Virus record (IMG/VR): IMGVR_UViG_3300020220_000040
Location: 1 to 64,000 of that record
Source of the DNA: a virus
DNA length: 64,000 bases
Strand: one strand, 5' to 3'
Shown here: piece by piece, positions 1-64,000 of the stretch
Position numbering within the stretch: the first letter of the stretch is position 1
Layout of the letters: each line of letters starts with the position of its first letter
The notes under the pieces: generated by a model
What the model saw: only the letters and a program-made list of their open reading frames with translations
The model's database searches: none
Told to the model about the DNA's origin: nothing
Position numbers and translations under genes: made by a program

Positions 1-143
1 GGGGGCCGGACCTTGGTGGTCCACGAGAACTTCTCGCCCCCGGTGTCGGTCGGCTCCCAACCGAGTGCTTCCATCTCGTGATCGAAGTAGGACGACAGGT
101 GACCCTCGGCGATGATCTTCGCGTTGTCCGGGATGACAGCCAT
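1..143 (-). CDS. Hypothetical protein, partial at left edge
   Basis: An open minus-strand frame begins with ATG at 143 and runs off the window. The visible 47 residues start MAVIPDNAKIIAEGHLSSYF and continue as a hydrophilic sequence with no domain I recognise. Its ATG shares one base with the TGA of the upstream 461-aa gene (TGATG), the coupling used throughout this operon, so the start is well supported. Function unknown. Confidence 0.7.
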   Translation of the reverse strand, partial: MAVIPDNAKIIAEGHLSSYFDHEMEALGWEPTDTGGEKFSWTTKVRP

Positions 144-1528
144 CACTTCTCCAAGGCCGAGATGTGCGTCGCCTGATGGACGCCACCCAGGTTGTTGATC
201 TGGAAGGCCACGGGGTCTTGGAGGCTCCACGACAGGTACGGACGAGCGGCACCTTCCGCGAGGGTACGGGAAGTCCGGCTCACGGACTCCTCGATCTCGT
301 GGAACTGAACCTTTCTGCGGTCGGTGTAGGTGGCCGTGACGATGTACTTCGCCGAGTAGAACCGGCGAACCTCGTCCCCCTGGGGCTCCGCCCCCCACGC
401 GAAGTTCGTGCCCGTGCCCGAGGTGGGGTTGGTGCCCGCCGCCCGCCACTCCTGGGTGAGGTAGTCGCACTTGGACTTGTAGATCGGACGGGAGCAGTAG
501 TCGTCCACGTCCTCGCACCTCTTGTGGTCGAACACCCGCGTGTTGCGGTAGCAGGTGTCAGGCACCTGCCGGGTGCAGTACTTGTCCGAACAGGTGGCGA
601 AGCCGTTGCCGTTGTCCCGGCACGTCTCCCCGCACACGTAGCTCTCGGACTTCGTGCAAGAGTAGGACTCCCGCTCCGTCCGGTAGATGTCCTCGCACTC
701 CTGGTGGGAGCCACAGACGTACCGCTCGTCCCTGAAGTGCTCCTCTCGACAGGAGCCTTCGACGAGGTCGAGCCCCGCCTGCGCCCCACTCCCGTTGACC
801 GGAGGGACTTCAGCCCGTTCCCGAGTCTCATGCCGCCAGAGGCGGTCCTTCACATCGGTCCATTGCTCGACGTGAACGGTCCGGGACCACGTCATCGAGG
901 TGACCTGACCGACCACAGCGTGCGTCTGCATCGCCCACACGATGCCGGCGATGATGAGGGCCACCACCGCCAGGACCGCGCACACAACCCCGAACACCTT
1001 CATCTCGCTCATCTGGCGGTTGGGCCGGATGTCGTCCTCCGTCACCTCCTCCTGGATCTTGGCCCATGCCTCCTGAACGGTCGGCTTCGCGGACCGTGGG
1101 GGCGGCCTCGGCTCCGTGCGGTCCTCCTCGGGGCGGATGTCCCGGTTCATCTCCTCCTCGAGCTTCGCGTCGAAGCCCTGGACTCGCTGATGGGCACCCT
1201 TGAAGTCGGGGTGATCTTCCTCGGCCTTGGCGTACCGGGGGCTCCCACAGGAGTCGCACTTGTCCCCGTTGCCCTTGTTCCCGCTCCCACAGTGGGAGCA
1301 GAACCAGTCGGCCCCCGAGGTGGCGAGCTTGAGGAGTTCGGGGTCGGTGACGGTGGCCGCCTTGTTCCGGCCTGTCCTCGAGTCGTAGTCGTCGGACCCG
1401 AGGCCATCCATCTTCATCTCGCCCTTCTCGCGGGGCGAGCCACAGGACGGGCAACGCTTGTGACGGCCGAGGATGCCCCGAGTCGAGCATTCCCCGCAGT
1501 CCCACTTGAGTTCGACGATACGGCTCAT
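143..1528 (-). CDS. Double zinc-ribbon membrane protein with Cys-rich ectodomain
   Basis: 461 residues. The N-terminus has two zinc-ribbon-like knuckle pairs: C11/C14 with C26/C29, and C77/C80 with C91/C94. A charged linker follows, then one strong transmembrane helix at about 178-200. The remaining ~260 residues are very rich in cysteine (about 20 between roughly 255 and 360), which suggests a disulfide-bonded domain outside the cytoplasm. Zinc ribbons in front of a single membrane span are common in sensor-like proteins, but I cannot assign a family. The gene is coupled at both ends by stop/start overlaps. It could be a superinfection-exclusion or envelope-stress protein; that is inference only. 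Confidence 0.85.
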   Translation of the reverse strand: MSRIVELKWDCGECSTRGILGRHKRCPSCGSPREKGEMKMDGLGSDDYDSRTGRNKAATVTDPELLKLATSGADWFCSHCGSGNKGNGDKCDSCGSPRYAKAEEDHPDFKGAHQRVQGFDAKLEEEMNRDIRPEEDRTEPRPPPRSAKPTVQEAWAKIQEEVTEDDIRPNRQMSEMKVFGVVCAVLAVVALIIAGIVWAMQTHAVVGQVTSMTWSRTVHVEQWTDVKDRLWRHETRERAEVPPVNGSGAQAGLDLVEGSCREEHFRDERYVCGSHQECEDIYRTERESYSCTKSESYVCGETCRDNGNGFATCSDKYCTRQVPDTCYRNTRVFDHKRCEDVDDYCSRPIYKSKCDYLTQEWRAAGTNPTSGTGTNFAWGAEPQGDEVRRFYSAKYIVTATYTDRRKVQFHEIEESVSRTSRTLAEGAARPYLSWSLQDPVAFQINNLGGVHQATHISALEK

Positions 1529-1785
1529 CGGTACACCGGCTTCGTGCTGTGCTGCACGTCGTTGGGAGAAACCGTGGGGGCGAAGCCCCGAAGCCGGAGG
1601 CCGCCCGTCTTGGTGGTGCCCATCACGACGTAGGCTTCGTCGAGGTGCATGTAGGTGGCCGCCTTGCCGAGGAAGAAGCGAACACCCCTCTTCTTCGCCT
1701 TGGCCGCATCCCGCTCACGACGAGCGATCTGCTCCTCGACGGAGAGGATGCACTCCACCTTGTCCCCGGGCTTGAAGTCGCTCAC
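1525..1785 (-). CDS. Small hypothetical protein (86 aa)
   Basis: I chose the GTG at 1785 because it overlaps the stop of the upstream 41-aa gene (GTGA); an ATG further upstream would overlap that whole gene. The protein begins VSDFKPGDKVECILSVEEQ, like a small beta-barrel (KOW/SH3-like) opening. A basic helix and a beta-rich C-terminus follow. Its stop overlaps the ATG of the zinc-ribbon membrane gene. No specific function can be read. Confidence 0.7.
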   Translation of the reverse strand: MSDFKPGDKVECILSVEEQIARRERDAAKAKKRGVRFFLGKAATYMHLDEAYVVMGTTKTGGLRLRGFAPTVSPNDVQHSTKPVYR

Positions 1786-1907
1786 GGCTTCGGCTCGTGG
1801 TCGTGCTTGTGGAAGCACATGCGGAACCAGACGCCAACGAGGGGAAGGGCGGCGAGTCCCTGCAGGACGACCAGCCACTCGCCATGACAGTTGAAGATGT
1901 GTTCCAT
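1782..1907 (-). CDS. 41-aa single-span membrane protein
   Basis: The ORF starts at ATG 1907 with a GGAG ribosome-binding site 9 bases upstream. It codes for 41 residues with a hydrophobic helix at about 12-29, followed by a His/Lys-rich tail (CFHKHDHEPKP). Its stop overlaps the GTG of the next gene. Tiny membrane proteins like this in phages can be holin-like, lysis-control or exclusion proteins. There is no lysis gene next to it, so I leave the role open. Confidence 0.65.
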   Translation of the reverse strand: MEHIFNCHGEWLVVLQGLAALPLVGVWFRMCFHKHDHEPKP

Positions 1908-1960
1908 GGTGGGATCTCCGACACCGACTCTACGCATGCCGGGTCGGTTCCTGAACCCCT

Positions 1961-2422
1961 CTACGGGAGTCCTGACAGGAATCGTGCAAAGTCGAGCGCG
2001 TGCTTCCACCCCTCGGGGGAGGCAGGGAACCGGGCAGCGGGACTGGGGGCCGACGTGTACACGTCCTTCAGGCTGGGGTCCCTGAAGTGCGGGTCGATGC
2101 GCCTCCACTTCACGACCGCCTTCAGCGAGACGCCCTTGTAGACGATGACCTTCGTGCCCTCGAAGGCACACTTCACGCAGGAGGGGTACTTGATCTTCAT
2201 CACGAGGATGGGTCCGACCTCCTCCACCTCGAGGATCTCGAACTTCTCCGCGTCCGGGGTGATCTCCTTGACCTTGTTCTCCCACGACTGCGCCCCATGC
2301 CACGCATGGGCTTGGTTCTCTCGGTAGACCAGGGGAATCTCGTGGTGGTTCATCCCCGCATGGTAGAGGTACGGCCCGAGGATCAGGGGAGCGGTGGGGG
2401 TGGCAACAGCGGCGGTGCTCAT
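1961..2422 (-). CDS. Hypothetical protein (153 aa)
   Basis: The start ATG at 2422 overlaps the TGA of the HD-domain gene (TGATG). The 153-residue product is a mixed alpha/beta sequence with a central run (about residues 50-100) that looks like a small beta domain with one Cys pair (CVKC). No known family was recognised. It is co-transcribed with the HD-hydrolase gene from the promoter-like element at 2954-2979. Confidence 0.7.
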   Translation of the reverse strand: MSTAAVATPTAPLILGPYLYHAGMNHHEIPLVYRENQAHAWHGAQSWENKVKEITPDAEKFEILEVEEVGPILVMKIKYPSCVKCAFEGTKVIVYKGVSLKAVVKWRRIDPHFRDPSLKDVYTSAPSPAARFPASPEGWKHALDFARFLSGLP

Positions 2423-2946
2423 CGGGACTCCGAGGGTTTCGGCTCGGACCAGCCGAGCAAGTTGTCGAGGCGGTTCCAGAGAGCGAGGACGACAGGGCCA
2501 TCCTCCTCCCGTCGAAGGGCTTGGCGGAAGCCGGGGTACTCCCGCTGATACATGGCCTGCTTGGTGTCCTTCGAGGCCAAGCAGGCTTCTACGTTCGCGA
2601 TGCGGTCGCACAGCTTCAACAGCACCGCTCGCGAACCCGCTCCACGAATCTTGGGGTAGGTGGCAGCGTTCCGTTCCTTCCGGTTCTTGCCCTCGGCACT
2701 GGTGACAGCCCACACGAGGGAGGCCACACCTTCGCCGAACAGGTCTCGAACCTCCTCGACCGACGTGGGGGTGTCCTCCACCACGTCGTGAAGCCAGGCC
2801 GCCGTCTCGAGGTCGGCATCGCCTCGGGCAACCGTGGCGACCTGGGCTGCAACTTCGGCCAGGTGGGAGGAGACGTAATCGCGTCCCCCGTACTTCTGAC
2901 CCGCGTGGCGTTCGGTCACGAACGCGATGACTTGAGTGTTGTCCAT
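2419..2946 (-). CDS. Single-domain (p)ppGpp hydrolase-like HD protein (MESH1-like)
   Basis: 175 residues, start ATG 2946. The motif set is that of the RelA/SpoT hydrolase domain: a first His near residue 28 (SSHLAEVA), the HD pair in WLHDVVEDT, and the later Asp in LKLCDRIANVE. Proteins with only this domain (MESH1, small alarmone hydrolases) remove the 3'-pyrophosphate from (p)ppGpp or related alarmones with a metal ion. In a phage it could blunt the host stringent response or a toxic alarmone synthetase; that role is inference. It has its own TTCAGA/GCGTAG promoter-like element. Another nucleotide-acting HD enzyme is the alternative. Confidence 0.75.
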   Translation of the reverse strand: MDNTQVIAFVTERHAGQKYGGRDYVSSHLAEVAAQVATVARGDADLETAAWLHDVVEDTPTSVEEVRDLFGEGVASLVWAVTSAEGKNRKERNAATYPKIRGAGSRAVLLKLCDRIANVEACLASKDTKQAMYQREYPGFRQALRREEDGPVVLALWNRLDNLLGWSEPKPSESR

Positions 2947-2953
2947 GCTCTCT

Positions 2954-2979
2954 CTACGCGGGGACGGGTGGCGTCTGAA
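2954..2979 (-). promoter_or_regulatory. Phage promoter-like element (TTCAGA-N14-GCGTAG)
   Basis: Read on the minus strand: TTCAGA at 2979-2974, 14-bp spacer, GCGTAG at 2959-2954, just upstream of the HD-hydrolase ATG at 2946. It is one of seven matching elements. The TAG inside GCGTAG is also the stop codon of the 99-aa gene upstream. Confidence 0.6.
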
Positions 2980-3253
2980 CCCAACGACCCACAGAGTTGT
3001 CCCAGCACACCTCGCCCAGCGACTCACTGGACCAAGGCCGAAACCCATCTTCGAGGAGCAACCCGCTCAACCGGGTGCCGTAGAACCGGCCGACGATTCC
3101 AGCGGGGTGCTCTTCCAGAAGTTGCACCACCAGAAGCGCCTGCGCTTGAGGGAGGTCCACCTGTCCGAAGATGAGGCGTTGATGGGAACGAGAGGCCCCA
3201 ATCTCGCGTAGAGAGGGGTCTACGGTCGTAGCCTCTCGTGGCAGATCGCTCAT
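2954..3253 (-). CDS. Hypothetical protein (99 aa)
   Basis: I prefer the ATG at 3253: a GAGGGG Shine-Dalgarno sits 7 bases before it, whereas an in-frame ATG at 3271 lies almost at the predicted transcript start and has no ribosome-binding site. The product starts MSDLPREATTVD and contains a central hydrophobic helix with LLVVQLLEEHPAGIVG. No family was recognised. It is the first gene of the leftward operon that opens at the divergent promoter pair around 3300. Confidence 0.6.
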   Translation of the reverse strand: MSDLPREATTVDPSLREIGASRSHQRLIFGQVDLPQAQALLVVQLLEEHPAGIVGRFYGTRLSGLLLEDGFRPWSSESLGEVCWDNSVGRWVQTPPVPA

Positions 3254-3279
3254 CAGCACCCCTCGTGTCATAGAGAGAC

Positions 3280-3305
3280 CTACGCGGAATGTGCAGCGTT
3301 CTGAT
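3280..3305 (-). promoter_or_regulatory. Phage promoter-like element, leftward
   Basis: Minus strand: ATCAGA at 3305-3300, 14-bp spacer, GCGTAG at 3285-3280. It lies back-to-back with the rightward element at 3315-3339, so the gap 3254-3360 is a divergent control region. Confidence 0.55.
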
Positions 3306-3314
3306 CGGGGTGGG

Positions 3315-3339
3315 TTCAGATTCCGTCGGCCCCGCGTAG
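3315..3339 (+). promoter_or_regulatory. Phage promoter-like element, rightward
   Basis: TTCAGA at 3315-3320, 13-bp spacer, GCGTAG at 3334-3339, followed by a strong GGGGAGGAG ribosome-binding site for the CobT-like gene. Part of the seven-member family. Confidence 0.6.
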
Positions 3340-3360
3340 TAGGGGAGGAGGATGAGTCCT

Positions 3361-5973
3361 ATGACCGACCCGGTGCCGGAGATGAAGGGTGACCGTTGGC
3401 GTGCGACGCACCGCGCCAATGTGGTGTCGATCCTCGGTGCCGATGCCCCCCGCGTGATCTCGCAGGGCACGCGGTTCTACAACGTGGACCGGTGGACCGT
3501 CCGGGTGCTCGTGAAGCACATGTGCGATTGGGCCAAGGCCAACCCTGGATGCGTCCCCACCCGGGCCAACGTGACCGAGTGGGTGACCGCCTCCAACAAC
3601 GAGAAGGTCAAGGACTCCGAGCGTCGCATCGTCATTGCGGCGACCCCCAACACCCTTTCGATCCGGGTCGCTCTCGCCCTCGTTGGCGGCGGCTACCACG
3701 AAGCGTGGCACACGAAGTACTCGTGCCGTCGGAATCTGACGGTGGACGAGGCTTGTGCCCTGATCCTCCCGCGTTGGGCTTCGATCCCGGATTGGGCTCC
3801 CCTCCACGGGCTCCTCCAGGACTGGAACAACGTCGTCGAGGACATTCGCATCGAGCGTCGAGGCAACGAGGATTACCCCGGTTGCTACGACAAGATGTGC
3901 GAACTCCAGGACTTCATCCTGATGCAGGAGTTCTCGGATCGTCGGGAGCTTCTGTCCGAGCGTGGCCCCAAGCCGCTCGAGAAGCCGCTCCCCATCGTCA
4001 CCGGCATGTTCCGGGACCTGGGCCTCGGCTACGACACGGACACGCAGAATGATGCGTTGCGCTCCTACAGCGAGCGCAACAAGGATGCCTGTGATCTGGT
4101 CGAGAACGGGCCTCTGCGTCCGCTCCTCGACGAGTCCATCAACATGCCCCGGACGGACGTGTTGGGTTGCCTCCGCGTCGCCATGGACGTGCTGATCGAG
4201 CTTCAGAAGCTCATCGACCCCGAGGACATGCAGAAGGCGGCGGACGACGCCCAGGCTTCGGGGGGCAAGCCCAAGTGCCCGAAGTGTGGGGCTCCCGGCA
4301 AGGATCTGGTGGTCCGCCCCCTGTCCGACGGGAAGGGCGGCAAGGTCAAGGGGAAGGGCATCATCACCTGTACGAAGTGCGGGTGGCAGGAGGCCGTTGA
4401 TCTCAAGTCCGCGCCTCCGAAGGCGTCTCAGCCCGCTCCTCCGCAGGATGCGGACGACATGATCAAGTTCGAGGACGTGCCCCAAGAGCCAGGTGATGCC
4501 GACAGCGATGGCTCGGACGGCGAGAGCCAGCCGGGGAAGGGCTCGAAGCCCGACGGGAAGGGCAAGGGTGCCTCCAAGGGCGGCGACCCGTCCGAGGATG
4601 GGGACGAGGACGGCGAGGGCTCTGGGAAGGGCTCCGGCGGCGAAGAAGACGAAGGCGACGAGGATGGGGAGGGCTCCGGCAAGGGCTCTGGTGAGGAGGA
4701 TGGAGCCGAGGGCGGCGGAGACGAAGGGGACGAAGACGGCGAGGGCTCCGGAGACGACGGGGACAACGACGGCGACGGGGACAACGACGCCGAAGGCTCC
4801 GGGAACGGGAAGGGTCAGGGGGACGACTCCTCCGACTCCGAGGGGAAGGACCCCGCTCCGGGTGCTGGGGGCCACCACTGGGATCCCGAGCGTGCGAAGG
4901 CGTGGGAGATGGTTGCCGAGGAAATCCTCGACGCAGCCTCCAAGGGAGAGGAGGCGGGTCTGCGGGATCTGGCCTCGGCTCTCGAAGAAGCCTTCGATGC
5001 GGTCCGCGAGCGTGAAGGTTCGGACTGCACGACCGAGGAGAAGGTCTGGCGTCCCTACAACCCCGCTCTCGACATCGTGACGATGGTGCCCCCGTCGGAC
5101 GGGGGCAAGGCCGATGACCAGCGGCGGGCCAAGGCTCTCCTCGCGTCGGTCAAGTCGGAGTGTTCCTTCCTGCGTGCTCGTCTCCGGTCCATCGTCCGGG
5201 CGGTCGAGCAGCGGTCGGTGATCCACGGTGTGCGTCGGGGTCGGGAACTGTCCGAGCGGATGCTGGTGGACTCGGTCGCCGCGATTCGGTCGGGTCAGGC
5301 TCCGAGCCGGGCCTACTACACCGTCAGCGACAAGATCGACACCTCGATCGCGGCGGCCATCGTGATCGACCAGTCGTCGTCGATGTCCTGGCCCCGGACG
5401 AAGCTCCAGGATGCCACCCGGTGCCTCGTGGCTCTGACCGAGCCCCTGGACGCCATCGGGGCGGCGGTGCTCGTGGCGGGCTTCCGGGATGGTCCGGGCA
5501 ACCCCAACGGTGTGGACTACGACGACATGCAGTCGGGCGAGTTCCACCGGGCCGAGGGTGTGTGCCACGACGTGTTCAAGGGGTTCGACGAGAAGTTCCA
5601 GTCGGCGTGTTGGCGGTTCGCCAACACCCGGGCGGTCGGCGGCACGCCGATGGCGGACGGGGTGCAGTTCGGGTTGGAGTGTCTGGCGACCCGCCAGGAA
5701 GCTCACCGGGTGCTGTTCATCGTGACGGACGGGGAGCCCAACTACGGGCACAGCCCGGTCATCAAGCGTCAGATCCGCATCGCGAAGAAGTCGGGGATCA
5801 ACATCATCGGCGTCGGGATCGGGGCCGAGTCGAAGTCGGTCATGACGCTGTTCCCCGACCACGTTTGGGCTGCCAACATCTCCGAACTGCCCAAGGCACT
5901 CATCAACAAGCTCAACGATATCCTGGACTTCCGGGGGATCGGGCGTGGTCGGCCGCTGGCAAAGTCAGCGTGA
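3361..5973 (+). CDS. CobT-like vWA protein with HExxH and zinc ribbon
   Basis: 870 residues from ATG 3361. The earlier ATG at 3352 directly abuts the GGAGGAG site and is less likely. The N-terminal domain carries a metallopeptidase-type HEAWH motif (113-117). A zinc ribbon follows (C306/C309 and C337/C340), then a long Gly/Ser/Asp/Glu low-complexity linker. A C-terminal vWA domain has a MIDAS (DQSSS from D670, T762, D790 in TDGEPN). This is the architecture of the CobT family, which works with the AAA+ partner CobS as the chaperone of cobaltochelatase or other metal-insertion and remodelling complexes. The partner gene is immediately downstream. The target in this phage is unknown. Confidence 0.85.
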   Translation: MTDPVPEMKGDRWRATHRANVVSILGADAPRVISQGTRFYNVDRWTVRVLVKHMCDWAKANPGCVPTRANVTEWVTASNNEKVKDSERRIVIAATPNTLSIRVALALVGGGYHEAWHTKYSCRRNLTVDEACALILPRWASIPDWAPLHGLLQDWNNVVEDIRIERRGNEDYPGCYDKMCELQDFILMQEFSDRRELLSERGPKPLEKPLPIVTGMFRDLGLGYDTDTQNDALRSYSERNKDACDLVENGPLRPLLDESINMPRTDVLGCLRVAMDVLIELQKLIDPEDMQKAADDAQASGGKPKCPKCGAPGKDLVVRPLSDGKGGKVKGKGIITCTKCGWQEAVDLKSAPPKASQPAPPQDADDMIKFEDVPQEPGDADSDGSDGESQPGKGSKPDGKGKGASKGGDPSEDGDEDGEGSGKGSGGEEDEGDEDGEGSGKGSGEEDGAEGGGDEGDEDGEGSGDDGDNDGDGDNDAEGSGNGKGQGDDSSDSEGKDPAPGAGGHHWDPERAKAWEMVAEEILDAASKGEEAGLRDLASALEEAFDAVREREGSDCTTEEKVWRPYNPALDIVTMVPPSDGGKADDQRRAKALLASVKSECSFLRARLRSIVRAVEQRSVIHGVRRGRELSERMLVDSVAAIRSGQAPSRAYYTVSDKIDTSIAAAIVIDQSSSMSWPRTKLQDATRCLVALTEPLDAIGAAVLVAGFRDGPGNPNGVDYDDMQSGEFHRAEGVCHDVFKGFDEKFQSACWRFANTRAVGGTPMADGVQFGLECLATRQEAHRVLFIVTDGEPNYGHSPVIKRQIRIAKKSGINIIGVGIGAESKSVMTLFPDHVWAANISELPKALINKLNDILDFRGIGRGRPLAKSA

Positions 5974-5987
5974 TTCTCGAGTTGAGG

Positions 5988-6013
5988 TTCAGGACGGGCC
6001 TCCCATCGCGTAG
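5988..6013 (+). promoter_or_regulatory. Phage promoter-like element
   Basis: TTCAGG at 5988-5993, 14-bp spacer, GCGTAG at 6008-6013, upstream of the GGGAGAGGAG site and ATG of the CobS-like gene. It gives that gene its own promoter although cobT-like is only 61 bases away. Confidence 0.6.
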
Positions 6014-6034
6014 ACAGGGAGAGGAGAAATCCCG

Positions 6035-7222
6035 ATGACGTTCGAGACCCCGGCCTGCCGTGTGTGTGGCCATCGCGACCACTGGCTCGGTGAGCACATC
6101 ATCGAGGCTCACGCGATGAGCCTTCCCGAGTACCTCCGGCGGTATCCAGGTGCCCCGCTCGCCTCCCAGGCGGCGTTGGCAGAACTGAACCGGGGGTGTG
6201 CGGACCTCCGCAAGAACCAGCAGCCGCCCCCCGGGATCGACGCTTTGAGCATCGACTTCGCCGGTGTTCGGACTCGGGTGAGCCCCGACGTGCCCGAGTC
6301 GGCATGCCTCAAGCTGCCCGACGCCTACCGGATCCCCCAGTACGGGGAACTGGCGAAGGATGTTCGGGAGGCGGCCATCAGCCTCGCTCGGGGTCGCTCC
6401 ATGTACATCTGGGGCCTCCCGGGCACCGGCAAAGACGCCCTGTTCCACGCCTTCTCCTGGATGACGCGGACGCCCGGTCTGATCTTCCAGGTCGAACCCT
6501 CGGCGGACATTCGCGCGTGGTTCTTCAGCCACGAGTTCAACAAGGAAGGGACCTATTGGGCGGAAGGTGAGCTTCTCAAGACCCTCCGCGACGGGTACAC
6601 GACGCCGACGGGTCGGAAGGTGCCGTACCTCATCCTGATCACCGACTTCGACCGGGCCACGAAGGAACAGGCGGAAAGCCTCCGTCTCGTTCTCGACTCC
6701 ATCGAGGGTCGCGTGAAGGGTCCGGCGGGCGTGACCTACAAGGTGTTCCCAGGCACGCAGGTCGTCGTGACGGCGAACACGGCGGGGGGTGGTGACACCC
6801 GGGGGCGGATGATCTCGGCCAACGTGATCGATGCCTCGATCCTCGACCGGTTCGGTCGCGCCTACGAATTCCACTGGATGGACTGGCAGGACGAGGAGGT
6901 CATCGTCCGCAACAAGTTCCCTCTGCTGGAGGAGCGGTGTCCCTCGGTGTTCAGCCAGATCGGGGCGGCCACCGGCTCGCTTCGCAAGGCCATCGCCTCC
7001 GACGAGTTGTATGCGGAGTTCTCGCACCGTGCCCTGTGCGCGTGGCTCGGACACGCCGAAGACATCGTGGCCATCGAGGACAAGGTGCCCCAGGATCTCG
7101 TCAAGCGGGCCTTCCGGGCGGTTCTCGACAAGCTCCCCGACGCGGAGACGCGGGACCAAGCCGTCCACCTCATCAGTTCGCACATCCAGGGTGGGGCTCT
7201 CCCGAAGGCTGGGAAGAAGTGA
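6035..7222 (+). CDS. CobS-like AAA+ ATPase (MoxR type)
   Basis: 395 residues. The N-terminus has a zinc-finger-like motif (C8, C11, H21, H26), followed by a short helical segment seen in CobS N-termini (LPEYLRRYPGAPL). The AAA+ core has Walker A GLPGTGKD at 127-134, a Walker B-like strand YLILITDFDRA at 198-208, and a sensor region with VVVTANTAGGGD. A helical lid follows. CobS/MoxR ATPases remodel partners held by a vWA protein, here the CobT-like product next door. In cells CobS and CobT form the cobaltochelatase chaperone. With the B12-dependent RNR in this genome, help with cobalamin supply is possible but unproven. Confidence 0.85.
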   Translation: MTFETPACRVCGHRDHWLGEHIIEAHAMSLPEYLRRYPGAPLASQAALAELNRGCADLRKNQQPPPGIDALSIDFAGVRTRVSPDVPESACLKLPDAYRIPQYGELAKDVREAAISLARGRSMYIWGLPGTGKDALFHAFSWMTRTPGLIFQVEPSADIRAWFFSHEFNKEGTYWAEGELLKTLRDGYTTPTGRKVPYLILITDFDRATKEQAESLRLVLDSIEGRVKGPAGVTYKVFPGTQVVVTANTAGGGDTRGRMISANVIDASILDRFGRAYEFHWMDWQDEEVIVRNKFPLLEERCPSVFSQIGAATGSLRKAIASDELYAEFSHRALCAWLGHAEDIVAIEDKVPQDLVKRAFRAVLDKLPDAETRDQAVHLISSHIQGGALPKAGKK

Positions 7223-7232
7223 CCCGATAGGC

Positions 7233-7240
7233 GTCCTATA
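7233..7240 (+). promoter_or_regulatory. TCCTAT-type motif, possible late promoter
   Basis: GTCCTATA lies in the short gap between the CobS-like gene and the 90-aa gene. Similar TCCTATR or TCCTTATA sequences precede the virion-type genes at 22217, 55140 and 58927. No partner -35 element is obvious. Confidence 0.3.
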
Positions 7241-7285
7241 CCGCCCGGTGGTTGGTGGGCTTCTTACCCACCGGACGGGGCCGCC

Positions 7286-7558
7286 TTGTCGAAGTCCGAC
7301 ATGATCCAGCGCATTGCTCGTCGTGCCTCTGAACGTCAGGGGTACGGCCAGATGCGGACGCTGCACCTCCGCGAAGAGGTGGCCAAGGCGTTGGCCAACC
7401 GGCCGGACGGTGCGAAGGCATCCACCCTGTCCGCTGTGCTGGCCGAAGCCATCAAGTTGATGGTGGGCGAGGGGGCTGATCCGCAAGCGGTGGAAGCCCT
7501 GGCCCGTCAAGAAGCCTCGGACTTCGTGAAGAAGGCTCTCCGCCTGAGGAAACGCTGA
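7286..7558 (+). CDS. Small helical hypothetical protein (90 aa)
   Basis: The frame can start at TTG 7286 (MSKSDMIQRIARR) or ATG 7301; neither has a clear ribosome-binding site, so the start is uncertain. The product is highly helical and basic at both ends and might be a small DNA-binding or assembly protein. Its TGA overlaps the ATG of the GIY-YIG gene (TGATG). I suspect that ATG was originally the start of the gene now at 8253. Confidence 0.6.
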   Translation: MSKSDMIQRIARRASERQGYGQMRTLHLREEVAKALANRPDGAKASTLSAVLAEAIKLMVGEGADPQAVEALARQEASDFVKKALRLRKR

Positions 7559-8244
7559 TGCCCACCTCCGGTATCTATGCCGTCCGCAACAAGATCAACG
7601 GGAAGGTTTACGTGGGGAAGTCTGTAGACATCACCCACCGTTGGTGCAGCCACAAGGCTCGTCTGCGTCGAGGTGTGCATGTCAACACGCACTTGCAGCG
7701 GGCATGGAACCTGTACGGAGAGGGGGCTTTTGAATGTGAAGTCGTTCACCGGGAGAATGACAGAACCTTGCTGCCGCAACTAGAAGCCCAGTATGTGCTC
7801 GACTTCTCCGCCACAGACCCCGAGAAGGGCTACAACTTGAATGTGGTAGACACCCACAGCTATCGCGCGAGCCCAGAGACACGGGCCAAGCAGAGTGCGG
7901 CACAGAAGGCTCGACATGCGGCCCACCCTCGCACTTGCACGCCTGAGCAGCGAGCAAGGATGAGTGCGGCCCAGAAAGCTCGGGGGGCTACAGCTTCGGC
8001 GGAAACACGGGCCAAAATGAGTGCCGGCAGCAAGGGCAAGAAGAAGAGCCTCGAACATCGAGATGCTCTCATCGCCGCACATACGGGATGGGTTCCGAGT
8101 CAGGAGACTCGGGACAAGATTGGAGCAGCACATCGGGGAAGGAAAGCCAGTCCTGGAACCAGAGCCAAGATGTCGGCTACTCGCAAGGGCAAGAAGCGGG
8201 GCCCATACCGTAAGCACGCGCAAAGCGTAGAAGAAAACAAGTGA
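7558..8244 (+). CDS. Free-standing GIY-YIG homing endonuclease with NUMOD3 repeats
   Basis: 228 residues. A GIY-YIG catalytic domain fills the first ~95: GIYAVRNKINGKVYVGKS gives the GIY...YVG signature, with Arg in ITHRW and the catalytic-type Glu in LEAQYV. The rest is a series of NUMOD3-type DNA-binding repeats of the form S-xE-xRAKMSAAxK (about residues 105-220). This is the layout of phage Seg/I-TevI-like mobile endonucleases. Base composition is less GC-rich than its neighbours. It is wedged between two virion/accessory genes, and the gene downstream has a recoded 5' end. Confidence 0.9.
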   Translation: MPTSGIYAVRNKINGKVYVGKSVDITHRWCSHKARLRRGVHVNTHLQRAWNLYGEGAFECEVVHRENDRTLLPQLEAQYVLDFSATDPEKGYNLNVVDTHSYRASPETRAKQSAAQKARHAAHPRTCTPEQRARMSAAQKARGATASAETRAKMSAGSKGKKKSLEHRDALIAAHTGWVPSQETRDKIGAAHRGRKASPGTRAKMSATRKGKKRGPYRKHAQSVEENK

Positions 8245-8252
8245 GGTAGCCG

Positions 8253-8879
8253 GTGCCTTCTTTCCTCAAGACAAAGAAAGATGAAGATATGTGGGCCAAA
8301 GCCAAGGCGTTTGCTGAAGAGTCAGGGCACAAGGACGATTGGCCCTATATAACAGGCATTTGGAAACAAATGCAGGGCGAGGGTGCTTCGGCTCGGGTCG
8401 CGGATCGGTTCCTGGCCGCCTACGAACCCGGTCACCGCAAGGATGACTCTCGCGACCCCGACACCGATGGCTGGGTGAACGGCCTCGTCGAGGACTTCAC
8501 CCCCACTGAAGGTGAGGGCTCCCAGGTGCCCTTCCCCCGCGACAACCAGGGCCACCCCCTCGCCCCGCCCGACCTCGGGATCGAGAACATCCCTGGCTAC
8601 GAGTGGCACGACAAGTCCAAGGCGTTCCACTCCATCATGGAGAAGGAAGCCTCGAGCCGGACGGCCTCGATGGAGGACGAGCTTCGCTGGTGCGCCAACG
8701 AGATCGACCGAGCCAACGACATCCTTCGCGATGTCGTGCTGACCCTCGACGGCCGCCGTGATGGGGATGAGTCCATCTCGGACGTGTACGGGGCAGCGGC
8801 GGTTGTGACCCGCGAACTCTCCATGAACGTCTCGAAGAGCCTCGCGGAGGCCGAGAAGAAGCTCCGCCGGCTGGTCTAG
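8253..8879 (+). CDS. Probable virion protein with RVADRFLA motif and recoded 5' end
   Basis: 208 residues from GTG 8253. The N-terminal ~45 residues (FLKTKKDEDMW..., then a WPYITGIWKQM motif) resemble short modules seen at the ends of phage structural proteins. SARVADRFLAAY follows, matching the motif shared by several other proteins here. The C-terminal part is helical. Codons 1-46 use ATA, ACA, AAA, TCA, CAA and TTT, rare in this genome, then switch abruptly to GC-ending codons. This suggests the 5' end was replaced when the adjacent GIY-YIG gene inserted. The 3' end overlaps the convergent NUDIX gene by 4 bases. Confidence 0.75.
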   Translation: MPSFLKTKKDEDMWAKAKAFAEESGHKDDWPYITGIWKQMQGEGASARVADRFLAAYEPGHRKDDSRDPDTDGWVNGLVEDFTPTEGEGSQVPFPRDNQGHPLAPPDLGIENIPGYEWHDKSKAFHSIMEKEASSRTASMEDELRWCANEIDRANDILRDVVLTLDGRRDGDESISDVYGAAAVVTRELSMNVSKSLAEAEKKLRRLV

Positions 8880-9637
8880 CGCCTGAAGCGGTAGACCGCC
8901 GAGGGACGACCCACGCCTCCCCGCTTGCCGGGGGCAGTCTCGAGGATGCCGTCCTCGAGCATCCGGCGGAACTTCCGGTGGAAGGTCTTGGGGTCGTAGG
9001 CGGCTCCCTTGATCGCCTCGTACACCGACCGAAGCTCGGCCACGGTGAAGGTCTCGGGCACCAGGTCGAAGGCGATGGGGGAGTAGTCGATGCGACCCCG
9101 CAGCCGCTTGATGGCCGTGTCGAGAATCTGGTCGTGGTCGAAGGCGAGGGCCGCCCTACTCTCGAGCACCTCCTGGACGGACTGCCACTTCGCCTCGTCC
9201 GCATCGTCCCCAGCCGTCACGAGCGGGGCCAGCGTGGGCCTCACGAGAGCGAAGTAGGCGACCGAGATGACGCGCGTGCGGGGGTCACGCCCGGCCTTCC
9301 CGAACGTGTACAACTGCTCGATGTAGCACGAGCCGTGAGGGAGCCCCGTCTCCTCCTGCAGTTCGCGGTGGGCCGCTTCCTCCAGATCCTCCCCCTGTTG
9401 CTTCAGCCCGTCTCCGACATCGACGAAGCCGCCAGGGAACGCCCAGCATCCCCTGTAGGGGTGTCCGCCCCGCTTGATGAGCAGCACCTTCAGATCCGTG
9501 TCGATGACCGTGAAGATCGCCAGGTCGACCGTGACCGACGGCTTCGGGTAGTCCTTCGCCGTGTAGGCGGCGAGGAACTCAGCCTCGGTCATGTCCGCCC
9601 CGTCCTTGGACGAGAGCTTTCCGCTGGGATCGGTCAC
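8876..9637 (-). CDS. NrtR-like protein: NUDIX domain plus winged helix
   Basis: 253 residues. Residues ~30-170 form a NUDIX fold with a complete NUDIX box at 77-99 (G-x5-E-x7-REL-x-EETGL). Residues ~175-253 form a winged helix typical of NrtR, ending in GRPSAVYRFRR. NrtR proteins repress NAD-biosynthesis genes and respond to ADP-ribose. Many have a broken NUDIX box, but this one keeps all metal-binding glutamates, so it could also hydrolyse ADP-ribose or a related nucleotide. It closes an operon that contains NAD-consuming KptA, with the NAD-salvage genes a few kb away. Its ATG overlaps the kinase stop (ATGA). Confidence 0.85.
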   Translation of the reverse strand: MTDPSGKLSSKDGADMTEAEFLAAYTAKDYPKPSVTVDLAIFTVIDTDLKVLLIKRGGHPYRGCWAFPGGFVDVGDGLKQQGEDLEEAAHRELQEETGLPHGSCYIEQLYTFGKAGRDPRTRVISVAYFALVRPTLAPLVTAGDDADEAKWQSVQEVLESRAALAFDHDQILDTAIKRLRGRIDYSPIAFDLVPETFTVAELRSVYEAIKGAAYDPKTFHRKFRRMLEDGILETAPGKRGGVGRPSAVYRFRR

Positions 9638-11316
9638 TTCAACCTCATCGTGTACACCTTGTCGCCTCGCACGAAGGCAACCTTGCCCCCGTGCTTGATC
9701 AGGTGCATGTCGTTGCCGAGTTCCGTAGACTCCACTACCCGGATCTTGTCAGAACCGACCGAGGAGACTTCGAGCTTCTCGTCCTCGTTGAGGTGGACGC
9801 AGATCCCGTTGTCGAGGACCACGAAGTTGAGCCCGGCCGGCGTGATGTCCGACACCACCGGGCGCATCCGGTAGGTCTGGTAGTGCTCGTCGAAGATGAA
9901 GGTCAACCGGTCGTACTTGCCCTTCTTCGCACCGACGACCATCAGGAGGCGGTTGTCGAACTTGGCCTCGACCACCTTGTAGTCGTCGAGTTCGGGCACC
10001 CGGACCTGGTGGGCAAGCCCGGCAGCAGGAAACACGGAGACGAACATCGAGCCCAGGAGGTTCTGCACGAGCACCCCGTCATGCAGACGGGTGGCGTACT
10101 CCAAGATGTTGGCCGCCACCCGAGGAGACGCCACGACGTTGCTGCCCGAGTCGGTGAGCACCATCTCGATGATGCGATCTGCACTCTTGACGTAGATGCG
10201 GCCCCCGTAGGCCATCACCTGGTCGGCCTTCAGAGTGACGGGCACGTCCTTCTGTTGGGCCATGTTGTAGAGCCGGAGTTCGCCGTTCTCGAGCCACGCC
10301 ACGACAGGCTGGTTGAGCTTGGGGCTGAAGCCCACTCCACGCACCGGAGTGGGTCCCCGCACCTTGCGCCCGTTGAGGAACACGCCCTCGGGAGTGCCCG
10401 CCACCACAGCCCCGCCGTTCTCGACGAACCCGAGCACCTGTGCGGCGAAGGCCGCCAACTCGGAGATGTCGAGAGAGGCCCCGCTGAGGATGGTGCGGAC
10501 CAACACCGCCGTCGCCACGAACGTGCCGGGGTCTGCAGGCGGAGGGAGACGCTTCCCGTCCTGGAGGACGGCCTTGAACCACGCCCGGTAGCCAGGCGGA
10601 ATCACGTCCACGGGGTACACGACCTTGGGGACGGACACCGAGGGGTCGAAGATGGAGATGCACGCCTTCATCCGCTCCTCGAGCCCGTGGACGGAGGCGT
10701 GCTTGCCCTTGTAGGGGTGGATGCCGGTGAACATCTGGTACGCGACACACGCGAACGAGAACCAGTCGGACAACTCGGTGAAGTCGTGCCCCTTCACGGT
10801 CCAGTCGCGGACGGAGGGCATGATGGCGGTCGCGGGGTAGCTGCGGGTCTGGTAGCTGTCCACGTCGATGCCGTAGACCTCGGAGAACGTCCGGTCCACG
10901 AGGAAGTTCATCTCGTTGAGGTCGACGATGAGCGTGCCCGACTGGTGGATGCTCGCCACCATCGCCTGAAGGTTCCGCACGAGGGCGAGCATCTTCGGGT
11001 GGTCGAGCCCTTCCCGCTCCCGGAAGGCTCGGGTGAAGACCTGGCAGAGCGGCATCGTGTTGCCCACGAACCGCATCGTGTAGCCGAGGGGCTGGTTCGT
11101 CTTGGGGTCGAGCAACACCCGTTCGGGCTTGATCACGTTCGGGTCGCGGATGGCGGCCAACTCCGTGATCTTCCCGACAGGGAGCATCCTCCCGGGGTCC
11201 GTGTAGACCTTGAACGCGGTGGTGCCCTTGGCGTAGATCGAGCCTTCGCCGCCACTTCCCACATAGTCACGTTGTGTCAGCGTGACCGGCCCTTGCCCTT
11301 GAATATGGACGATCAC
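9634..11316 (-). CDS. Ser/Thr-type protein kinase of the TerY-P triad type
   Basis: 560 residues from GTG 11316. The kinase core has a Gly loop GSGGEGS at 20-26, catalytic Lys in AFKVY (K36), a catalytic loop VDLNEMN (D132, N137), and the metal-binding Asp in GIDVDS (D151). The unusual DLN/DVDS forms are those of kinases found with TerY vWA and PP2C partners in Ter stress systems. The C-terminal ~250 residues are beta-rich and may form a propeller-like sensor. The first 24 codons are A/T-ending and recoded, while a remnant of an alternative 5' end lies beyond the HNH gene at 11883-11954. Its stop overlaps the nrtR-like start. Confidence 0.85.
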   Translation of the reverse strand: MIVHIQGQGPVTLTQRDYVGSGGEGSIYAKGTTAFKVYTDPGRMLPVGKITELAAIRDPNVIKPERVLLDPKTNQPLGYTMRFVGNTMPLCQVFTRAFREREGLDHPKMLALVRNLQAMVASIHQSGTLIVDLNEMNFLVDRTFSEVYGIDVDSYQTRSYPATAIMPSVRDWTVKGHDFTELSDWFSFACVAYQMFTGIHPYKGKHASVHGLEERMKACISIFDPSVSVPKVVYPVDVIPPGYRAWFKAVLQDGKRLPPPADPGTFVATAVLVRTILSGASLDISELAAFAAQVLGFVENGGAVVAGTPEGVFLNGRKVRGPTPVRGVGFSPKLNQPVVAWLENGELRLYNMAQQKDVPVTLKADQVMAYGGRIYVKSADRIIEMVLTDSGSNVVASPRVAANILEYATRLHDGVLVQNLLGSMFVSVFPAAGLAHQVRVPELDDYKVVEAKFDNRLLMVVGAKKGKYDRLTFIFDEHYQTYRMRPVVSDITPAGLNFVVLDNGICVHLNEDEKLEVSSVGSDKIRVVESTELGNDMHLIKHGGKVAFVRGDKVYTMRLK

Positions 11317-11842
11317 GGTTTTGCTCCGCGTGTAGCTCTACATGACAACGCACGCAGAGGAGGATGCACTTGTCGATCTCCGCCTGGAGGCGCTGCCACG
11401 CCCATCCGTACATGCGCGAGACCGTGAACTCCTTCACTGTCGGATCGGAGTGGTGGAATACGAGGGCATCGAGGCACCGGAAATAGCCGCACTCGACGCA
11501 TTTCCCTCCTTTGTATGCGACTGCCCGTTCCTTCTGTCGTTTTGCTCGCAAAACCGATCGGCAGGCGTTGCAGACCCCCTTCCGATGACCGGCGCTGTTG
11601 TTGTGCTTCCCCAGGTAGGTGAACGCCTTGCCACAAGTCTGGCAGGTGCGCTCGGGGTTCATCGCCTCGGGATCGTGCAGCGGTTGGTGGTTCCTCGCCC
11701 CGAAAGGCGAACACTCCAGGCAGTAGATCCTGCTGCTCAGCATCCTCATCCGACCATCGACCATCACGCGATTCGGAAATGTGTTCCCACACTTCTTGCA
11801 GGTTCTCTTGCCGGGTTTGCGGGTTTTGAAGGTGTAGGCCAT
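11267..11842 (-). CDS. HNH homing endonuclease inserted at the kinase 5' end
   Basis: 191 residues from ATG 11842 (in-frame starts at 11854 and 11869 are also possible). It has four zinc-binding Cys pairs: CKKC, CLEC, CQTC and CNAC. The HNH-type nuclease core is built on CVECG, FHHSDP and CVRCHVELH. Its last ~50 bases overlap the start of the kinase gene in another frame. It interrupts an operon whose other genes are all joined by stop/start overlaps, so it is a mobile insertion. No good ribosome-binding site is visible. Confidence 0.85.
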   Translation of the reverse strand: MAYTFKTRKPGKRTCKKCGNTFPNRVMVDGRMRMLSSRIYCLECSPFGARNHQPLHDPEAMNPERTCQTCGKAFTYLGKHNNSAGHRKGVCNACRSVLRAKRQKERAVAYKGGKCVECGYFRCLDALVFHHSDPTVKEFTVSRMYGWAWQRLQAEIDKCILLCVRCHVELHAEQNRDRPYSRARAGHADTT

Positions 11843-11882
11843 GCGCGCAAGCATAGCACAGCGGAGCAACGAAAGCTATGAC

Positions 11883-11954
11883 CTCGCCGCCCGAAGCGAC
11901 GAACTCCCGCTGGGTGAGGCTGACCTCGCCCTGGCCTTGGATGACGACCTTCAT
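11883..11954 (-). pseudogene. Remnant of the original kinase 5' end (24 codons)
   Basis: The ATG at 11954 overlaps the kptA stop (ATGA), as expected of an original operon gene. The 24 codons that follow match the first 24 residues of the downstream kinase at 17 positions (shared IQGQG, LTQR and SGGE). The match stops exactly inside the Gly loop, where the HNH element begins. Codons differ at most of the shared residues, so this is not a recent duplication. It is best read as the stranded start of the pre-insertion gene. Confidence 0.8.
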
Positions 11955-12496
11955 GGCTGTGTCCGTTGGAAATACTGGGTCGGCACGGAGTCCACCAGCC
12001 AGACGTGGTTGTCGGTCTCGAAGAACTGGAACCCAGCTTCGGCCATCTCCTGCGCCCGCACCTCGAGGATCACGGGCTTTCCGTGGCGTCCCCCAACCTG
12101 GCGAGCCGTGTCGGTGGTGGCGGACAGGTGGACGTGGTGGCGGGACATCTTCTGCAGACCTTCCCTGAAGATGGCCTCGAGGAAGCGTTCAGCGGTGCCG
12201 TGGTACAGCACGGCGGGCGGGGCCTTCGGCTGGTAGCCAAGCTCCACCTCAACCGAGTGCCCCTGACGAGCACGGATTCGTGTCCCGTCCTCGTTGAACT
12301 CGAACCGCTTCTTGTTGTTGTCCGCGACGACCTGGTTGAGGTCGTCGCGGGACATCCCACGCCCCCGTTCGTCGAGTGCCTTCAGCAAGGCGTCGACCTC
12401 GACCCACCCTGCATCATCGAGGGTGAGCCCCACACTCCCGGGCTTGTGCCGCAGGATGAGGGAGAGGAACTTCGAGTGTTGGGTCACGTCAGCCAT
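11951..12496 (-). CDS. kptA: RNA 2'-phosphotransferase (Tpt1/KptA)
   Basis: 181 residues, the usual length for KptA. The family's active-site set is visible: RH at 16-17, RxRQGHS around 75-81, LYHGT at 97-101 and SRHHVHLS around 118-125. Tpt1/KptA transfers a 2'-phosphate from RNA to NAD+, giving ADP-ribose 1'',2''-cyclic phosphate and nicotinamide; some bacterial members also ADP-ribosylate nucleic-acid ends. It sits in an operon with kinase, phosphatase and an ADP-ribose-type NUDIX protein, and near NAD-salvage genes, which points to NAD-linked RNA repair or modification. It overlaps the PP2C gene by 8 bases. Confidence 0.9.
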   Translation of the reverse strand: MADVTQHSKFLSLILRHKPGSVGLTLDDAGWVEVDALLKALDERGRGMSRDDLNQVVADNNKKRFEFNEDGTRIRARQGHSVEVELGYQPKAPPAVLYHGTAERFLEAIFREGLQKMSRHHVHLSATTDTARQVGGRHGKPVILEVRAQEMAEAGFQFFETDNHVWLVDSVPTQYFQRTQP

Positions 12497-13286
12497 TGGA
12501 AACCTCTGCGCCGAGGTACATCCCGGCCACCGAGAAGTCGTCGTCGTGGTGCCAGCCCTTGGCCGCCACGTCCTTCAGGAACCGCTTCGCCCGACGGGTG
12601 AGGAACTCCCCCACGAACCCCTTGATGGCGAGCATCTCGTCGACCACGACGGGGAGGGGGACAGCCTCGGTCATGCCCGAGGTGCCCACGGGCTTGCGGA
12701 AGGAGAGGGCTCCGTCCGAGAACAGGAGCACGAGGTCGAACTGGTCCGCGTTGAACCCGTAGGAGGTCACCGGGGAGCCCCAGCCCTCGGGCCCCAGGAT
12801 GACCACTTCCTTCTCGGACACATCGTCCCCGTCGTAGGAGGTGACCACTTGCCGGGTGCCGAACTCGGTGGCGTAGCGGTCCCGTCGGGACCGGTCGAGG
12901 TCGTAGTTGGGGTAGAGCGGGGCCCCAGACGGGTAGCTCGTCGAGATGATGAGCCGTGTCCCATCCCGGCGGCGAGCGACCACCACGCCATCTCCGTGAA
13001 CCGTCACCTGCACAGAGCGCGAGGTGGGGTCCCAACGAGCCGACAGCAAGGTGGCGTCCAGCGTCTCATCCGGGAGGGCCAACACCTCCAACAGGAGCCG
13101 AGCTTGGGCCACACCGTCGGCTGGGCCGTGGATCTGGGCCATGTGGCAGATGAGGCGGGAGCCCACGTCCGTGTGGGGGGACGAGGAGCACCCGTCCGAC
13201 AACAGGATCAACCCGGACTGGGCCAGCGCGTAGTCCTGGCAGACGTTGTGCTGCTTGCCCGTAGTGAAGAAGGCGTCGGTGTTCAT
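12489..13286 (-). CDS. PP2C-type protein phosphatase
   Basis: 265 residues from ATG 13286, which overlaps the stop of the upstream gene. PP2C landmarks: QDY near the start, the metal-binding LSDGCSSSPHTDVGSRL segment, a GDG turn, FSDG in the middle, and DDFSVAG near the C-terminus. PP2C enzymes remove phosphate from Ser/Thr using two metal ions. Co-location with the kinase and a vWA protein matches the TerY-phosphatase-kinase triad, where it would reset the kinase's signal. Confidence 0.85.
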   Translation of the reverse strand: MNTDAFFTTGKQHNVCQDYALAQSGLILLSDGCSSSPHTDVGSRLICHMAQIHGPADGVAQARLLLEVLALPDETLDATLLSARWDPTSRSVQVTVHGDGVVVARRRDGTRLIISTSYPSGAPLYPNYDLDRSRRDRYATEFGTRQVVTSYDGDDVSEKEVVILGPEGWGSPVTSYGFNADQFDLVLLFSDGALSFRKPVGTSGMTEAVPLPVVVDEMLAIKGFVGEFLTRRAKRFLKDVAAKGWHHDDDFSVAGMYLGAEVSNG

Positions 13287-13798
13287 GGGGCACTCGGCTT
13301 GGGGATTTGAGCTAGGGCGGGGCTCCCGAGTTGTTCGATGAGGAGCCGAGTGAGGTCCAACAGGTTCTCGGGCCACGGCTCTCCGAGCTTCCACCACACG
13401 GGCTCGGTGGTGCCCAGGGTGTACCGCTCGAAGTGGAGCATCGTCATCGGACGCCCCTTGTCCTTCTGGAGGACGCGCGTGACCCAGCCGAGGAGTCGGC
13501 CCGCTTCCACGGTGTCTCCCACCTTCAGGTCAGCGGGAGCGATCTCCCCGTAGCAGAGGACGTGTTGTTCCCCCTGCACGAGGATGCAGTCGGTGTCGTT
13601 CCACCAGGGGGAGTCCGCCTTCGGTCCCGTGAAGGGGAGGATGGCGACCACCACCCCCGGCTCGACGGCGAACACGGACGTTCCCTCGGGGCAGTAGAGG
13701 TCCACGCCCGTGTGGATGTCGTGCTTGCGCGCCACCCCAAACGCTCCCGGAGATCCGGGAGCGGGGAACGTGCGGGCTTCCCCGGAGAGAGGCCACAT
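13283..13798 (-). CDS. M23/LytM-like domain protein, active site incomplete
   Basis: 171 residues from ATG 13798. A LytM-like beta fold is suggested by HTGVDLYCPEGTSVFAVEPG (HxGxD metal motif) and a later LHFERY strand. The second motif is normally HxH; here the first His is Met, so peptidase activity is doubtful. There is no signal peptide or membrane anchor, so it may work inside the cell or be a binding domain rather than a lysin. Both ends are coupled to neighbours by overlaps, placing it in the Ter-like operon. Confidence 0.65.
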   Translation of the reverse strand: MWPLSGEARTFPAPGSPGAFGVARKHDIHTGVDLYCPEGTSVFAVEPGVVVAILPFTGPKADSPWWNDTDCILVQGEQHVLCYGEIAPADLKVGDTVEAGRLLGWVTRVLQKDKGRPMTMLHFERYTLGTTEPVWWKLGEPWPENLLDLTRLLIEQLGSPALAQIPKPSAP

Positions 13799-14250
13799 CA
13801 GGGGCTCCTGGAGGAGACCACCTGTGCGGCCTCCGACACGTCCGTGTCGAAGCAGCACGAGCGGGTATAGACGATGCGCTCGTCCTTTCCTCCCCGACGA
13901 CGCACCGTGATCTCGATGCCTCCGCCGTACCCCGCATCGCGGCCCATGAACCCGGGGTCGGATGTCGGGACCCTACGGACGCGAACCACCTCAAACTCGG
14001 AGGTTGCTCGCGTCGGGTCCTCGGCACTGGTGTCCAGCACATGTTCGACCTTGCGCTCCCAGCCCCCTGGACGCTTCTGCGTCTCCTTCCAGTGGTGCGA
14101 ACCTCCCCGACCCCCTTGGAGCGGTGATCGGACGAGAACGAGCTTCCCGCCAGGGGTGAACCGGGTGTTGTGACAGCAATGCACGAGGTGAGCCCCGAGG
14201 ATGATGTCACCCACCTTCTCTTGGGTGGTGGTGGTGGTGGTGGTGCTCAC
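13798..14250 (-). CDS. Hypothetical protein (150 aa) of the Ter-like operon
   Basis: Starts at GTG 14250 with AGGGGG five bases upstream. The second residues are a run of seven Thr encoded by repeated ACC (a GGT-type triplet run on the plus strand, 14226-14246). A beta-rich domain follows with a CC pair near 28 and a second CC near the C-terminus. No family was recognised. Its stop overlaps the M23-like start (TGATG). Confidence 0.7.
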   Translation of the reverse strand: MSTTTTTTTQEKVGDIILGAHLVHCCHNTRFTPGGKLVLVRSPLQGGRGGSHHWKETQKRPGGWERKVEHVLDTSAEDPTRATSEFEVVRVRRVPTSDPGFMGRDAGYGGGIEITVRRRGGKDERIVYTRSCCFDTDVSEAAQVVSSRSP

Positions 14251-14263
14251 GGAGCCCCCTCTT

Positions 14264-14998
14264 TCAGAAGGTGAGGGCCTGCGAAGGGCCGCCCGTGCCG
14301 AGAGCCTGGCTCTGGCTGCTGATGGACTTCGAGACGAAGGCCGCGAGCTTCGCGAGCCGCTTCTCGTCCGCCTCACCGATGTTCACGAACTGGGTGAACC
14401 CGGCCTGGGTGGCGAAGTCCTGGAGCATCTGGGCGAGCATCGGGTCGGTGACGTTGACCCCGATGAGGATGCTCACGATGGACTCGAGAGCCTCGGAGGG
14501 GACGACGCGCTCGAGGGACTTCTTGACCTCGTTGACGGTCATCTTGCCCGCGTTGTTCCCGCCGTCGGTGATGACGAACACGATGCCGTTGGCCGTGAAG
14601 TCGTTCTGCTGGAGGTCGCGACCGTAGCGGGCCACGGCATCCACACAGTCCACGGAGGCGTCGTACAGAGCCGTCGAGCCGCCCGCCGGGATGGTGTTGT
14701 CGTAGTCGCCGGGGTTGCAGTCCTGGAGGAGCTTGAACCCGTGGACCTCGGTGAGGAGGTGGTCGAACCGGGTGTACCGGAGCATCAGGTTGTCGGCCCG
14801 GGGCGAGTGGCGGCACGCCTCGACGATGGCCTTGATGGCCTTCTCCTCCTGGCGGGCGAACCCGGCCACGGAACCGGAGCAGTCCACGGTGAGGCCGACA
14901 AGGGTGTACTCGCCGGCTCCGAGCTTCGAGATGTCCACGGCGGAGAACCCGAACGTGGAAGCCACAGGGCCGGTGGCGTCGGCAGAGAACTTGGGCAT
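14264..14998 (-). CDS. TerY-like vWA domain protein
   Basis: 244 residues from ATG 14998. It is a single vWA domain with a complete MIDAS: DCSGS after GLTV, Thr in GGSTALYD, and Asp in FVITDGGNN. Stand-alone vWA proteins of this kind (TerY) partner PP2C and kinase genes in Ter systems and are thought to be metal-dependent scaffolds. It is the first gene of the leftward operon. A possible -10 GATATA lies upstream on the minus strand in the short gap to the endonuclease gene at 15054. Confidence 0.8.
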   Translation of the reverse strand: MPKFSADATGPVASTFGFSAVDISKLGAGEYTLVGLTVDCSGSVAGFARQEEKAIKAIVEACRHSPRADNLMLRYTRFDHLLTEVHGFKLLQDCNPGDYDNTIPAGGSTALYDASVDCVDAVARYGRDLQQNDFTANGIVFVITDGGNNAGKMTVNEVKKSLERVVPSEALESIVSILIGVNVTDPMLAQMLQDFATQAGFTQFVNIGEADEKRLAKLAAFVSKSISSQSQALGTGGPSQALTF

Positions 14999-15053
14999 GG
15001 TCGTGACTCCGGTAAAGCACCTATATCGCAACGGGTGTTAGCGACGGAGGTGT

Positions 15054-16013
15054 GTGGTGGGTGGTAGAAGTTGGACGTTGGGTGAAGTCGAGGGGTTCTT
15101 CCGAAAAGCCGGATGTGAACTCCTCTCGGTTGAGTACACGGGGTGCAACCAGAGGCTTCGCTACCGATGCGGATGTGGAGTGGAAGCCGAAACAGTGTTC
15201 CGAACCTTCAAACACAAGGTTGAAAAGGGTGTTCGTCGTGGTTGCGAGCATTGCGCGATCGAGCGGATGCTGGAGACCACGCGAGAAAGAAACGGCGGGC
15301 AACATCACTTTCAGACTGACGACTTCCTCCGTCGTCGGGGGGAGTCGAACCTTGCCCGGTTTGGTGTGGCAAACGTTCTTCAGAGTGCCGCGATCAAGCA
15401 AAAGCGGGTGGAGACGGTGCGTGCGCGCTACGGGGTTGATTCGGTGAGTCAGGTGCCCGAGATACAGCAACGACAACGAGAGGGCTTCCGGGCGAAGTAC
15501 GGTGTGGAACACTTCCTCCAACATCCAGAATCGGCTGCAAAGTTCCGTCGGACATTGGTGGAGCGATACGGGGCCCCGAGTCTTGCTTTTGTAAGTCGAC
15601 GCTCCTCCCACGAAGCACAGAATTTCTTCGGGCTCCTGTTTGACAGGCTTCCCAAGGAACACCATGAGAAGTGCTACTTCTCCCCCCACACGCGGGAATT
15701 CAACGTCTGGAAGGACGGTGCCTACTACAAGTACGACTTCGTCCATTCCCGATTGAAGAAGGCCATTGAGTACAACGGATCCCGGTTCCACCCACGTCCT
15801 GAGCAAGACGCGGACGAGGTCGGGTGGTGCTTGTTCCGACCCAACCGCACCGTCCGCGAGGCCCGCGAGTACGAGGAGCACAAGCTCGGTGCCCTCCGTG
15901 CTCGTGGGTTCGATGTCATGGTGGTATGGGATCATGAGGTGAAGCACGACAGGGACTCCGTCATCGCCCAGTGTCTCGCTTTTCTGCTTACGCCAGAACC
16001 TCATCGGAGTTGA
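15054..16013 (+). CDS. EDxHD/Vsr-like homing endonuclease
   Basis: 319 residues from GTG 15054 (GTG 15057 is possible), with GGAGG just upstream. The N-terminal region has a Cys cluster (CGCG, CEHC). Repeated NUMOD-like modules RYGVDSVSQVPE and KYGVEHFLQHPE follow. The C-terminal ~110 residues look like the Vsr-related nuclease fold, with YKYDFVHSRLKKAIEYNGSR and the following H and E/D residues. Such proteins are free-standing homing endonucleases in phages. It lies opposite the surrounding operons, between terY-like and pncA, and its 3' end overlaps pncA by 26 bases. Confidence 0.8.
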   Translation: MVGGRSWTLGEVEGFFRKAGCELLSVEYTGCNQRLRYRCGCGVEAETVFRTFKHKVEKGVRRGCEHCAIERMLETTRERNGGQHHFQTDDFLRRRGESNLARFGVANVLQSAAIKQKRVETVRARYGVDSVSQVPEIQQRQREGFRAKYGVEHFLQHPESAAKFRRTLVERYGAPSLAFVSRRSSHEAQNFFGLLFDRLPKEHHEKCYFSPHTREFNVWKDGAYYKYDFVHSRLKKAIEYNGSRFHPRPEQDADEVGWCLFRPNRTVREAREYEEHKLGALRARGFDVMVVWDHEVKHDRDSVIAQCLAFLLTPEPHRS

Positions 16014-16890
16014 CGACACGCATCCCCTTCGGCTGCATCTCCTTCAGGAAAGCATCTCCGAGGAAGTCGAATCCCCCGACGTTCGAGCAGCAGTCACGGA
16101 TGAGCCACATTTTCTCGACGTACTTCGGGTTCGTGAATGCCGAAGCAATGTCCTTTCCCGTTGAGGCCACGCAGTGGGACAGCGCCTCGCCCGTGAACAG
16201 GATCACGTCGGCGTCCTCGAGGGTCTGGACGAGGCGGGTGTTGACCTGGGTCGCCGGGTCGGCCGGGTCCGGCACCTCGGCCATGACGCCGGAGAAGTGC
16301 TCGGTCCAGGGGTTGTTGCCCTTGACGACGTAGTTGACGCGGCCGATGAACTCACGCTCCCACCACTTCAGGGCATTCGCGAGTTCGGGGACGACGCCCC
16401 AACCCCAGGTGCCGACCACGCAGTGCTCGGTCCAGACGATGTGGGGGTAGCGGCCACGGGCCGCGAGGGCCTGCAGGTAGCCGAACGAGCCCTTCCCGGT
16501 CGGGCCGCCCTGGTGGAGGAACGAGGGGATGGTGGTGACGTACTCCTCCTCGGTCGGGGACATGCCGAAGGCGTTCGGGCTCGAGCCGCCGGGGATGAAC
16601 TTCACGACGCGGCGGCCGTCCGGGTGGATGCCGAGGCAGGTGAACGGGGCGGGCTCGGCACCGTCCGAGGCACGCTTCCACCAGCGGGGACGCTCGATGC
16701 CGACGGTCTGGTGGGAGTCCATCGTGACGTGGATGTCGTCGATCTTGCTGCCCAGACGGCGGACCATCTTGGCGAGGCGGTTCATGTCCTGGTCGGCACC
16801 CGGAACGACGAGGGCACCCTGGTTGCCGTGGCCGTCGTCCCCGATGCAGAAGTCGTTCTGGGGATCTACCACGAAAAGATGCAAGCGCAT
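15988..16890 (-). CDS. pncA: Nicotinamidase-like enzyme (isochorismatase fold)
   Basis: 300 residues, longer than typical PncA because of central loops. Key residues: Asp in VVDPQNDF (D9), the metal-site MDSHQ (D58, H60), TEHCVVGTWG, and the nucleophile in ALSHCVAST (C240). Nicotinamidase converts nicotinamide to nicotinate, feeding the nicotinate phosphoribosyltransferase upstream. Codons 1-9 and the last ~60 codons are enriched in A/T-ending codons (TTG, CAT, CTT, GTA; TCA, GGA, ATT, GCA, AAA), unlike the middle. Homing endonucleases abut both ends, so both ends may have been rewritten. Another isochorismatase-family hydrolase is the alternative. Confidence 0.8.
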   Translation of the reverse strand: MRLHLFVVDPQNDFCIGDDGHGNQGALVVPGADQDMNRLAKMVRRLGSKIDDIHVTMDSHQTVGIERPRWWKRASDGAEPAPFTCLGIHPDGRRVVKFIPGGSSPNAFGMSPTEEEYVTTIPSFLHQGGPTGKGSFGYLQALAARGRYPHIVWTEHCVVGTWGWGVVPELANALKWWEREFIGRVNYVVKGNNPWTEHFSGVMAEVPDPADPATQVNTRLVQTLEDADVILFTGEALSHCVASTGKDIASAFTNPKYVEKMWLIRDCCSNVGGFDFLGDAFLKEMQPKGMRVVNSDEVLA

Positions 16891-16893
16891 GTG

Positions 16894-17745
16894 CTACTCC
16901 TTCGGAAGCAAGTGCTTCCAAGTGCGGTTGTGGACGATGGCGGCCACCGTCCCGGGGGCGATGTTGAAACGTTGGGCGAGCGACACCTGTGCTTCGCCTT
17001 CCTTGAAGGCGGCTCGGATCTGAAGGACATCTCCGTCTCTCAACTTGGAGAGATGGTGTCCCGATCCCCGCTTGCGCTTGGTGATCAGGCTGTCACGGTG
17101 AGGCACCGACTTCTGCGGAGGTCGAGACACGGCATCTTCCGGCGACCACCCGTTCTTGAGCCGGTATTCCAACGACTGGACAGTGATGCCGACCTCCTCC
17201 GCCCACTGTGTGAAGGGCTTGGTGACACCTTCGACGGTGAGGAACCTCGTGGAGGAGGTGTTGCGGGCCTGTTCTTTGGGTGTGGCCCACCGGACGTTGT
17301 GGGGCTCATAGTTCCCGTTGTTGTCGATGCGATCGAGCGAGTGTTTCGGGGAAGGTCGAGGCCCCATATCTGCGAGGAACTGATCGAAGCTCTTGTCCCA
17401 CGCCGCACACACCTGAGCCCGATTCCCATAGAGGTAGAAGCTCTGGTTCCTCGGATCTGAGCACCTCCGACGCATATTCATCCAGATGCGATACTCGGGG
17501 CGGTAGCTGCGGGGGAGCGGGCTTTCCGTTGGGAGATGGGTTGAAGCACCCACTTCCGCCAAATCAACGGTGGGCACTACCTGAGCCCACGCCCCATACT
17601 TCTGTGAGAAGAATCCGATGGGACAGACTTCCACACCTTCCCGCACGAACGAGTCCGCGAGAACTACAGCATCTCGGACGTGCGCCGTTCGGGCTTTGCG
17701 GGATGGGGCGGAAGTCAGTTGCACGAAAGTCCCTCTTTTGAGCAT
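16894..17745 (-). CDS. HNH homing endonuclease with C-terminal helix-turn-helix
   Basis: 283 residues from ATG 17745 (GGAGG 10 bases upstream). The central HNH domain carries HSLDRIDNNGNYEPHNVRW, preceded by the YRIWMNMRRRC segment common in phage HNH proteins. The C-terminus has two HTH-like segments for site recognition. It stands between nadE and pncA, where the operon would otherwise be coupled. The nadE stop is still followed by a TGATG that may be the stranded original pncA start. Confidence 0.9.
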   Translation of the reverse strand: MLKRGTFVQLTSAPSRKARTAHVRDAVVLADSFVREGVEVCPIGFFSQKYGAWAQVVPTVDLAEVGASTHLPTESPLPRSYRPEYRIWMNMRRRCSDPRNQSFYLYGNRAQVCAAWDKSFDQFLADMGPRPSPKHSLDRIDNNGNYEPHNVRWATPKEQARNTSSTRFLTVEGVTKPFTQWAEEVGITVQSLEYRLKNGWSPEDAVSRPPQKSVPHRDSLITKRKRGSGHHLSKLRDGDVLQIRAAFKEGEAQVSLAQRFNIAPGTVAAIVHNRTWKHLLPKE

Positions 17746-17776
17746 TGTGTGAAGCCTCCGTAGGGAGACTATCACA

Positions 17777-18802
17777 TCAGACCGGAAGCTCGTTGGTGAG
17801 GATGCCCGCTTTGACCAACGACGCGCGGTCACCGAGGGCCGGGCAGTTGGGGTTCATCTTGTGGCGGGTGGCCGCCTCGACCCGCCGGGCGTTCGTGAGG
17901 AGCGTGGTGACCACGTTCTCGGGGATGTTCGCGAACATGGACAAGCGGGGGGCGACCTCGTTCAGGCTGAGGAAGGCCAGGGACTCGGAACTGTCCCCGA
18001 ACAGGACTTCACCGGCCCTCCCGTCGGTCCCGTCGCAGAAGCGGTGCAGCCGCTCGATGAGGCCGACGTTCTTGTAGGCCCCCGTCTCCACGTCCACGTA
18101 GGAGTAGAACGGGATGCCACAGCCCTTGAGGCCGAGGTAGGACGCGATCTCCTCCTCGTCGTTGTGCTGGTCGCCGACGCCCCACAGGTCGGGGGACGGA
18201 CGGGCGGTCAGGATGGAGCGGGGGACACCGAGGGCGATGCCCAACTGGAACACCTCGCCCTTCGACAGCATCGAGATCGGGTTGGAGTCGACCTCGCCGT
18301 CGCCGCCCTTCTGGTAGAAGCGGAGGACACGGTCCTCGTCCTCGTTGCCCGTGCCGTGGCGGATGCCCCCGCCCGAGAGGCGGTTGGCGGCCCGACCCCA
18401 GGGGGCACGGAGGGTGGAGCGGATGGAGCCGAGGATGGTCGGGTCCTTCTTGATCCGGGTGAAGATGTCCGCCTCGGAGTACCCGGCCCGCGTCATCGCG
18501 GTGAGCATGGTCTGGTACAGGGTGTCGAACAGGAACGTGCCGTCGAACTCGATGAGCTTGACCCCGAACGCCTGGGCACACTCCCGAGCCCGAGCGAGAG
18601 CGTCCGGGTTGGAGTTGATGCCGAGGAAGGCTGCGGTCACGTTCTCGGGGCCGAGAGCACGGGAGAGGAGCCCGAGCATCACCGCCGAATCCACACCTCC
18701 GGAGAGGTCCAGTTCCGCCCGGGTCTGACCTGCCTTCTGGTGCATGTCGCGGATCGCCGCGACGCGGTTGTCGATGAGGGCCTGCGGGTTGAGGACGGGC
18801 AT
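17777..18802 (-). CDS. nadE: NAD synthetase (ammonia-dependent type)
   Basis: 341 residues. The PP-loop LSGGVDSA lies at 33-40; later motifs HGTGNEDED and DLWGVGDQHNDEEE match the NaAD and metal-binding regions. No N-terminal glutaminase domain is present, so it should use ammonia. It amidates nicotinate adenine dinucleotide to NAD, the last step of the Preiss-Handler route. Its ATG overlaps the TAA of pncB, so the two are translationally coupled. Confidence 0.9.
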   Translation of the reverse strand: MPVLNPQALIDNRVAAIRDMHQKAGQTRAELDLSGGVDSAVMLGLLSRALGPENVTAAFLGINSNPDALARARECAQAFGVKLIEFDGTFLFDTLYQTMLTAMTRAGYSEADIFTRIKKDPTILGSIRSTLRAPWGRAANRLSGGGIRHGTGNEDEDRVLRFYQKGGDGEVDSNPISMLSKGEVFQLGIALGVPRSILTARPSPDLWGVGDQHNDEEEIASYLGLKGCGIPFYSYVDVETGAYKNVGLIERLHRFCDGTDGRAGEVLFGDSSESLAFLSLNEVAPRLSMFANIPENVVTTLLTNARRVEAATRHKMNPNCPALGDRASLVKAGILTNELPV

Positions 18803-20289
18803 TACTGCCTCCGGGTGTTGATGGAGTGCATACGCGAAAGCCGCAAGTTCTGAACCAGAGTCTGAGTGGCGGGGCTCAAAGCGAGTCCCGGCTTCCGAGC
18901 GGCGAAGGATTGGGCTTCCCTTGCCGTGAAGTGAACGTGGCTGGGGATTCGGTCCGCCCCAGAGAGCCGCTCGAAGTCGCGAGACATCTCCTCGCCTTCT
19001 TGGGCGACGATGCCGGTGGGGCCTTGGTACTCGGCCGAACCGAGACGAGGGCGGTACAGCACCGGCTGACCGGGGATGGACTCTTTCCCCGCTCCGGGCT
19101 CATCCCCGAACTTCATGGTCGGGGTCGGGCCGCTCTGCGTGAGCTTGTAGACCGCCGCCACCCGGTCGCGGGTGAGCGGGTCGTTGGGGGCCTTCACGAT
19201 GTAGCCGCCGTAGCCGTAGAGCACGTCCTCGGCGGGGACTTCGAGCATCTTCCGCAGCGTCTCGAACTCCTCGGTCATCTCCTGGTTGAAGGAGTCCTCG
19301 AGGATGAACCGGGGACGGATGCCCATCCCACGAGCCTTCATGACCGCGTAGATGAACTGGGTGCGCTTGTCGCCCGAGTCGAACCGCACGAAGTCCCGAC
19401 GAGACGGGTCCTCGGCGATGAGAGCGAACGCTTCGGGGAGGCCCGAGTCGATGGTGGAGAAGGTGTCGAGCAGGAAGCTGGTCGGGCCCGCGACACGGTC
19501 TCGCATCGCCCGGAAGGCAGCCGCGTCCGACCCGAACCGCTGGACGTGCTCGTGGCCCATGGTGCCGACAGGCGTGAGGCCGAGTTGCTTCGCCAGGTAG
19601 ACGTTGCTGGTGGCCTGGAGCCCGGCTTCTTTGGCGGCGGACAGAGCCGCGAAGTGTTGGAGGGGGCACGCCACCGAGCGCATCCCCACCTCGAAGATGC
19701 GGGTCGGGTCGCCGACCGCCTCGATCAGCCTACGAACGCGAGACTGGACGTGCTCGGTGTACGAGGCGGTATCGACGGTGATCTCGACCTTGGACTTGAA
19801 GTGGATGGCGTCGAGCGTCTCGAGGATGATGCGCTTCTGCTCGTCCGAAGTGACGGTCTTCACGACCTCGGCGAGTCGCTGCGGGTCGGTGAAGGCGAGG
19901 GTGGCGATCTGGATGCGGTAGTGGAACTGGAGAGCGAGGGGCTCGAGCCACGACACGAGGGCCGAGGGGCCCGTGACCGTGAACACGGGCTCACGGTCGA
20001 AGAACCAGGTCCCCTTGGGCAACGCCTTGATGGTGATCTGGCCTTCCTGCAAGGCAGTGAAGAAGGCCCCGCCCATCGGGTACGTCCCGTCCAGGAACTC
20101 CACGTCCTCGCGGAAGGCCCTCCCACGGCACGGACCCGGAAGGAGCTTCCGAATCTCCTCCTCGACATCGAACGGGAGGTAGTGCGGGCCGCCCTTGCGG
20201 TGGGAGTAGTAGAAGGTCTCGGTGCGAAGCGGGAATCCCGCCTCGGCCATCGAGAACTTGTATCCATCTGTTTCCAGAACGCCGGGCAT
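18802..20289 (-). CDS. pncB: Nicotinate phosphoribosyltransferase
   Basis: 495 residues, normal for the family. PncB-type features: TDGYKFSM at the start (7-14), GTMGHEHVQRF around 242-252 with the His that is phosphorylated in PncB, LLDTF, and RFDSGD at 302-307. The opening and the GT-x-HE box favour nicotinate over nicotinamide as substrate. It makes NaMN from nicotinate and PRPP. It is the first gene of the NAD operon. The 112-base leader upstream contains TTGACT and GGGTAGTTAG on the minus strand as a possible promoter. Confidence 0.85.
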   Translation of the reverse strand: MPGVLETDGYKFSMAEAGFPLRTETFYYSHRKGGPHYLPFDVEEEIRKLLPGPCRGRAFREDVEFLDGTYPMGGAFFTALQEGQITIKALPKGTWFFDREPVFTVTGPSALVSWLEPLALQFHYRIQIATLAFTDPQRLAEVVKTVTSDEQKRIILETLDAIHFKSKVEITVDTASYTEHVQSRVRRLIEAVGDPTRIFEVGMRSVACPLQHFAALSAAKEAGLQATSNVYLAKQLGLTPVGTMGHEHVQRFGSDAAAFRAMRDRVAGPTSFLLDTFSTIDSGLPEAFALIAEDPSRRDFVRFDSGDKRTQFIYAVMKARGMGIRPRFILEDSFNQEMTEEFETLRKMLEVPAEDVLYGYGGYIVKAPNDPLTRDRVAAVYKLTQSGPTPTMKFGDEPGAGKESIPGQPVLYRPRLGSAEYQGPTGIVAQEGEEMSRDFERLSGADRIPSHVHFTAREAQSFAARKPGLALSPATQTLVQNLRLSRMHSINTRRQ

Positions 20290-20401
20290 CTGCTTCTTCC
20301 TGTCGGGGTGTCCGAGTTAGTGTCACCGTTGCCGCTAACTACCCGAGCCGGAGAAAAAGTCAAACCCCCGGGCGCAAGAAATCTGAAGCACCTACCGGGC
20401 G

Positions 20402-20668
20402 TCAGCCCTCTTTACGACGTAGAACCTGAAGATCCCACGGGTGATACCACGTCGGGACATCCGGCTCCGCCATCACGTAGACGTGCTGGTCTGCGCTGTA
20501 GACGTTCCCGCGAACTGCGAGGACTTCGTACTCTGCCCCGACATCCTGTCCCCGGACGACACGGACGACGTCGCCCACGCCAGGGATGGTGAGTAGGGAA
20601 CCCGCGAACCGGTGCTTCAGGGTGCGATTGTCGATGGCCTTGAGCATGTCATCGCGGGATTTGGACAT
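20402..20668 (-). CDS. Small beta-barrel (KOW-like) hypothetical protein (88 aa)
   Basis: ATG 20668 is chosen because AGAGG stands 5-6 bases upstream; a GTG at 20674 is less suitable. The middle (GDVVRVVRGQDVGAEYEVLA) looks like a KOW/SH3-type strand-turn pattern, and the C-terminus ends WYHPWDLQVLRRKEG. Possibly nucleic-acid binding; function unknown. It diverges from the deoxynucleoside kinase gene. Confidence 0.65.
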   Translation of the reverse strand: MSKSRDDMLKAIDNRTLKHRFAGSLLTIPGVGDVVRVVRGQDVGAEYEVLAVRGNVYSADQHVYVMAEPDVPTWYHPWDLQVLRRKEG

Positions 20669-20707
20669 TCGCACCTCTACCCCTCTACTCGGGAGCCTTT
20701 GTCAGTC

Positions 20708-20715
20708 GGTAGGGT
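20708..20715 (+). promoter_or_regulatory. GGTAGGGT motif upstream of deoxynucleoside kinase
   Basis: One of five GGTAGGGT/AGTAGGGT copies that sit just upstream of rightward genes in this window. It may be a -10 type element. Confidence 0.35.
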
Positions 20716-20733
20716 ACCGGACCGGAGGCTGCT

Positions 20734-21435
20734 ATGGGGCAAGTCGTAATCGTGGAAGGGTTGATTGGTGCCGGGAAATCCACCCTCACGCAGGAGCTTG
20801 GGGCGGCCCTCGGTCCCAACACGCTGACGCTCATGGAGCCCGACGAGAAGGACGCGGCCAACCCCTACCTGTCGGACTTCTACGGGGACAAGGAGCGGTG
20901 GTCGTTTACGATGCAGGTGCATCTCCTCGGTGCCCGGTACAAGATGCAGCTTGCTGCCCAGTGGCACGCCATGTCAAACCGGGGTCACGCCTGTCTCGAC
21001 CGTTCGTTCTACGGGGACACCTGCTTCGCCCGGATGATGAATCGCACGGGCGAGATCAGCGACCGTGAGTTCGAGACGTACCGCATCATCTACCAGTCGA
21101 TGACGGCCTCCGTGCTCCTCCCCAGTGCGTGCGTCCGACTCCGGGTCGACCCGAAGATCGCGGCGGAGCGCATCCAGCGTCGAGCTTCGGAGCGGGAGGG
21201 TCGTCGTTCGGAGTTGACCATCGACCTCGGCTACCTCGAGTCGTTGGAGAAGGAGATCGACGCCACCGTGGACGTGTTGCGGCAGCAAGGCGTCAAGATC
21301 ATCGAGGTCCCCTGGTCCGAGAACCGGGGGTCCGCCGAGGAGCGGGCGGAAGGTGTCCAGGCCATCGCGGACCGGATCAACGAAGCGACGGTCCCGGACC
21401 TGTTCCTCCACTTGCACCGCCGAGTTCACCAGTGA
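20734..21435 (+). CDS. Deoxynucleoside kinase
   Basis: 233 residues. P-loop GLIGAGKS at 9-16; the substrate-site DRS motif at D89; an Arg-rich lid (RIQRRASEREGRR). This is the dCK/dGK/TK2-type family that phosphorylates deoxynucleosides with ATP. With the RNR and the phage's other nucleotide enzymes it would raise dNTP supply. The ribosome-binding site is CCGGAGG. Its TGA overlaps the GTG of the next gene. Confidence 0.85.
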   Translation: MGQVVIVEGLIGAGKSTLTQELGAALGPNTLTLMEPDEKDAANPYLSDFYGDKERWSFTMQVHLLGARYKMQLAAQWHAMSNRGHACLDRSFYGDTCFARMMNRTGEISDREFETYRIIYQSMTASVLLPSACVRLRVDPKIAAERIQRRASEREGRRSELTIDLGYLESLEKEIDATVDVLRQQGVKIIEVPWSENRGSAEERAEGVQAIADRINEATVPDLFLHLHRRVHQ

Positions 21436-21818
21436 GTTCAGACGGAGACCACGAGGTCGTCGTTCTGGAAGTCCTCGTGCGTCGGAACAAGACCTCGGGC
21501 CAGGTGGACTCCATCCACCGGCCGCAATCCGAGGCGGATGAGAAGCTCCTGTTGTCGTGGCCGTCTGGTGGACTGGAGCAGGCAGCATTCGCGCTCCTGG
21601 TCGAGGCGGCTCGGAAAGAAGCTCTGCTCAGTGTCATCCTGGATGCCTCCAAAGACCCCCAGTGGCGGGCACGATTTCAGAGCGCCACTCCCGATGAACA
21701 AAATGCGGCGATCACCCGTTTGGCCGCCATCTTGCGCCAGGGGATGAAGGGGACACTGGAGCGCATTTCCGAGGCGGCGCTACGAGAGGCGCTGGAGGGT
21801 GTTCTACACTCCGGTTAG
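21432..21818 (+). CDS. Hypothetical protein (128 aa)
   Basis: Starts at GTG 21432, overlapping the kinase stop (GTGA). The sequence is a short beta segment (EVVVLEVLVRRN) followed by long helices with many Ala and Arg. No known family. It is coupled to the kinase gene, so it is likely expressed with it. Confidence 0.65.
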   Translation: MSSDGDHEVVVLEVLVRRNKTSGQVDSIHRPQSEADEKLLLSWPSGGLEQAAFALLVEAARKEALLSVILDASKDPQWRARFQSATPDEQNAAITRLAAILRQGMKGTLERISEAALREALEGVLHSG

Positions 21819-21884
21819 TGGCGCTGCCCTTGTCGGGGGTCTTCTCTCCCCGCGTTTTGGGTAAACCACAACAGGAGGACGAAC

Positions 21885-22175
21885 ATGAACGAGAACCTGT
21901 TCCGATCCGTCCAAGCCACCCTCCTGGCTCGCTGGGATGGGAAGCTGACGGAGATCCTCGTGTGCGCCAAGAACTTCGCCCAGGGAGCGTTGAACCGGTA
22001 CCGGTCCACTCCCGAGGCGAACCGTGAGGCCGAGGTCGAGAAGCTGGTGCGTGAGGCGTACATGGCCGGGTACAGGCAGGCGTACTGGGACGGCATCGTG
22101 GATTTCGCCGAGGCTTCGGTCGAGGTCAAGAACCCCGTGCGGGGTCTGATGCCCATGTCGAGCCTCGTTCACTGA
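21885..22175 (+). CDS. Small helical hypothetical protein (96 aa)
   Basis: ATG 21885 is preceded by CAGGAGGACGAAC, a strong ribosome-binding site. The product is mostly helical with a conserved-looking VREAYMAGYRQAYWDGI segment, and it ends PMSSLVH. Possibly a virion accessory protein judging from the next genes; no family was recognised. Confidence 0.7.
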   Translation: MNENLFRSVQATLLARWDGKLTEILVCAKNFAQGALNRYRSTPEANREAEVEKLVREAYMAGYRQAYWDGIVDFAEASVEVKNPVRGLMPMSSLVH

Positions 22176-22178
22176 TCC

Positions 22179-22187
22179 TCCTATGCG
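22179..22187 (+). promoter_or_regulatory. TCCTAT-type motif, possible late promoter
   Basis: TCCTATGCG lies 29 bases upstream of the C39-domain gene. Compare GTCCTATGACG upstream of 55140. Confidence 0.3.
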
Positions 22188-22216
22188 ACCCCTTGGGTGA
22201 GTCCAAGGAGTCGAGG

Positions 22217-24013
22217 ATGGAGCGCAAGCAGGCCCGCGCCGATGTGGCCCACATCCGACAGACGACACAGTTCACCTGCTGTGCCGCGTCGATTGCTGCG
22301 GCTCTGAAGGCTCACGGGAAGAACGTCTCCGAGGATGACGTCAACAAGGTGCTCGGGGCGGCTCCGATGGCCGGAGCCACCTGGGAGGCCATGCTCGCCA
22401 CGGTCCAGTACTTCGGGTGCCGGGGTAGCCTCGTCGTTCCGTCCACCCCTCGGATGCTGAAGGGCTGGACGGACCAAGGGCTTCCCGTCCTCATCGCGTG
22501 GAACCCCGAGAACCGTCCCTGGTCCCACGCCTCGGTGGTGTTCGACGTGGTGGAAGGGGCGGACGGTGTGCTCCACGTTCACGTCATGGACCCGAACATC
22601 CCGAACCCCTCTCGCCACGTCCGCGTTCTCGACGAGGACGAGTTCTGTCAGAAGTGGGGCGAGAAGGTCAGCGACACCCTCATCGTCCGTCGTCCCGCGA
22701 TGGTGGTCGAGCGCGAGGTCACGGTCGAAGGTCGTCAGGTCAAGGCATCCACTCGCCAGAAGGAAGCCGAGGCCCACGACTGCTACAAGGACTACCAGAA
22801 CGGTGGGATGACCTGGGAGGAGTACCAGAACTGCCTCAAGCGGTTCAAGAACGAGGACAGCCGCCCTCGTTACCCCACCAAGGCCAAGACACCGGTGCCC
22901 GCCGACTACTACAAGAGGGCCCGCCGCCTGCTGTTGGCCTTGTGGTTCACGGCCGACAACGGGCGCAAGTTCGTCAAGGACAACCTGTACGCTCGTGAAC
23001 TGACGGACGCCCAGCACCAGTGGTTCGGCGGTCTGGAGCAGAAGTACAGCCGGGTCATGGCCGAGTTGCCCGACGACCCGAACCTGTCCTTCGGGACGGA
23101 CGGGTCGTTGTTCCTGGGTCTGGCGGGGCTGTCCGATGGGGACAAGTCCAAGATCCAGAGGCGCTTCGACTTCAGGCCCGAGCGGAACGAGTGGGTGTTG
23201 TACCCCAAGGGGTCCTTGCCCGTGGCGGCTCCGCCAGAGCCGGAGCGTGCTTCCGTGGACCCGGGCCGCCAGGCCCAGATGCTTGCGGCTCTCGACACCC
23301 TCATCAACCGCACGAACAGCGGGATGCTGAAGGGGTTCAAGCGGGACCTCGAGATGGGCAAGGGGCTCACCGAGGACCAGTTGAAGGTCATCCGGCACAA
23401 CCTCTACAAGAGCGGCATGCGTCCGGAGGCGGAACTGTTCCGCACGGCTTCGCTCGTGGAAGCGGGGTCGCGTGAGGTCGAGCGGCTGGGGACCCTCCGA
23501 GCCTTCTGGTTGTTCAACTCGCCTCGGCAGCGCGTATACGGGATTCTCGACTCGAACATCGAGGGAGACCCCGAAGTCGGAACGATCGCCTGGAACCGCA
23601 GGTCGGATACCTGGGAAGTCACGCAGTGGCTGGACACCGACCAGAACTACAAGCGTCCCCTGGGTTCGTTCACGGCTTCTGACGCCCGAGAGGGTGTGAA
23701 GCGTGCGCTTCTCACCTTCCAAGACCAGCGCGTGAAGTCGCAACAGGAGTTCCCCGTGTCCAAGACTGCCAAGGCTCCGACCCCCGTGGTCGAGAAGAAG
23801 GATCGCAACAAGCTCACCGTCGAGGGTCCCTCTCGTCGAAACCCCATCGTTCAGCAGATGATCGAGCGTGGGCCGGGCGGAGCCGGGAAGCACCACACCC
23901 GGGAACGGGACGTGGAGAAGGGCAAGAGCCGCAAGGACAAGCACAAGAAGCCGTGGGGGGACAAGGAGGCCGCTTCCCGAGTGGCTGACCGATACCTCGC
24001 GGAACAGGAGTGA
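22217..24013 (+). CDS. Virion-type protein with N-terminal C39-like cysteine peptidase domain
   Basis: 598 residues from ATG 22217, with AAGGAG 7 bases before it. Residues ~10-150 look like a C39/papain-like domain: QTTQFTCCAASIAAALKAHG with candidate nucleophile C21 or C22, His in SHASVVFDV (H104), and Asp in MDPNIPN. The middle has long helical stretches, including two Cys in CYKDYQNGGMTWEEYQNC. The C-terminus is basic and ends AASRVADRYLAEQE, the motif shared with other virion-type proteins here. It may be carried in the capsid and cut a host or virion substrate; substrate unknown. Confidence 0.75.
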   Translation: MERKQARADVAHIRQTTQFTCCAASIAAALKAHGKNVSEDDVNKVLGAAPMAGATWEAMLATVQYFGCRGSLVVPSTPRMLKGWTDQGLPVLIAWNPENRPWSHASVVFDVVEGADGVLHVHVMDPNIPNPSRHVRVLDEDEFCQKWGEKVSDTLIVRRPAMVVEREVTVEGRQVKASTRQKEAEAHDCYKDYQNGGMTWEEYQNCLKRFKNEDSRPRYPTKAKTPVPADYYKRARRLLLALWFTADNGRKFVKDNLYARELTDAQHQWFGGLEQKYSRVMAELPDDPNLSFGTDGSLFLGLAGLSDGDKSKIQRRFDFRPERNEWVLYPKGSLPVAAPPEPERASVDPGRQAQMLAALDTLINRTNSGMLKGFKRDLEMGKGLTEDQLKVIRHNLYKSGMRPEAELFRTASLVEAGSREVERLGTLRAFWLFNSPRQRVYGILDSNIEGDPEVGTIAWNRRSDTWEVTQWLDTDQNYKRPLGSFTASDAREGVKRALLTFQDQRVKSQQEFPVSKTAKAPTPVVEKKDRNKLTVEGPSRRNPIVQQMIERGPGGAGKHHTRERDVEKGKSRKDKHKKPWGDKEAASRVADRYLAEQE

Positions 24014-24015
24014 CC

Positions 24016-25356
24016 ATGCCGACCCATGAAGCCAAGTTCCCCAAGGGCGAGAAGATGACCGTGGATGAGGTCGCGGCGGTGGTCGGCGACTCGTTCAAGG
24101 AGATGAACGAGAACCCACCCGAGTCCGTGTTGGAGGTTCGGGAGGAGATGGAGGGCAAGGTCGCCTCGGGCCGCAAGCTCTCCTGGCCGGACGGAGATCC
24201 GACGGCTCCCTGGACTCCGTGGGGTCCGGCCCAGTACGGCACGGAGGTCACTCGAGGCGTCCGCAGCTACAGCACCGCCGGTCACGGTGGCATTGCGGTG
24301 GCACAGGGCGTGGCTCGCAAGATGCTCTCCCCGGCCGCCCTGAAGACCGCCCTGTTCCAGAACGGGTACTTCTGGTTCGAGGAGGACGTGGACGCCCAGA
24401 TCGTCCTCTACGAGCGGCCCGAGTGGCTGCGGGTGCTCAACCCGTCCTACTCGCACGACAAGGTCGTCCACAGCGTCGAGAACTCCTCGTACTTCAAGCG
24501 GTACATGGACATGAAGAACTCCGGTGTCCAGATGGCCCCGAAGGCGAAGGTGGGGGACCTGTTCACCGTGCTGAAGCCGATCCAATTCCAAGGGGGGACG
24601 AACATGAACCCCGGGGACAAGGTTCGCGTCGAGAAGCTGGGTGGGCAGAACATGGTCGTGTCGTTCGGCGGGCAGTTGTTCCGGCTGCCGGTCGCCTACT
24701 ACATGGCCGATGACGCCCGACTCGCCCTGGAAACGGGCAAGGTCGCTCGTCAGCGTCTCACCTGGAAGCTGGCGGCCGAGGACACCCAGGTCGTTCCCGA
24801 CTTCTCGAGCCGCGAAGCAGCCTCTGGGCTCTACGGGTTCAACAAGGCCACGGAGAACGCCTGTGAGTCCGCTTCGCGGAAGCTCGCGAAGGCGGCTCTT
24901 CGCATCGCCAAGGACGCCTTCGCCAAGGATGCCGAGGTGGTGCCCTTCCTCCAGGCTCATGTGAAGCGGGAGGGCTCTCGCTCGGCGAAGGTTCTTCTGG
25001 CGGCCATGAAGGAGATCGGCCCCAAGGTTGCCTCCGAGATGCGGGGCGGTCGTCCCAAGGAAGCCGGCGAGGCGGTGTACGGCCTGTACGGCTTCAAGGC
25101 TCGGACGGCGGACCTGGGACTCCAAGCCTGCACGGAGATCCGGGCGGCTGCGGGTCGCATCGCGGCCGACCTCCATCACCGCAAGGCCGACTCCTACGAG
25201 AAGATCACGGGGTTCCTGAAGCAGCACTCCCGCGAAGGCAAGTCCGCCTACGCGGGGATGCTCCTGTCCTGCTACCCCGACGCCGAGATGCGCCTGGCCT
25301 CGACCCGTTCGGCCGCCCCCTCCTCGGTGGGTGGCTGGCTCGAGTGGGAAGACTAG
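24016..25356 (+). CDS. Hypothetical protein with DUF7007-like domain (446 aa)
   Basis: ATG 24016, AGGAG six bases upstream. Residues ~50-150 carry the pattern WTPWGPAQYGTEV...YSTAGHGGIAV, which resembles DUF7007-type phage proteins. Further on are a beta-barrel-like stretch (GDLFTVLKPIQFQGG) and two helical repeats that both contain GLYGFxxxxxxxxxxAxxxxR (about residues 270-330 and 355-415). It follows the C39-domain gene directly and is probably co-expressed. A virion role is inferred from context. Confidence 0.7.
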   Translation: MPTHEAKFPKGEKMTVDEVAAVVGDSFKEMNENPPESVLEVREEMEGKVASGRKLSWPDGDPTAPWTPWGPAQYGTEVTRGVRSYSTAGHGGIAVAQGVARKMLSPAALKTALFQNGYFWFEEDVDAQIVLYERPEWLRVLNPSYSHDKVVHSVENSSYFKRYMDMKNSGVQMAPKAKVGDLFTVLKPIQFQGGTNMNPGDKVRVEKLGGQNMVVSFGGQLFRLPVAYYMADDARLALETGKVARQRLTWKLAAEDTQVVPDFSSREAASGLYGFNKATENACESASRKLAKAALRIAKDAFAKDAEVVPFLQAHVKREGSRSAKVLLAAMKEIGPKVASEMRGGRPKEAGEAVYGLYGFKARTADLGLQACTEIRAAAGRIAADLHHRKADSYEKITGFLKQHSREGKSAYAGMLLSCYPDAEMRLASTRSAAPSSVGGWLEWED

Positions 25357-25535
25357 GCTTCGGCCACGATGGGCAGCCGCCGGGTTGCCCATGCTTCGAG
25401 CACGTCCAAGGCGGGGAGCGTCCGGAAATACGCCTCGCCACGGACGGGACCGAGCATCGCCAGACACAAGTTGTGTGCCCAGGTGTAGGCGGCGTTGAAG
25501 TCGGACATCGTCATGCGGATGGCTTTGCGGGTCAT
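25353..25535 (-). CDS. Small hypothetical protein (60 aa)
   Basis: Its ATG at 25535 overlaps the stop of the upstream 158-aa gene (ATGA). The product (MTRKAIRMTMSDFNAAYTWA...) is helical with no recognised family. Its 3' end overlaps the convergent gene by 4 bases. Confidence 0.55.
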   Translation of the reverse strand: MTRKAIRMTMSDFNAAYTWAHNLCLAMLGPVRGEAYFRTLPALDVLEAWATRRLPIVAEA

Positions 25536-26008
25536 GTTCGCCTCTTTTGGGAGAACCCGACGCCTCCTGATCCAACATCCTGTTCCAAGCAGCGTAGCAC
25601 CAAGTCGCGGATAGGTAGGGGGAGAGTGAGGATGCGGGGGAGGGCTTCGGGGCGGGGTTGGATGAGGTGCTGCTCTTGGAAGAAGTCGCCGAAGTCCTCG
25701 CCGAGGGCCGCACGGAGGGCAGCCACGTCGGCGTTCTTCGCGAGACGGGTGATCGGCTCGGGGGCCGACACGGTAGCCACCGAGGTCGTGCCTTCCAGCA
25801 CGAGGGACGGTGAGCCCTTGAACTTGCCGGCGGCATCGGCACGCAAGGTGTCCTTCACGCGGTCGAGTGCCTTCTTGGTGCTCGACAGGATGGACTGAAG
25901 GGTCTGGCCCGCCTCCACCCGCTCGGACGTGCTTGCAGTGTCGATCCCCCGCGTCAGGTCGCGGAGGATGCGCTCGATGTCGGAGAGTCCGCGATCAAAG
26001 TGGCTCAC
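25532..26008 (-). CDS. Hypothetical helical protein (158 aa)
   Basis: GTG 26008 overlaps the TGA of the upstream gene (GTGA), which fixes the start. Residues 1-60 form a likely coiled coil (SDIERILRDLTRGIDTA). The C-terminal part is mixed. No family was recognised. Third gene of a leftward operon headed by a Cys-rich winged-helix protein. Confidence 0.65.
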   Translation of the reverse strand: MSHFDRGLSDIERILRDLTRGIDTASTSERVEAGQTLQSILSSTKKALDRVKDTLRADAAGKFKGSPSLVLEGTTSVATVSAPEPITRLAKNADVAALRAALGEDFGDFFQEQHLIQPRPEALPRILTLPLPIRDLVLRCLEQDVGSGGVGFSQKRRT

Positions 26009-26901
26009 GTACACGTCTCGTGTCGAAGGCCCTTGCTGGGCACATGGATGGCGGCCTGGCCCTTGGGGATGGTGCCCTTGCACAAGTAGCACCTGGACTC
26101 GACCGTGGCGTTGATCTTCGTCCCCCGGTGCGGGTCCAGGGGCGGCTCGGCCTTGGCCTGGGTCGGGGAACTCTTCCCCGTCAGTTCGTTGAGGATGTCA
26201 TCCAGGTCTTCGTCCTTGACCTGCGTGCGAGACGTGTCGGACACCGTGGAAGCCGTGGAAGCCGCCTTGTTGGCTCGGAGGGCATCCGCTTCGTCCCGCT
26301 TGCGGAGACCTTCCCCGATCTTCGCGATCCGCATGATCTGGTGGGAGACGCACGATCCGGAGATCGGGCACGCCGAGCACACCGCCGAGGAGGCATCGTA
26401 GCCCCCGAAGCAGGGAGTCTTGCCGATGGCCAGCGACCGGATGTAGGTGTCGCTCGCGTAGGTGTCGCTCGGGATGGTCGGATACAGGCAGTGGCCCGCC
26501 GTGTCGTCGGCCCACTGGGACACCGGCTCGGGGTCCGGCTCGGTCGGGATGGGTTCCTCCTCCGACACCAAGTCGGAGAGAACGTCGTCCTCGGCCGGAG
26601 ACACCTCGGCCTGGATGTTCCCGCCCGTCAGGGCACGGATGGCCTGCTCGCCCTCGGGCGTGATGGTCCACTTCCCGCGAACGTCGCCCTCCGAGAGGAG
26701 GCCGTCCTTGCGGAGAACCTGGGTGGCGAGCCACCGGGCGTTGTTCGCTCCCCGCTCCCGCTCGACGGGATCGGTCACGCCCATGTTGTCCAGCATCCGC
26801 TGGATGACCTCGCTCCCCTTGACGACGGTTCCCGCTGGGAGGCCGCCAAGGGTGCGAAGCAGGGGTTCACGGACGGTGTTGGGGGTCAGTGTTCGGGTCA
26901 T
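26005..26901 (-). CDS. Winged-helix protein with two Cys clusters
   Basis: 298 residues from ATG 26901. GGAG lies 6 bases upstream, and an upstream ATG at 26913 would sit almost at the predicted transcript start. The N-terminal ~95 residues form a winged helix (LRKDGLLSEGDVRGKWTITP) like the ones in the sigma-like gene upstream. A central cluster has four Cys (C near HCLYP, CFGG, then CSACPISGSC), which could hold an Fe-S cluster or zinc. The C-terminal finger is CYLCKGTIPKGQAAI...RHETC. This suggests a redox- or metal-responsive transcription factor (inference). It has its own TTCAGG/GCGTAT promoter-like element. Confidence 0.7.
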   Translation of the reverse strand: MTRTLTPNTVREPLLRTLGGLPAGTVVKGSEVIQRMLDNMGVTDPVERERGANNARWLATQVLRKDGLLSEGDVRGKWTITPEGEQAIRALTGGNIQAEVSPAEDDVLSDLVSEEEPIPTEPDPEPVSQWADDTAGHCLYPTIPSDTYASDTYIRSLAIGKTPCFGGYDASSAVCSACPISGSCVSHQIMRIAKIGEGLRKRDEADALRANKAASTASTVSDTSRTQVKDEDLDDILNELTGKSSPTQAKAEPPLDPHRGTKINATVESRCYLCKGTIPKGQAAIHVPSKGLRHETCT

Positions 26902-26918
26902 GCGGTGCTCCATCTGGT

Positions 26919-26943
26919 ATACGCGGCAGCCCCGAAACCTGAA
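26919..26943 (-). promoter_or_regulatory. Phage promoter-like element
   Basis: Minus strand: TTCAGG at 26943-26938, 13-bp spacer, GCGTAT at 26924-26919, 18 bases before the ATG at 26901. It abuts the end of the sigma-like gene. Confidence 0.6.
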
Positions 26944-26944
26944 C

Positions 26945-28381
26945 CTACCCCATCGCATTCAGGTTGAGTTCGATGCCGAAACGCTCCCCGTTGTCGAGGG
27001 CGGCCTCCCCGGAGGGCGTGACCATGAACCCACCATCGCCGACACGACGGAGACGACCCGCACTCACCAGGGCGTCCATGACCGACGTGTCGATCCCTTC
27101 GACGAAGCTCGGGTCGAACGGGGACACGGCCGAGGTGTCGCCGCCCGCATCCTCCACCTGCTTCTCCCAGGCATCCCGGGCCTTCTCGATCAGGCCCGCG
27201 TGGATGTCATCGAGGGTCGAGCACGGCTCCTCGCGAAGGTACTCCAACGCCTGCACCGCGTTGGCGGAGAACACCGTGGCCCGCTGAACAGCGGCACGGA
27301 GATCGGCCACGAGAGCCGCCGCCCGGTTGCGGGAGACACCCTCGGCCGCACCGATGTCCGCGAACCCCATGTCGTCGAGGGTCATCTGGTGGATGCGGAG
27401 GAACCGCTCCTTGGCTCCCGCCTTCTCGCGACGGATGGCGGCCTCGGTCAGGGCGATGCCCCGCTGTGCGGTGAGGCGGTGGATGATGTCGTCTTCCAGG
27501 TTGCCGCCCACCACGTCGAGGAGAGCCGCACTGGACCCCGAGCCCGAGACGTGAACGTCGTCCCGACCGTCTGCGTCCACCCCGAGGAACACACCCTGCG
27601 TTTCGGCGGGGAGGTTCGCTTCCTCGGTGATGCCGAGCCGGAGTTCCTTCTCGGTCCGTGCGCCCTTGAAGGAGCGGGTGAGAGCATCGCGCCCCTCGTC
27701 CCGGAACTGCGAGAGGGCCGACTTGTAGCACCACGAGCGGATGTTCGACGGGCTCGGCTGGTTGCCCGCCGCGATCCGGGCACGGAGCCCGTTGCGGTTG
27801 ATCAGGTTGAGCAGGTAGCCGTTCACGAGGTCGTGAAGCTCGTTGAAGTGAGCCGACCGAGCACAGGCGTACTGCAGGTGCGTGACGAGCTTCTGGAAGT
27901 AGGGCTGGTCGATGACGCGATCGACCCAAAACGCCGTGACGTTCTGGCGTTCGCACCAGTCCCGAGCCTCCACCGAGGCCGCGATGCCCGTCGGAGTCAA
28001 CGACCACGAACCCGACGCCACTTCCCGCACCAACCCCTCGTCCCGCAACATCCCGAGCCAACGCTCCGTGAGGTACGTCTCACGAGCGATGTCGCACGCC
28101 TCGAAGAACTCGGCGATCCCGTCGGGTTTCGAGAGGAACTTCCGCGAGGTGCTCGCCTTGGTCCCGAGCTTCGCGCTCTCGTCCCAGAAGGACTGGAGGT
28201 CCAGCCAGCCCGAAGGCGAAACCCCGTCCGGGCGGGCTTGAAGCCGATCCTCGAGTCGGGTGACCGAAGAAGCGATCTGGTCGGCGGTGACCGAGTTCGT
28301 TCCGCGATAGAGGGTGCGCTCTCCGACGACATGCAGGGTCGCCGTGTGCCACCCCCTCAGAACGAGGGAGTCGTGGGTCAT
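26945..28381 (-). CDS. Divergent sigma-70-like protein with winged helices
   Basis: 478 residues, GGAG upstream of ATG 28381. A winged helix lies at about 105-135 (LSLTPTG-type turn). Residues ~178-240 resemble sigma region 2: ELHDLVNGYLLNLINRN, then IRSWCYKSALSQFRDEGRDA. Residues ~330-365 resemble region 4: MGFADIGAAEGVSRNRAAAL. A second winged helix closes the protein (~435-470). The likely role is directing host RNA polymerase to phage promoters. The match is by pattern only, and the protein is larger than ECF sigma factors. It is transcribed from the element at 28607-28632 through a ~220-base leader. Confidence 0.6.
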   Translation of the reverse strand: MTHDSLVLRGWHTATLHVVGERTLYRGTNSVTADQIASSVTRLEDRLQARPDGVSPSGWLDLQSFWDESAKLGTKASTSRKFLSKPDGIAEFFEACDIARETYLTERWLGMLRDEGLVREVASGSWSLTPTGIAASVEARDWCERQNVTAFWVDRVIDQPYFQKLVTHLQYACARSAHFNELHDLVNGYLLNLINRNGLRARIAAGNQPSPSNIRSWCYKSALSQFRDEGRDALTRSFKGARTEKELRLGITEEANLPAETQGVFLGVDADGRDDVHVSGSGSSAALLDVVGGNLEDDIIHRLTAQRGIALTEAAIRREKAGAKERFLRIHQMTLDDMGFADIGAAEGVSRNRAAALVADLRAAVQRATVFSANAVQALEYLREEPCSTLDDIHAGLIEKARDAWEKQVEDAGGDTSAVSPFDPSFVEGIDTSVMDALVSAGRLRRVGDGGFMVTPSGEAALDNGERFGIELNLNAMG

Positions 28382-28697
28382 GGGGTTCTCCGGGTAGCCT
28401 TCCGCCCCCAGAGGGGAGGTTGGCGCGGGGTCAGGGGGTCAGGGAGGTTGACCACGACATAGACAGGGTAGAGGTCGGGGGCGTGGTCGAATGGAGGATA
28501 AGAAGGGCACTTCCGCCTGTCAACTAGGGTTCACGAAAGTTCTCGTGAGCCACGTTTGAGCGTGAACTTTCGGGTTCACGGAAGCCCCAACGGCCTCGTG
28601 CCCTCACTACGCTGGAGGGCGCGCAACCTGAACCCGACGGTCGATAGTCCGTCTATCTCCCGGATCTGGTAGCCAAAGCTCTCGGGAGATCGACCTC
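28382..28697 (+). other. Divergent intergenic control region with inverted repeats
   Basis: No gene is visible in these 316 bases between two outward-facing sigma-like genes. It contains one leftward promoter-like element (28607-28632). The leftward leader holds a pair of related arms, CGAAAGTTC near 28528-28536 and GAACTTTCG near 28564-28572, each flanked by GTTCACG. On the right, two hexamers around 28650 (GATAGTCCGTCTATC) form a small palindrome. It could be a regulatory leader, an operator cluster or a replication start; the sequence does not decide. Confidence 0.5.
28607..28632 (-). promoter_or_regulatory. Phage promoter-like element with long leader
   Basis: Minus strand: TTCAGG at 28632-28627, 14-bp spacer, GCGTAG at 28612-28607. 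It points at the sigma-like gene starting at 28381. Confidence 0.55.
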
Positions 28698-29603
28698 ATG
28701 AACCGCACCCTGTTGGCCAGCCTCACCGTCAAGGTGGCCGAGAAGTCGATGGACATGCTGATCCGAGCGACCATCCTCGAAGGGGTTGCCGGAGTCCCCC
28801 GTGGGACGTGGATCGGCCGAGGCGACATGGGCGGCATCACCCGGGCGTTCGAGAAGGCCCAGGAAACGCTCCCGGGGATGGACCTCCGCTGGGTTTCCCG
28901 AGGCGAAGTCGGTCTGCACCGTCTCCTCGAGGCCACCGTCGGGTCGCTGTTGCGGAAGTGGCCCGACGCGGTGGACGACGTGGTCATGCAGATCATGTCC
29001 AGCTTCGGAACGAAGTCGGCCGAGAGCGGGAACCTCTACAAGATCGGCCGGCTCATCTCCGACGAAGTTCGGTCGGGTTCCGATGTCAAGCATGCCGCGG
29101 GCATGCTCCGGGTGCTCGCGAAGTCGCGGGCGATGGACTACCTCCGCCAGCGGAAGACCCGCCCCGAGGAATCGCTCTCCATGGAGACCGAGGACGGCGG
29201 GACGCGGGAGTTGGACATCGCCAACGAGGTGAACTCGGACAAGCTCCTCGACATCCTGCTCGACCCTCGGAACGGTGCGATCCGCGACCACTACATCAAC
29301 ACCGCCGAGACGCTCTTCCGGGGTCGTCGCCAGCGGGAGGACGGCTCCCCCAAGCCCATCGACATCGTGCGGTACTGGCTGGAGCACCCCGAGAAGAAGA
29401 ACGTCGAGATCAGCAGGGACTTCGGCTTCTCGGTCTCCCACGGAGCGGCCACCTACGTCGGCGGCATCCTCAAGGACGCCCAGAAGGCGTTCCTCCAGGC
29501 GGTCGAGAACAACCCCAAGATTCGGGGTGACGTGGAGATGGCCATGGAACTGGCCGGGCTCGGCTACGGCATCCGGGCTGCCAAGAAGAAGCAGGCCCAG
29601 TAG
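28698..29603 (+). CDS. Sigma-70/ECF-like protein
   Basis: 301 residues from ATG 28698. Residues ~74-158 follow sigma region 2: HRLLEATVGSLLRKWPDAVDD, then LRVLAKSRAMDYLRQRKTRP, the classic amphipathic -10 recognition helix. An acidic linker follows (ESLSMETEDGG). Residues ~230-275 resemble region 4 with an HTH (VEISRDFGFSVSHGAATYV). This is the more typical of the two sigma-like proteins that flank the divergent region. Its likely job is phage promoter selection by host RNA polymerase. Confidence 0.65.
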   Translation: MNRTLLASLTVKVAEKSMDMLIRATILEGVAGVPRGTWIGRGDMGGITRAFEKAQETLPGMDLRWVSRGEVGLHRLLEATVGSLLRKWPDAVDDVVMQIMSSFGTKSAESGNLYKIGRLISDEVRSGSDVKHAAGMLRVLAKSRAMDYLRQRKTRPEESLSMETEDGGTRELDIANEVNSDKLLDILLDPRNGAIRDHYINTAETLFRGRRQREDGSPKPIDIVRYWLEHPEKKNVEISRDFGFSVSHGAATYVGGILKDAQKAFLQAVENNPKIRGDVEMAMELAGLGYGIRAAKKKQAQ

Positions 29604-29604
29604 G

Positions 29605-29630
29605 TTCAGGTCCGCACCTCCCCCGCGTAC
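29605..29630 (+). promoter_or_regulatory. Phage promoter-like element
   Basis: TTCAGG at 29605-29610, 14-bp spacer, GCGTAC at 29625-29630, followed by GGGGAGGAGG before the P-loop kinase gene. Confidence 0.6.
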
Positions 29631-29647
29631 CAGGGGAGGAGGTGCTG

Positions 29648-30106
29648 GTGATCTTGTCCCCCGACCACTTCTTGATCGATGCTGACGGGATCTACTCGTG
29701 GTCCCCGTCACAGGCTGCGGCTGCGTGGGCCGCCACCGAGCGTCGGGTCAAGGAGTTCCTGGCGGACCCGAGGTACACGAAGCTCGTGCTCCTCGTAGGG
29801 GTTCCGGGAGCGGGGAAGTCCACCTGGCTTCAGCAGAACCAGGACCCGTACACCATCTACGTGGACGCCACGTTCACCCTCCAGAGGGCTCGTCAGCCGT
29901 TCCTCCTGGCGGCTCAGCAAGTGAGCAAGCAGGTGGAAGCTGTCCTCCTCGACACCTCCTTCGAGGAGTGCTGTCGGAGGAACGACCTCCGTTCGGACGA
30001 CAGGAGGGTCCCGCTCGAGAAGCTGATCCGGTTCCGCGATCAGCTTCTCTCGGAATCTCCGACCTTGGAGGAGGGGTTTACCAGGGTGGTTCGAGTTGGT
30101 CCTTGA
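29648..30106 (+). CDS. Polynucleotide kinase-like P-loop protein
   Basis: 152 residues from GTG 29648; AGGAGG is spaced better for it than for the GTG at 29642. P-loop GVPGAGKST follows KLVLLV. Later VEAVLLDTSFEECCRRN and LRSDDRRVP match the lid and substrate region of T4 Pnk/AAA_33-type kinases, though there is no phosphatase domain. It could act on RNA or DNA 5' ends or on a small molecule. With KptA present, an RNA-repair link is possible. Confidence 0.75.
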   Translation: MILSPDHFLIDADGIYSWSPSQAAAAWAATERRVKEFLADPRYTKLVLLVGVPGAGKSTWLQQNQDPYTIYVDATFTLQRARQPFLLAAQQVSKQVEAVLLDTSFEECCRRNDLRSDDRRVPLEKLIRFRDQLLSESPTLEEGFTRVVRVGP

Positions 30107-30453
30107 CCCCAAGGTTGAGGGGCCGTTAGCTTCCCGAAGTCGATCCTCTCCCCCTCTCGGGGAGGAGACGTTCTCGGATTCAGGTAGCCCACCTCCTGAC
30201 CCTCCCTCGGACTCAGGAAAATGCGACCTGGAGGTCGAGATCGGGGAAACCCGACAGGCAAGGAACTCCTGCGGATCGATCTCCCGAGTCTCGGGAACCC
30301 AACTGGAACTTACAAGGATTCACCTAACCTTTCGCAAGTAGGGTGCTTGAAGCCAGTCTGAACACTCAGGTAGGGCTTCTCGACCAGTTCTCTCGAACCC
30401 GTCCCCTTCTCTCCCGACCCCAGGGAGGTTGGAACAAGAGAGTAGGGACTTAG
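30107..30453 (+). other. Low-coding region of unusual composition
   Basis: No convincing gene. The sequence is rich in short C/T and G/A runs and in small hairpins: CTCCCC/GGGGAG near 30145-30165 and CCCGAG/CTCGGG near 30285-30297. The phrase CAGGTAG occurs near 30181 and 30368. Codon statistics differ from the neighbouring genes on every frame. A non-coding RNA or regulatory region is possible. Confidence 0.4.
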
Positions 30454-30639
30454 ATGGATGTAGAGGGAGACCGAAGGTCGACCGATTTTGAAGTCGTCGT
30501 AGTCAAACGAAACCTCCTGCTACCTCCACCTGAATCCATCCGACGAGAATCCCAAGTAGTCGTCCCAGAGAGAGAACGAGTCCTCCAAGAGCTACGGTGT
30601 TCAGTCTATCCACCTCCTCGAGCAAGGAAGGTGGAGTAG
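30454..30639 (+). CDS. Possible small protein (61 aa)
   Basis: ATG 30454 to TAG 30639, and the stop overlaps the GTG of the next frame (TAGTG), the only strong sign it is real. The product is charged (MDVEGDRRSTDFEVVVVKRN...). The ribosome-binding site is weak and codon use is atypical. Confidence 0.35.
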   Translation: MDVEGDRRSTDFEVVVVKRNLLLPPPESIRRESQVVVPERERVLQELRCSVYPPPRARKVE

Positions 30640-31031
30640 TGTCCTACGGAAACCTGATCCCGAGGATCCTCTCGCCTGTTGAGGCTGAGACGGAACTCGC
30701 TGTTCCCTGCTGGTTGATCCTGGCTGGGGTGGCTCAACCCGTCTTCCCGAACCGAGATCGATCGACCCCGAGTCCTGTGGTCTTGATCTCGAGGGTGCGG
30801 TCACGTCTCCCCTCGAACTTCGACCTCCCTCTGACGGGGCTTCCCTACCCTGTGGACTGGAGGCAGTGGAGAACGGCTGTGGTTCCTGTTCTGGAGGACC
30901 CGATGTGGGATCCTCGGAACCCTGTGACCGCAGTTTCGATCACCACCGGGTCCTCTCAAGAGATCCTCGCGCTGCTGGGTAGAGCCCTGAATGCCTCGTT
31001 CGTAGCGGCTGGTTGGGGACCTCAACCTTAG
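30639..31031 (+). CDS. Hypothetical protein (130 aa) in odd-composition region
   Basis: GTG 30639 overlaps the previous stop and is preceded by GGTGGAG. The product begins MSYGNLIPRILSPVEAETEL and contains a hydrophobic stretch AVPCWLILAGVAQPVF, then Pro/Trp-rich segments. No family was recognised. Codon use (frequent CCT, TCC, CTG, GGA) is unlike the nearby replication genes, which suggests recent acquisition or weak selection. Its TAG forms part of an AACCTTAG octamer. Confidence 0.5.
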   Translation: MSYGNLIPRILSPVEAETELAVPCWLILAGVAQPVFPNRDRSTPSPVVLISRVRSRLPSNFDLPLTGLPYPVDWRQWRTAVVPVLEDPMWDPRNPVTAVSITTGSSQEILALLGRALNASFVAAGWGPQP

Positions 31032-31055
31032 GGGGTTCGTCTCCCTGTTGAGACG

Positions 31056-31063
31056 AGTAGGGT
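31056..31063 (+). promoter_or_regulatory. AGTAGGGT motif upstream of zinc-ribbon gene
   Basis: AGTAGGGT lies 15 bases before ATG 31079 and belongs to the GGTAGGGT group. Confidence 0.35.
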
Positions 31064-31078
31064 AAGGACGGAGACAAC

Positions 31079-31282
31079 ATGTCGGACAAGCCCCCTAAGA
31101 CTGCGCCTGTTCCGCCTCCTCCTCCACCTCCCAAGCGGGTTGTCTGGTTCGCGTGCCGAGCCACCCCGAAGTGTGAGGGGAAGGAGGCCACCATCGTCCG
31201 CCAGTTCGGGAGACCCGGACAGGGAAGCTCAACCCACTACCGCTGCAACACTTGTAAGGGGACCTGGGTTGTCCAGCAGTAA
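31079..31282 (+). CDS. Small zinc-ribbon protein (67 aa)
   Basis: ATG 31079 with GGAG 6-7 bases upstream. A proline run (seven Pro) near the start is followed by a zinc-ribbon-like pattern C-x5-C and C-x2-C (FACRATPKC ... YRCNTCKG). Such small ribbons in phages often bind nucleic acid or RNA polymerase. It overlaps the start of the delta'-like gene. Confidence 0.7.
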   Translation: MSDKPPKTAPVPPPPPPPKRVVWFACRATPKCEGKEATIVRQFGRPGQGSSTHYRCNTCKGTWVVQQ

Positions 31283-31925
31283 GTCAGTTCCCTGTTACCT
31301 TTTCCACGGCCCGACCGCACAGGGAAAGGCTGCGTTTGCTGCGAGCGAGTGGGGAACGGTTCTCGGGTCGTTCGGAGATCCGAGGAACGGGCTCAACACG
31401 GAGACGGTTCGTGAGGCCGCCGAGATGCTGTCGGCTCCTGCGGTGGGGGATCGACCTGGGGCTGTTGTCGTAGGTCCCGTGGACATCCTGACCCACGGGG
31501 GAGCGATCGACTCGCTCCTCAAGGTCATCGAGGAGGCGCACCCGAGGCTGCCTCGTCCGTTCCTGTGGGCGTGGGACGGGGGAGCGGTTCGAGCGACCAT
31601 CCGTTCTCGGTGCCTGCTGGAGTGGTGTCCGGGCCAGGTGGTCCTGGACCGGAAGATGATCGAGGCCGCCAAGCTGGTGGTGGACTCCTCGCTGTCCGGT
31701 TCGACGGCGGGAGTGCTGGACTCGATGGCCGACCTGAAGAAGCAGGGCCAGGAGGCGAAGCGGGACTGGTCGTCTACGGCGGACGACTTCCTGGTGGCGG
31801 TGGCTCAAGTTCTGGCGGGACGGACGGGTCACACGCACCTGAAGCTGTGGTCGAAGGTGCGCCCGCTGATGGAGTCGTACTCGTCCCCGACCTACGGGGA
31901 GATTGTCGTGGGGTTCCTCCCATGA
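31269..31925 (+). CDS. Clamp-loader delta'-like subunit (HolB-like)
   Basis: 218 residues if TTG 31269 is used (AAGGGG seven bases upstream); no better start exists before the conserved CYLFHGPTAQGK. That segment is a reduced P-loop. The sequence then follows clamp-loader delta' order: VVVGPVDILTHGGAIDSLLKVIEEAHP (partner-helix region) and GAVRATIRSRCLLEW, the TIRSRC motif. The C-terminal collar is short. It is directly coupled to a delta-like gene, supporting the call. Confidence 0.7.
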   Translation: MSSSKSVPCYLFHGPTAQGKAAFAASEWGTVLGSFGDPRNGLNTETVREAAEMLSAPAVGDRPGAVVVGPVDILTHGGAIDSLLKVIEEAHPRLPRPFLWAWDGGAVRATIRSRCLLEWCPGQVVLDRKMIEAAKLVVDSSLSGSTAGVLDSMADLKKQGQEAKRDWSSTADDFLVAVAQVLAGRTGHTHLKLWSKVRPLMESYSSPTYGEIVVGFLP

Positions 31926-32986
31926 GCGGGAAGTCGAAGGGGTGGGCCGCACCTCCGCCGGTGATGGTGGTGTCCGGCACCCAGGAGTTCCTCCGGAACC
32001 GGGAGATCCAGAAAGCGACCCGTGCGGCGTTGGCCTCGGGTCGTCGGGTCGTTCATGTGGGCGTCGGGGACGGGCAGATGTTGTCGGACCTCCTGTCCAG
32101 CGCGTTCATCTTCTCCTCCGAGACGCTCGCCATCGTGGAGAGCGCCCCGGTGCGGAAGAAGTCGGCCAAGAAGAAGGCCGAGGCGGAACCGAGTGGCGAG
32201 GACGTGGAGGGAGGCTGGACGGAGGAAGACCTCGAGTTGGTGTTGGAGCACTCGAAGTCCTCGTTCTCCGAAATCTCCCTGGTCATCCACCACGACGGTG
32301 AACTGGGCCCCAAGTCCTTCGCTGGACTTCTGGTCGAGGGCCTTCCGAAGAGCCGGCTGCTGGACTTCCCCGCCCCCAAGCCTTGGGAGCAGAACGAGCA
32401 CGCCCAGAAGTTCTTCATGGGTGAACTGAAGCGTCTGGGCAAGTCGATGGCGGATCCCTTGGCCGAAGCCGTGATTCGCCAGGCAGGCACGGACCTCGGG
32501 CTGCTGTCTTTCGAGGCGTTGAAGATTGCGACCCTTCTTGACAGGGAGGGTCGTCCCGAAGCCGTGGCGGCGGACTTGTCGGGATTGATCTCAAACTTCG
32601 GTTCGGACGACTGGAATGCCTTGAAAGAGGCTCTGGGTGCGAAGAATGCAACGCGGGTGGTCCGAACCTTGGGGAACCTCCGCAACGGGCCGTCTGGCGG
32701 GGCCGTAACCCGAGCTACCGCCGTTCTTTTGGGCACGGTGGAACAGTGGCTTCACGCCGCAGCCCTCCTCGAGTCTGGGCTCGACGAGGAATCCGCCGCT
32801 GCACGGCTGAACATGAAGCTGTTCCCTTTCAAACAGAACGTTCAACCTCCTGCAAAGCGTTGGGGGCGACGTTCGTTGGACTCGCTATATCGAGGGGTAG
32901 TAGAGGTTGATGGAGGGGTGCGGAGGGGCCACTTGAATCCGTGGGTGGAGCTTGAAAGCGTGCTCCTGTCGGCGTGCCGCCTCTAA
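31922..32986 (+). CDS. Clamp-loader delta-like subunit (HolA-like)
   Basis: 354 residues; ATG 31922 overlaps the delta' stop (ATGA). HolA-like features: the opening VMVVSGTQEFLRNREIQKAT (the family's ...G.e..L...... start), a short AAA-like core without Walker motifs, and a C-terminal helical domain ending in a run similar to HolA collars. A Lys-rich insert (KKSAKKKAEAE) splits the core. With DnaX (52479) and the beta-like clamp (48147) this makes a bacterial-style loader rather than the T4 gp44/62 type. Confidence 0.75.
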   Translation: MSGKSKGWAAPPPVMVVSGTQEFLRNREIQKATRAALASGRRVVHVGVGDGQMLSDLLSSAFIFSSETLAIVESAPVRKKSAKKKAEAEPSGEDVEGGWTEEDLELVLEHSKSSFSEISLVIHHDGELGPKSFAGLLVEGLPKSRLLDFPAPKPWEQNEHAQKFFMGELKRLGKSMADPLAEAVIRQAGTDLGLLSFEALKIATLLDREGRPEAVAADLSGLISNFGSDDWNALKEALGAKNATRVVRTLGNLRNGPSGGAVTRATAVLLGTVEQWLHAAALLESGLDEESAAARLNMKLFPFKQNVQPPAKRWGRRSLDSLYRGVVEVDGGVRRGHLNPWVELESVLLSACRL

Positions 32987-33057
32987 GGGTACGACCCCCA
33001 CTAGCCCCTCTATACCCCTCGCTCTATGCCTCTCGAACCACACTCAGAGGATCCACG

Positions 33058-35037
33058 ATGAGTCAGACCAGCCTTCATGCCGAGTCCACGGCGGCACTTC
33101 GTTCTGCCGCTATTGAGGAGCCGATGTTCCCCAACCTTCTGTCCGAGTTCATCTACGTGCGGACGTACAGCCGATGGATGGACGACGAGCTTCGGCGTGA
33201 GACGTGGCCCGAGACGGTGGGCCGCTACGTCGACTTCCTCGCGGAAGAGCGTCCGATCGTCCCGAAGCACATCCTCGATGCGGCTCGTGCTGCGATCCTG
33301 GACCTCCAGGTGATGCCGTCGATGCGGGCGTTGTGGTCAGCGGGTGAGGCCGCTCGTCGGGACAACACCTGCCTGTACAACTGCTCGTTCGTGCCTCTCG
33401 ACTCGCTTCATGCGTTCTCGGAGGCTCTCTACATCCTGATGTGTGGCACGGGTGTGGGCTTCTCGGTGGAGGCCAAGTTCGTCAACAACCTGCCCCAGGT
33501 GGCGAGCCTCACGGGCGAGACGATCTCCCACGTCGTGGGCGACTCGACCGAGGGCTGGGCGGACTCGCTCCTGTTCGGCATGCAGCAGTGGTTCCAGGGC
33601 AACAAGGTGGCGTTCGACTACAGCGGCCTTCGTGCGCGTGGGACGCCCCTCAAGATCAAGGGTGGCCGTGCCTCGGGTTCGGAGCCCCTGAAGCGTCTTC
33701 ACGACCTGTGCGAGGAGACGATCCTCTCGGCGGCGGGTCGGAAGCTCCGTCCGCTCGAGTGCCACGACATCGCGTGCGCCATCGGTGACATCGTTCACGT
33801 CGGTGGCTTCCGTCGTGCGGCCCTCATCTCGTTCTCGGATCCCGAGGACGAGGAGATGCGTCACGCGAAGGACTGGAGCCGTGGCGACTTCCCGAAGATC
33901 CGCTACATGTCCAACAACTCCGCCTTCTGGGAGACCAAGCCCTCCGAGGACATCTTCTGGAAGGAGTGGCAGGCGCTGGTGGCTTCGGGCTCGGGCGAGC
34001 GTGGGTTCTACCGGATGCCTCCGGAGAAGCGTGCGGCTCGTCGGGGCGACTTCCGCTCCAACCCCTGCGGGGAGATCAACCTCCGCTACACGCTGGCCCA
34101 GGACCCGTGGACCGGGAAGGGCGGAGCCGGGAGCTTCTGCAACCTGACGGCGGCCGTCATGCGGGCGAACGACACCCGCGAGACCTTCGCCGAGAAGATC
34201 CGCATCGCGGCCTGGCTGGGAACCATCCAGGCTTCGTTCACCGACTTCCCCTACCTCCGGGAAGGGTGGCGTCAAATCTGCAACGAGGACCGGCTCCTCG
34301 GCGTGGACATCACGGGCCAGTGCGACAACCCGGCCCTGTCGAACGACCACGAGGCCATGCTCTACTTCAACAAGGTGGCTCGCGAGACGGCGGCTGAGGC
34401 TGCCGCGTGGCTCGGCATCAACATGCCCGCCGCCATCACCTGTGGGAAGCCGAGCGGGAACTCCAGCCAACTCGTGGACTGTGCCTCGGGCTTCCACCCC
34501 CGGTACGCGCCCTACTACCTCCGCCGTGTCCGCATCGACGGCAAGGATCCCCTCACCGCTCTCCTCCGCGACTCGGGTGTTCCGATGTTCAAGGAGAACG
34601 GGATGGAGAACCTGCCCGACGAGGAAGTCTCGGTGTGGGTCGTCCAGTTCCCGGTCAAGGCCCCCGAGACGGCGATGATCCGCAACTCGGAGACGGCGCT
34701 CGAGATGTGCAACCGCTACCTCCACATCATGCGGACCTGGTGCGGGGATCGGGGTCACAACCAGTCGGCCACCATCTACGTGCGCGAGCACGAGTGGGAA
34801 GAGGTCGGCCAGTGGGTCTACACCAACTTCGACCTCATCACGGGCCTGTCCTTCCTGCCCTTCGACGGCGGCAAGTACAGGCTCGCTCCCTACAAGGAGA
34901 TCAACCAGGAGCAGTACGAGGCCGCGATGGCACAGATGCCCGTCGTGGACTTCTCGCTCCTCACGATCTACGAGCGTGAAGATCGTGGCCAGGGAGCCAC
35001 GGAACTCGCGTGCTCCAGTGGATCGTGTGACATCTAG
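33058..35037 (+). CDS. nrdJ: Class II (adenosylcobalamin-dependent) ribonucleotide reductase
   Basis: 659 residues from ATG 33058. The active-site NPCGEINL motif is at 335-342 (C337, E339), a redox Cys lies in NTCLYNC near 105-109, and a C-terminal Cys pair is in CSSGSC (C652, C657). Length and layout match monomeric RTPR-type class II enzymes, which reduce ribonucleoside triphosphates using coenzyme B12 and need no NrdB partner; none is present. The last ~20 codons (GAA GAT CGT ... AGT GGA TCG TGT) are unlike the rest. An HNH gene follows whose own tail resembles the RNR tail. A strong hairpin terminator follows the stop. Confidence 0.92.
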   Translation: MSQTSLHAESTAALRSAAIEEPMFPNLLSEFIYVRTYSRWMDDELRRETWPETVGRYVDFLAEERPIVPKHILDAARAAILDLQVMPSMRALWSAGEAARRDNTCLYNCSFVPLDSLHAFSEALYILMCGTGVGFSVEAKFVNNLPQVASLTGETISHVVGDSTEGWADSLLFGMQQWFQGNKVAFDYSGLRARGTPLKIKGGRASGSEPLKRLHDLCEETILSAAGRKLRPLECHDIACAIGDIVHVGGFRRAALISFSDPEDEEMRHAKDWSRGDFPKIRYMSNNSAFWETKPSEDIFWKEWQALVASGSGERGFYRMPPEKRAARRGDFRSNPCGEINLRYTLAQDPWTGKGGAGSFCNLTAAVMRANDTRETFAEKIRIAAWLGTIQASFTDFPYLREGWRQICNEDRLLGVDITGQCDNPALSNDHEAMLYFNKVARETAAEAAAWLGINMPAAITCGKPSGNSSQLVDCASGFHPRYAPYYLRRVRIDGKDPLTALLRDSGVPMFKENGMENLPDEEVSVWVVQFPVKAPETAMIRNSETALEMCNRYLHIMRTWCGDRGHNQSATIYVREHEWEEVGQWVYTNFDLITGLSFLPFDGGKYRLAPYKEINQEQYEAAMAQMPVVDFSLLTIYEREDRGQGATELACSSGSCDI

Positions 35038-35045
35038 CTCGCAGT

Positions 35046-35091
35046 AGACCCTCCAGCCATCACAGGCTATTGTGAAATGGCTGGAGGGTCT
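35046..35091 (+). terminator. Hairpin terminator after nrdJ
   Basis: A perfect 15-bp inverted repeat: AGACCCTCCAGCCAT at 35046-35060 and its complement at 35077-35091, with a short inner TCACA/TGTGA pairing. No U-run follows; the HNH gene starts 3 bases later. Confidence 0.65.
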
Positions 35092-35093
35092 CT

Positions 35094-35693
35094 GTGGGGA
35101 CAAGACCTCGTCTACAATTGGAAGGTCAACGGTTTGGAAAGTTGATCGTAGAGTCCGTGTCCACAAAGGATCGGAACGGGCATTACCGCTTCTTGTGCCG
35201 CTGTGATTGTGGCGTCGAGAAGGTAGTGCAGGGGACACATCTGGTTCAAGGTAAGACCATCTCTTGTGGTTGCGCGAAGCCTCGGGGTTCCAGCCACAAG
35301 CAGTGGACGGGCTGTGGAGAGATCCACGGCAATTACTTTGCGGGCATTCGCCGAAGTGCTGCGGGCTCGAAGGGTCGAGCCCCGTTGACCTTCGACATCA
35401 CTATCGAGTACATCTGGGACTTGTTCCTTGCACAAGAGCGACGGTGTGCTCTTTCCGGACTCGAACTGAACTTCAAAGTCGGGAACTACAACAGCCCTGG
35501 CCGGGGTCACAGTCAGACTGCATCGCTGGACCGCATCGACAGTGGGGAAGGCTACGTGCCCGGAAATGTTCAGTGGGTTCACAAGGACATCAACCGGATG
35601 AAGAGTGTGCTACCCCAGGACCGGTTTCTGGACTTGTGCCGCAGGGTGTCGGCCCACAACTCCAGCGGCTCCAGCGGCTCCTGCGAGTTGTGA
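35094..35693 (+). CDS. HNH homing endonuclease downstream of nrdJ
   Basis: 199 residues from GTG 35094. The N-terminal part has the phage-HNH pattern GKLIVESVSTKDRNG, CRCDCG and ISCGC. The nuclease core is CALSGLELNF ... ASLDRIDSGEGYVPGN and VHKDINRMK. The last residues are SSGSSGSCEL, strikingly like the nrdJ terminus (CSSGSCDI), but with GC-ending codons while nrdJ's own tail is recoded. This suggests the element entered the nrdJ 3' end and carries the original last codons. Confidence 0.85.
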   Translation: MGTRPRLQLEGQRFGKLIVESVSTKDRNGHYRFLCRCDCGVEKVVQGTHLVQGKTISCGCAKPRGSSHKQWTGCGEIHGNYFAGIRRSAAGSKGRAPLTFDITIEYIWDLFLAQERRCALSGLELNFKVGNYNSPGRGHSQTASLDRIDSGEGYVPGNVQWVHKDINRMKSVLPQDRFLDLCRRVSAHNSSGSSGSCEL

Positions 35694-35752
35694 GGAGGGG
35701 GGTCAGAAACCCCTAAGGTTGGGGTAGTAGTAGCTCGGAGACTCCGACGCTG

Positions 35753-36271
35753 ATGGAAGGTTTCCGGGCGCTACTCCTCGAAGGGGTTTTCTACACCGAA
35801 GGTTCTCGACTCCTCTGTGCAAGTCACAGAGGAGTCGAGGATGTTTCGTCTGTGTTGTCCGTTCTGGAGGGGCAGCGAGTCAAGTTCGCTGCTCACCATC
35901 TGCCGCCAACGACACAGCCCGATCCCTCCAAGTGGGGCGGGGGCTGTTGTCTGTGGCAACCTTCCGGCAAGTGTCCCGCCGGGCACCACGAGCGTCCGAC
36001 CTGGTTGTTCAACATCTCCCTCGAGGGTGTGTTGATCCGCACAGGGGAGGCATGGTCCGTGGAGAGCTTCGACGGGAAGACCACCGCGCTCTCCTTGAGA
36101 GAGATGCTCGTCGGGCACCATGCACGCATCGCGTCCGCCACGTTGCTCGACGTGGAGAAGATGCGGGAGGCGGTGGAGTCCAAGAACATGACGGACACGG
36201 TGGAAGACCTGGCCTCCCGAGCCGACGACCTCCGTGATCTGCTGACTCGACTCCGAAATGGAGGTCGTTGA
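35753..36271 (+). CDS. Hypothetical protein (172 aa) upstream of RecD2
   Basis: ATG 35753; GGAG lies rather far upstream, so the start is moderately sure. It contains a Cys/His cluster (CCLWQPSGKCPAGHHERP) near the middle and a C-terminal helix (ASRADDLRDLLTRLRNGGR). Its stop overlaps the recD2 start (TGATG), so it is co-translated with the helicase. It is preceded by the CTAAGGTT octamer at 35713. Confidence 0.65.
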   Translation: MEGFRALLLEGVFYTEGSRLLCASHRGVEDVSSVLSVLEGQRVKFAAHHLPPTTQPDPSKWGGGCCLWQPSGKCPAGHHERPTWLFNISLEGVLIRTGEAWSVESFDGKTTALSLREMLVGHHARIASATLLDVEKMREAVESKNMTDTVEDLASRADDLRDLLTRLRNGGR

Positions 36272-38625
36272 TGGCCGAGTACTTCAGCGGGCGTGTTCAC
36301 ACCATCGTCTGGGCGGATGATGCCAAGGGCTTCTACGTCTTGCGGATGGTGCTGGATGGCCGTCCGACTTCAGGCGAGATCCCTGTGGTGAAGGGGAGCA
36401 TCCCCGGCCTCCACATCGAGGTGGGCACCTGGTTCGGATTCGAGGGGGAGTGGATTCAGCACTCCCAGTACGGCCGCCAGCTTTCCGTCCTGAAGGCCCC
36501 CTTGGTGCGGGGATGGACGGTCGACGTGGCAGCGGGGATCCTGGCCGCCAACGGCGTAGGCGACCGTGTGGTCGGACTGCTTCGGGCCCACTTCGGCGAT
36601 GAACTCGTGTCCGTCCTGGACCAGTTCGACCCGGCTCTCCTCGAGGCTGTTCCGGGGATGCCCCCGCTGTCCGCCGCACACATCGTGAGCCGTTGGCAGT
36701 CTGCCAAGGCGCACTTTCAGACCTTGGAGTTCCTCGCCGAAGCCGGTGTGCCCCGGAACAAAGTCCATCAGGTGTGGACTTTGTTCTCGGACAACGCGGC
36801 CGAGGTGCTGTCCACGAACCCCTGGGCCCTGGTGCGGATCGACGGGATCACGTTCCAGCAGGCGGACGAGGTAGCCAACAAGCTCGGCCTCGACCCCACC
36901 AGCCCGCTTCGTGCCGAGGGGGCGGTGCGGTACGTGGTCAAGACCCGGAAGGGGTTGGGGCACCTGTACCTCACGTCGGGCGAGATCGTGAACGAGGCGC
37001 AGGCCCTGTTGGGGAACTCGACTCCCCACGCGGTCGCACACGCCATCGCGACTCTCCACAGAGCGGGCCAACTGGTTGTGGACCGACAGACCCGACAGGG
37101 GACGACGGCCATCTACGAGCCGTGGCTGCACCGCATGGAGTCCGACGCTGCGGGGCTGATGCTCGACCGGGTGGCGTCGGCCCAGTGGGGCTTGCACGAG
37201 GAAGCCACGGCACGGTTCCGGAAGATGCTGGCCGCCACGGGTCCCCAGGCCACGGACATCGCGGAAGCCCCCGACACGGACCTCCGGCACATCGCAGCGG
37301 CGGCTCTCCGGGACTGGTCGAAGGGCAGCCAGGTGTCGTTGTCCGGGGCACAGCTTCAGGGGGCGCTCAACGCCCTCGTGGAGCCGGTGTCGGTGCTGAC
37401 GGGGTTGCCGGGTACGGGCAAGACCACCACGCTGAAGGCGGTGGTGAGCATCCTCAAGGACGCGGACGTGTCGTTCCTTCTCGTGGCCCCCACGGGCATC
37501 GCGGCCAAGCGCATCACGTCGGTGACGGGAGCCCCGGCCTCGACCATCCACCGGGCCTTCGGTGCCCAGGGTTGGCAGAAGGGGGAGGAGCGAGAGGCCA
37601 CCTACGTCGGCGTCACGGGGCAGTCGGGGGGTATCGAGGGGTCCGACGGGTCGGGGGAACAGTGGGGGTGCTCTGAAGTCCCCCACGCGGCGGACGTGGT
37701 GATTTGCGACGAGACCTCGATGGTCGATCAGCACATCCTGTACCGCATCCTGACCTGCACGAAGCCCACCGCCCGGCTGGTGTTCATCGGGGACGACAAG
37801 CAGCTTCCCTCCGTCGGCCCCGGCAACGTTCTCCGAGACCTCATCGCCTCGGACATGTTCCCGACTGTGGCCCTGACCGAGATTTTCCGGCAGGCCGACA
37901 CCAGCCAGATCGTTGTGGCCGCACATGCCATCTCTCGTGGGGATGTGCCCGAGGTGTCGAGCAGTGGCGGGGGCGAGTTCGTGCTCATCCCGGCCAAGTC
38001 GGACGACCAGGTTCTCGAACTCACCATCCGGCTGGCCGAGAAGCTGTTCACCCAGCGGGCGAACTTCCAGGTGATGTCCCCTCGGCACTCTGGGACGGTC
38101 GGGGTCACCAACCTCAACGCCCGACTGCGCGAACTTCTCAACCCGAAGTCGCCGGGCCTCCAGGAGATGCGGCTCGGCATGGAGGTCATCCGTGAGGACG
38201 ACCGCGTCATGGTGGTGAAGAACAACTACGAGAAGGAGATTTTCAACGGGGACGTGGGCAAGATCCAGAAGCTCGACCGCAAGCTCCGTGAGGCCGAGAT
38301 CAAGGTTCACGGTCCGCCCGTCCAGTACATCAGGCTCCCCTTCAAGGATGCCTCCGACCATCTCCGCCTGGCCTACTGCACCACCGTCCACAAGATGCAG
38401 GGTCAGGAGGCGGACACCATCGTCATGCCTTTGGTGGTGTCGTTCGCCCACCAGCTACAGCGCAACCTGCTGTACACCGCCATCACCCGGGCGAAGAAGC
38501 GGGTGATTCTCATCGGTCACCACGAGGCAATGGTGAAGGCCATCGCCAACAACCGCCAGGATGAGCGGAACACCCTATTCCTCGATCGTTTGCGGATAGA
38601 AGCGGCGGCCCGAGGGGGGGTCTAA
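36271..38625 (+). CDS. RecD2-type DNA helicase
   Basis: 784 residues from ATG 36271. The N-terminal OB-like and helix-hairpin-helix region (GVGDRVVGLLRAHFG, VPGMPPLSAAHIV) is typical of RecD2. The SF1B motor has Walker A GLPGTGKT at 378-385, Walker B DETSMVD from D480, GDDKQLPSVGPG, and C-terminal motifs TTVHKMQGQEADTIV and LLYTAITRAKKRV. RecD2 is a 5'-3' helicase for repair and replication. Its position beside SSB, RecA and resolvase genes fits a replication-restart role. Confidence 0.9.
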   Translation: MAEYFSGRVHTIVWADDAKGFYVLRMVLDGRPTSGEIPVVKGSIPGLHIEVGTWFGFEGEWIQHSQYGRQLSVLKAPLVRGWTVDVAAGILAANGVGDRVVGLLRAHFGDELVSVLDQFDPALLEAVPGMPPLSAAHIVSRWQSAKAHFQTLEFLAEAGVPRNKVHQVWTLFSDNAAEVLSTNPWALVRIDGITFQQADEVANKLGLDPTSPLRAEGAVRYVVKTRKGLGHLYLTSGEIVNEAQALLGNSTPHAVAHAIATLHRAGQLVVDRQTRQGTTAIYEPWLHRMESDAAGLMLDRVASAQWGLHEEATARFRKMLAATGPQATDIAEAPDTDLRHIAAAALRDWSKGSQVSLSGAQLQGALNALVEPVSVLTGLPGTGKTTTLKAVVSILKDADVSFLLVAPTGIAAKRITSVTGAPASTIHRAFGAQGWQKGEEREATYVGVTGQSGGIEGSDGSGEQWGCSEVPHAADVVICDETSMVDQHILYRILTCTKPTARLVFIGDDKQLPSVGPGNVLRDLIASDMFPTVALTEIFRQADTSQIVVAAHAISRGDVPEVSSSGGGEFVLIPAKSDDQVLELTIRLAEKLFTQRANFQVMSPRHSGTVGVTNLNARLRELLNPKSPGLQEMRLGMEVIREDDRVMVVKNNYEKEIFNGDVGKIQKLDRKLREAEIKVHGPPVQYIRLPFKDASDHLRLAYCTTVHKMQGQEADTIVMPLVVSFAHQLQRNLLYTAITRAKKRVILIGHHEAMVKAIANNRQDERNTLFLDRLRIEAAARGGV

Positions 38626-38673
38626 GGTTGGGGGCTTCGCGTAAGAGGGGAAACCCTCAACGTGGAGTGCCCC

Positions 38674-39090
38674 GTGACCGATTCAGAGATCAAGGAAATG
38701 CTCAACCGGGTGAAGCGCAACCTTCGGGTGACCAAGGTGGTCGCCACCCGCTCGGTCAAGGGCCGGTCCGGGGATCAGTTCGCGGGCTTCGCCGCCAGCT
38801 ACAACAGCGTCCAGGACGAGCCCGCTGGTGCTGGGAAGGATCTCATCTCGGTGGTCGAGGAGCCGGAGGGTGCTTCGAGCGGGATGTCGTTGCTCGAGGC
38901 GAAGATCGCCTACTACCTCGTCGCGATGCAGGCCGACATTGCCGCTCACGAGGCCGCTCTCGCCAGCGGAGGCATCAGCCCGCAGCACTGTGCGGATGCC
39001 GTCTCCTCCATCCGGAGCAACTACGGGAAGCTCATCCGGAAGGCCCTCCCCCAAGAGGCGTCGGATTCCGAGGCCACTCCCGCGAAGTGA
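38674..39090 (+). CDS. Hypothetical protein (138 aa)
   Basis: GTG 38674 is preferred over the in-frame GTG 38662 because GTGGAG sits 6 bases upstream. The product has an N-terminal helix (SEIKEMLNRVKRNLRV), a Gly/Ser middle, and a C-terminal helical half ending in an acidic tail. No family was recognised. The CTAAGGTT octamer and a GCGTAA sequence (38638-38643) precede it. Confidence 0.7.
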   Translation: MTDSEIKEMLNRVKRNLRVTKVVATRSVKGRSGDQFAGFAASYNSVQDEPAGAGKDLISVVEEPEGASSGMSLLEAKIAYYLVAMQADIAAHEAALASGGISPQHCADAVSSIRSNYGKLIRKALPQEASDSEATPAK

Positions 39091-39092
39091 TG

Positions 39093-39120
39093 TTCACTCA
39101 ACCTGGCTCAACGGTAGGGT
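39093..39120 (+). promoter_or_regulatory. TTCACT-N14-GGTAGG promoter-like element
   Basis: TTCACT at 39093-39098, 14-bp spacer, GGTAGG(GT) at 39113-39120, 21 bases before the GTG of the coiled-coil gene. It links the GGTAGGGT group to the TTCAGR/GCGTA family. Confidence 0.45.
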
Positions 39121-39141
39121 GGGCCGCTTCAAGGAGACACC

Positions 39142-40173
39142 GTGTCTGAAAACTCGCTTCCACAGGTCAATGACGCCTACGTTCGGCGAGTTTTCGACTC
39201 GCTCGCCAAGATGGACGTGGACCTCGACGCTGACCCGATGATGTACGGTCCCAAGCGGATGATCGCCAAGGTCGCCGCTTGCCGTGACCACCTGTCTCGG
39301 TGCCAGCAGATTTTCCTCCAGGTGTCGGACGACCTGCACCGGTTGAACCGGGCGCACCGCAAGTCGAAGCTCGACTTCGACCTTCAGATGCAAGACCTCC
39401 TCGCCAACGACCCCGACGTGCGTGCGGGCAAGAACGTTCGCGACCGTGAGGCCGTGGCGACGATGAAGCTGCGGGCCGACCGCGAGCACATCGCCAACAT
39501 CGAGTCGTCCATCCAAGACCTCGACGCGGTGATGTCGGTCGTGAAGGCCAAGCGTGAGGATCTGAAGGACATCCAGGGTCGCATCCGCGACCAGGTCAAG
39601 CTCTGCCAGGAGGAGGTCGGCCTGGGTGGGAAGTGGGGCTCGGCTCCTCCGCCGGGTGCCCGCACCCCCAACCTCGACGCTGCTCCCAAGGTGGACCGGA
39701 CGGCCCTCGAGACGCTGAACGAGGTGATGGGTGGCCTCGAGGGCGAGTCCTCTGTCTCGGACCTCGACCAGTTCGTGATGCAGGAACTGGCGGGACAGGG
39801 TGTCTCGCCGGACGAGGACGAGGAGGACGTCGTCGTAGCACAGCCCGAGCCGCCCAAGCCTGCGGTCGAAGTCGCCAAGGTCGTCGAGACTCCCAAGGTC
39901 GAAGCCGCCCCGGTGGTCGAGACCCCCAAGGCGGCCCCTCCTGCGGACGAGGACGAGGACGAGGACCCCTTGAGCGGGTTCAACGCGGTGGCTGCCAAGC
40001 CCGAGCCCACTGCCCCCACGTCCGCGCGTGCCGAGGAGATCGACAACTTCTTCGACGACCTCGAAGTGGACGCTCCTTCCGCCAAGCCAGGGCAGAAGGC
40101 TGCATCCGCAGCACCTCCCCCGTTGTCGAACGACATCGACCTTGACGACCTGATTGGTTCGTTCAAGGCGTAG
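39142..40173 (+). CDS. Coiled-coil protein with acidic C-terminal tail
   Basis: 343 residues from GTG 39142 (AAGGAG upstream). Residues ~40-160 form a long coiled coil. A Pro/Glu/Ala-rich acidic linker follows, ending DIDLDDLIGSFKA. The next gene, the SSB-like protein, ends in a similar acidic peptide (VDAILDDILDPK). Acidic tails of this kind recruit partners on single-stranded DNA. A helicase-loader or recombination-mediator role (as T4 gp59 or UvsY) would fit the position, but no sequence match supports a specific one. Confidence 0.7.
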   Translation: MSENSLPQVNDAYVRRVFDSLAKMDVDLDADPMMYGPKRMIAKVAACRDHLSRCQQIFLQVSDDLHRLNRAHRKSKLDFDLQMQDLLANDPDVRAGKNVRDREAVATMKLRADREHIANIESSIQDLDAVMSVVKAKREDLKDIQGRIRDQVKLCQEEVGLGGKWGSAPPPGARTPNLDAAPKVDRTALETLNEVMGGLEGESSVSDLDQFVMQELAGQGVSPDEDEEDVVVAQPEPPKPAVEVAKVVETPKVEAAPVVETPKAAPPADEDEDEDPLSGFNAVAAKPEPTAPTSARAEEIDNFFDDLEVDAPSAKPGQKAASAAPPPLSNDIDLDDLIGSFKA

Positions 40174-40183
40174 GTTCTTCCGA

Positions 40184-40227
40184 GGTTTGAGGCCCCTGAC
40201 ACCCCCCGGTGTCAGGGGCCTCAAACC
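40184..40227 (+). terminator. Strong hairpin, 20-bp perfect inverted repeat
   Basis: Arms 40184-40203 and 40208-40227 are fully complementary with a CCCC loop (core GAGGCCCCTGACACC). It lies 11 bases after the stop of the coiled-coil gene and before the SSB-like gene. The right arm runs into an AACCTTAGGG / CCCTAAGGTT inverted repeat (40224-40253). No U-tract. Confidence 0.75.
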
Positions 40228-40323
40228 TTAGGGGGGTGGGAATCCCTAAGGTTCGGGTAGTAAGAGGTGCGGCCCCAAGTCCTGTTCATCCTGAACCCAG
40301 ACACGAGCCGCAGGAGAAGTGAG

Positions 40324-41070
40324 ATGTCGAACGACTACATGGAGTTTGGATTCGGCTCCGGTGACGAATCCATTGGTGGGGGGAAGTTCGAGCGGTTCAA
40401 GGCGAAGGAGGGCGAGAGCTACCGTGTCTCGTTCGTCTGGTGGCCGATGACCCCGACGGGCCGCCCCGACCTGAACGCCCAGTCGCCCCGGTTCATCGGC
40501 GCGAAGCGTCACTACCTCCAGGGTGTGGGGTACTTCCTGTCCAAGGGGCCGGAGTACGACAAGATCGCGGGCGGTGCTCCCAAGGCTCAGATCGCGACCG
40601 TGATCGCCATCTGGCCGACCGACCGCAAGGGCCAACTCGACAAGACCCGGTTCGCCCAGGGCGATGTCGACGTGAAGCCCTGGATCTTCGGGCAGGACAA
40701 GTACGACCAGTTGAAGCGTCGGCACGACGAGTTCCCGTTCGGCCAGTACGACCTCAACATCGCCTGCACCGACACCCAGTTCCAGAAGATGGACCTGTCG
40801 CCCGCTCGTGAGAACCTGTTCCGCAAGGCCATGGAGAGCGAAAAGCTCGCCGGTCTGGTGGACGGCATCATCGCGAAGGTCGGTGCGATCGTCGCCGAGA
40901 ACGACAAGAAGGAGCCTGTCGGGCTGCGTGGCATCATCGCCCGTGACCTCGACATCTCCAAGATCCGCGAGAAGCTCGGGGGTGCCTCGGCGTCCTCGGG
41001 GTCCGCTTTCACGGCGGACACCACCTCGCAGGTCGACGCCATCCTCGACGACATCCTCGACCCCAAGTAG
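40324..41070 (+). CDS. Single-stranded DNA-binding protein (gp32-like)
   Basis: 248 residues from ATG 40324 (AGGAG eight bases upstream). The body resembles phage gp32-type SSBs in plan: a basic/aromatic N-terminal part (FKAKEGESYRVSFVWWPMTP), a central OB-like region, and an acidic C-terminal tail (VDAILDDILDPK). I see no clear zinc site. The position before resolvase and RecA genes supports it. Sequence similarity to known SSBs is too low to be sure by eye. Confidence 0.65.
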   Translation: MSNDYMEFGFGSGDESIGGGKFERFKAKEGESYRVSFVWWPMTPTGRPDLNAQSPRFIGAKRHYLQGVGYFLSKGPEYDKIAGGAPKAQIATVIAIWPTDRKGQLDKTRFAQGDVDVKPWIFGQDKYDQLKRRHDEFPFGQYDLNIACTDTQFQKMDLSPARENLFRKAMESEKLAGLVDGIIAKVGAIVAENDKKEPVGLRGIIARDLDISKIREKLGGASASSGSAFTADTTSQVDAILDDILDPK

Positions 41071-41088
41071 TCGGCGGGCGGGTTCAAC

Positions 41089-41763
41089 ATGCGCGTACTC
41101 GGGTTGGACCCGTCTCTGACCAACTTCGGTTGGGCGATACATGACACCTCCGCGACGGGAGCGGAACGCTGCCCCCGTCGCGGACGGTTTCAGACCAGCG
41201 CAAAGACGCTGTACGTGGCTCGCTACATCGAACTCCGGGAATCTCTTCGGGCTCTCATCCGGGAGGAGAAGCCCGACAAGATGGGGATCGAGTTCCCCAT
41301 CTTCAACGACTTGTTCTCGGAAGGGCTCTACGGCCTGTTCCTGTTCTGTAGCGAGACGCTCTACACCGAGCGGCAGGATGTCGTGTTCTGGAGCCCGATG
41401 CAGGTGAAGGCTCACGCTCGCGAGTCCCTGGCCCGACCGAAAGGTTGGGTGATGATGAAGCCGGACATGGTGGAAGCCGCCAAGCTCGACTTGGGCGGCA
41501 AGGGCACGATGAATCACAACGAGGCGGACGCCTACCTGAACGCTCGGCTGTCCGCCCGGTTCTGGCAGTTCCACACAGGAGTCCTCGCCGAGGACGACCT
41601 GACCCCCGTGGAACGCAAGTATTTCCTCGAAGTCAAGCGGTACACCCGAGGAAAGAAGGCTGGGAAGGAAGTTCAAAAGGGGGTGGTGTACCGCGAAGAT
41701 GAACGATTCTTCAGATGGTCGGAGGGCGACGATGGCACGGAAAGCAGCGACAACGGAGACTGA
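41089..41763 (+). CDS. RuvC-like Holliday-junction resolvase
   Basis: 224 residues. RNase H-fold acidic residues: D7 in LGLDPSLTNFGWA, the Glu in MGIEFP, and the late HNEADAY motif. This is the RuvC/phage-resolvase layout. The C-terminal ~60 residues are extra and basic. It overlaps the start of the RecA-like gene by 32 bases, so they are expressed together. Confidence 0.85.
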   Translation: MRVLGLDPSLTNFGWAIHDTSATGAERCPRRGRFQTSAKTLYVARYIELRESLRALIREEKPDKMGIEFPIFNDLFSEGLYGLFLFCSETLYTERQDVVFWSPMQVKAHARESLARPKGWVMMKPDMVEAAKLDLGGKGTMNHNEADAYLNARLSARFWQFHTGVLAEDDLTPVERKYFLEVKRYTRGKKAGKEVQKGVVYREDERFFRWSEGDDGTESSDNGD

Positions 41764-42961
41764 ACCCGAGGTGGCGGAGACCCCGAAGGCGAAGAAGGGG
41801 GCCCTCCCCAAGGTGGGGAAGCTCGCCAACATCGCAGCGGCGGCGAAGAAGGTGTTCAAGGGCGACTCTTGGCTTGCCAAGATCGACCCGGACTCCCTCG
41901 AGGAGTCTCACCCGCACGTCCCCACGGGCAGCCTCATCATCGACTACCTGATCGGGGGCGTCCCCAACGCCAACGGTGTCCCTCCGTGCCCCGGGTTGCC
42001 CCGCAAGTGCGTCACCCAGCTTTGGGGGCAGGAAGGCGCGGGTAAGACCACCCTCGCCCTCACGGCGGCGGCGGCAACCATCGCGTCTGGTGGCGTGGTG
42101 TTCTACGTGGACTGGGAGAACGCCATCTCCATCGACTACGCCGCGAGGCTCGGTGTGCCTGTGGCGGACGACACCAAGTTCATGCTGGTGCAGCCCTCCA
42201 CCTTGGAGGATGGCCTCAAGCTCATCCGCATGGCCGCCATCGGTGGTGCCGACCTCATCGTCATCGACTCTGTGGGTGCCGCCGTCCCCGAGAACATCGC
42301 GGGTCGCGATGTGTCGGAGACGGGTGAGCAGGCTCGCGTGGGTCTGGCCGCCCAGCGGTGGTCGGAGTTCCTTCCGCAGCTTCGCGGCGACATCCTGAAG
42401 TCCAACGCGGCTGTCCTCGGCATCTCCCAGACCCGCTCGAAGATCGGCGGCATGGGTCACGGGCCGCAGTTCGAGCCCCAGGGCGGTCAGGCGTGGAAGT
42501 TCTACACCGACCTCCGCATCGAGATTCGCCGCATCCAGCAGGAGAAGGCCAAGCTCGTCAACATGCTCTCGAACCGCACCGAGGAGCGTGTCGTCGGCAA
42601 CATCATCAAGGCCAAGATCGTGAAGTGCAAGCTCTCGGACGCACAGGGCCGGGAGGAGAACTTCTACATCCGCCAGGGTGAGGGCATCGACGACATCCGG
42701 GCCACCATCGAGATCGCCATCAACCACAACATCATCCGCAAGCAGGGTGCGTGGTTCAACTACGGCGAGTCGAAGTGGCAGGGCATGGAGCAGGTTCGGA
42801 GGCACTTCAAGTCGAGCCGTTCGGACCTGGCGGAACTGATCAACAAGATCCGGCCTCACCTCTCGAAGAAGACCGATGAGGGTCCGGAGGCGGACGTGGA
42901 CGACGAGATCGGAGACGCGCTCGACGACTTCATCAAGGAAGTGGCCGAAGAAACCGAGTGA
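41732..42961 (+). CDS. RecA/UvsX-like recombinase
   Basis: 409 residues from ATG 41732 (GGAGGG five bases upstream). Walker A GQEGAGKTT is at 99-107, Walker B-like strand ADLIVIDSVGA, and loop residues ISQTRSKIGGMGHGP correspond to the DNA-binding L2 area. It ends with an acidic tail like RecA. It performs strand exchange in recombination-dependent replication with the SSB-like, RuvC-like and Rad50/Mre11-like proteins around it. Confidence 0.9.
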   Translation: MARKAATTETEPEVAETPKAKKGALPKVGKLANIAAAAKKVFKGDSWLAKIDPDSLEESHPHVPTGSLIIDYLIGGVPNANGVPPCPGLPRKCVTQLWGQEGAGKTTLALTAAAATIASGGVVFYVDWENAISIDYAARLGVPVADDTKFMLVQPSTLEDGLKLIRMAAIGGADLIVIDSVGAAVPENIAGRDVSETGEQARVGLAAQRWSEFLPQLRGDILKSNAAVLGISQTRSKIGGMGHGPQFEPQGGQAWKFYTDLRIEIRRIQQEKAKLVNMLSNRTEERVVGNIIKAKIVKCKLSDAQGREENFYIRQGEGIDDIRATIEIAINHNIIRKQGAWFNYGESKWQGMEQVRRHFKSSRSDLAELINKIRPHLSKKTDEGPEADVDDEIGDALDDFIKEVAEETE

Positions 42962-42964
42962 GCC

Positions 42965-42972
42965 GGTAGGGT
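42965..42972 (+). promoter_or_regulatory. GGTAGGGT motif just before the Rad50-N gene
   Basis: GGTAGGGT ends 6 bases before ATG 42979. If it is a -10 element the message would be almost leaderless; otherwise it may serve another control role. Confidence 0.3.
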
Positions 42973-42978
42973 CAACCC

Positions 42979-44211
42979 ATGCCGATCCGCATCCGGGCTC
43001 GAAACTTCCAGTCGATCGAGGACGCCGAAATCGTCGTCGATCGGTTCACGGTCGTCACGGGCCCGAACAACAGCGGCAAGACCGCACTCCAACGCGCCGT
43101 CCAAGGGGTGTTCACCAACCCCTCGGGCGACGCCTTCGTGCGTCATGGGGCCGAGAAGCTGATCGTGGACATCGACTTCGGGAACGACGAGACCGTCTCG
43201 TGGGAGAAGGGTCCCAAGGTCAAGCCCAAGTACACCGTGAAGGGCAAGGCCATCCATCCTGGCCGCCAGGTGCCCGACGAAGTGCTCACCCTTGGCATCC
43301 AGCCCATCCAGGCGGGGGCCATCGCGGTGTGGCCCCAGGTGGCCCCACAGTTCACCGGACAGGTGTTCCTGCTCGACCTTCCAGGCTCGGCCATCGCTGA
43401 AGCGGTCGCCGACGTAGAGCGGGTGGGGAAGCTCACCCAGGCTCTCCGTCTCGCGGAGTCCGACAAGCGGTCTGCCTCCGCCGAGTTGAAGGTGCGGAAG
43501 AAGGACGTGGAGACCGCGAACTCCGCCTTGAGCGAGTTCGCGGGGCTGGACGCGGTGGGCGTCGTGGTGCTCTCGGTTGAACAGACCTTCGAGGACGCTC
43601 GAGCCACCCGGGTTCAGTTCGAGGCCGCCGAGAAAGCCCGCACCCGGATCCAGAACGCGACGGCCGAGGCCAACGCTCTGGCTGGGGTTCGTCTTGTTCA
43701 AGTGCCCTCTGAGGAGCTTGCCTCGAAGGCTCTCAACACGGGACGCGCCTGCACCCAGATCGAAGGTGTGAGGACACGTCTGACCAAGGCGCAGTTGCTC
43801 GTGGGGTCGCTTCAGGGGCTACGGGACGTTCGGGTCCCCCCAGCCCCCACCAAGGCCATCGAAGCACAGAGGGAACTCCGCGAGGCCCAGACCCTGCGGC
43901 AGAAAGTGTCCTCCTCCACGGCCGCCTCGAAGAAGATCGAGGCGATGAGGGCCGCCCTCGCCCAGATCAACGAGGCCAACCTCCAACAGAAGATCGACCG
44001 GGCCTCCCAGGCCAAGAAGGGGAACACCTTCCTTGAAGGGCTTCGGACGCGGATGAGTGCCGCCAAAGGTGAGATCGCTTCGCTGACCTCGACGCTGGCC
44101 GAGAAGAAGCAACTGCTCGACGCCACCGAGGTGGAGATCCGGGAAGTTCTCGGCGGGATGGGCTCTTGCCCGGTGTGCCAGACCTCCATCTCGGGTAGCC
44201 ACACACACTGA
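42979..44211 (+). CDS. Rad50/SbcC ATPase, N-terminal half ending at the zinc hook
   Basis: 410 residues. The N-terminal ABC lobe has Walker A GPNNSGKT at 28-35 and a Q-loop region. A long coiled coil then runs from about 150 to 390. The protein stops right after a CPVC hook (C397, C400). The ABC signature, Walker B and H-loop are absent here and occur in the separate gene at 49304-49951. It is a split version of phage gp46/SbcC, whose two halves should pair with the Mre11-like nuclease next door. Confidence 0.85.
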   Translation: MPIRIRARNFQSIEDAEIVVDRFTVVTGPNNSGKTALQRAVQGVFTNPSGDAFVRHGAEKLIVDIDFGNDETVSWEKGPKVKPKYTVKGKAIHPGRQVPDEVLTLGIQPIQAGAIAVWPQVAPQFTGQVFLLDLPGSAIAEAVADVERVGKLTQALRLAESDKRSASAELKVRKKDVETANSALSEFAGLDAVGVVVLSVEQTFEDARATRVQFEAAEKARTRIQNATAEANALAGVRLVQVPSEELASKALNTGRACTQIEGVRTRLTKAQLLVGSLQGLRDVRVPPAPTKAIEAQRELREAQTLRQKVSSSTAASKKIEAMRAALAQINEANLQQKIDRASQAKKGNTFLEGLRTRMSAAKGEIASLTSTLAEKKQLLDATEVEIREVLGGMGSCPVCQTSISGSHTH

Positions 44212-44219
44212 GGTCCCAC

Positions 44220-46454
44220 ATGGTCCGGCTGGTCTGGCGCACCGACGTACATCTCTCGGACACCTCTCCGGCTTCCCGGAAGGACGACTGGGCCGACACC
44301 GTGTTGGGGAAGCTCAAGCAGGTCGGCATGGTGGCCGATCGACTTCGGGCTGCGGCTGTCCTCGACGGGGGAGACTTCTTCCACGTCAAGTCGCCCGGCC
44401 GGAACACGCACGACCTCGTGCGGAGAGTGGCGGACCTCCATCAGGGGTACTCGTGCCCGGTCTACGCGAACGTGGGCAACCACGACTGCGTGTACGGGGA
44501 CTACGCCTTCCTCGACCAGCAGCCACTCGGGGTTCTGTTCGCGACAGGTGTGTTCGGCCGGTGCTACGACGACTTCGAGGTGTTCTTCGGCCCAGCCGAC
44601 ACCACGACCTCTGAAGTGCGTGCGTACCCCTTCACGAAGAAGGACGGGTGGCTGAAGGGCAACCCCTTCACCCTCCGCGACACACACCAGGTCGGGAACA
44701 TCCCAGTCGTCCGGGTGGTGGGCATTCCGTACCACGGCACGACCTACGACCACCTCCGCTTCCGCAACATCAAGAAGGGGGAGGAGGACCACCTCGTCTG
44801 CATGGCCCACGTCCTTGCGTCCGAGAAGGGCGGCACGATGTTCGAGGGCGAGGACATCATCAAGTACGCCTCCCTGGTGGACCTCGACCCGGACGTGTGG
44901 TGTTTCCTGCCCGGAACGAAACTCATCGACTGGAACGGTCGCCAGATCGACATCGAGGCGGTGTCGGAGAGCCTGGCCGTGAGTGGCCGAGCCGGTCCAG
45001 TCGTGGTCGAGAAGGTGCATCCCGCACGAGAGGTTGACGAGGACGTGGTGCTCCTCGACGTAGAGGGGGTGCCTTCTGGCCTCATCCCTGGCGTGACGGT
45101 AGAACATCCCTTCTGGGTGGCACGAGGGCTCCAGTGCCGACTACCGTCTCGGGCAGATAGGAGATGCCATCCTGACAAGCCGAGGGAAGCCTACCCGTGT
45201 CGGTCCTGCCAGGAGCCACCCGAGGCACGTCCTGAGTGGCTCGCGGCGGGCCAGATCGCGGTAGGAGACTACGTGGCCATTCCCGTCCGACCCATCCCGA
45301 CCGGTGGATCTATGTGGGAGCCCGGCCTGGCGCGGCTCCTCGGCTACTACCTCGCGGAGGGGCACGTAATCCTCAACCGCAGCGGGGACCCTATCAGTGG
45401 AGTCGGGTGGTCATTCCACTCCGATGAGACAGACCTCCACGCGGATGTGCGCCGCCTTGTGGGCGAGCACTTCGGGATCGAAACCCACGAGTATTCGTTG
45501 GAGAAGTACGGCCAGCGGTGTGTGCAGGTACGCGCCTACGGGGGGGCAGTCGCATCCTTCATGGGCGAGCACGGGGGTCGTCACGCAGAACAGAAGGAGA
45601 TGTCTTCGGCGGTGTGGAACTTGTCCGCGGCGGCTAGGTTGGAGCTGCTTGTGGGGTGGCTTTTGGGGGATGGACACGCACGCAACCCTGGGAGGTACGA
45701 CCGGGTGAAGGCTGAGGTGATGGGTGCGACGATATCCCCGAACCTCGCATCGCAGATGCACGCTATTGCTCTTTCGATCGGGCTTCGACCGTTCTACACC
45801 CTCCGGCAGGCCAGCCACGACACGGACACCCTACCGTGCCATATCCTGTCGTTCTACGGGGACGACGCCGAGATGCTCGGTGCCCGGCTTGGGGTAATGT
45901 TCCCCGAGCGGGAGAAGACCAAAGTCGCAGGGTTCTTCCGCGATGGACTCTATTGGGCTCGCGTGCGCGGTGTCGCGATGCAGCGATATCGCGGACCCGT
46001 CTATAACATCCGCACGTCCACACAGGAGTACGTTGCTGGGCTGCTTCTAACGCACAACTGCTTCGGCCACTGGCACAAGGACCAGGGGGTCACCACCTTG
46101 GGAGGCAAGACCATCGTGAACATCGGCTCGCTGACTCGAGGCTCCTTGTCCCAGGACGAGATGACTCGTCGTCCGGCATGTGCTGTCCTCACGTTCCAGC
46201 GGGCGCAGCCCGTTCAGGTCCAGGTCGTCCGGCTGAAGGTGGCTCCCCCAGAGGAGGTGTTCGACGTGGAGGGCCGTGTCCGACAGGAGACACGCTCGAT
46301 GACCATGGACGCCTTCGTGGACTCTGTGAAGCGCAAGCTCGTCACCGAGCGGGGGAAGGACATCGGTGAGATCCTCGATGGGATGCCCGACGTGCCTGAC
46401 AAGGTTCGAGAGCGGGTGCTGCTGTACCTGGAACGTGCGGAGAGTGGGTCATGA
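44220..46454 (+). CDS. SbcD/Mre11-like nuclease interrupted by an intein
   Basis: 744 codons, of which 386 are intein. The extein is a metallophosphatase: D9 and H11 in DVHLSD, D52 in GGDFFH, GNHD at 86-89, His in CMAHVLA, and the final GHWH (H617, H619) just after the intein. The mature protein of ~358 residues matches T4 gp47/SbcD size. It partners the Rad50 halves to process DNA ends. Its TGA overlaps the next ATG. Confidence 0.88.
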   Translation: MVRLVWRTDVHLSDTSPASRKDDWADTVLGKLKQVGMVADRLRAAAVLDGGDFFHVKSPGRNTHDLVRRVADLHQGYSCPVYANVGNHDCVYGDYAFLDQQPLGVLFATGVFGRCYDDFEVFFGPADTTTSEVRAYPFTKKDGWLKGNPFTLRDTHQVGNIPVVRVVGIPYHGTTYDHLRFRNIKKGEEDHLVCMAHVLASEKGGTMFEGEDIIKYASLVDLDPDVWCFLPGTKLIDWNGRQIDIEAVSESLAVSGRAGPVVVEKVHPAREVDEDVVLLDVEGVPSGLIPGVTVEHPFWVARGLQCRLPSRADRRCHPDKPREAYPCRSCQEPPEARPEWLAAGQIAVGDYVAIPVRPIPTGGSMWEPGLARLLGYYLAEGHVILNRSGDPISGVGWSFHSDETDLHADVRRLVGEHFGIETHEYSLEKYGQRCVQVRAYGGAVASFMGEHGGRHAEQKEMSSAVWNLSAAARLELLVGWLLGDGHARNPGRYDRVKAEVMGATISPNLASQMHAIALSIGLRPFYTLRQASHDTDTLPCHILSFYGDDAEMLGARLGVMFPEREKTKVAGFFRDGLYWARVRGVAMQRYRGPVYNIRTSTQEYVAGLLLTHNCFGHWHKDQGVTTLGGKTIVNIGSLTRGSLSQDEMTRRPACAVLTFQRAQPVQVQVVRLKVAPPEEVFDVEGRVRQETRSMTMDAFVDSVKRKLVTERGKDIGEILDGMPDVPDKVRERVLLYLERAESGS
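44901..46058 (+). mobile_element. Intein with LAGLIDADG endonuclease in the SbcD-like gene
   Basis: Residues 228-613. It begins with Cys (CFLPGTKLIDWNG) and ends YVAGLLLTHN before extein Cys614. Block B is visible as GVTVEHPFWVA. Two dodecapeptide motifs, LLGYYLAEG and LVGWLLGDG, mark a homing endonuclease that looks intact. The insertion point is two residues before the conserved GHxH metal motif, a typical choice of an invariant active-site codon. Confidence 0.92.
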
Positions 46455-46858
46455 AGTCCAAAGAAGAGCGGAACAAGGCCATGACCGAGATGTTCGCCAA
46501 GACCTACGGGGGCCCCGCCGTGCGACAGCCCAAGAACGCCCCTGTCGCGGGCAGGGCCATGTCGATGGGGGCCACCATCCCCGGGTCCACCTGTTCGTTG
46601 TGCGCCGGCCACGAACCGCACACCCACATCTCGCCCCTGATGGCGAGGGAGGGGGTGCCAGTCGAGCCCTTCCGTGTGGCGAACATCTCGCCCACGTTCC
46701 TGTACGCCACCATGGTCCCGGCCCCCCAGTGCGAGGGCTGTCACGTCGAGATGAGCCAACACGATTCGACCCACTGGGAGTGCCGCGAGGCAGCTTGCTC
46801 CGAGCGCGGGAAACCCGTACCGGCGCATCTCTCGGGGGTCTACCCCTTCGTTTCCTAG
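46451..46858 (+). CDS. Cys/His-rich hypothetical protein (135 aa)
   Basis: ATG 46451 overlaps the SbcD-like stop (ATGA). It contains two likely zinc-binding groups: CSLCAGHEPHTH and CEGCHVEMSQH...CREAAC. No family was recognised. Being translationally coupled to the Mre11-like gene, it might be an accessory to DNA-end processing. Confidence 0.7.
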   Translation: MKSKEERNKAMTEMFAKTYGGPAVRQPKNAPVAGRAMSMGATIPGSTCSLCAGHEPHTHISPLMAREGVPVEPFRVANISPTFLYATMVPAPQCEGCHVEMSQHDSTHWECREAACSERGKPVPAHLSGVYPFVS

Positions 46859-46865
46859 CTTGGCA

Positions 46866-46873
46866 GGTAGGGT
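46866..46873 (+). promoter_or_regulatory. GGTAGGGT motif upstream of Cas4-like gene
   Basis: GGTAGGGT lies 28 bases before the GTG at 46902 and ahead of a GGGAG ribosome-binding site. Confidence 0.35.
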
Positions 46874-46901
46874 GTACCCCAAACCTCTGCTGGGAGATGA
46901 C

Positions 46902-47822
46902 GTGGGCAAGGCTTTCACGCTCTACTGGAGTAGCCTCGAGACCTATGAACGCTGTCCACAGCTTTTCCTGTGGGGGCGTGGTTGGGGGACCATCGACGTG
47001 GGCGGTGGTCCGGGGAAGTCCAAGCCCAAGCCGCTGAAGGACTCCCGCCACCACGCCATCATGGGCATCGTCATCCAGAAGGTCATCGAGCGGATGTACA
47101 ACGATGAGCTTTGGCGAACCCCCGACGGTTTGCAGAAGCGACTCTTGGACATGGTCGAGAAGGAGTTCAACTACGAGGTCAGCCGCAACTTCATCGACTG
47201 GCGACAGGCTCCGTCGAAGTTCGAGATGTTGCGGACGTGCCAGGATGGGGTGAGCGGGTTCCTTCGGACGCTGAAGGCCCAGAAGCTCCTCGGTCCCTAC
47301 GCTCGAGCCGAGGTCGAACTCCTCGGGTGGGTGAACCAGTACACCCCCATCGGCGGTCGGGCGGACTTGATTCTCCGTCGGGACGACAACGGCACGACCA
47401 TCCTGGACGGGAAGAACTCCAAGGACAAGGGCAAGTACACGAACCCCGACCAGCTTCGGTGGTACGCCCTCTGCTACTACCTCGGGTACGGCAAGCTCCC
47501 CGAGCGGCTGGGCTTCCTCTACTACCGCTACCCGGCTGGGTTCGAGAACCCGGATGGGACGATCGAGACGGGGGTGGACTGGGTGCCGGCCACTCGAGCC
47601 GACATCGAGGGTCTCGCCAAGCGGGCTGTGGATGCTCGGAAGGCGATGGACAAGGAGAAGTTCGAGGCCACGCCGTCCCCCTCGACTTGCAAATTCTGCG
47701 ACTACGAGACGGTCTGCCCGGCCCGTCAAGCCCAGAAGGCCGCCAACTCCCGCTCCCGCAAGAAGGGAAAGGATGGCGAGGAGCTTGAGATCGGCGACGG
47801 TTTCGCCGAGTTGAAGATGTAG
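46902..47822 (+). CDS. Cas4/RecB-like PD-(D/E)XK nuclease with Fe-S cysteines
   Basis: 306 residues from GTG 46902; GGGAG lies 6 bases upstream, and a TTG at 46860 would run through the promoter motif. Conserved elements: Cys in TYERCPQLF, the nuclease core GGRADLILRR ... TILDGKNS (D and E/D-x-K positions), a Q-x-x-x-Y helix (DQLRWYALCYY), and a C-terminal CKFCDYETVC cluster. Together the four Cys suit a 4Fe-4S site as in Cas4 and AddB. It probably trims DNA ends in recombination; there is no CRISPR nearby. Confidence 0.85.
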   Translation: MGKAFTLYWSSLETYERCPQLFLWGRGWGTIDVGGGPGKSKPKPLKDSRHHAIMGIVIQKVIERMYNDELWRTPDGLQKRLLDMVEKEFNYEVSRNFIDWRQAPSKFEMLRTCQDGVSGFLRTLKAQKLLGPYARAEVELLGWVNQYTPIGGRADLILRRDDNGTTILDGKNSKDKGKYTNPDQLRWYALCYYLGYGKLPERLGFLYYRYPAGFENPDGTIETGVDWVPATRADIEGLAKRAVDARKAMDKEKFEATPSPSTCKFCDYETVCPARQAQKAANSRSRKKGKDGEELEIGDGFAELKM

Positions 47823-47877
47823 GGGGGGTCCAAACCTTAGGCATTCGGGTAGAGCACGGAACGGGTTCGGAGGCGAA

Positions 47878-48150
47878 GTGGACTTGGACCAACGGTTGGA
47901 GGCGGCCACCAAACGTCGAGAGACGCTTGCGGCCGAGTGCCGTCGCCTGGAAGGGAAGTTGGAAGCCGCCGAGACGGCGCTCCGAGCCGTTGAGGAGGAG
48001 TGCCGTGCCAAGAACATCGATCCCGCCAAGATCGATGAGGTAATCGAGCAACTTCGAGCCAAGTACCAGACCCTCGTGGAGCAACTAGAGCAGGACGTGG
48101 CCGCAGCGGACCGCGCCCTCACACCTTTCCTGAAGGAGACGACCGGATGA
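47878..48150 (+). CDS. Short coiled-coil protein (90 aa)
   Basis: GTG 47878 with GGAGG upstream. Nearly the whole product is one antiparallel-type coiled coil broken by NIDPAK. The stop overlaps the clamp start (ATGA). It lies between the two Rad50-like halves and could be a leftover of, or partner to, the missing part of their coiled coil; the evidence for that is only position and fold. Confidence 0.65.
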   Translation: MDLDQRLEAATKRRETLAAECRRLEGKLEAAETALRAVEEECRAKNIDPAKIDEVIEQLRAKYQTLVEQLEQDVAAADRALTPFLKETTG

Positions 48151-49307
48151 AGATCACAGCAACCAAGAAGGATCTGACTGCCGCCTACCAGATCGCTTCG
48201 CTCGGAGTGGGCAGCGGGGAGGACAGCGACATCCGGACCCATCTCTTGCTTCGCGTTCGAGACGGCAAGCTCGAGATGCTGGCGAACAACTTCGGTCGTC
48301 TCATGGCCTCCGCGTTCGTCGTGAACGCCAAGCTCACGGACGCCAACGAAGGGGACGTGTTCACAGTCCCGGCCTGGCGTTTCGCGAAGTTCATCTCGCT
48401 CATGCGTGGAGATGACGAGGAGGCGACCCTCACCCACGGGGACGGCATCACCAAGGCCGCCAGCAAGCGGGGCACGGGCAAGTGGGCCGCACTCGACCCG
48501 AGCACCTTCCGCTACACCGACAACACCTTCGCGGAAGCCACCCAGGTGGCGACGGCCAACATGGAGCGGCTGGCGAACACCCTGCTCTACAGCCGGAACT
48601 TCGTCCACGAGCAGGAGAACAAGTCTCCGAACCTCGTTCTGACCGAGTGCCGGAACGGTCTGTTCTGGGCGACGGACTCCATGTGCATCTCCATCGTGGA
48701 GAACCCCGACTGCGCCCAGTCCACGCTGCGGATCCACGGCAAGGACATCGGCACCCTCACCCCCTTCCTGTCGACCAAGGGGATCGAGACGGTCGAGTTG
48801 TTCGAGCACCCCAACATGGTGTTCTTCCGTCACCCCGGCGAGGTCGGTGGCATGGTCGGTGTCGCCCGCTGGGTCCACGAGTTCCCGGCGATGAAGATCG
48901 ACCGCGAAGAGAAGCCCAAGTGCGGGTTCACCGTCAGTGCCGAGGGGCTCAAGGAAGCCCTGGAGTTCTTCGACGCCTTCGCCCAGAAGGACGACACCCA
49001 GGTCCGCTTCCGCTTCGAGAAGGACGGCGAGGTCGTCGTGTCGATGGCCTCCGGCTCGGGGGCGAGCGAGGACGACGACCAGGTGCTCACCTTCATCGAG
49101 TCGGACAACATGTCCGCCTTCAAGGATGCGGGGTTCACCGGCTTCTCGCTCACCAAGAAGTCGGTCAGCTTCCTGGCCGACACCTTCCTCTCCGAGAAGC
49201 AGGTTCGGTTCGGTGTGACCTGGGTGAAGAAGAACGGGTACGTCACCATCAAGTACACCAAGGACCAGACCAACTACTTCACCCTCCTCCTGTGGCACCG
49301 GAAGTGA
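48147..49307 (+). CDS. DNA sliding clamp (beta/DnaN-like)
   Basis: 386 residues, the length of a three-domain bacterial beta clamp. It starts MKITATKKDLTAAYQIAS, the DnaN-style opening helix, followed by repeated beta-alpha-beta units and a final beta strand pair (YVTIKYTKDQTNYFTLLLWH). Similarity is at the pattern level. Supporting context: a bacterial-type loader (delta', delta and DnaX genes) is present in the same window. Its stop overlaps the Rad50-C gene (GTGA). Confidence 0.75.
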   Translation: MKITATKKDLTAAYQIASLGVGSGEDSDIRTHLLLRVRDGKLEMLANNFGRLMASAFVVNAKLTDANEGDVFTVPAWRFAKFISLMRGDDEEATLTHGDGITKAASKRGTGKWAALDPSTFRYTDNTFAEATQVATANMERLANTLLYSRNFVHEQENKSPNLVLTECRNGLFWATDSMCISIVENPDCAQSTLRIHGKDIGTLTPFLSTKGIETVELFEHPNMVFFRHPGEVGGMVGVARWVHEFPAMKIDREEKPKCGFTVSAEGLKEALEFFDAFAQKDDTQVRFRFEKDGEVVVSMASGSGASEDDDQVLTFIESDNMSAFKDAGFTGFSLTKKSVSFLADTFLSEKQVRFGVTWVKKNGYVTIKYTKDQTNYFTLLLWHRK

Positions 49308-49951
49308 GTCTCCCTGACCTGCCATCCGTGCAGGTCAGTTCCCTCCGCTCACGCTTGGAGCAAGCGAAGGGGCGGAGGGACGGTCTACGGGTACGCCTGA
49401 GCCAAGCACAGGCCGAGGTGAAACGGCTGGAGGCCGAGGAGGAGGTGTCGGATCTGGCTTCGGGCTTGATCCGCACCCTCATCGACTCCGAGGTGACGGA
49501 CGGCGTGAAAGCTGTCGAGGAGTTGCTGACCGAAGGCTTGCGTGCGGTGTTCGACGACCAGGACATCTCGGTGCGGGCCGACGTGGACGTGTCCCGAGGC
49601 AAGGTCAGCGTCGACCTCATCACCATCCAGAAGCAAGCGGATGGGACCGTGACCGAGGGGTTGAGTCGGGATGCCTACGGGGGTGCCGTCACCACCGTGC
49701 AGTCCGCCCTCCTGCGGGTCATCGTCACGGTGCGCCGTGGGCTTCGTCCCGTGCTGTTCCTGGACGAGACGCTGCCCGCGTTCGACTCGAACTACGTCCA
49801 CAACATGGGGGCGTTCCTCCGGGTGCTGTGTGAGCGCCTGGGGGTGGATGTCCTCCTCGTGTCCCACAACCCCGCGATGGTCGAAGCCGCAGACCACGCC
49901 TACCGCATCCAGAAGGTCAACGGGGCTGCCACGTTCAAGAGACTCCGCTAG
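49304..49951 (+). CDS. Rad50/SbcC ATPase, C-terminal half
   Basis: 215 residues from GTG 49304. It opens with a coiled coil (about 12-50), then a beta-rich ABC lobe with signature-like SRDAYGGAVTTVQ at 121-133, Walker B LFLDETLPAFD with D154/E155, and H-loop VSHN (H188). No Walker A or CxxC hook is present. It complements the gene at 42979-44211 to form a complete ATPase head. The separation of 5 kb, with the nuclease, Cas4-like and clamp genes in between, is unusual. Confidence 0.85.
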   Translation: MSLPDLPSVQVSSLRSRLEQAKGRRDGLRVRLSQAQAEVKRLEAEEEVSDLASGLIRTLIDSEVTDGVKAVEELLTEGLRAVFDDQDISVRADVDVSRGKVSVDLITIQKQADGTVTEGLSRDAYGGAVTTVQSALLRVIVTVRRGLRPVLFLDETLPAFDSNYVHNMGAFLRVLCERLGVDVLLVSHNPAMVEAADHAYRIQKVNGAATFKRLR

Positions 49952-49986
49952 CGAGTGGGTAATGTGCGGAAGTCTTGGGAGAGCGC

Positions 49987-50634
49987 GTGAAGTCCGCAGG
50001 ATCCATCCGACACAAGATCAGCCAGATCCGTTACCGGCACCTCAAGAAGCGCCTGGAAACGGAGTTGCGCCAGGTCCCCGGCAACTGCGTCTACAACGCG
50101 GTCATCCCACCCCCAACCCTTCCAACGGGTCAGACCCCCAACGGAGTCCCGGTCGGAGTGCCCCTGTCGGGAGGCGAGGGGTTTGGAATCTGCATGTTCG
50201 GGGCGGGGGACATCGCGAAGTGGAAGCCCACGTTCTGTGATGAACAGGTGGATGGCGGAACACGCGCCAAGAAGTGCTCGGATTTCTGTCCGCGTCGCTC
50301 GAAGGAACAGGTGAAAGACGACTTCGCCCAAGAGCTTCAGCGGATGACCCTGGCGGAGGTGGCCTACAACTACCCAGACCTGGCGGCCTTGATCTGGGTG
50401 CTCGACGAGTCCGACTTGCCCCCTCTCGGCACGGAGGAGTCTGTCGAAGCTCCGGCCTCGGAACCCACCCCGCCTCCGCCTCCCACTCAACAGGTGCCGG
50501 TGGTGGCTCCCCCGGGCCCCGTGGCGGTAGAGGCGGAGGTGCTCCCCCTCGAGCCGGCGACCGGGTTCCTTCCCGCCGCCGTTGAACCGAAAACTACGTG
50601 GTGGTCGCGACTTCTTGGAGGCGTCTGGCCATGA
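49987..50634 (+). CDS. Cys-containing protein with Pro-rich tail (215 aa)
   Basis: GTG 49987 follows GGGAG at good spacing; an upstream TTG at 49975 is less likely. The N-terminal 100 residues contain a possible metal site (CVYN, CMFG, CDEQ, CSDFC). The C-terminal half is a Pro/Val/Glu-rich linker ending WWSRLLGGVWP, which may be a docking peptide. No family was recognised. It is coupled to the next gene (ATGA). Confidence 0.65.
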   Translation: MKSAGSIRHKISQIRYRHLKKRLETELRQVPGNCVYNAVIPPPTLPTGQTPNGVPVGVPLSGGEGFGICMFGAGDIAKWKPTFCDEQVDGGTRAKKCSDFCPRRSKEQVKDDFAQELQRMTLAEVAYNYPDLAALIWVLDESDLPPLGTEESVEAPASEPTPPPPPTQQVPVVAPPGPVAVEAEVLPLEPATGFLPAAVEPKTTWWSRLLGGVWP

Positions 50635-51239
50635 GCGAACCTGAAGTCGTACCTGTCCCGACGGGCATCCCCATCCCCGGCGACCTGCTGCGTCTCGGAA
50701 CCCTGGACCGGAAGAACAGCCGCAACGCGAGGGCTGTGCCTCTGATGATGGAGTTCTCGGTCAACCCCCAGACCGGGCCGTTCCTTGTGTCCGCGAGCCG
50801 TGGGCTGATGTGGGTCACTCCGCGTGCCCCGAAGATCCGAGCGGCCTCCAGGCCCATCAAGCTCGGGCCGTTCTTCATGGAGGTCGTCCGTGAGGTGGCG
50901 GGGATGGGGAAGGACTCGAACTGGGGCAACACCCACCCGATGACCCCAGAGGGCTTGATCCAAGCCGTCGCACACCTGCGCTCCTATGACCTGACGGACT
51001 TGGAGATCCTCCGGGGACCGAACACGGACATGAGCGCCTTTCCCGAGCCCGTCGCGGGGCCCGAGGACCAGCCCTTCCTTGTCGGACTTCCGCTGGTCGA
51101 GGCAGACTGGCTGGAGCCCGGCTACCTGGTGGTTGTCCCTCAAGACCGCGACTTCGTCGGCTTCATGCTGATGTTCGGTGAGCGCGGGTTGGCGGTGGTT
51201 CACAACGCCAGTCGGGGGATTGCGCTGTGTCGGGCATGA
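50631..51239 (+). CDS. Hypothetical protein (202 aa) upstream of primase
   Basis: ATG 50631 with TTGGAGG upstream and a stop overlap with the previous gene. The sequence is beta-rich and includes PLVEADWLEPGYLVVVPQDR. No family was recognised. It is translationally coupled to the primase-like gene, so a replication role is possible. Confidence 0.65.
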   Translation: MSEPEVVPVPTGIPIPGDLLRLGTLDRKNSRNARAVPLMMEFSVNPQTGPFLVSASRGLMWVTPRAPKIRAASRPIKLGPFFMEVVREVAGMGKDSNWGNTHPMTPEGLIQAVAHLRSYDLTDLEILRGPNTDMSAFPEPVAGPEDQPFLVGLPLVEADWLEPGYLVVVPQDRDFVGFMLMFGERGLAVVHNASRGIALCRA

Positions 51240-51973
51240 AGGAGTGGCTGGAGGAGGCTCTGGCCACGTTCTCCCTCTCGGAGCGAGCCGAAGGTTACGC
51301 GCTGGGCCGAGGCATCACGGAGTCTCGCCTTCACGACATGGGCATCGTCGAGTGGAACTCCTCGGTTCTTTCGACGCCTGCTCCCGACGAACTGTTCCGC
51401 GACATGAGGAAGGGGATGGGGCCGAGGGGCGAGAAGCTCGACGGCAGACTGTGCATCCCCCTCTTTTCCCCTCGGGGCGTCCTCATCGGGTTCGAGACTC
51501 GTGTGTGGTCCGGGGAGAAGAAGCTGAGCCAGTACCTCTTGCCCGGAGCGTCCTGGAACCCTGTCCTCATCGGCCTGACTCCGGCGGCCATGAAGCGGGT
51601 GTGGGCCGGTGGGAACGTGTGGCTGGCCGAGGGCGTGTTCGACATGGGTGCCCTAGAGCACGTCGTCCCTGCGAAGGACGCGGTGTTCGCAACCCTGCGG
51701 GCTCGGGTGTCTGAACGCCACGTCAGGTTCCTGCGTCGGTTTTGCCAGGGGACCGTGAACGTTGTGTACGACAACGACGAAACAGGCCGGAAGCAAGTCG
51801 AAGGTTGGGTGGACGAGGCGACCGGCAAGCGACGGTGGGGGGCTATCGAGTCGCTGTCTCGCGTAGGGTTGAGAGCACGAGACATCCGCTACAGGGGCGG
51901 GAAGGACCCGGGTGAAATCTGGGAGAACACAGGTATCGAAGGGCTGCGGAGAGCTTTCGCCGACGCCCTCTAA
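51236..51973 (+). CDS. Short DnaG-type primase (Toprim domain)
   Basis: 245 residues from ATG 51236 (ATGA overlap; GTG 51227 is an alternative). The order follows the DnaG catalytic core: RLCIPLFSPRGVLIGFETR and the KLSQYLLPG lead-in, then Toprim E132 in WLAEGVFD and the DxD pair in VVYDNDETG (D179, D181). There is no zinc-binding N-terminus and no helicase domain, so it is a reduced primase or a Toprim nuclease-like protein. Context with clamp, loader and recombinase supports primase. Confidence 0.8.
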   Translation: MKEWLEEALATFSLSERAEGYALGRGITESRLHDMGIVEWNSSVLSTPAPDELFRDMRKGMGPRGEKLDGRLCIPLFSPRGVLIGFETRVWSGEKKLSQYLLPGASWNPVLIGLTPAAMKRVWAGGNVWLAEGVFDMGALEHVVPAKDAVFATLRARVSERHVRFLRRFCQGTVNVVYDNDETGRKQVEGWVDEATGKRRWGAIESLSRVGLRARDIRYRGGKDPGEIWENTGIEGLRRAFADAL

Positions 51974-51988
51974 CTTTCAGGAGACAGC

Positions 51989-52456
51989 ATGAGCCTCTAC
52001 AAAGCCGAGCAGGACATCGTGGACATGGTCAAGGACCTTGTCGGCCAGCACCACCCCGACCTCGCACTCGTCGTCGATGAGATCGCGGTCGTCGTCCGCG
52101 AGAAGGCGGGCAAGCGGGGTGGCAAGGCCATCTTGGGCAAGTCGTCGAAGGCGAGCCCGCTCATCGGAGTGCTGGGCGACACCGACTACAAGTTCATCCT
52201 CGAGATCGCGGGCGACGAGTGGCAGAACCTGACCACCAAGCAGCGCACCGCCCTCCTCGACCACCTCCTGTGCGCGTGCCGGGCCGAGGAAGGCGACGAC
52301 GGGAACCAGAAGTTCTTCCTCGCCCCTCCGGACGTGGCGTTCTACTGGGACGAACTCGACCGCCACGGCGACTGGCGGCCCCGTCCCGAGGGTGAGGGGC
52401 CGGATGGTCCGTCCCCCATCGACGCCCTGTTCGGCAAGGACGAGGACGACACCTGA
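51989..52456 (+). CDS. Degenerate phage metallopeptidase-like protein
   Basis: 155 residues, ATG 51989 after CAGGAGACAGC. The central segment FILEIAGDEWQNLTTKQRTA followed by LLDHLLCACRAEE looks like the PhageMetallopep family, where an HExxH follows the QR-x-A-L-L-x-H stretch. Here Glu and the second His are replaced (HLLCAC), so zinc-peptidase activity is doubtful. The role is unknown, but proteins of this shape occur in many phage replication regions. Confidence 0.6.
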   Translation: MSLYKAEQDIVDMVKDLVGQHHPDLALVVDEIAVVVREKAGKRGGKAILGKSSKASPLIGVLGDTDYKFILEIAGDEWQNLTTKQRTALLDHLLCACRAEEGDDGNQKFFLAPPDVAFYWDELDRHGDWRPRPEGEGPDGPSPIDALFGKDEDDT

Positions 52457-52478
52457 TCTGGCCTGAACGGGAGGAAGG

Positions 52479-53954
52479 ATGGCCCTCGACACCAAATATC
52501 GCCCGCGTCGATTCGAGGATCTGCTCGGGCAGGCCAACACCGTCAAGGTGTTGCGTCAGTTCGTGGAGTCCGGGGCCGGATTCCATCAGTCCTACCTGTT
52601 CTGCGGGGGACACGGCTCGGGCAAGACGACCATGGGTCGCATCCTTGCCCGAGCCCTCCTGTGCGAGAGCCCCAAGGATGGGGACCCGTGCGACCAATGC
52701 ACGAACTGTGTGTCCATGCTCGAGCGTGGCTCCTCTGAGTGCTTCACCGAGTTCGACGCGGCCACCAACTCCTCCAAGGAGGACATCAAGCGGCTGACCG
52801 AGACGGTCCACTTCGACACGTTCAGCGGGAAGCGTCGCATCTACCTGATCGACGAAAGCCACCGCCTCTCTCCGGCGGCTCTTGACGCCCTCCTGAAGCC
52901 GATGGAGGACACGGCACCGGGCACGCAAGACAAGCTGCTGGTGTGCATCTTCTGTACGACCGAGCCCGAGAAGATGAAGGCCACCATCTTCTCCCGGTGT
53001 GCCCCCGCCTTCGTCATCCAGAACGTGACCCCGACCGTGATCGCGGAACGCCTGGCCTACGTGTGCGAGCAGGAGAAGATCCCCTTCGAGAAGGAGGCCC
53101 TGGTCGTCATCGGGGAGGTTTCAGAGTGCCACATCCGTGATGCTCTGAAGTCGGTCGAGGGTGTCTCGATGTTGGGCGGGGTCACCCAGGCCAACGTCCA
53201 CTCGTACCTCCGACTCAACGCCAACAAGCTCTACCTGAAGATCCTGTACCTGTTGGGTCGCGACCTGGCGGCGGCCCTCCAGTCGGTCGAGGCCGTGCAG
53301 GAGGTCGTATCCCCGACCACCGCCTACGAGCGCATGGCGGACCTGGCCATCCTGGCGTACCGCGTCCATCTGGGAGTGGGGCGCATCCCTTCGTACTGGC
53401 CCGAGAAGGCTGTCCGGGCGTTGGGGGAGACCCACGGGGCCTTCTTGCTGAAGGTCGCCTCGTTGTTCTCGTCCAGGCCCTCTCATCCGACCTACGCCAT
53501 GCTGACTTGTGACCTCGCTACGTTGCATTTTCAGCGTACTGGCGATGTAGCGTCTCCCGCTTCTATCAGCCCTGCGCTGCTTGCAGCGGCCATCAAGGCA
53601 AGCCAGTCCGAGGCAGCCCCACCGCCGCCGACCCCGACTCCTCCACAACCTTCCGTGGAGCCGCCTCCAGCACACAGCAGCCCTGTCGCGGCGGATCAGA
53701 AATCGGTGGAGGCAGGTACAATCAGACCTCCGGTGTCAGAACCCGCGCCAAGCCCACCGAAGAAGCCGTCGGCTCCGACGGTGACCAAAGGTGGGGTCTA
53801 TGTTGACCCTCGAGGGATCAACCGGCGCGACCAAGGGGCCGTTACTTCCCATGAGTCCACTCCGCCGCCACTTGAAGTCGCTGAGTTCCGCAAGGGACTT
53901 CGCCGACTCGTGGCTGAGTTGGCTGTAGATGGTCGGGGGCACCGATCAGCGTGA
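52479..53954 (+). CDS. dnaX: DnaX-like clamp-loader ATPase
   Basis: 491 residues. Walker A GGHGSGKTT is at 43-51, the zinc-binding Cys group CDQCTNC at 71-77 (with C62), Walker B LIDESHRL, sensor 1 FCTTEPE, and the SRC motif IFSRCAP. A Pro-rich linker (~380-450) leads to a short C-terminal helix. The start MALDTKYRPRRFEDLLGQ is canonical. It should assemble with the delta- and delta'-like proteins to load the beta-like clamp. It overlaps the NusG-like gene by 26 bases. Confidence 0.92.
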   Translation: MALDTKYRPRRFEDLLGQANTVKVLRQFVESGAGFHQSYLFCGGHGSGKTTMGRILARALLCESPKDGDPCDQCTNCVSMLERGSSECFTEFDAATNSSKEDIKRLTETVHFDTFSGKRRIYLIDESHRLSPAALDALLKPMEDTAPGTQDKLLVCIFCTTEPEKMKATIFSRCAPAFVIQNVTPTVIAERLAYVCEQEKIPFEKEALVVIGEVSECHIRDALKSVEGVSMLGGVTQANVHSYLRLNANKLYLKILYLLGRDLAAALQSVEAVQEVVSPTTAYERMADLAILAYRVHLGVGRIPSYWPEKAVRALGETHGAFLLKVASLFSSRPSHPTYAMLTCDLATLHFQRTGDVASPASISPALLAAAIKASQSEAAPPPPTPTPPQPSVEPPPAHSSPVAADQKSVEAGTIRPPVSEPAPSPPKKPSAPTVTKGGVYVDPRGINRRDQGAVTSHESTPPPLEVAEFRKGLRRLVAELAVDGRGHRSA

Positions 53955-54483
53955 TGCTCGTAGCTGGGTCGTCCTCGAACTGACCCGGCTCGGCGAGGTC
54001 AAGGCCGAGGAGTCTCTGCTTGAGGGTTTGCTGCGGGATGCCCTCCGAGCGGACAACCAACTCGCCATCTTCATCCCTTCCGTGTCGTACCAGAATGGAG
54101 GGCGAAGGATCACCGTGGCCTTGATGGAGGGCTACGCCTTCGTCGCGACCGGGCTCCCCGAGATGACATACTTCGGGCTGGAGAGCACCCAATACGTGCG
54201 GAAGGTGCTCTCCGTCAAAACGCCCAACGGAATGCGGGCGTTGAGCGTGATTCCCGAAGCCCGCATCGTAGAGATGAGGGCCCAACTTGCACAGCAGGTT
54301 TCCTCGGATCTCGTCGAGGGTATGCGAGTCACGGTCACGGAGGGGGTTTACAGCCATCTGGATGGTGAGGTAGTTCAGATAGATGGCGACAACGCTCGGG
54401 TGCGGTTCCTGCTACGCTCCCTAGACCTGATCGCACCCGTGCCTCGGGTGTTTCTCACCCCCGTTACGGAGGACGAGCCATGA
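53929..54483 (+). CDS. NusG-like transcription elongation factor
   Basis: 184 residues from ATG 53929. Residues ~45-125 read like a NusG NGN domain (ITVALMEGYAFVATGLPE, then STQYVRKVLSV). Residues ~135-175 form a KOW-type barrel: EGMRVTVTEGVYSHLDGEVV. NusG-family proteins bind RNA polymerase and control pausing or termination. A phage paralogue could drive antitermination of the late genes that follow. It is coupled to the HTH gene downstream (ATGA). Confidence 0.7.
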   Translation: MVGGTDQRDARSWVVLELTRLGEVKAEESLLEGLLRDALRADNQLAIFIPSVSYQNGGRRITVALMEGYAFVATGLPEMTYFGLESTQYVRKVLSVKTPNGMRALSVIPEARIVEMRAQLAQQVSSDLVEGMRVTVTEGVYSHLDGEVVQIDGDNARVRFLLRSLDLIAPVPRVFLTPVTEDEP

Positions 54484-55091
54484 GCGGATGGTGGGGCGGC
54501 CACAAGCTGATCGAGTCCTCAGAACTGGAGTCCCGGTTCTCCGTCGAGGACGGCATGGCCTTCATGGATGCCGTCGTGAGCGAGGGTCTGACCGAAGAGG
54601 GGACCCATCAGATCGAACGAGTTCGGTCGGTGATGGACCAACTTCCTCCCCGAGAAGCGGATTTCATCGACCTGTACTACTTCCGGTCGATCAAGCAAAC
54701 CGACATCGCGGCCATCTTCGGGGTCAGCCAGCCGACCGTGTGCTACCGGCTCCAACGAGCCGCCGCACGGATTCACTTCCTCCTCTCGCTGCCGGACCTC
54801 TCGCCCGAAGACGTGGAACGAGATGTCACCCCCTTCCTCGACGACCCGATCGACGTGAAGATCATGCTCCTGATGCAGCAGACCACCTGTCAGTCGGAAG
54901 TCGCGAAACAACTCAATGTCTCCCAGGGGTTCGTCCGGCATCGGTTCATCCGGTCGCTGTCGAAGCTGAAAGGACAGGACGGACTCGAGCCCCACGTCTT
55001 GCTGTTCGACCTCATCTCCCGCAACCTCAACATCCTTCGGGAAGTTCAGAGGCCGGTGTGGGGCATGAAAATGTGCCGCGTCCTGATGTGA
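54480..55091 (+). CDS. Tandem helix-turn-helix (sigma region 4-like) regulator
   Basis: 203 residues from ATG 54480. A first sigma-4-like HTH lies at about 57-100: LPPREADFIDLYYFRSIKQT, then IAAIFGVSQPTVCYRL. A second lies at about 130-165: CQSEVAKQLNVSQGFVRHRF. No region 2 is visible. It sits between the NusG-like gene and the virion genes, a good place for a late-transcription activator. It is the third sigma-related protein in the window. Confidence 0.7.
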   Translation: MSGWWGGHKLIESSELESRFSVEDGMAFMDAVVSEGLTEEGTHQIERVRSVMDQLPPREADFIDLYYFRSIKQTDIAAIFGVSQPTVCYRLQRAAARIHFLLSLPDLSPEDVERDVTPFLDDPIDVKIMLLMQQTTCQSEVAKQLNVSQGFVRHRFIRSLSKLKGQDGLEPHVLLFDLISRNLNILREVQRPVWGMKMCRVLM

Positions 55092-55107
55092 ACGGCTCCC
55101 GTTGATC

Positions 55108-55118
55108 GTCCTATGACG
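55108..55118 (+). promoter_or_regulatory. TCCTAT-type motif, possible late promoter
   Basis: GTCCTATGACG is 21 bases before the ATG of the first virion-type gene at 55140. It resembles the motifs at 7233, 22179 and 58888. Confidence 0.35.
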
Positions 55119-55139
55119 CGGCCCAAGTGAGGACACCTC

Positions 55140-55451
55140 ATGGGCAGTGCCCCGTCAGAACGCCGCATCGTCATGGCCCGCAACCTTGCAAAGAGGTGGC
55201 TCGAGGCCGAAGCTCGTCCAGAGCATCGCCTGACCATCTACTACGTCGGCAAGGAAGTTCGGGGGCTACCGAACGTACTGCGGGGGTTCCGGGACGCGAA
55301 GCTCAAGATCGGTTCCGTCGAAACCATCCCGGACCTTGGGGTCACGGAGGGGTTCGATTCGGTCACCGTGTGGTCGTCTGACCGGGATGCCCTGGTCCGC
55401 CTCGCCGCGTGGTTCGAGGCTCACCACTACGAGACGACAGGGGTGTGGTGA
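55140..55451 (+). CDS. Small probable virion protein (103 aa)
   Basis: ATG 55140 preceded by GTGAGGACACCTC. Near the N-terminus it has ARNLAKRWLEAEAR, a variant of the RVAxR(F/Y/W)LA motif. The rest is an alpha/beta domain (LTIYYVGKEVRGLPNVL). No known family. First gene of the right-hand structural block. Confidence 0.65.
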   Translation: MGSAPSERRIVMARNLAKRWLEAEARPEHRLTIYYVGKEVRGLPNVLRGFRDAKLKIGSVETIPDLGVTEGFDSVTVWSSDRDALVRLAAWFEAHHYETTGVW

Positions 55452-55454
55452 CCA

Positions 55455-55883
55455 ATGGCCGGAACCCGCATCGCATTCGAGTCCACGTACACCTCCGGCA
55501 CCGGACAACAGCAGTACCGGTACACGGTGGTCGTCGACCTTTCCGGGGTGACGAGCGTTCGGGACATCCGCTCCCCGTTCGGGCTCATCATGGACACCAT
55601 GACTCGTCTGCCGCAGTCCGTGGTGGACGACATTCAGGGCTCGATGGCCCAGGTGGAGACGATCTTGTCCCTCACTTCCGCCGTGAACGGCACTGCCACG
55701 TTCGTCTCCGCCACCTCGGTGTCGATCACGTTCTCGACCCCGATGTCGAACACGAACTACCGGGTGCATCTGTCCCCCTCTGATTTCATCCCCGTGCGGG
55801 TCACCTCCAAGCTCACCACGGGGTTCACCATCGAGACGGGCATCACCTTCACTGGGACCGTCGGCTACGACGTGTTCGTCTGA
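55455..55883 (+). CDS. Beta-rich virion/fibre-type protein (142 aa)
   Basis: Threonine- and serine-rich beta structure throughout. The last ~55 residues (NTNYRVHLSPSDFIPVRVTS, then GFTIETGITFTGTVGYDVF) match in pattern the C-terminus of the 513-aa fibre protein at 56275 (NTSYAVAVDVP, then GFTVTFSAPVTGTVFYTIL). The two probably share a fibre-tip or attachment fold. Confidence 0.7.
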   Translation: MAGTRIAFESTYTSGTGQQQYRYTVVVDLSGVTSVRDIRSPFGLIMDTMTRLPQSVVDDIQGSMAQVETILSLTSAVNGTATFVSATSVSITFSTPMSNTNYRVHLSPSDFIPVRVTSKLTTGFTIETGITFTGTVGYDVFV

Positions 55884-55891
55884 GGCCAGCC

Positions 55892-56263
55892 ATGAACCTT
55901 CGCGACCACATCATCCGCCTGGCCCATCAGAAGCCCGAGCTTCAGCCCTACCTGCTCAAGATCCTCACGCACCGTGAAGCTCGAGACGAGCGGGGTTCCG
56001 GGGGTCTGATCTTCAACTTCGAGCGGGGGTTCTCCCTTCGCACGCAGCCCACCGACCCGCCCTACAACCAGACCTACGATGGCCTCATCCTGGTGGAGCG
56101 CGCCAAGAAGCCCTACCAGATGGCCCTCCAGGTGGTTCGCGAGTTCCGGTCGGAGATCGAGCGGCTCAAGACCCCCTACGCCGTATCCAAGTTCGTGGAC
56201 GAGAAGGTGCGTGAGCGCGTCGGCAAGACCCCCTCTTGGCACTCATACTCCATGCCGGACTAG
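55892..56263 (+). CDS. Small probable virion protein (123 aa)
   Basis: ATG 55892. It opens with LRDHIIRLAHQKPELQPYLL, an LRxxIIRLAHxxPELxPxLL pattern that I associate with the N-termini of many large-phage structural proteins. The rest is mixed alpha/beta. It sits between two fibre-type genes. No enzyme motif. Confidence 0.65.
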   Translation: MNLRDHIIRLAHQKPELQPYLLKILTHREARDERGSGGLIFNFERGFSLRTQPTDPPYNQTYDGLILVERAKKPYQMALQVVREFRSEIERLKTPYAVSKFVDEKVRERVGKTPSWHSYSMPD

Positions 56264-56274
56264 CGAGGTAGAAC

Positions 56275-57816
56275 GTGGCTCAGCCCCCCTTCAAGACCGA
56301 CGTTCTTCAGATCGAGCCTGGTGCAGCCGGGACTCGGACGATCTCGCGTGACACCACGGCGGGCGAACTGAAGTTCATCGACCCCAGCTTCCCCACGGGC
56401 GTTCGACTGGCCGACTTGATGGGGCTCCAGAGCATCCCGAGCGTGTCCATCGTGGGTCCTTCAGGGGGCGGGGCCCAGTTCACCACCATCCAGGACGCCA
56501 TCGACGAGATCACCACCACCCCGGCGGTCGTTGTGATCGCGTCGGGGGAGTACACCGAGGACATCGTTCTCTCGAAGGATGTGGTGCTCTTCGGCCTTGG
56601 GTACGTGAAGATCACGAACAGCGCAGCGGGTCCGACCATCCACATCACCGAGGATGCGGATGATGTCCCCCGGTTCGTCCGGCTTCAGAACCTCACCATC
56701 GAGAACACCGACGCCGGCGAGGAGTGCATCTTCGTCGATGGGTCCAATACGTTCGCAACGGGGACCGTCACCGTAGTGACGGCACCTCTCGCTGCCGGCG
56801 ACGTGGTGAACATCAACGGCACTCCCCTGACGGGTGTGGCCGCAGCCCGTACTCCGGGCTCGAACAACTTCAACGCATCCCTCGGGACAACTGCAGCCCT
56901 GGCGGCCGAGATCGCGGCAGCCATCACCGACACCGCCAACTCGTTCGACACGCTCGTCACCGCCACCGCGTTGAGCAGCGTGGTCACCCTTAAAGCCGTC
57001 ACCCCGGGTGCGGGAGGCAACGCCATCACGCTGTCGGCGACGACCGTGCCTCCAGGTGGCCTGACCGTCTCGGGGGCCACCCTCACGGGAGGCGGGGGCC
57101 TCGACTCCGAGGTGGCCCTCGAGGGGGTGGAGATCCTCGACTGCATCTTGCTGGCGACGGGTGTGGGCACCCGTCAGATCGTCACCGAGACCGTCAACAA
57201 CGTCCGGGTCTCCGGTGGGACCTGGCTCGGGTCGTCGTCGACCTCGGAGGTCATCCTCAACCAGACGGCCTCGTTCGTGGTGGAAGGCGTGGGCTGGGTC
57301 AACGACTTCCAGGTCGCCTACGACACGGGCAACGACCAGCCCTCCATCCTCACGTCCGCCTGGAGTATCGGTTCGACCAGCCGGGTCGGGAACCTGCTCA
57401 TCAACCTCATCGGGGAGGGTTCGACCACCCTCTTCAACTGCCCCAGCGTGAAGGACATCACCCACAACGGCGACCGAACGTTCACGGCGGTCGGCTGTGT
57501 GATGGGCAACCTGCTGGTCGAGGACACGGTGGTCGCCCGGTTCATCAACTGTGCTCGCGGGACGCTGGCCGGGTCGGGGGTCACCGCCGTGGTGTCCGAA
57601 ACCAGCCTGGTGCGTTCGTCGGCCCTTGTGGCTGCGGGCTCCGACAGCGTGACCTTCACCCGGTTGCAGCCGAATACCTCCTACGCGGTGGCGGTGGACG
57701 TGCCAACTGCAGGGGTGGTTGCCAACGTGACCGCCAAGACCACCTCGGGGTTCACAGTCACGTTTTCAGCCCCGGTGACCGGCACCGTTTTCTACACCAT
57801 CCTCCGGCAGATGTGA
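56275..57816 (+). CDS. Tail-fibre/appendage protein with beta-helix domain
   Basis: 513 residues from GTG 56275. Residues ~60-145 are pectin-lyase-like: GAQFTTIQDAIDEI, VVVIASGEYTEDIVL and repeated beta strands. An inserted domain at about 160-270 (DVVNINGTPLTGVAAAR, AITLSATTVPPGGL) is of the type found in phage appendage proteins. The C-terminal ~60 residues match the small protein at 55455. It is likely a fibre or capsid-decoration protein involved in host contact; any glycan-cleaving activity is speculative. Confidence 0.75.
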   Translation: MAQPPFKTDVLQIEPGAAGTRTISRDTTAGELKFIDPSFPTGVRLADLMGLQSIPSVSIVGPSGGGAQFTTIQDAIDEITTTPAVVVIASGEYTEDIVLSKDVVLFGLGYVKITNSAAGPTIHITEDADDVPRFVRLQNLTIENTDAGEECIFVDGSNTFATGTVTVVTAPLAAGDVVNINGTPLTGVAAARTPGSNNFNASLGTTAALAAEIAAAITDTANSFDTLVTATALSSVVTLKAVTPGAGGNAITLSATTVPPGGLTVSGATLTGGGGLDSEVALEGVEILDCILLATGVGTRQIVTETVNNVRVSGGTWLGSSSTSEVILNQTASFVVEGVGWVNDFQVAYDTGNDQPSILTSAWSIGSTSRVGNLLINLIGEGSTTLFNCPSVKDITHNGDRTFTAVGCVMGNLLVEDTVVARFINCARGTLAGSGVTAVVSETSLVRSSALVAAGSDSVTFTRLQPNTSYAVAVDVPTAGVVANVTAKTTSGFTVTFSAPVTGTVFYTILRQM

Positions 57817-57823
57817 GGTCGCC

Positions 57824-58222
57824 ATGAGCAACCCTACACAACGTGTCGCCGCTCGCTTCTTGGCGAACTACGCGGGCAACCCAGACGGGAACGGCATCTA
57901 CCCCGTGGAGATCGAGCATGGGTACGAGGAGCCTCTTGCTGGGGGCACGGACGTGATGCGGAAGCTCCAGAACCAACTGCTCGAGGAGCAGGGTCGGCCG
58001 CCTCGTCCGGAGGCTTCCCGTCTCGCCGCGTCCAAGCCCCGGACGTTGGCCCTACGGTCGCCCTTCTACGAGGCGAGCGACAAAGTCTACGGTCTGATGT
58101 CCGCCGTCCAGGCGGAGCCGATGCTCCGGGAGGACAAGAAACTTCAGCAGTTCGCCAAGGGCCTGAAGAAACTGATCTCGGACCTCCACGACCACCTCGA
58201 CTCCACCTACATCTGGGATTGA
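57824..58222 (+). CDS. Small protein with N-terminal RVAARFLA tag (132 aa)
   Basis: Begins MSNPTQRVAARFLANYAG, one of the clearest copies of the shared motif, followed by a Gly/Pro linker and a helical C-terminal domain (LQQFAKGLKKLISDLHDHLD). No family was recognised. Short intergenic gaps to both sides suggest co-transcription. Confidence 0.65.
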   Translation: MSNPTQRVAARFLANYAGNPDGNGIYPVEIEHGYEEPLAGGTDVMRKLQNQLLEEQGRPPRPEASRLAASKPRTLALRSPFYEASDKVYGLMSAVQAEPMLREDKKLQQFAKGLKKLISDLHDHLDSTYIWD

Positions 58223-58224
58223 CC

Positions 58225-58872
58225 ATGTCCAAGCACGCTGATTTCTGGGACGAACTCACCAAGACGGCCTACGCTGGGGACGAGAGCCTCGACTTCGCCG
58301 GGAGCTACCTCACCGCCACCGAGAGGGAGGAGGAGGCCGAATCCCAGCGTGTGGATGCTGCCGTGGAGCGACGGATCTCGGGTCGCGACCTCAACGAAGG
58401 GGCGTTCAACTCCGTGCGGGAGTTGACGGACTCCGCTCGAGCCAAGGCCGCTCTCACGCTCCCCGTGGAAGCGGGCACCCGGGTCCAGTTCATCGCGAAC
58501 GCGGGCTCGGTTCTTGCCTACGACGACCCTCCGGCCCCGAACGAGTCTGGCGTGGTCGTGGCTGTGAAGTCCGCCTCGGGCCAGATCACGTCCCACAACG
58601 GGGTCGTGTTCGCCAAGTGGTCCGACGGGAAGACCCGAGCCATCCACGCGGAGCACCTCCGGCTTGCAGCGGGTCGTGTCCGCACGACCACGGCTGCCAT
58701 GGCCGACAAGATCCGGGTGGCCAGCCTCGGTGACCTGTCCGAGTTCCTTCGGTTCGGCTCCGACACGCTCGTCCACAAGGCCACGAAGGACTTGTGGAAG
58801 GTCCGCAAGGACGGAGGCGACTTCGTCATCGAGCGCCTGTTTGCGGAGAACGGCTCTCCCCTGAAGGTGTGA
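58225..58872 (+). CDS. Hypothetical virion-region protein (215 aa)
   Basis: ATG 58225 (an in-frame TTG six bases earlier overlaps the previous stop). The helical N-terminus contains FWDELTKTAYAGDESLDF. The middle is an SH3-like beta domain (AGTRVQFIANAGSVLAYDDP). The C-terminal beta domain ends FVIERLFAENGSPLKV. It also contains KIRVASLGDLSEFL, only loosely like the shared tag. Function unknown. Confidence 0.65.
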   Translation: MSKHADFWDELTKTAYAGDESLDFAGSYLTATEREEEAESQRVDAAVERRISGRDLNEGAFNSVRELTDSARAKAALTLPVEAGTRVQFIANAGSVLAYDDPPAPNESGVVVAVKSASGQITSHNGVVFAKWSDGKTRAIHAEHLRLAAGRVRTTTAAMADKIRVASLGDLSEFLRFGSDTLVHKATKDLWKVRKDGGDFVIERLFAENGSPLKV

Positions 58873-58887
58873 GCGGCCTTCGGTGGA

Positions 58888-58900
58888 GTCCTTATAGCCG
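58888..58900 (+). promoter_or_regulatory. TCCTTATA motif, possible late promoter
   Basis: GTCCTTATAGCCG lies 27 bases before TTG 58927 and its GAGGAGGAG site. Weak member of the TCCTAT group. Confidence 0.3.
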
Positions 58901-58926
58901 CCGCTCGGGGAGAGGAGGAGCGTCCT

Positions 58927-59616
58927 TTGTCCGTTCCCAACCCCAAGCGCGTAGCTGAGGCGTACATCTCCCGCACGGCTTCTTCCACCCGGACGAAGAC
59001 GGCGGGTGAGGTCCGTTTCATCAAGGACCGTGCGGGAGACAAGAACGAGTGGGCATGGGGCACTCCGGGCCCTTCGCAACGGGATATCGGCGAGGACTTC
59101 AAGTTCCGCCCGAAGTTCCTGAAGCCACTCTCGCTCACCCTTCGGGCCACTCTGATGGCGATGGGGCACGCCCTGTCCGCCCAGAACACCTTCGCGAAGG
59201 TGAAGTCCGCGGACATCTCCCCGGATGGCAGCCTCGGCGGCAAGGGGTACATCCAGAAGATCCCGGACATGCGGCGGGCCTACATGAACGTGGTCGAGGC
59301 GCTGTCCGCGCTGTCCGACACGCTCTACGACGAACTGAAGGCACCCCACTGGCATCCCGAGGCTACGGATGGTGGTCCTCGTGAGCGCGAGGAGGTCCAG
59401 GAGATCCTTCAGGACGCCGAGGAGATTCAACGGGACCCAGAGGGCTGGGCCGAGGAGGAACAGTCCGAGATGGACGCGGAGCACGAGTCCGCCGAACCCG
59501 AAGGTCCAGTGGCAGCACAGAAGCCCAAGCCTCGGGGGAAGAAAGCCGCCCAGTCCTCGTGGCCCCTCCTCGCCGCCTCCGTTGCCAACCGTCATCTGAA
59601 GGGGAGCACCCCGTGA
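58927..59616 (+). CDS. Virion-region protein with tag-like motifs at both ends (229 aa)
   Basis: TTG 58927 is used because AGGAGGAG lies at the right distance and no ATG fits. It begins MSVPNPKRVAEAYISRTASS and ends LAASVANRHLKGSTP, so both termini carry variants of the shared motif. The middle is mostly helical with an acidic stretch (AEEEQSEMDAEHESAE). The stop overlaps the next GTG (GTGA). Confidence 0.65.
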   Translation: MSVPNPKRVAEAYISRTASSTRTKTAGEVRFIKDRAGDKNEWAWGTPGPSQRDIGEDFKFRPKFLKPLSLTLRATLMAMGHALSAQNTFAKVKSADISPDGSLGGKGYIQKIPDMRRAYMNVVEALSALSDTLYDELKAPHWHPEATDGGPREREEVQEILQDAEEIQRDPEGWAEEEQSEMDAEHESAEPEGPVAAQKPKPRGKKAAQSSWPLLAASVANRHLKGSTP

Positions 59617-62444
59617 GCAAGCGCAAGGCACAAGAACTCGACGTGCTGGGTGAAACCCACCTTCCCGACGACCTATTCACCAACACGGACGGGTTGAACT
59701 GGATGCTCGACACCTACCCAGACCTGGGGAAGGGGATGGGTGTGCTCGACCATGAGGTCTTGAGCGACCCCAAGTCTCCCCCGTCGCTGCCAGACGGGAT
59801 TGTCATCGAGGCCGGTGAGGAACTCGGTGAGGACTCGGTGGTGTTCGGCGGCATGGGCGACCTCGGCGAGATGACCCGTGAAGCGGGCCTGACGGACCTT
59901 TCCTGGTTGGAGTTGGCCGAGCAGGACCCCGAGCGCCTCCCAGACAACCCGGTGGACAATGGCATCCCCGAGTTGGAGCAAGCGTGGGGAGCCCACCGCC
60001 GCACGGACGGCATCTCGCTGCTCCCGAACGTGGACCGTGAACAGGCGGTGTACGAGTCCAGCCTGACCGCCGATGCGGAGGGTGGGGCACTCTCACAGGC
60101 GATCATCGACGAGTCTCTGCGTTCGGCCTCTCGCAAGGTCACCGCCGGAGCCACCTTCGCGGATGTGGCCTCCGAGGTTGCCCAGCGGCTCGGCGAGCAC
60201 GCCCACCTCGCTCGAGAGGGGATGGCGAAGATCAAGGACGACGCGGGCCTCATCGGTCGCGTGTTCATCCGGGCGGCGAACTACCCGGGCTGCGCTTCTG
60301 GGAAGTGGAACGAGCCCGTGCGGAAGCACGCGGCACAGGCCACGTACCTGGTCAAGAAGAAGGCGTGTGGCGGCTGTGTCCATGCACAGAACGGCTCCTG
60401 CGCCATGTTCAAGAAGCAGATCGTGACGACGGTGCCGTGGGAGGAGGCGGTCGAGACGTACCAGCCGGTCCTCGAAGCCTCGGGCCGCAAGGTGGCCTCC
60501 AACACGACCCCCAAGGAGGCCCTCCGCAAGGCGTTCCGTATGGCTCCTGTGGGCCTCCAGGCGGTCGGCGACGTTCGGCCCATCCAGCCTGTCGCGGCGG
60601 ACCAGGTGAGCCTGGAGGACGCCCGCAAGGCCCTCGCTGCCACCTCCACCCAGACCCGCATCCTCGAGACGACCCGCAAGGAAGCTCTCGGCCATGTGGC
60701 CCGGTGGAAGTCCAAGGGGATGCTCACCGCCCAGGACGCGGAGCGTCTGGCTTCGTCCCAGGCCGCTGGTCCCGACATCCTGAAGGCAGCGGCCCGTCTG
60801 ATCTCGGCCGTCAAGGTCGCCGACTACAAGGGCGGCCAGAACGCGGGCAAGATGGGCTACGAGGCCACCCGCGAGGAAGCCTGGCAAGCACTCGCTTCCG
60901 CCGAGGACCGCTCCAAGCAGGCCACCGAACTCATCGAGCGCGAGATGGCTCGGCGTGAGAAGGCCGCCTCTCGGGAAGGGAAGCGGATCGCGGCCATCGA
61001 ACAGAAGGCGGCATCCATCCGGGCGGCCATCGACCGGGGACTGCAGGGCAAGGCCCTGGTCGCCGCCATCCTCCGCACATTCGAAGCCTCGGATCGTGGT
61101 CTGGCTGGCGAAATCCTCGACCCGTACATCAAGTCCAAGAACGCCCTCGCCGAGCGCACCCCTCGTGCGGCAGCGGCCTACTCGGGACTGGCGAACGATG
61201 TCCGCGTCCAGGATGTGACCGCCTCGGATGCGTGGGCCCAGCTTCGCCAGGTACACCAGCCCTCCCCCATCGACCTGGCGGAGCGTCGTCGGCTTCAGGC
61301 TCACCAGAAGCTCGTCCACACGCTGGGACGTTGGGTTCGGGACGGCATCCTCCCTCGTCAGGCGGCGGACCGGTTGGTCCAGTCGTCGGCGGAACCCCGT
61401 GAGGTTCTCCGGGTGGCTGCGGCTCTCGCGGGTCGGGCCAAGACGGCGGCCTACTCCGGGATGCTCAACGACCTTCGTGTCCCCGAGGTGTCCGCCACGG
61501 AGGCTTGGTCGCTGTTGGTGGCGGCCGAGGACAAGAACAAGAAGGCCAGTGAGGTCGTGTCGGCGGAAGTGGCTCGACGCACTCGTGCGGCCTCGCGTGA
61601 GGGCAAGAAGGAAGCCTCGGTTCGGGCCAAGGTGGCGAAGGTCACGCAGGCCATCGACCGTGGGCTTCGCGGCTCGGTCCTCAAGAACTTCATCCGCAAG
61701 CTCCTCGCGTCGGACGAGATTCCGCTCGCCTCGAAGCTCCTCGACCCTGTGCTTGCCCGCACGGGGGCACTGGAAGAGGTGATGACCACCCCGAAGGACT
61801 ACGAGGGGGTTCACTTCGAGCGGGCTGCCAACGAGGGACCCAAGGTCGCTCCGGGACCTGGTTTCCGGGAGGCCGATCGGTTGCTCCGGTGGGCTCGTCA
61901 GCAGATGTCCGAGGGCTTCGCGGGCCGGGACTTGGACAAGCTCCTCGAGGGACGTTTCGCCTCCTCGGTGCGGACGGCGGCATCCTCCGCCATCCGGTCC
62001 CTCCGGGCGAAGCACGAGGGTCTGTCGGGCCAGGTCTACGTGGACGCGGAAGCCTACGCCTCCAAGACAGGCACGGCTGGCTGTGAGAAGGGTGCGCTCC
62101 GGCATCGGGCGAACCAGATCCCCACGGTCATGCAGATGGACCGCTGTGGCTCGTGCATCCACCGTGTCGCCAAGGCGGACGGCACCCCGGTGTGCTCGAC
62201 CTACAACAAGCGGCTCGTCGCCTCGATAGCCGAGGTGGTGGAGAACCCCAAGGCGTACCAGAAGGAAGCCCTTCGGCTCGCCAACGGGACGGACGCCGAG
62301 AACACGGCGGCCATGTTCAACACCTACGACCCCTCCGAGTTCGGACTGGGTGAGGAAGGCGAACTGGACGACCTGGTGCTCGAGGACGCCCCGTCGGACG
62401 AGGAAGTCGCGGACGTGTTCTTCGGCGGGATGGAGTTGGAATGA
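59613..62444 (+). CDS. Large repeat-containing probable virion protein (943 aa)
   Basis: GTG 59613 with GGGGAG upstream. Two Cys modules bracket the protein: YPGCASGKWNEPVRKHAAQA with CGGCVHAQNGSC near 228-266, and TAGCEKGALRHRANQIP with CGSCIHR...VCSTYNK near 826-865. Between them a ~170-residue unit occurs about twice, each copy with AxREGKxxAxxxxKxxxIxxAIDRGL and a terminal ILDP/LLDP. The shape suggests an internal structural or tape-like protein whose ends bind metal. No enzyme motif was seen. Confidence 0.7.
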   Translation: MSKRKAQELDVLGETHLPDDLFTNTDGLNWMLDTYPDLGKGMGVLDHEVLSDPKSPPSLPDGIVIEAGEELGEDSVVFGGMGDLGEMTREAGLTDLSWLELAEQDPERLPDNPVDNGIPELEQAWGAHRRTDGISLLPNVDREQAVYESSLTADAEGGALSQAIIDESLRSASRKVTAGATFADVASEVAQRLGEHAHLAREGMAKIKDDAGLIGRVFIRAANYPGCASGKWNEPVRKHAAQATYLVKKKACGGCVHAQNGSCAMFKKQIVTTVPWEEAVETYQPVLEASGRKVASNTTPKEALRKAFRMAPVGLQAVGDVRPIQPVAADQVSLEDARKALAATSTQTRILETTRKEALGHVARWKSKGMLTAQDAERLASSQAAGPDILKAAARLISAVKVADYKGGQNAGKMGYEATREEAWQALASAEDRSKQATELIEREMARREKAASREGKRIAAIEQKAASIRAAIDRGLQGKALVAAILRTFEASDRGLAGEILDPYIKSKNALAERTPRAAAAYSGLANDVRVQDVTASDAWAQLRQVHQPSPIDLAERRRLQAHQKLVHTLGRWVRDGILPRQAADRLVQSSAEPREVLRVAAALAGRAKTAAYSGMLNDLRVPEVSATEAWSLLVAAEDKNKKASEVVSAEVARRTRAASREGKKEASVRAKVAKVTQAIDRGLRGSVLKNFIRKLLASDEIPLASKLLDPVLARTGALEEVMTTPKDYEGVHFERAANEGPKVAPGPGFREADRLLRWARQQMSEGFAGRDLDKLLEGRFASSVRTAASSAIRSLRAKHEGLSGQVYVDAEAYASKTGTAGCEKGALRHRANQIPTVMQMDRCGSCIHRVAKADGTPVCSTYNKRLVASIAEVVENPKAYQKEALRLANGTDAENTAAMFNTYDPSEFGLGEEGELDDLVLEDAPSDEEVADVFFGGMELE

Positions 62445-63643
62445 CCCCCGCAAGCCGACTGGGCCGTCGTTACCCGGCCGCCCACGCGGAGCACCCCGAG
62501 GTGCGAGCCATCCTGAAGGAGTTCTTCGGGCTCCTTCACGCCCTCTACTGGAGCCACTGGACGGCGCACTGGCAGGTCCAGGGGAACCCCTTCTACGGGG
62601 ACCATCTCCTGTTCGAGCGGCTGTACCAAGGGGTCGTTGAGGAGATCGATACGCTGGCGGAGAAGATGGTGGCTCGGTTCGGTCCCACCGTCGTCGATGC
62701 CGTCGATCACTTCCCTGTGACCCAGGCGTGGGTGGAACGCTGGAGCGTGCAGGAGAGTCCCTACAAGAGGGCTCTCATGGCCGAGTCGGACTTCCAGTCC
62801 GCCGCCAAGCGGGTCTACGACCACATCAAGGAAGCCGGGGCCATGTCCTTGGGGTTGGACGACTACCTCATGGCCATCGCCAACGACCACGAGACGAACA
62901 TGTACCTGCTGCAACAGCGGCTCCGTACAGACGGCGTGTTGAACAAGACTGCCAAGGTCTTGGACACCGTGTTCGTCGTGGTCGACCCGTCGGACCTCTC
63001 GGAGTTCGGCGACATCATCTTCGAGGCGAATGCCGCCCACCTGGCGAACTACATCATCGGCACAGGTGGCAACAAGTGGCGGGCGGAGCACTCCACGCTC
63101 CACGACAACAAGCAGTCCGCCATCCAGGATGCTGTGGACCGCCTGAAGAAGTTCTGGGGTGGGAAGCCTCCCGCCAACGTCCTCCCGAAGAACCTGGACG
63201 TGGGTCGGCTCGCGTCGTTCGAGCGTCGGGCGACTCCGGGGCTGGACCATCTCGACGGAGATGGTGAAGCGGACATGTCGGCGGAGGGGCACTTCTTCGA
63301 CAAGCCGCGTGCTCGAGAGGTGCGGGAGTTCGCTCAGTCCGGGGCCATCACGAACAGCCCCGAGGTGGCGAAGGGTGCGCTCAAGGCCGACGAACTGGCC
63401 GAGTCCCCCCGGAAGGTGAAGAAGCAGGTCGATGCTTCTCCCCCGACGGTCACCGAGATCGTGGATGACACCCCCGGTTCGGGTGAGTTCTCCACCCTGT
63501 CCCGGTACGTGGTGGAGACCGCCCAGACCGACGAGCCCGGAGTCCCACAAGGCCACCACGAAGTGCCGAAAGCTCCGGACGCGGTGAAAACGCGGGTCGC
63601 AAACCGCTGGCTTGCCTCAATAGGGAGCCTATCTGCCTCCTGA
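62441..63643 (+). CDS. Dps/ferritin-like protein with C-terminal RVANRWLA tag
   Basis: 400 residues; ATG 62441 overlaps the previous stop (ATGA). Residues ~20-150 match the Dps fold: LHALYWSHWTAHWQVQGNPF then DHLLFERLYQGVVEEIDTLA. Ligands correspond to the intersubunit ferroxidase site (H43, H55, E59, D70, E74). NDHETNMYLLQQRL continues helix D. The C-terminal ~200 residues are linker-like and end KTRVANRWLASIGSLSAS, the shared tag. Dps proteins bind iron and protect DNA; a virion-packaged version would be novel. Confidence 0.75.
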   Translation: MTPASRLGRRYPAAHAEHPEVRAILKEFFGLLHALYWSHWTAHWQVQGNPFYGDHLLFERLYQGVVEEIDTLAEKMVARFGPTVVDAVDHFPVTQAWVERWSVQESPYKRALMAESDFQSAAKRVYDHIKEAGAMSLGLDDYLMAIANDHETNMYLLQQRLRTDGVLNKTAKVLDTVFVVVDPSDLSEFGDIIFEANAAHLANYIIGTGGNKWRAEHSTLHDNKQSAIQDAVDRLKKFWGGKPPANVLPKNLDVGRLASFERRATPGLDHLDGDGEADMSAEGHFFDKPRAREVREFAQSGAITNSPEVAKGALKADELAESPRKVKKQVDASPPTVTEIVDDTPGSGEFSTLSRYVVETAQTDEPGVPQGHHEVPKAPDAVKTRVANRWLASIGSLSAS

Positions 63644-63658
63644 GTGGGAGGCCGCGAC

Positions 63659-64000
63659 ATGGCTAGGCTCATCACGGCACCGCCGAAGTTCAAGATCCTG
63701 GTAGCGAACATCGAGAATGCGGGGGATCCCAGCCGTGGGAACAACCCCGTGAAGGTTCGTACTGGGTTCCAGAAGCAGCTTCTCTCCGAGGTCCCTCGGA
63801 CGGGGGCACCCTCGTGGTCGCCGGACGACTCGACGCCTGGGGTCCACACCTACCAGGGTCTGCTCAAGAGCACGACGCCGAAGGTCCCCGTTGCTTCGAC
63901 CGGTACGGTCACGGTCGGGAACAACACCTTCACGGCACAGGCCACGCTCTACCTCGGACCCTACACCATCACGTCGAACGTGGACTTCACTCCCGGCGGC
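63659..64000 (+). CDS. Probable virion structural protein, partial at right edge
   Basis: ATG 63659 with GGGAGG six bases upstream; the frame is open to the window end (114 codons). The sequence starts MARLITAPPKFKILVANIEN and continues into beta-rich structure, including TATLYLGPYTITSNVDF-like strands (exact text TLYLGPYTITSNVDFTPGG) that resemble phage tail or baseplate beta domains. The rest of the gene lies beyond the window. Confidence 0.7.
   Translation, partial: MARLITAPPKFKILVANIENAGDPSRGNNPVKVRTGFQKQLLSEVPRTGAPSWSPDDSTPGVHTYQGLLKSTTPKVPVASTGTVTVGNNTFTAQATLYLGPYTITSNVDFTPGG

Follow-up and report, generated by a model that had tools for sequence, protein, structure and literature searches.

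The window, that is, the whole stretch of 64,000 nucleotides that was analysed (positions 1 to 64,000 of the IMG/VR virus record IMGVR_UViG_3300020220_000040), carries on its minus strand, from 20289 down to 8876, an island with the gene order pncB, nadE, nicotinamidase-like gene, vWA, M23, PP2C, kptA, kinase and nrtR. Gene calling and profile searches placed every gene named in the original prediction where it had been put, all on the minus strand. The M23 gene, an ORF without assigned function, three nuclease-like inserts, an operator-like palindrome and the missing nadD did not figure in that prediction. The features are as follows:

20316–20339, minus strand: operator-like palindrome of 24 bp, GTTAGCGGCAACGGTGACACTAAC (minus strand), candidate NrtR site
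18802–20289, minus strand: pncB-like nicotinate phosphoribosyltransferase, 495 aa (TIGR01513, 1.3e-31; relatives 38–63%)
17777–18802, minus strand: nadE-like NAD synthase without glutaminase domain, 341 aa (PF02540, 73 bits; TIGR00552 over cut-off; alignment)
16894–17832, minus strand: HNH-like ORF between nadE and pncA, its 5' part overlapping nadE (in L018 a 52% relative occupies this position; no Pfam match)
15988–16890, minus strand: pncA-like nicotinamidase, 300 aa, core gene (PF00857, 31.5 bits, over cut-off)
15054–16013, plus strand: DUF7487/DUF559 nuclease-like gene between pncA and vWA (in L013 a 56% relative occupies this position)
14264–14998, minus strand: vWA-domain protein, 244 aa, core gene (MIDAS motif and predicted fold)
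13798–14250, minus strand: ORF without assigned function, inside the block (coding score; no family match)
13283–13735, minus strand: M23 peptidase, passenger (PF01551, 36 bits)
12489–13286, minus strand: PP2C-like phosphatase, 265 aa, core gene (PF13672, 27.4 bits, over cut-off; acidic metal-site motifs invariant)
11951–12496, minus strand: KptA/Tpt1 RNA 2'-phosphotransferase, occasional passenger (PF01885, 6.9e-51)
11267–11869, minus strand: HNH-like ORF upstream of the kinase (translations; relative directly upstream of the kinase in L046)
9634–11316, minus strand: Ser/Thr kinase (residues 1–260) with C-terminal beta-propeller (282–560), core gene (AF2 pLDDT 93.4)
8876–9637, minus strand: NrtR-like Nudix and winged-helix regulator (PF00293, PF21906; NF050029, 1.4e-53)

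Stops and starts overlap at pncB/nadE (1 nt), M23/PP2C (4 nt), PP2C/kptA (8 nt) and kinase/nrtR (4 nt), which indicates an operon. The island is interrupted by three homing-endonuclease-like inserts (the two HNH-like ORFs and the plus-strand gene), and the HNH-like ORF at 11267–11869 adjoins a second copy of the first ~24 codons of the kinase (11954 downward).

In the profile searches the NrtR-like, KptA, NadE, PP2C and PncA-like proteins were matched to their domains, whereas PncB, kinase and vWA needed evidence beyond Pfam. PncB lies below its Pfam cut-offs and was matched by the NCBIfam model listed above; its family profile is closer to solved nicotinate phosphoribosyltransferases (NAPRTase 2f7f, 7e-24) than to the NAMPT-type entry (2e-6). 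The YegI-like kinase is also below the Pfam cut-off; its catalytic residues (G22G23/K36/D132/N137/D151) are conserved in its family, and the Foldseek matches of its AF2 model are kinases and propellers. For the vWA protein the profile search gave no Pfam match; its predicted structure (AF2 pLDDT 89) is a vWA/I-domain fold, MIDAS residues D39/S43/T109/D145 are invariant across the family, and a Ser-rich C-terminus is conserved. No solved relative of the PP2C profile was found by sequence. Catalytic residues are retained in all four core families (nicotinamidase, vWA, PP2C, kinase). The full Preiss-Handler set (PncA, PncB, NadD, NadE) is not encoded in the record, since NadD is missing: neither nadD nor PF01467, which would also cover a NadM adenylyltransferase of the KVP40 type, was matched in the 68.5-kb record, which may be a fragment. 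In five relatives, all phages, NadD lies inside or directly after the block.

The regulator exceeds the Pfam cut-offs for both its Nudix domain (75.6 bits) and its NrtR winged helix (47.5 bits) and reaches 182 bits with NF050029, under the 400-bit equivalog cut-off. The palindrome, 27 nt upstream of pncB, overlaps the −10 region of a promoter-like sequence whose TTGACT was read by eye; a consensus promoter scan of 8000–21500 gave nothing above chance and did not flag this promoter. GTTAG-N12-15-CTAAC occurs in the window only at this palindrome (0.01 expected). The palindrome is imperfect, one half-site being degraded, and similar palindromes are clear in some loci only; its half-sites recur upstream of bacterial nrtR/pncA genes. 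The sites of the bacterial operons, GTTAGTGT-N7-ACACTAAC, follow the same 8+7+8 arrangement as the proven mycobacterial box, from which MsNrtR is freed by ADP-ribose (PMC6800001).

The single-island idea was borne out for the NAD genes and the triad of kinase, phosphatase and vWA: they make up one conserved unit, present in bacteria and in phages as large as 619 kb, and the co-occurrence of the two gene groups in related phages was looked for and found. Nicotinamidase, PP2C and kinase lie on the same strand within 10 kb of vWA in 85 of 88 distinct viral copies and in 48 of 80 cellular vWA loci, many of the cellular contigs being short. Order and strand of the block are kept at 25–65% identity across viral and cellular contigs. 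The pairwise distances of the four core proteins correlate (r 0.57–0.76; 0 of 500 permutations as high), and at one locus (L010) vWA, PP2C and the kinase domain were lost together. The vWA, PP2C and kinase genes are found side by side on one strand across loci; in the window they are separated by M23, the ORF without assigned function (g15), KptA and an HNH-like ORF.

Among 50 large viral records, NadE (20/32, 2.95 expected), NAPRTase (13/26, 2.43 expected) and a NadD-type fold (21/47, 3.95 expected) lie within 10 kb of vWA, which is 5–7 times over chance; without the PncB-selected records the linkage of NadE and NAPRTase still has p≤1.5e-5. Among the genes near the block, those for glutamine-NadE, NAPRTase, PRPP synthetase, NAD kinase and ADP-ribosylglycohydrolase recur. 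Roughly every second viral locus lacks any further recognised NAD gene within 10 kb; the core may therefore work independently of the remaining pathway.

The block had been taken for a phage system. Compact versions, however, occur in bacterial and archaeal contigs, and these cellular operons rule out a system peculiar to phages. Compact NrtR-PncA-vWA-PP2C-kinase operons were found in Acidobacteriota, Myxococcota, Burkholderiales, Bacteroidota and Patescibacteria, Variovorax and Paraliomyxa being cultured carriers, and the kinase tree contains at least six virus–cell switches. The cultured phages of INPHARED gave no close match to PncB, vWA or kinase; in this search vWA, kinase and nicotinamidase turned up only in the Al-Shayeb huge phages.

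KptA itself is well identified (173 bits in Pfam; 259.2 bits against a cut-off of 239 for the NCBIfam RNA 2'-phosphotransferase equivalog) and lies inside or beside the block in the window, G007, L008 and L212. The RNA-repair arm that had been proposed as part of the module did not hold up: KptA occurs in 6 of the 50 large records and within 10 kb in one (0.27 expected, p=0.24), and because this linkage is not significant KptA is rejected as a general RNA-repair arm and is incidental. The window contains no recognisable RNA ligase, and the M23 peptidase was not found in related loci.

We give about an even chance to the reading that the island is a NAD-salvage operon, derepressed by ADP-ribose, to which the four-gene core of nicotinamidase, vWA, PP2C and kinase-propeller adds a reversible phosphorylation switch. 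Cleavage of NAD, by phage-triggered NADases or in ordinary turnover, would yield nicotinamide and ADP-ribose, and the latter, judging from the NrtR family, would free NrtR from the pncB palindrome and turn the operon on. As predicted from the sequences, PncA would convert nicotinamide to nicotinate and PncB would form NaMN from it; host NadD, or a phage NadD encoded outside the contig, would then form NaAD, and NadE NAD. Kinase and PP2C would adjust the phosphorylation of a target via the vWA protein as adaptor, the first candidate substrate being the conserved Ser-rich C-terminus of vWA, with the propeller as the likely sensing or docking domain. The switch would fit salvage, or a host process, to the NAD status; on this reading bacteria and huge phages have traded the core as one unit, and in a phage the module would sustain NAD during infection. 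Phages probably use the operon to rebuild NAD during infection, and the NAD guarding originally proposed is plausible; the target of the switch and an anti-defence role we infer.

What is known of how bacteria control NAD metabolism concerns chiefly transcription (NrtR, NiaR, NadR). The island resembles bacterial NrtR regulons in having a Nudix and winged-helix regulator beside NAD genes and, as a candidate operator, a palindromic site of roughly 23 bp upstream; to our knowledge, however, kinase, PP2C and vWA are not among the members of described NrtR regulons. NAD rebuilding is likewise encoded by the phage pathways NARP1 (Namat/Adps) and KVP40 NadV/NadM, but these use nicotinamide directly, whereas the island has the deamidating Preiss-Handler route plus a regulator and a putative kinase switch. 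A survey of viral NAD genes in 2022 lists NadV, NadM and NadR only (PMC9503650). In the open-access literature no description of a phosphorylation switch on NAD recycling was found. That the core represents a prokaryotic signalling system not described before, one that couples NAD breakdown to reversible protein phosphorylation in many phyla and repeatedly in huge phages, has in our judgement a little less than an even chance. If true, a kinase/phosphatase/adaptor module tied to a nicotinamidase would be a post-translational layer in NAD homeostasis and would give huge phages (several hundred kilobases) a concrete route to withstand NAD-depleting immunity; orphan YegI/TerY-P-type triads would gain a hypothesis for their function.

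A less probable reading, still to be taken seriously, is that the genes serve as an auxiliary metabolic operon, raising NAD so that the phage can replicate; the triad would then regulate salvage enzymes, and NAD-depleting defences would have no special part. This would fit the presence of the operon in bacteria without obvious defence context, the neighbouring PRPP synthetase and NAD kinase, and phage X1, whose pncB/nadM/nadD/nadE were interpreted as auxiliary genes (PMC13384950). It leaves unexplained, however, why the nicotinamidase, which recycles a product of NADases, is invariant while PncB and NadE vary, and why ADP-ribosylglycohydrolase and macro-domain genes are neighbours.

The likeness to TerY-P noted in the original prediction stands, but the identity does not. 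TerY-P (Anantharaman 2012, cited in PMC11090510; Gao 2020, cited in PMC7699616) is an antiphage system that likewise encodes vWA, PP2C-like phosphatase and Ser/Thr kinase together. The triad could thus be a TerY-P-like defence or superinfection-exclusion device that adjoins NAD genes only because NAD metabolism is a battleground, with no joint function. We consider this improbable, even though the kinase has a weak similarity to PD-T4-6, a defence kinase (E 5e-6), and the KKP prophage offers a precedent for a phage-borne defence under Ser/Thr kinase and phosphatase control (PMC11341870). KKP has two kinases, whereas the island block has one plus vWA and nicotinamidase, both absent from KKP. 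The TerY model of PADLOC gave no match at E≤1 and the PP2C model only 0.014, a weak test since the control, YegL of E. coli, reaches TerY only at 0.032. The TerY-P kinase ends in a zinc ribbon or OB fold, whereas the island kinase ends in an all-beta propeller in the AF2 model; on the propeller and the absent TerY match, TerY-P membership is rejected. The island also adds the linkage to NAD synthesis genes and the nicotinamidase, and because the latter is a constant partner in phages and bacteria, a stand-alone triad beside unrelated NAD genes is weakened. Another similar system is YegI-PphC(YegK)-YegL of E. coli, in which genes of these three kinds also lie together: its kinase is clearly related (hhalign 99.1%, 1.5e-18), vWA and PP2C being weakly alignable. 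The similarity to YegI is, however, limited to the kinase domain, and no nicotinamidase or NAD genes lie near the E. coli genes.

Still more doubtful is that the isochorismatase-fold enzyme cleaves a different amide or signalling molecule and that the core forms a signalling system of its own, with a NAD-like cue. The enzyme does score 18.8 with the NCBIfam nicotinamidase equivalog, whose cut-off is 174, the third metal His, present in most relatives, is Arg in the window (IERP), and the loci without other NAD genes would fit. Nevertheless, the Asp-Lys-Cys triad, the metal-site D-x-H and the HC..G motif are kept, the further metal His being variable; in the alignment K190, C240, D58 and H60 are invariant and D9 is present in all rows except one truncated row. 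Nicotinamidases are the best solved relatives (family profile against 2h0r, 7e-13), and the strong linkage to NAPRTase, NadE and NadD and the NrtR partner also argue for a nicotinamidase. Chance clustering of unrelated accessory genes, as the mobile nucleases and the M23 gene scattered through the window's copy might suggest, has a negligible probability, being ruled out by the conserved order and same-strand linkage on viral and cellular contigs and by linkage above expectation. In the carriers the genes are at present annotated as 'hypothetical protein' or 'cysteine hydrolase'.

The window spans 64,000 of the 68,540 bp of a virus record, whose last 4.5 kb encode a terminase-like protein carrying an intein-type domain. 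Gene calling and family and fold comparison confirmed that the genes named in the original prediction lie on the minus strand from 20289 to 8876. The full order there is pncB, nadE, a first HNH-like ORF, the nicotinamidase-like pncA, a vWA protein gene, an unknown ORF, an M23 peptidase gene, the PP2C gene, kptA, a second HNH-like ORF, the kinase gene and nrtR; a DUF7487 nuclease gene on the plus strand separates pncA from the vWA gene. Four junctions (pncB/nadE, M23/PP2C, PP2C/kptA and kinase/nrtR) overlap by 1 to 8 nt, which is what would be expected of a single operon. A CobT-like vWA protein and a CobS/MoxR-like AAA ATPase are encoded as a pair at 3361-7222 (plus strand), and in several relatives this pair is likewise conserved next to the module.

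The vWA protein of the window has no Pfam match. Its family keeps the MIDAS residues in the alignment of relatives, and its AF2 model (pLDDT 89) matches vWA/I-domains. The kinase scores under the Pfam cut-off; its relatives retain the Gly-rich loop, Lys36, Asp132, Asn137 and Asp151, and its AF2 model (pLDDT 93.4) exhibits a kinase domain fused to a C-terminal beta-propeller. Acidic metal-site motifs are kept in the PP2C family and an Asp-Lys-Cys triad in the PncA-like family, whose nearest solved proteins are nicotinamidases. The closest relatives of PncB are nicotinate phosphoribosyltransferases.

That the NAD genes and the kinase/PP2C/vWA triad form one island, as had been proposed, is supported. 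In a first comparison of relatives, the order and strand pncB-nadE-pncA-vWA-PP2C-kinase-nrtR were common to viral contigs of up to 619 kb (38-65% identity). From vWA and PncA profile scans and HMM tabulation, distinct loci were collected, 88 of them viral and 80 cellular. Of the 88 viral loci, 85 have nicotinamidase, PP2C and kinase within 10 kb and on the same strand. Pairwise distances among the four core proteins are correlated. The majority of loci returned by the PncA-profile scan also contained the triad. At one related locus (L010, 13283-15384) the vWA, PP2C and kinase domain have been lost together, and pncA, the propeller part of the kinase (residues 406-560) and nrtR are retained.

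In 50 large viral records, the Pfam families NadE (20 versus 2.95 expected), NAPRTase (13 versus 2.43) and NadD-type (21 versus 3.95) are enriched within 10 kb of the vWA gene relative to uniform placement, related phages being partly non-independent so that p-values are indicative. For NadE and NAPRTase this persists after dropping records originally found via PncB. NadD was not found in the window's record; five relatives have it inside or directly after the block and there complete the Preiss-Handler set. Genes that also recur nearby encode glutamine-dependent NadE, PRPP synthetase, NAD kinase, ADP-ribosylglycohydrolase (adjoining the module at L018:19995-21260, a related locus, and at four cellular loci) and a nucleoside deoxyribosyltransferase-like protein. 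KptA, originally counted as part of the module, is not borne out as such: it occurs inside or close to the block in four cases, the window, G007, L008 and L212, and in the 50 records its linkage to the vWA block is not significant.

A single GTTAG-N12-15-CTAAC motif is present in the window's 64 kb (0.01 expected), and it lies 27 nt upstream of pncB. In the 5 Mb of DNA that was scanned there are nine such sites, five of them directly upstream of a module gene, zones that hold 6% of the bases. An 8+7+8 layout is common to the best bacterial sites (GTTAGTGT-N7-ACACTAAC) and to the mycobacterial NrtR box, which the regulator is known to leave when ADP-ribose is present (PMC6800001). Regulator, site and enzymes can be read from the sequence, and their activities are inferred. 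When NAD is cleaved, ADP-ribose and nicotinamide arise; the former would derepress the operon, and the latter is the predicted substrate of the operon's invariant enzyme. Both products of NAD destruction would thus feed the response. That both a kinase and PP2C are present implies a mark that can be reversed, and the vWA protein is the likely adaptor. Its C-terminal helix and tail (SISSQSQALGTGGPS) are a candidate substrate because Ser/Thr is more than 90% conserved at six positions (162 sequences). The kinase propeller may be a sensor or docking domain.

The closest described triads are TerY-P and YegI-PphC-YegL from E. coli. The kinase domain of the window is clearly like that of YegI, but the window's vWA protein gives no match to TerY, its kinase has a different C-terminus, and the E. 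coli triad has no adjoining nicotinamidase. Known phage routes for rebuilding NAD are NadV/NadM and NARP1 (PMC9503650, PMC12774641), and since pncB, nadM, nadD and nadE have been reported from phage X1 (PMC13384950), it is not a novelty for a phage to carry Preiss-Handler genes. In the open-access literature no paper was found that joins these genes to a kinase/PP2C/vWA core. The module joins two known kinds of system and is possibly a system of its own.

A phage-only reading of the module does not hold. Compact NrtR-PncA-vWA-PP2C-kinase operons are present on contigs whose assignments are Acidobacteriota, Myxococcota (the isolate Paraliomyxa miuraensis among them), Comamonadaceae, Bacteroidota and Patescibacteria, and the core on one archaeal MAG contig. 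On one Parcubacteria contig the operon is followed by ORFs that read as NAPRTase, judged by eye, and as glutamine-NadE, by Pfam. A single stretch of a Variovorax megaplasmid holds macro-domain, Nudix, NrtR-like, "cysteine hydrolase", vWA and NAD kinase genes. On well-supported branches of the kinase tree, six or more switches between virus and cell are required, an approximate figure because viral DNA may be among the MAG contigs. On the megaplasmid of locus L286 (Variovorax sp. SRS16 plasmid 2, NZ_LR594667.1), which may be phage-like or chromid-like in nature, the module adjoins RNase HII, AlkB, RecX and peptidyl-tRNA hydrolase genes.

Nuclease-like genes occupy the same module junctions in different phages, so that homing appears to have targeted the conserved operon repeatedly:
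window 16894-17832, nuclease-like gene
window 15054-16013, nuclease-like gene
L018:12938-13825, nuclease-like gene in a related locus
L013:13761-14666, nuclease-like gene in a related locus

A second, diverged copy of the first ~24 codons of the kinase (MKVVIQGQGEVSLTQREFVASGGE) stands upstream of the HNH-like ORF (window 11954-11880 versus 11316-11245, both minus strand), a pattern that would fit the arrival of a homing endonuclease together with part of the kinase gene of another phage. In the related locus L046, a related HNH gene lies directly upstream of the kinase gene.

Five otherwise unrelated window proteins have a short RVAxRYL-like motif near one end (5 versus 0.04 expected), possibly a packaging or processing tag:
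8370-8879, ORF with the motif
22217-24013, ORF with the motif
57824-58222, ORF with the motif
58927-59616, ORF with the motif
62441-63643, ORF with the motif

LAGLIDADG/intein-type stretches are present in a terminase-like protein (L002:4914-7913, a related locus) and in an SbcD-like phosphoesterase (window 44220-46454).

What the first reader, a model, noticed from the sequence alone, without database searches (positions are those of the whole stretch)
42979..49951. Rad50/SbcC ATPase split at the zinc hook into genes 5 kb apart
The first gene ends just after CPVC; the second holds only the signature, Walker B and H-loop half. Between them lie the Mre11-like nuclease, a Cas4-like nuclease, a 90-aa coiled-coil protein and the sliding clamp. 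T4-like phages encode one gp46 chain, so a two-chain head that must assemble in trans is unusual. The lone hook half would still pair with another through zinc.
Basis: partly seen in the sequence, partly recalled or inferred. Interest (0 to 1): 0.7.

Follow-up and report, generated by a model that had tools for sequence, protein, structure and literature searches.

The report
Phage Rad50 encoded in split genes
A DNA-repair motor that cells and most studied phages make as one protein chain is here made in separate pieces from genes kilobases apart, with a small third coiled-coil gene nearby, and the same arrangement recurs in many other phages.

Summary
The split is real and conserved. Gene 42979-44211 (410 aa) holds Walker A, the Q-loop, a long helical arm and a CPVC zinc hook ten residues before its end. 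Gene 49304-49951 (215 aa) holds the signature, Walker B and H-loop half; its predicted fold best matches the C-terminal chain of Pyrococcus Rad50 (Z 14.0). The 68.5-kb record has one copy of each half and no full-length SbcC. Of 94 contig clusters of relatives, 66 hold both halves in one stretch, always split, same strand, N first. A distant Bacillus-type clade is split the same way. Best reading: a two-chain Rad50 head assembled in trans with the neighbouring Mre11. The Mre11 gene carries an intein at its active site. New variant of a known kind; function untested.

The parts
42979..44211 (+). Rad50 N-half, 410 aa: Walker A, Q-loop, helical arm, C-terminal zinc hook
43060..43083 (+). Walker A GPNNSGKT (residues 28-35); G28, G33, K34 in 104/104
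43546..44157 (+). arm, residues 190-393: four predicted long helices, built from ~44-47-residue repeats
44167..44178 (+). zinc-hook motif CPVC (397-400), ten residues before the stop
44220..46454 (+). Mre11/SbcD-like nuclease, 744-aa ORF (358 aa without its intein)
44901..46058 (+). intein (residues 228-613, LAGLIDADG type) inserted before CFGHWH of the nuclease
46860..47822 (+). Cas4-like PD-(D/E)XK nuclease
47878..48150 (+). 90-aa coiled-coil protein, conserved companion, candidate third piece
48147..49307 (+). sliding clamp (context)
49304..49951 (+). Rad50 C-half, 215 aa: one long helix (8-82) then the C-lobe
49679..49684 (+). GG of the signature region (residues 126-127)
49763..49768 (+). 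Walker B Asp-Glu (154-155), 96/96
49865..49867 (+). H-loop His 188, 95/96

Best explanation
A Rad50/SbcC-type ATPase encoded as separate chains. Shown from sequence and predicted fold: N supplies lobe I (Walker A, Q-loop), the arm and the zinc hook; C supplies the base helix and lobe II (signature, Walker B, H-loop). Inferred: N and C fold together into one ABC head in trans, two such heads close on two ATPs, the neighbouring Mre11 dimer binds at the coil base, and the hook at the free end of the N arm joins two N chains through Zn2+. The complex would process DNA ends for recombination-dependent replication, as T4 gp46/gp47 does. The 90-aa coiled-coil protein is most likely a third subunit that binds the arm or the head. 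Whether it replaces the missing descending coil is open.
For: N profile hits Rad50 lobe structures and independently hook structures 1l8d and 6zff. C model (pLDDT 93) best matches 1f2u_B: Z 14.0, 144 of 145 residues, 2.6 A. 1f2t/1f2u are themselves Rad50 heads with N and C fragments as separate chains. Motifs are divided between chains and kept: G28, G33, K34 104/104, Q124 103/104, C397 and C400 103/104; G126 95/96, G127 96/96, D154 and E155 96/96, H188 95/96. A CxxC within the last 60 residues in 83 of 84 distinct complete N, 2-21 aa from the end; none in 74 C or 70 coiled-coil proteins; 27 of 27 Bacillus-clade N have it. 66 of 94 contig clusters hold both halves in one locus, all split, one strand, N first; 65 have the coiled-coil gene between. 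Gene distances in 45 loci: N-C r 0.64, highest of 15 gene pairs. No full-length SbcC found.
Against: No complex was modelled or tested. The N model alone is poor (pLDDT 70, pTM 0.32; low at residues 23-33, around the start of Walker A). By sequence, C scores ABC transporters above Rad50 (PotA 2e-5 against 0.0016). The window's signature region reads AYGGAV, not LSGGE (canonical motif recalled). N-C coupling is moderate (partial r 0.31), and two earlier versions gave N-C 0.23 and 0.02 because truncated N genes were included. Magritte's N has no hook. The halves lie on opposite strands in Tunturi_5 and in record G015.
Confidence: 0.86

Rival explanations
1. Three-piece Rad50: the 90-aa protein is the lost descending coil just after the hook, so N, the coiled-coil protein and C together rebuild one Rad50 chain.
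For: Gene order N / coiled-coil / C is colinear with Rad50 in 65 of 66 clusters, in two clades with different neighbours; in Tunturi_5 a similar small protein directly follows N (E 7e-5 among three candidates). 90 + 215 = 305 residues after the hook, against 269 in T4 gp46 and 300 in T5 D13. Magritte lacks both the hook and a detectable coiled-coil protein in its complete record.
Against: Hook position varies in ~45-residue steps (about 348, 394, 438) while the small protein stays 85-104 aa and C near 213 aa; Bacillus-clade N is longer and its small protein shorter. By sequence the small protein looks like a helix-break-helix hairpin (inference). Its gene distances track the clamp most (r 0.56; N 0.52). 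Coiled coils match weakly and unspecifically by nature.
Confidence: 0.35
2. The 90-aa protein is unrelated to Rad50 and serves the clamp or the Cas4-like nuclease, its neighbours.
For: Its end overlaps the clamp start here; CC-clamp is its highest distance correlation.
Against: In the Bacillus clade it sits beside C with no clamp or Cas4 match in the fetched stretch, 27 of 27 loci, and in Tunturi_5 a similar protein sits beside N.
Confidence: 0.25
3. The two genes are joined after all, by a split intein or by trans-splicing, into one chain.
For: Inteins do occur in this module: Mre11 here, and Walker A of N in two relatives.
Against: N ends 2-21 residues after the hook in 83 of 84 and C starts at its own helix: no room for intein halves.
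Confidence: 0.02
4. A decayed or recently broken SbcC gene.
For: None beyond the split itself.
Against: ATP-site residues are kept in both halves across two clades; the same split in all 66 clusters.
Confidence: 0.01

Closest known systems
T4 gp46/gp47 and T5 D13/D12 (SbcC/SbcD-like)
   Same: ABC-ATPase with CPTC hook plus Mre11-like partner; in T4 also near the clamp gene
   Different: one chain of 560 or 612 aa, with the hook near the middle
Crystallised P. furiosus Rad50 head, PDB 1f2t/1f2u
   Same: N and C fragments as separate chains forming one head; best fold match of the C-half
   Different: made in the laboratory (recalled), no arm or hook
PHROG 16465 ('exonuclease') and PHROG 15167 ('ATPase')
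   Same: the Bacillus-phage versions of N and C match them over full length; the window's halves match at 3e-19 and 1e-19
   Different: the labels do not say that they are halves of one protein
Mre11-Rad50 fusions (Mimivirus R555 and others, PMC3175470, passages read)
   Same: rearranged chain architecture of the same complex in viruses; one Bacillus phage fusion is reported to lack one P-loop segment
   Different: fusion rather than split
Split PolIII alpha and RNA polymerase subunits of jumbo phages (PMC7824862, passages read)
   Same: a core enzyme divided into separate genes in large phages
   Different: other enzymes; the passages seen do not mention a split SbcC

Membership tests
Rad50/SbcC | Walker A lobe with Rad50/SMC similarity | tested here: met
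Rad50/SbcC | signature, Walker B and H-loop lobe of Rad50/SMC fold | tested here: met
Rad50/SbcC | CxxC zinc hook at the arm tip | tested here: met
   motif; zinc binding itself not testable here
Rad50/SbcC | Mre11/SbcD partner encoded nearby | tested here: met
Rad50/SbcC | single polypeptide | tested here: not met
   so filed as a split variant, not as an ordinary member
Rad50/SbcC | antiparallel arm with matched lengths either side of the hook | tested here: not met
   about 200 arm residues before the hook, one ~75-residue helix in C; the arm varies in length alone. Packing itself not determined
Rad50/SbcC | ATP-driven DNA-end processing | not testable with these tools
   needs protein
ABC transporter ATPase | transporter-type nucleotide-binding domain for the C-half | tested here: inconclusive
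   better sequence E-value than Rad50; fold rows shown are Rad50/SMC; genes around it are DNA metabolism

The most novel reading that the evidence does not exclude
A Rad50 made of three polypeptides: a hook-bearing arm chain that extends by self-contained ~45-residue modules, a small detachable coil that caps or completes the arm, and a separate C-lobe, so that the arm and hook could be exchanged or released independently of the ATPase half.
Probability: 0.3. Interest if true: 0.8.

Novelty: new variant of a known kind. Interest (0 to 1): 0.62.

Why it matters
Rad50 and SMC proteins are understood as single chains whose arm is an antiparallel coil returning to the head. A natural, conserved two-chain version, with an arm that grows without a return strand, gives a direct test of whether arm continuity is needed to pass signals between hook and ATPase. 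It also suggests a function for phage families annotated only as 'exonuclease', 'ATPase' and 'unknown'.

Tried and rejected
Mirror-tree: included 5'-truncated N genes and gave low N correlations; one search removed them (45 loci left). All three are told. Tunturi N as query in viral contigs: no relatives. Profile of the coiled-coil protein against T4 gp46 and T5 D13: no convincing match after the hook. tRNA scan of the window: none. Literature: no mention of a split SbcC/Rad50 found in searches (open-access library only; most subscription papers absent). Mre11 inteins: listing only, nothing seen that describes one in a phage Mre11. Bacillus phage 0305phi8-36, whose fusion is said to lack one P-loop segment, is not in the collection. 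No transporter chain is among the 50 fold rows shown; that absence proves nothing.

The split-intein, broken-gene and different-family readings were considered and set aside for the reasons given under rivals.

Full report
What is there. The first gene (42979-44211, 410 aa) begins with an ABC-ATPase lobe with Walker A GPNNSGKT at residues 28-35 and ends ten residues after CPVC. The second (49304-49951, 215 aa) starts at a GTG overlapping the clamp stop codon. Between them lie Mre11, a small Cys-rich ORF, a Cas4-like nuclease, a 90-aa coiled-coil protein and the clamp. Upstream are a RuvC-like resolvase and a UvsX/RecA-like recombinase; downstream a DnaG-like primase and a DnaX-like clamp loader.

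Are the halves one ATPase? The N profile (20 sequences) hits Rad50 lobes and, at profile positions 339-398, the Rad50 zinc-hook structures 6zff and 1l8d (E about 0.001); its single best hit is an OLD-family nuclease over 41 residues (8e-7). The C profile hits ABC transporters first (2e-5) and Rad50 C chains at 0.0016-0.0022 over a longer stretch. The AlphaFold model of C is confident (93.1; 74 sequences): one helix 8-82, then the C-lobe. Its best structural match is 1f2u_B, Z 14.0, 144 of 145 residues, 2.6 A; Foldseek's top rows are SMC and Rad50 C-lobes. The Bacillus-phage versions match PHROG 77 (SbcC) at 4.7e-7 in its N part and 6.6e-9 at its C end. ATP-site residues are divided between the chains and kept: three Walker A residues in 104 of 104, Q124 in 103, both hook cysteines in 103; G127, D154 and E155 in 96 of 96, G126 and H188 in 95 (N entries of 560 aa or more, which include the intein-bearing ones, were left out before that count). 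The names Q-loop, signature and H-loop are assigned from recalled ABC motif order.

Is a full-length SbcC elsewhere? One PF13476 match in the whole 68,540-base record, one C match. I gave thirty-one of my loci; they lie in 30 records. All 30 had a match, in frames of 315-461 aa; G004 had two; the match of the 6.4-kb record G022 lies in its clamp-loader-like ORF. In one search, 16 of 20 records had exactly one C match; the four without are 4-24 kb. All of these are metagenomic or prophage records that may be fragments.

How general? Scans of viral contigs gave relatives of N and C. Loci up to L196 and the window were merged to 94 contig clusters (L001 left out as part of the window's own record). 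In 66 both halves lie in one locus, N first on the same strand, spanning 2.3-11.1 kb from N start to C end: 52 as N-Mre11-Cas4-CC-clamp-C, 12 as N-CC-C-Mre11 (Bacillus clade), one without Mre11 and Cas4, one without a detected CC (L108, which has a 90-aa helical ORF in that place). The other 28 clusters had only part of the set in one fetched stretch, many being short contigs. In one of these records (G015) and in Tunturi_5 the halves lie on opposite strands, about 23 kb and 108 kb apart. Among cultured phages only Tunturi_5, Magritte and Bacillus vB_BboS-125 were found, besides one uncultured record. Prophage-like loci occur in Sutcliffiella, Paenibacillus, Brevibacillus and Lachnospiraceae assemblies.

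The third gene. Profiles made only from the window's clade find the coiled-coil protein in 27 of 27 Bacillus-clade loci (worst E 3e-4) and in 6 of 8 later loci; in a seventh, L206, a wider profile finds it at 0.015 in the expected place. It is present in 65 of 66 two-half clusters. In the Bacillus clade no clamp or Cas4-like match was found beside it, so clamp adjacency does not explain it there. Magritte, the one N without a hook, has no clear match in its complete record (best 0.08). Against this: its gene distances follow the clamp most, and the similarity of the Tunturi, L106 and L108 proteins is weak (in one search those rows were in the query, so their matches prove nothing).

The arm. 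N arms show internal similarity at offsets 47 and 44 (mean best segment 35.4 and 29.6, shuffles 13.4 and 13.5; 107 arms, 20 shuffles each). Hook positions cluster near 348, 394 and 438 in the main clade and 435-505 in the Bacillus clade, while the coiled-coil protein is 85-104 or 77-79 aa and C has a median of 213 or 210 aa (two main-clade values of 693 and 735 are the intein-bearing N). So the arm grows without a matching return strand. The N model shows four long helices separated by short breaks but is too uncertain to say how they pack.

How it probably works. N and C make one Rad50 head in trans. The Pyrococcus head solved as two chains shows that two such fragments can form an ABC head (1f2t/1f2u; co-expression recalled, separate chains seen). 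Two heads close on ATP on a Mre11 dimer; hooks on two N chains pair through zinc. Gene distances over 45 loci give N-C the highest raw correlation of 15 pairs (0.64; partial 0.31; N-Mre11 partial 0.40). The role in recombination-dependent replication is by analogy with T4 gp46/gp47 (established knowledge).

Known or new? The families exist in PHROGs as separate 'exonuclease', 'ATPase' and 'unknown' entries. I found no description of them as split Rad50 in the listed searches; the library is open-access only. Papers: passages of PMC7824862, PMC3175470 and PMC6375668 were read; all others were seen only in search listings.

Noticed in passing
window 44901-46058: 386-residue LAGLIDADG-type intein in the Mre11 gene, inserted directly before the CFGHWH metal motif; five intein-less relatives align across the site. 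A relative (L007/L136, one contig) has one at the same site.
   Followed up: partly
L044:2635-4755 and L073:3400-5646: inteins inside Walker A of the N-half (GPNNSGK / T and GTNNSGK / T), so inteins sit at both active sites of the Mre11-Rad50 module in this phage group.
   Followed up: partly
L029:9181-10161 (NC_048735): an unannotated Mre11-like ORF just downstream of the split Rad50 in Bacillus phage vB_BboS-125.
   Followed up: partly
L032/L033 (Microbacterium phage Magritte): split Rad50 with a hookless N and no detectable coiled-coil partner.
   Followed up: partly
window 46451-46858: small Cys/His-rich ORF between Mre11 and Cas4 with no family match.
   Followed up: no
BFVD Q0E500, H2EBV0, A0A8S5LJS8: other short viral proteins (139-175 aa) matching only the Rad50 C-lobe, in an ascovirus, a megavirus and a phage: possible further splits or fragments.
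   Followed up: no
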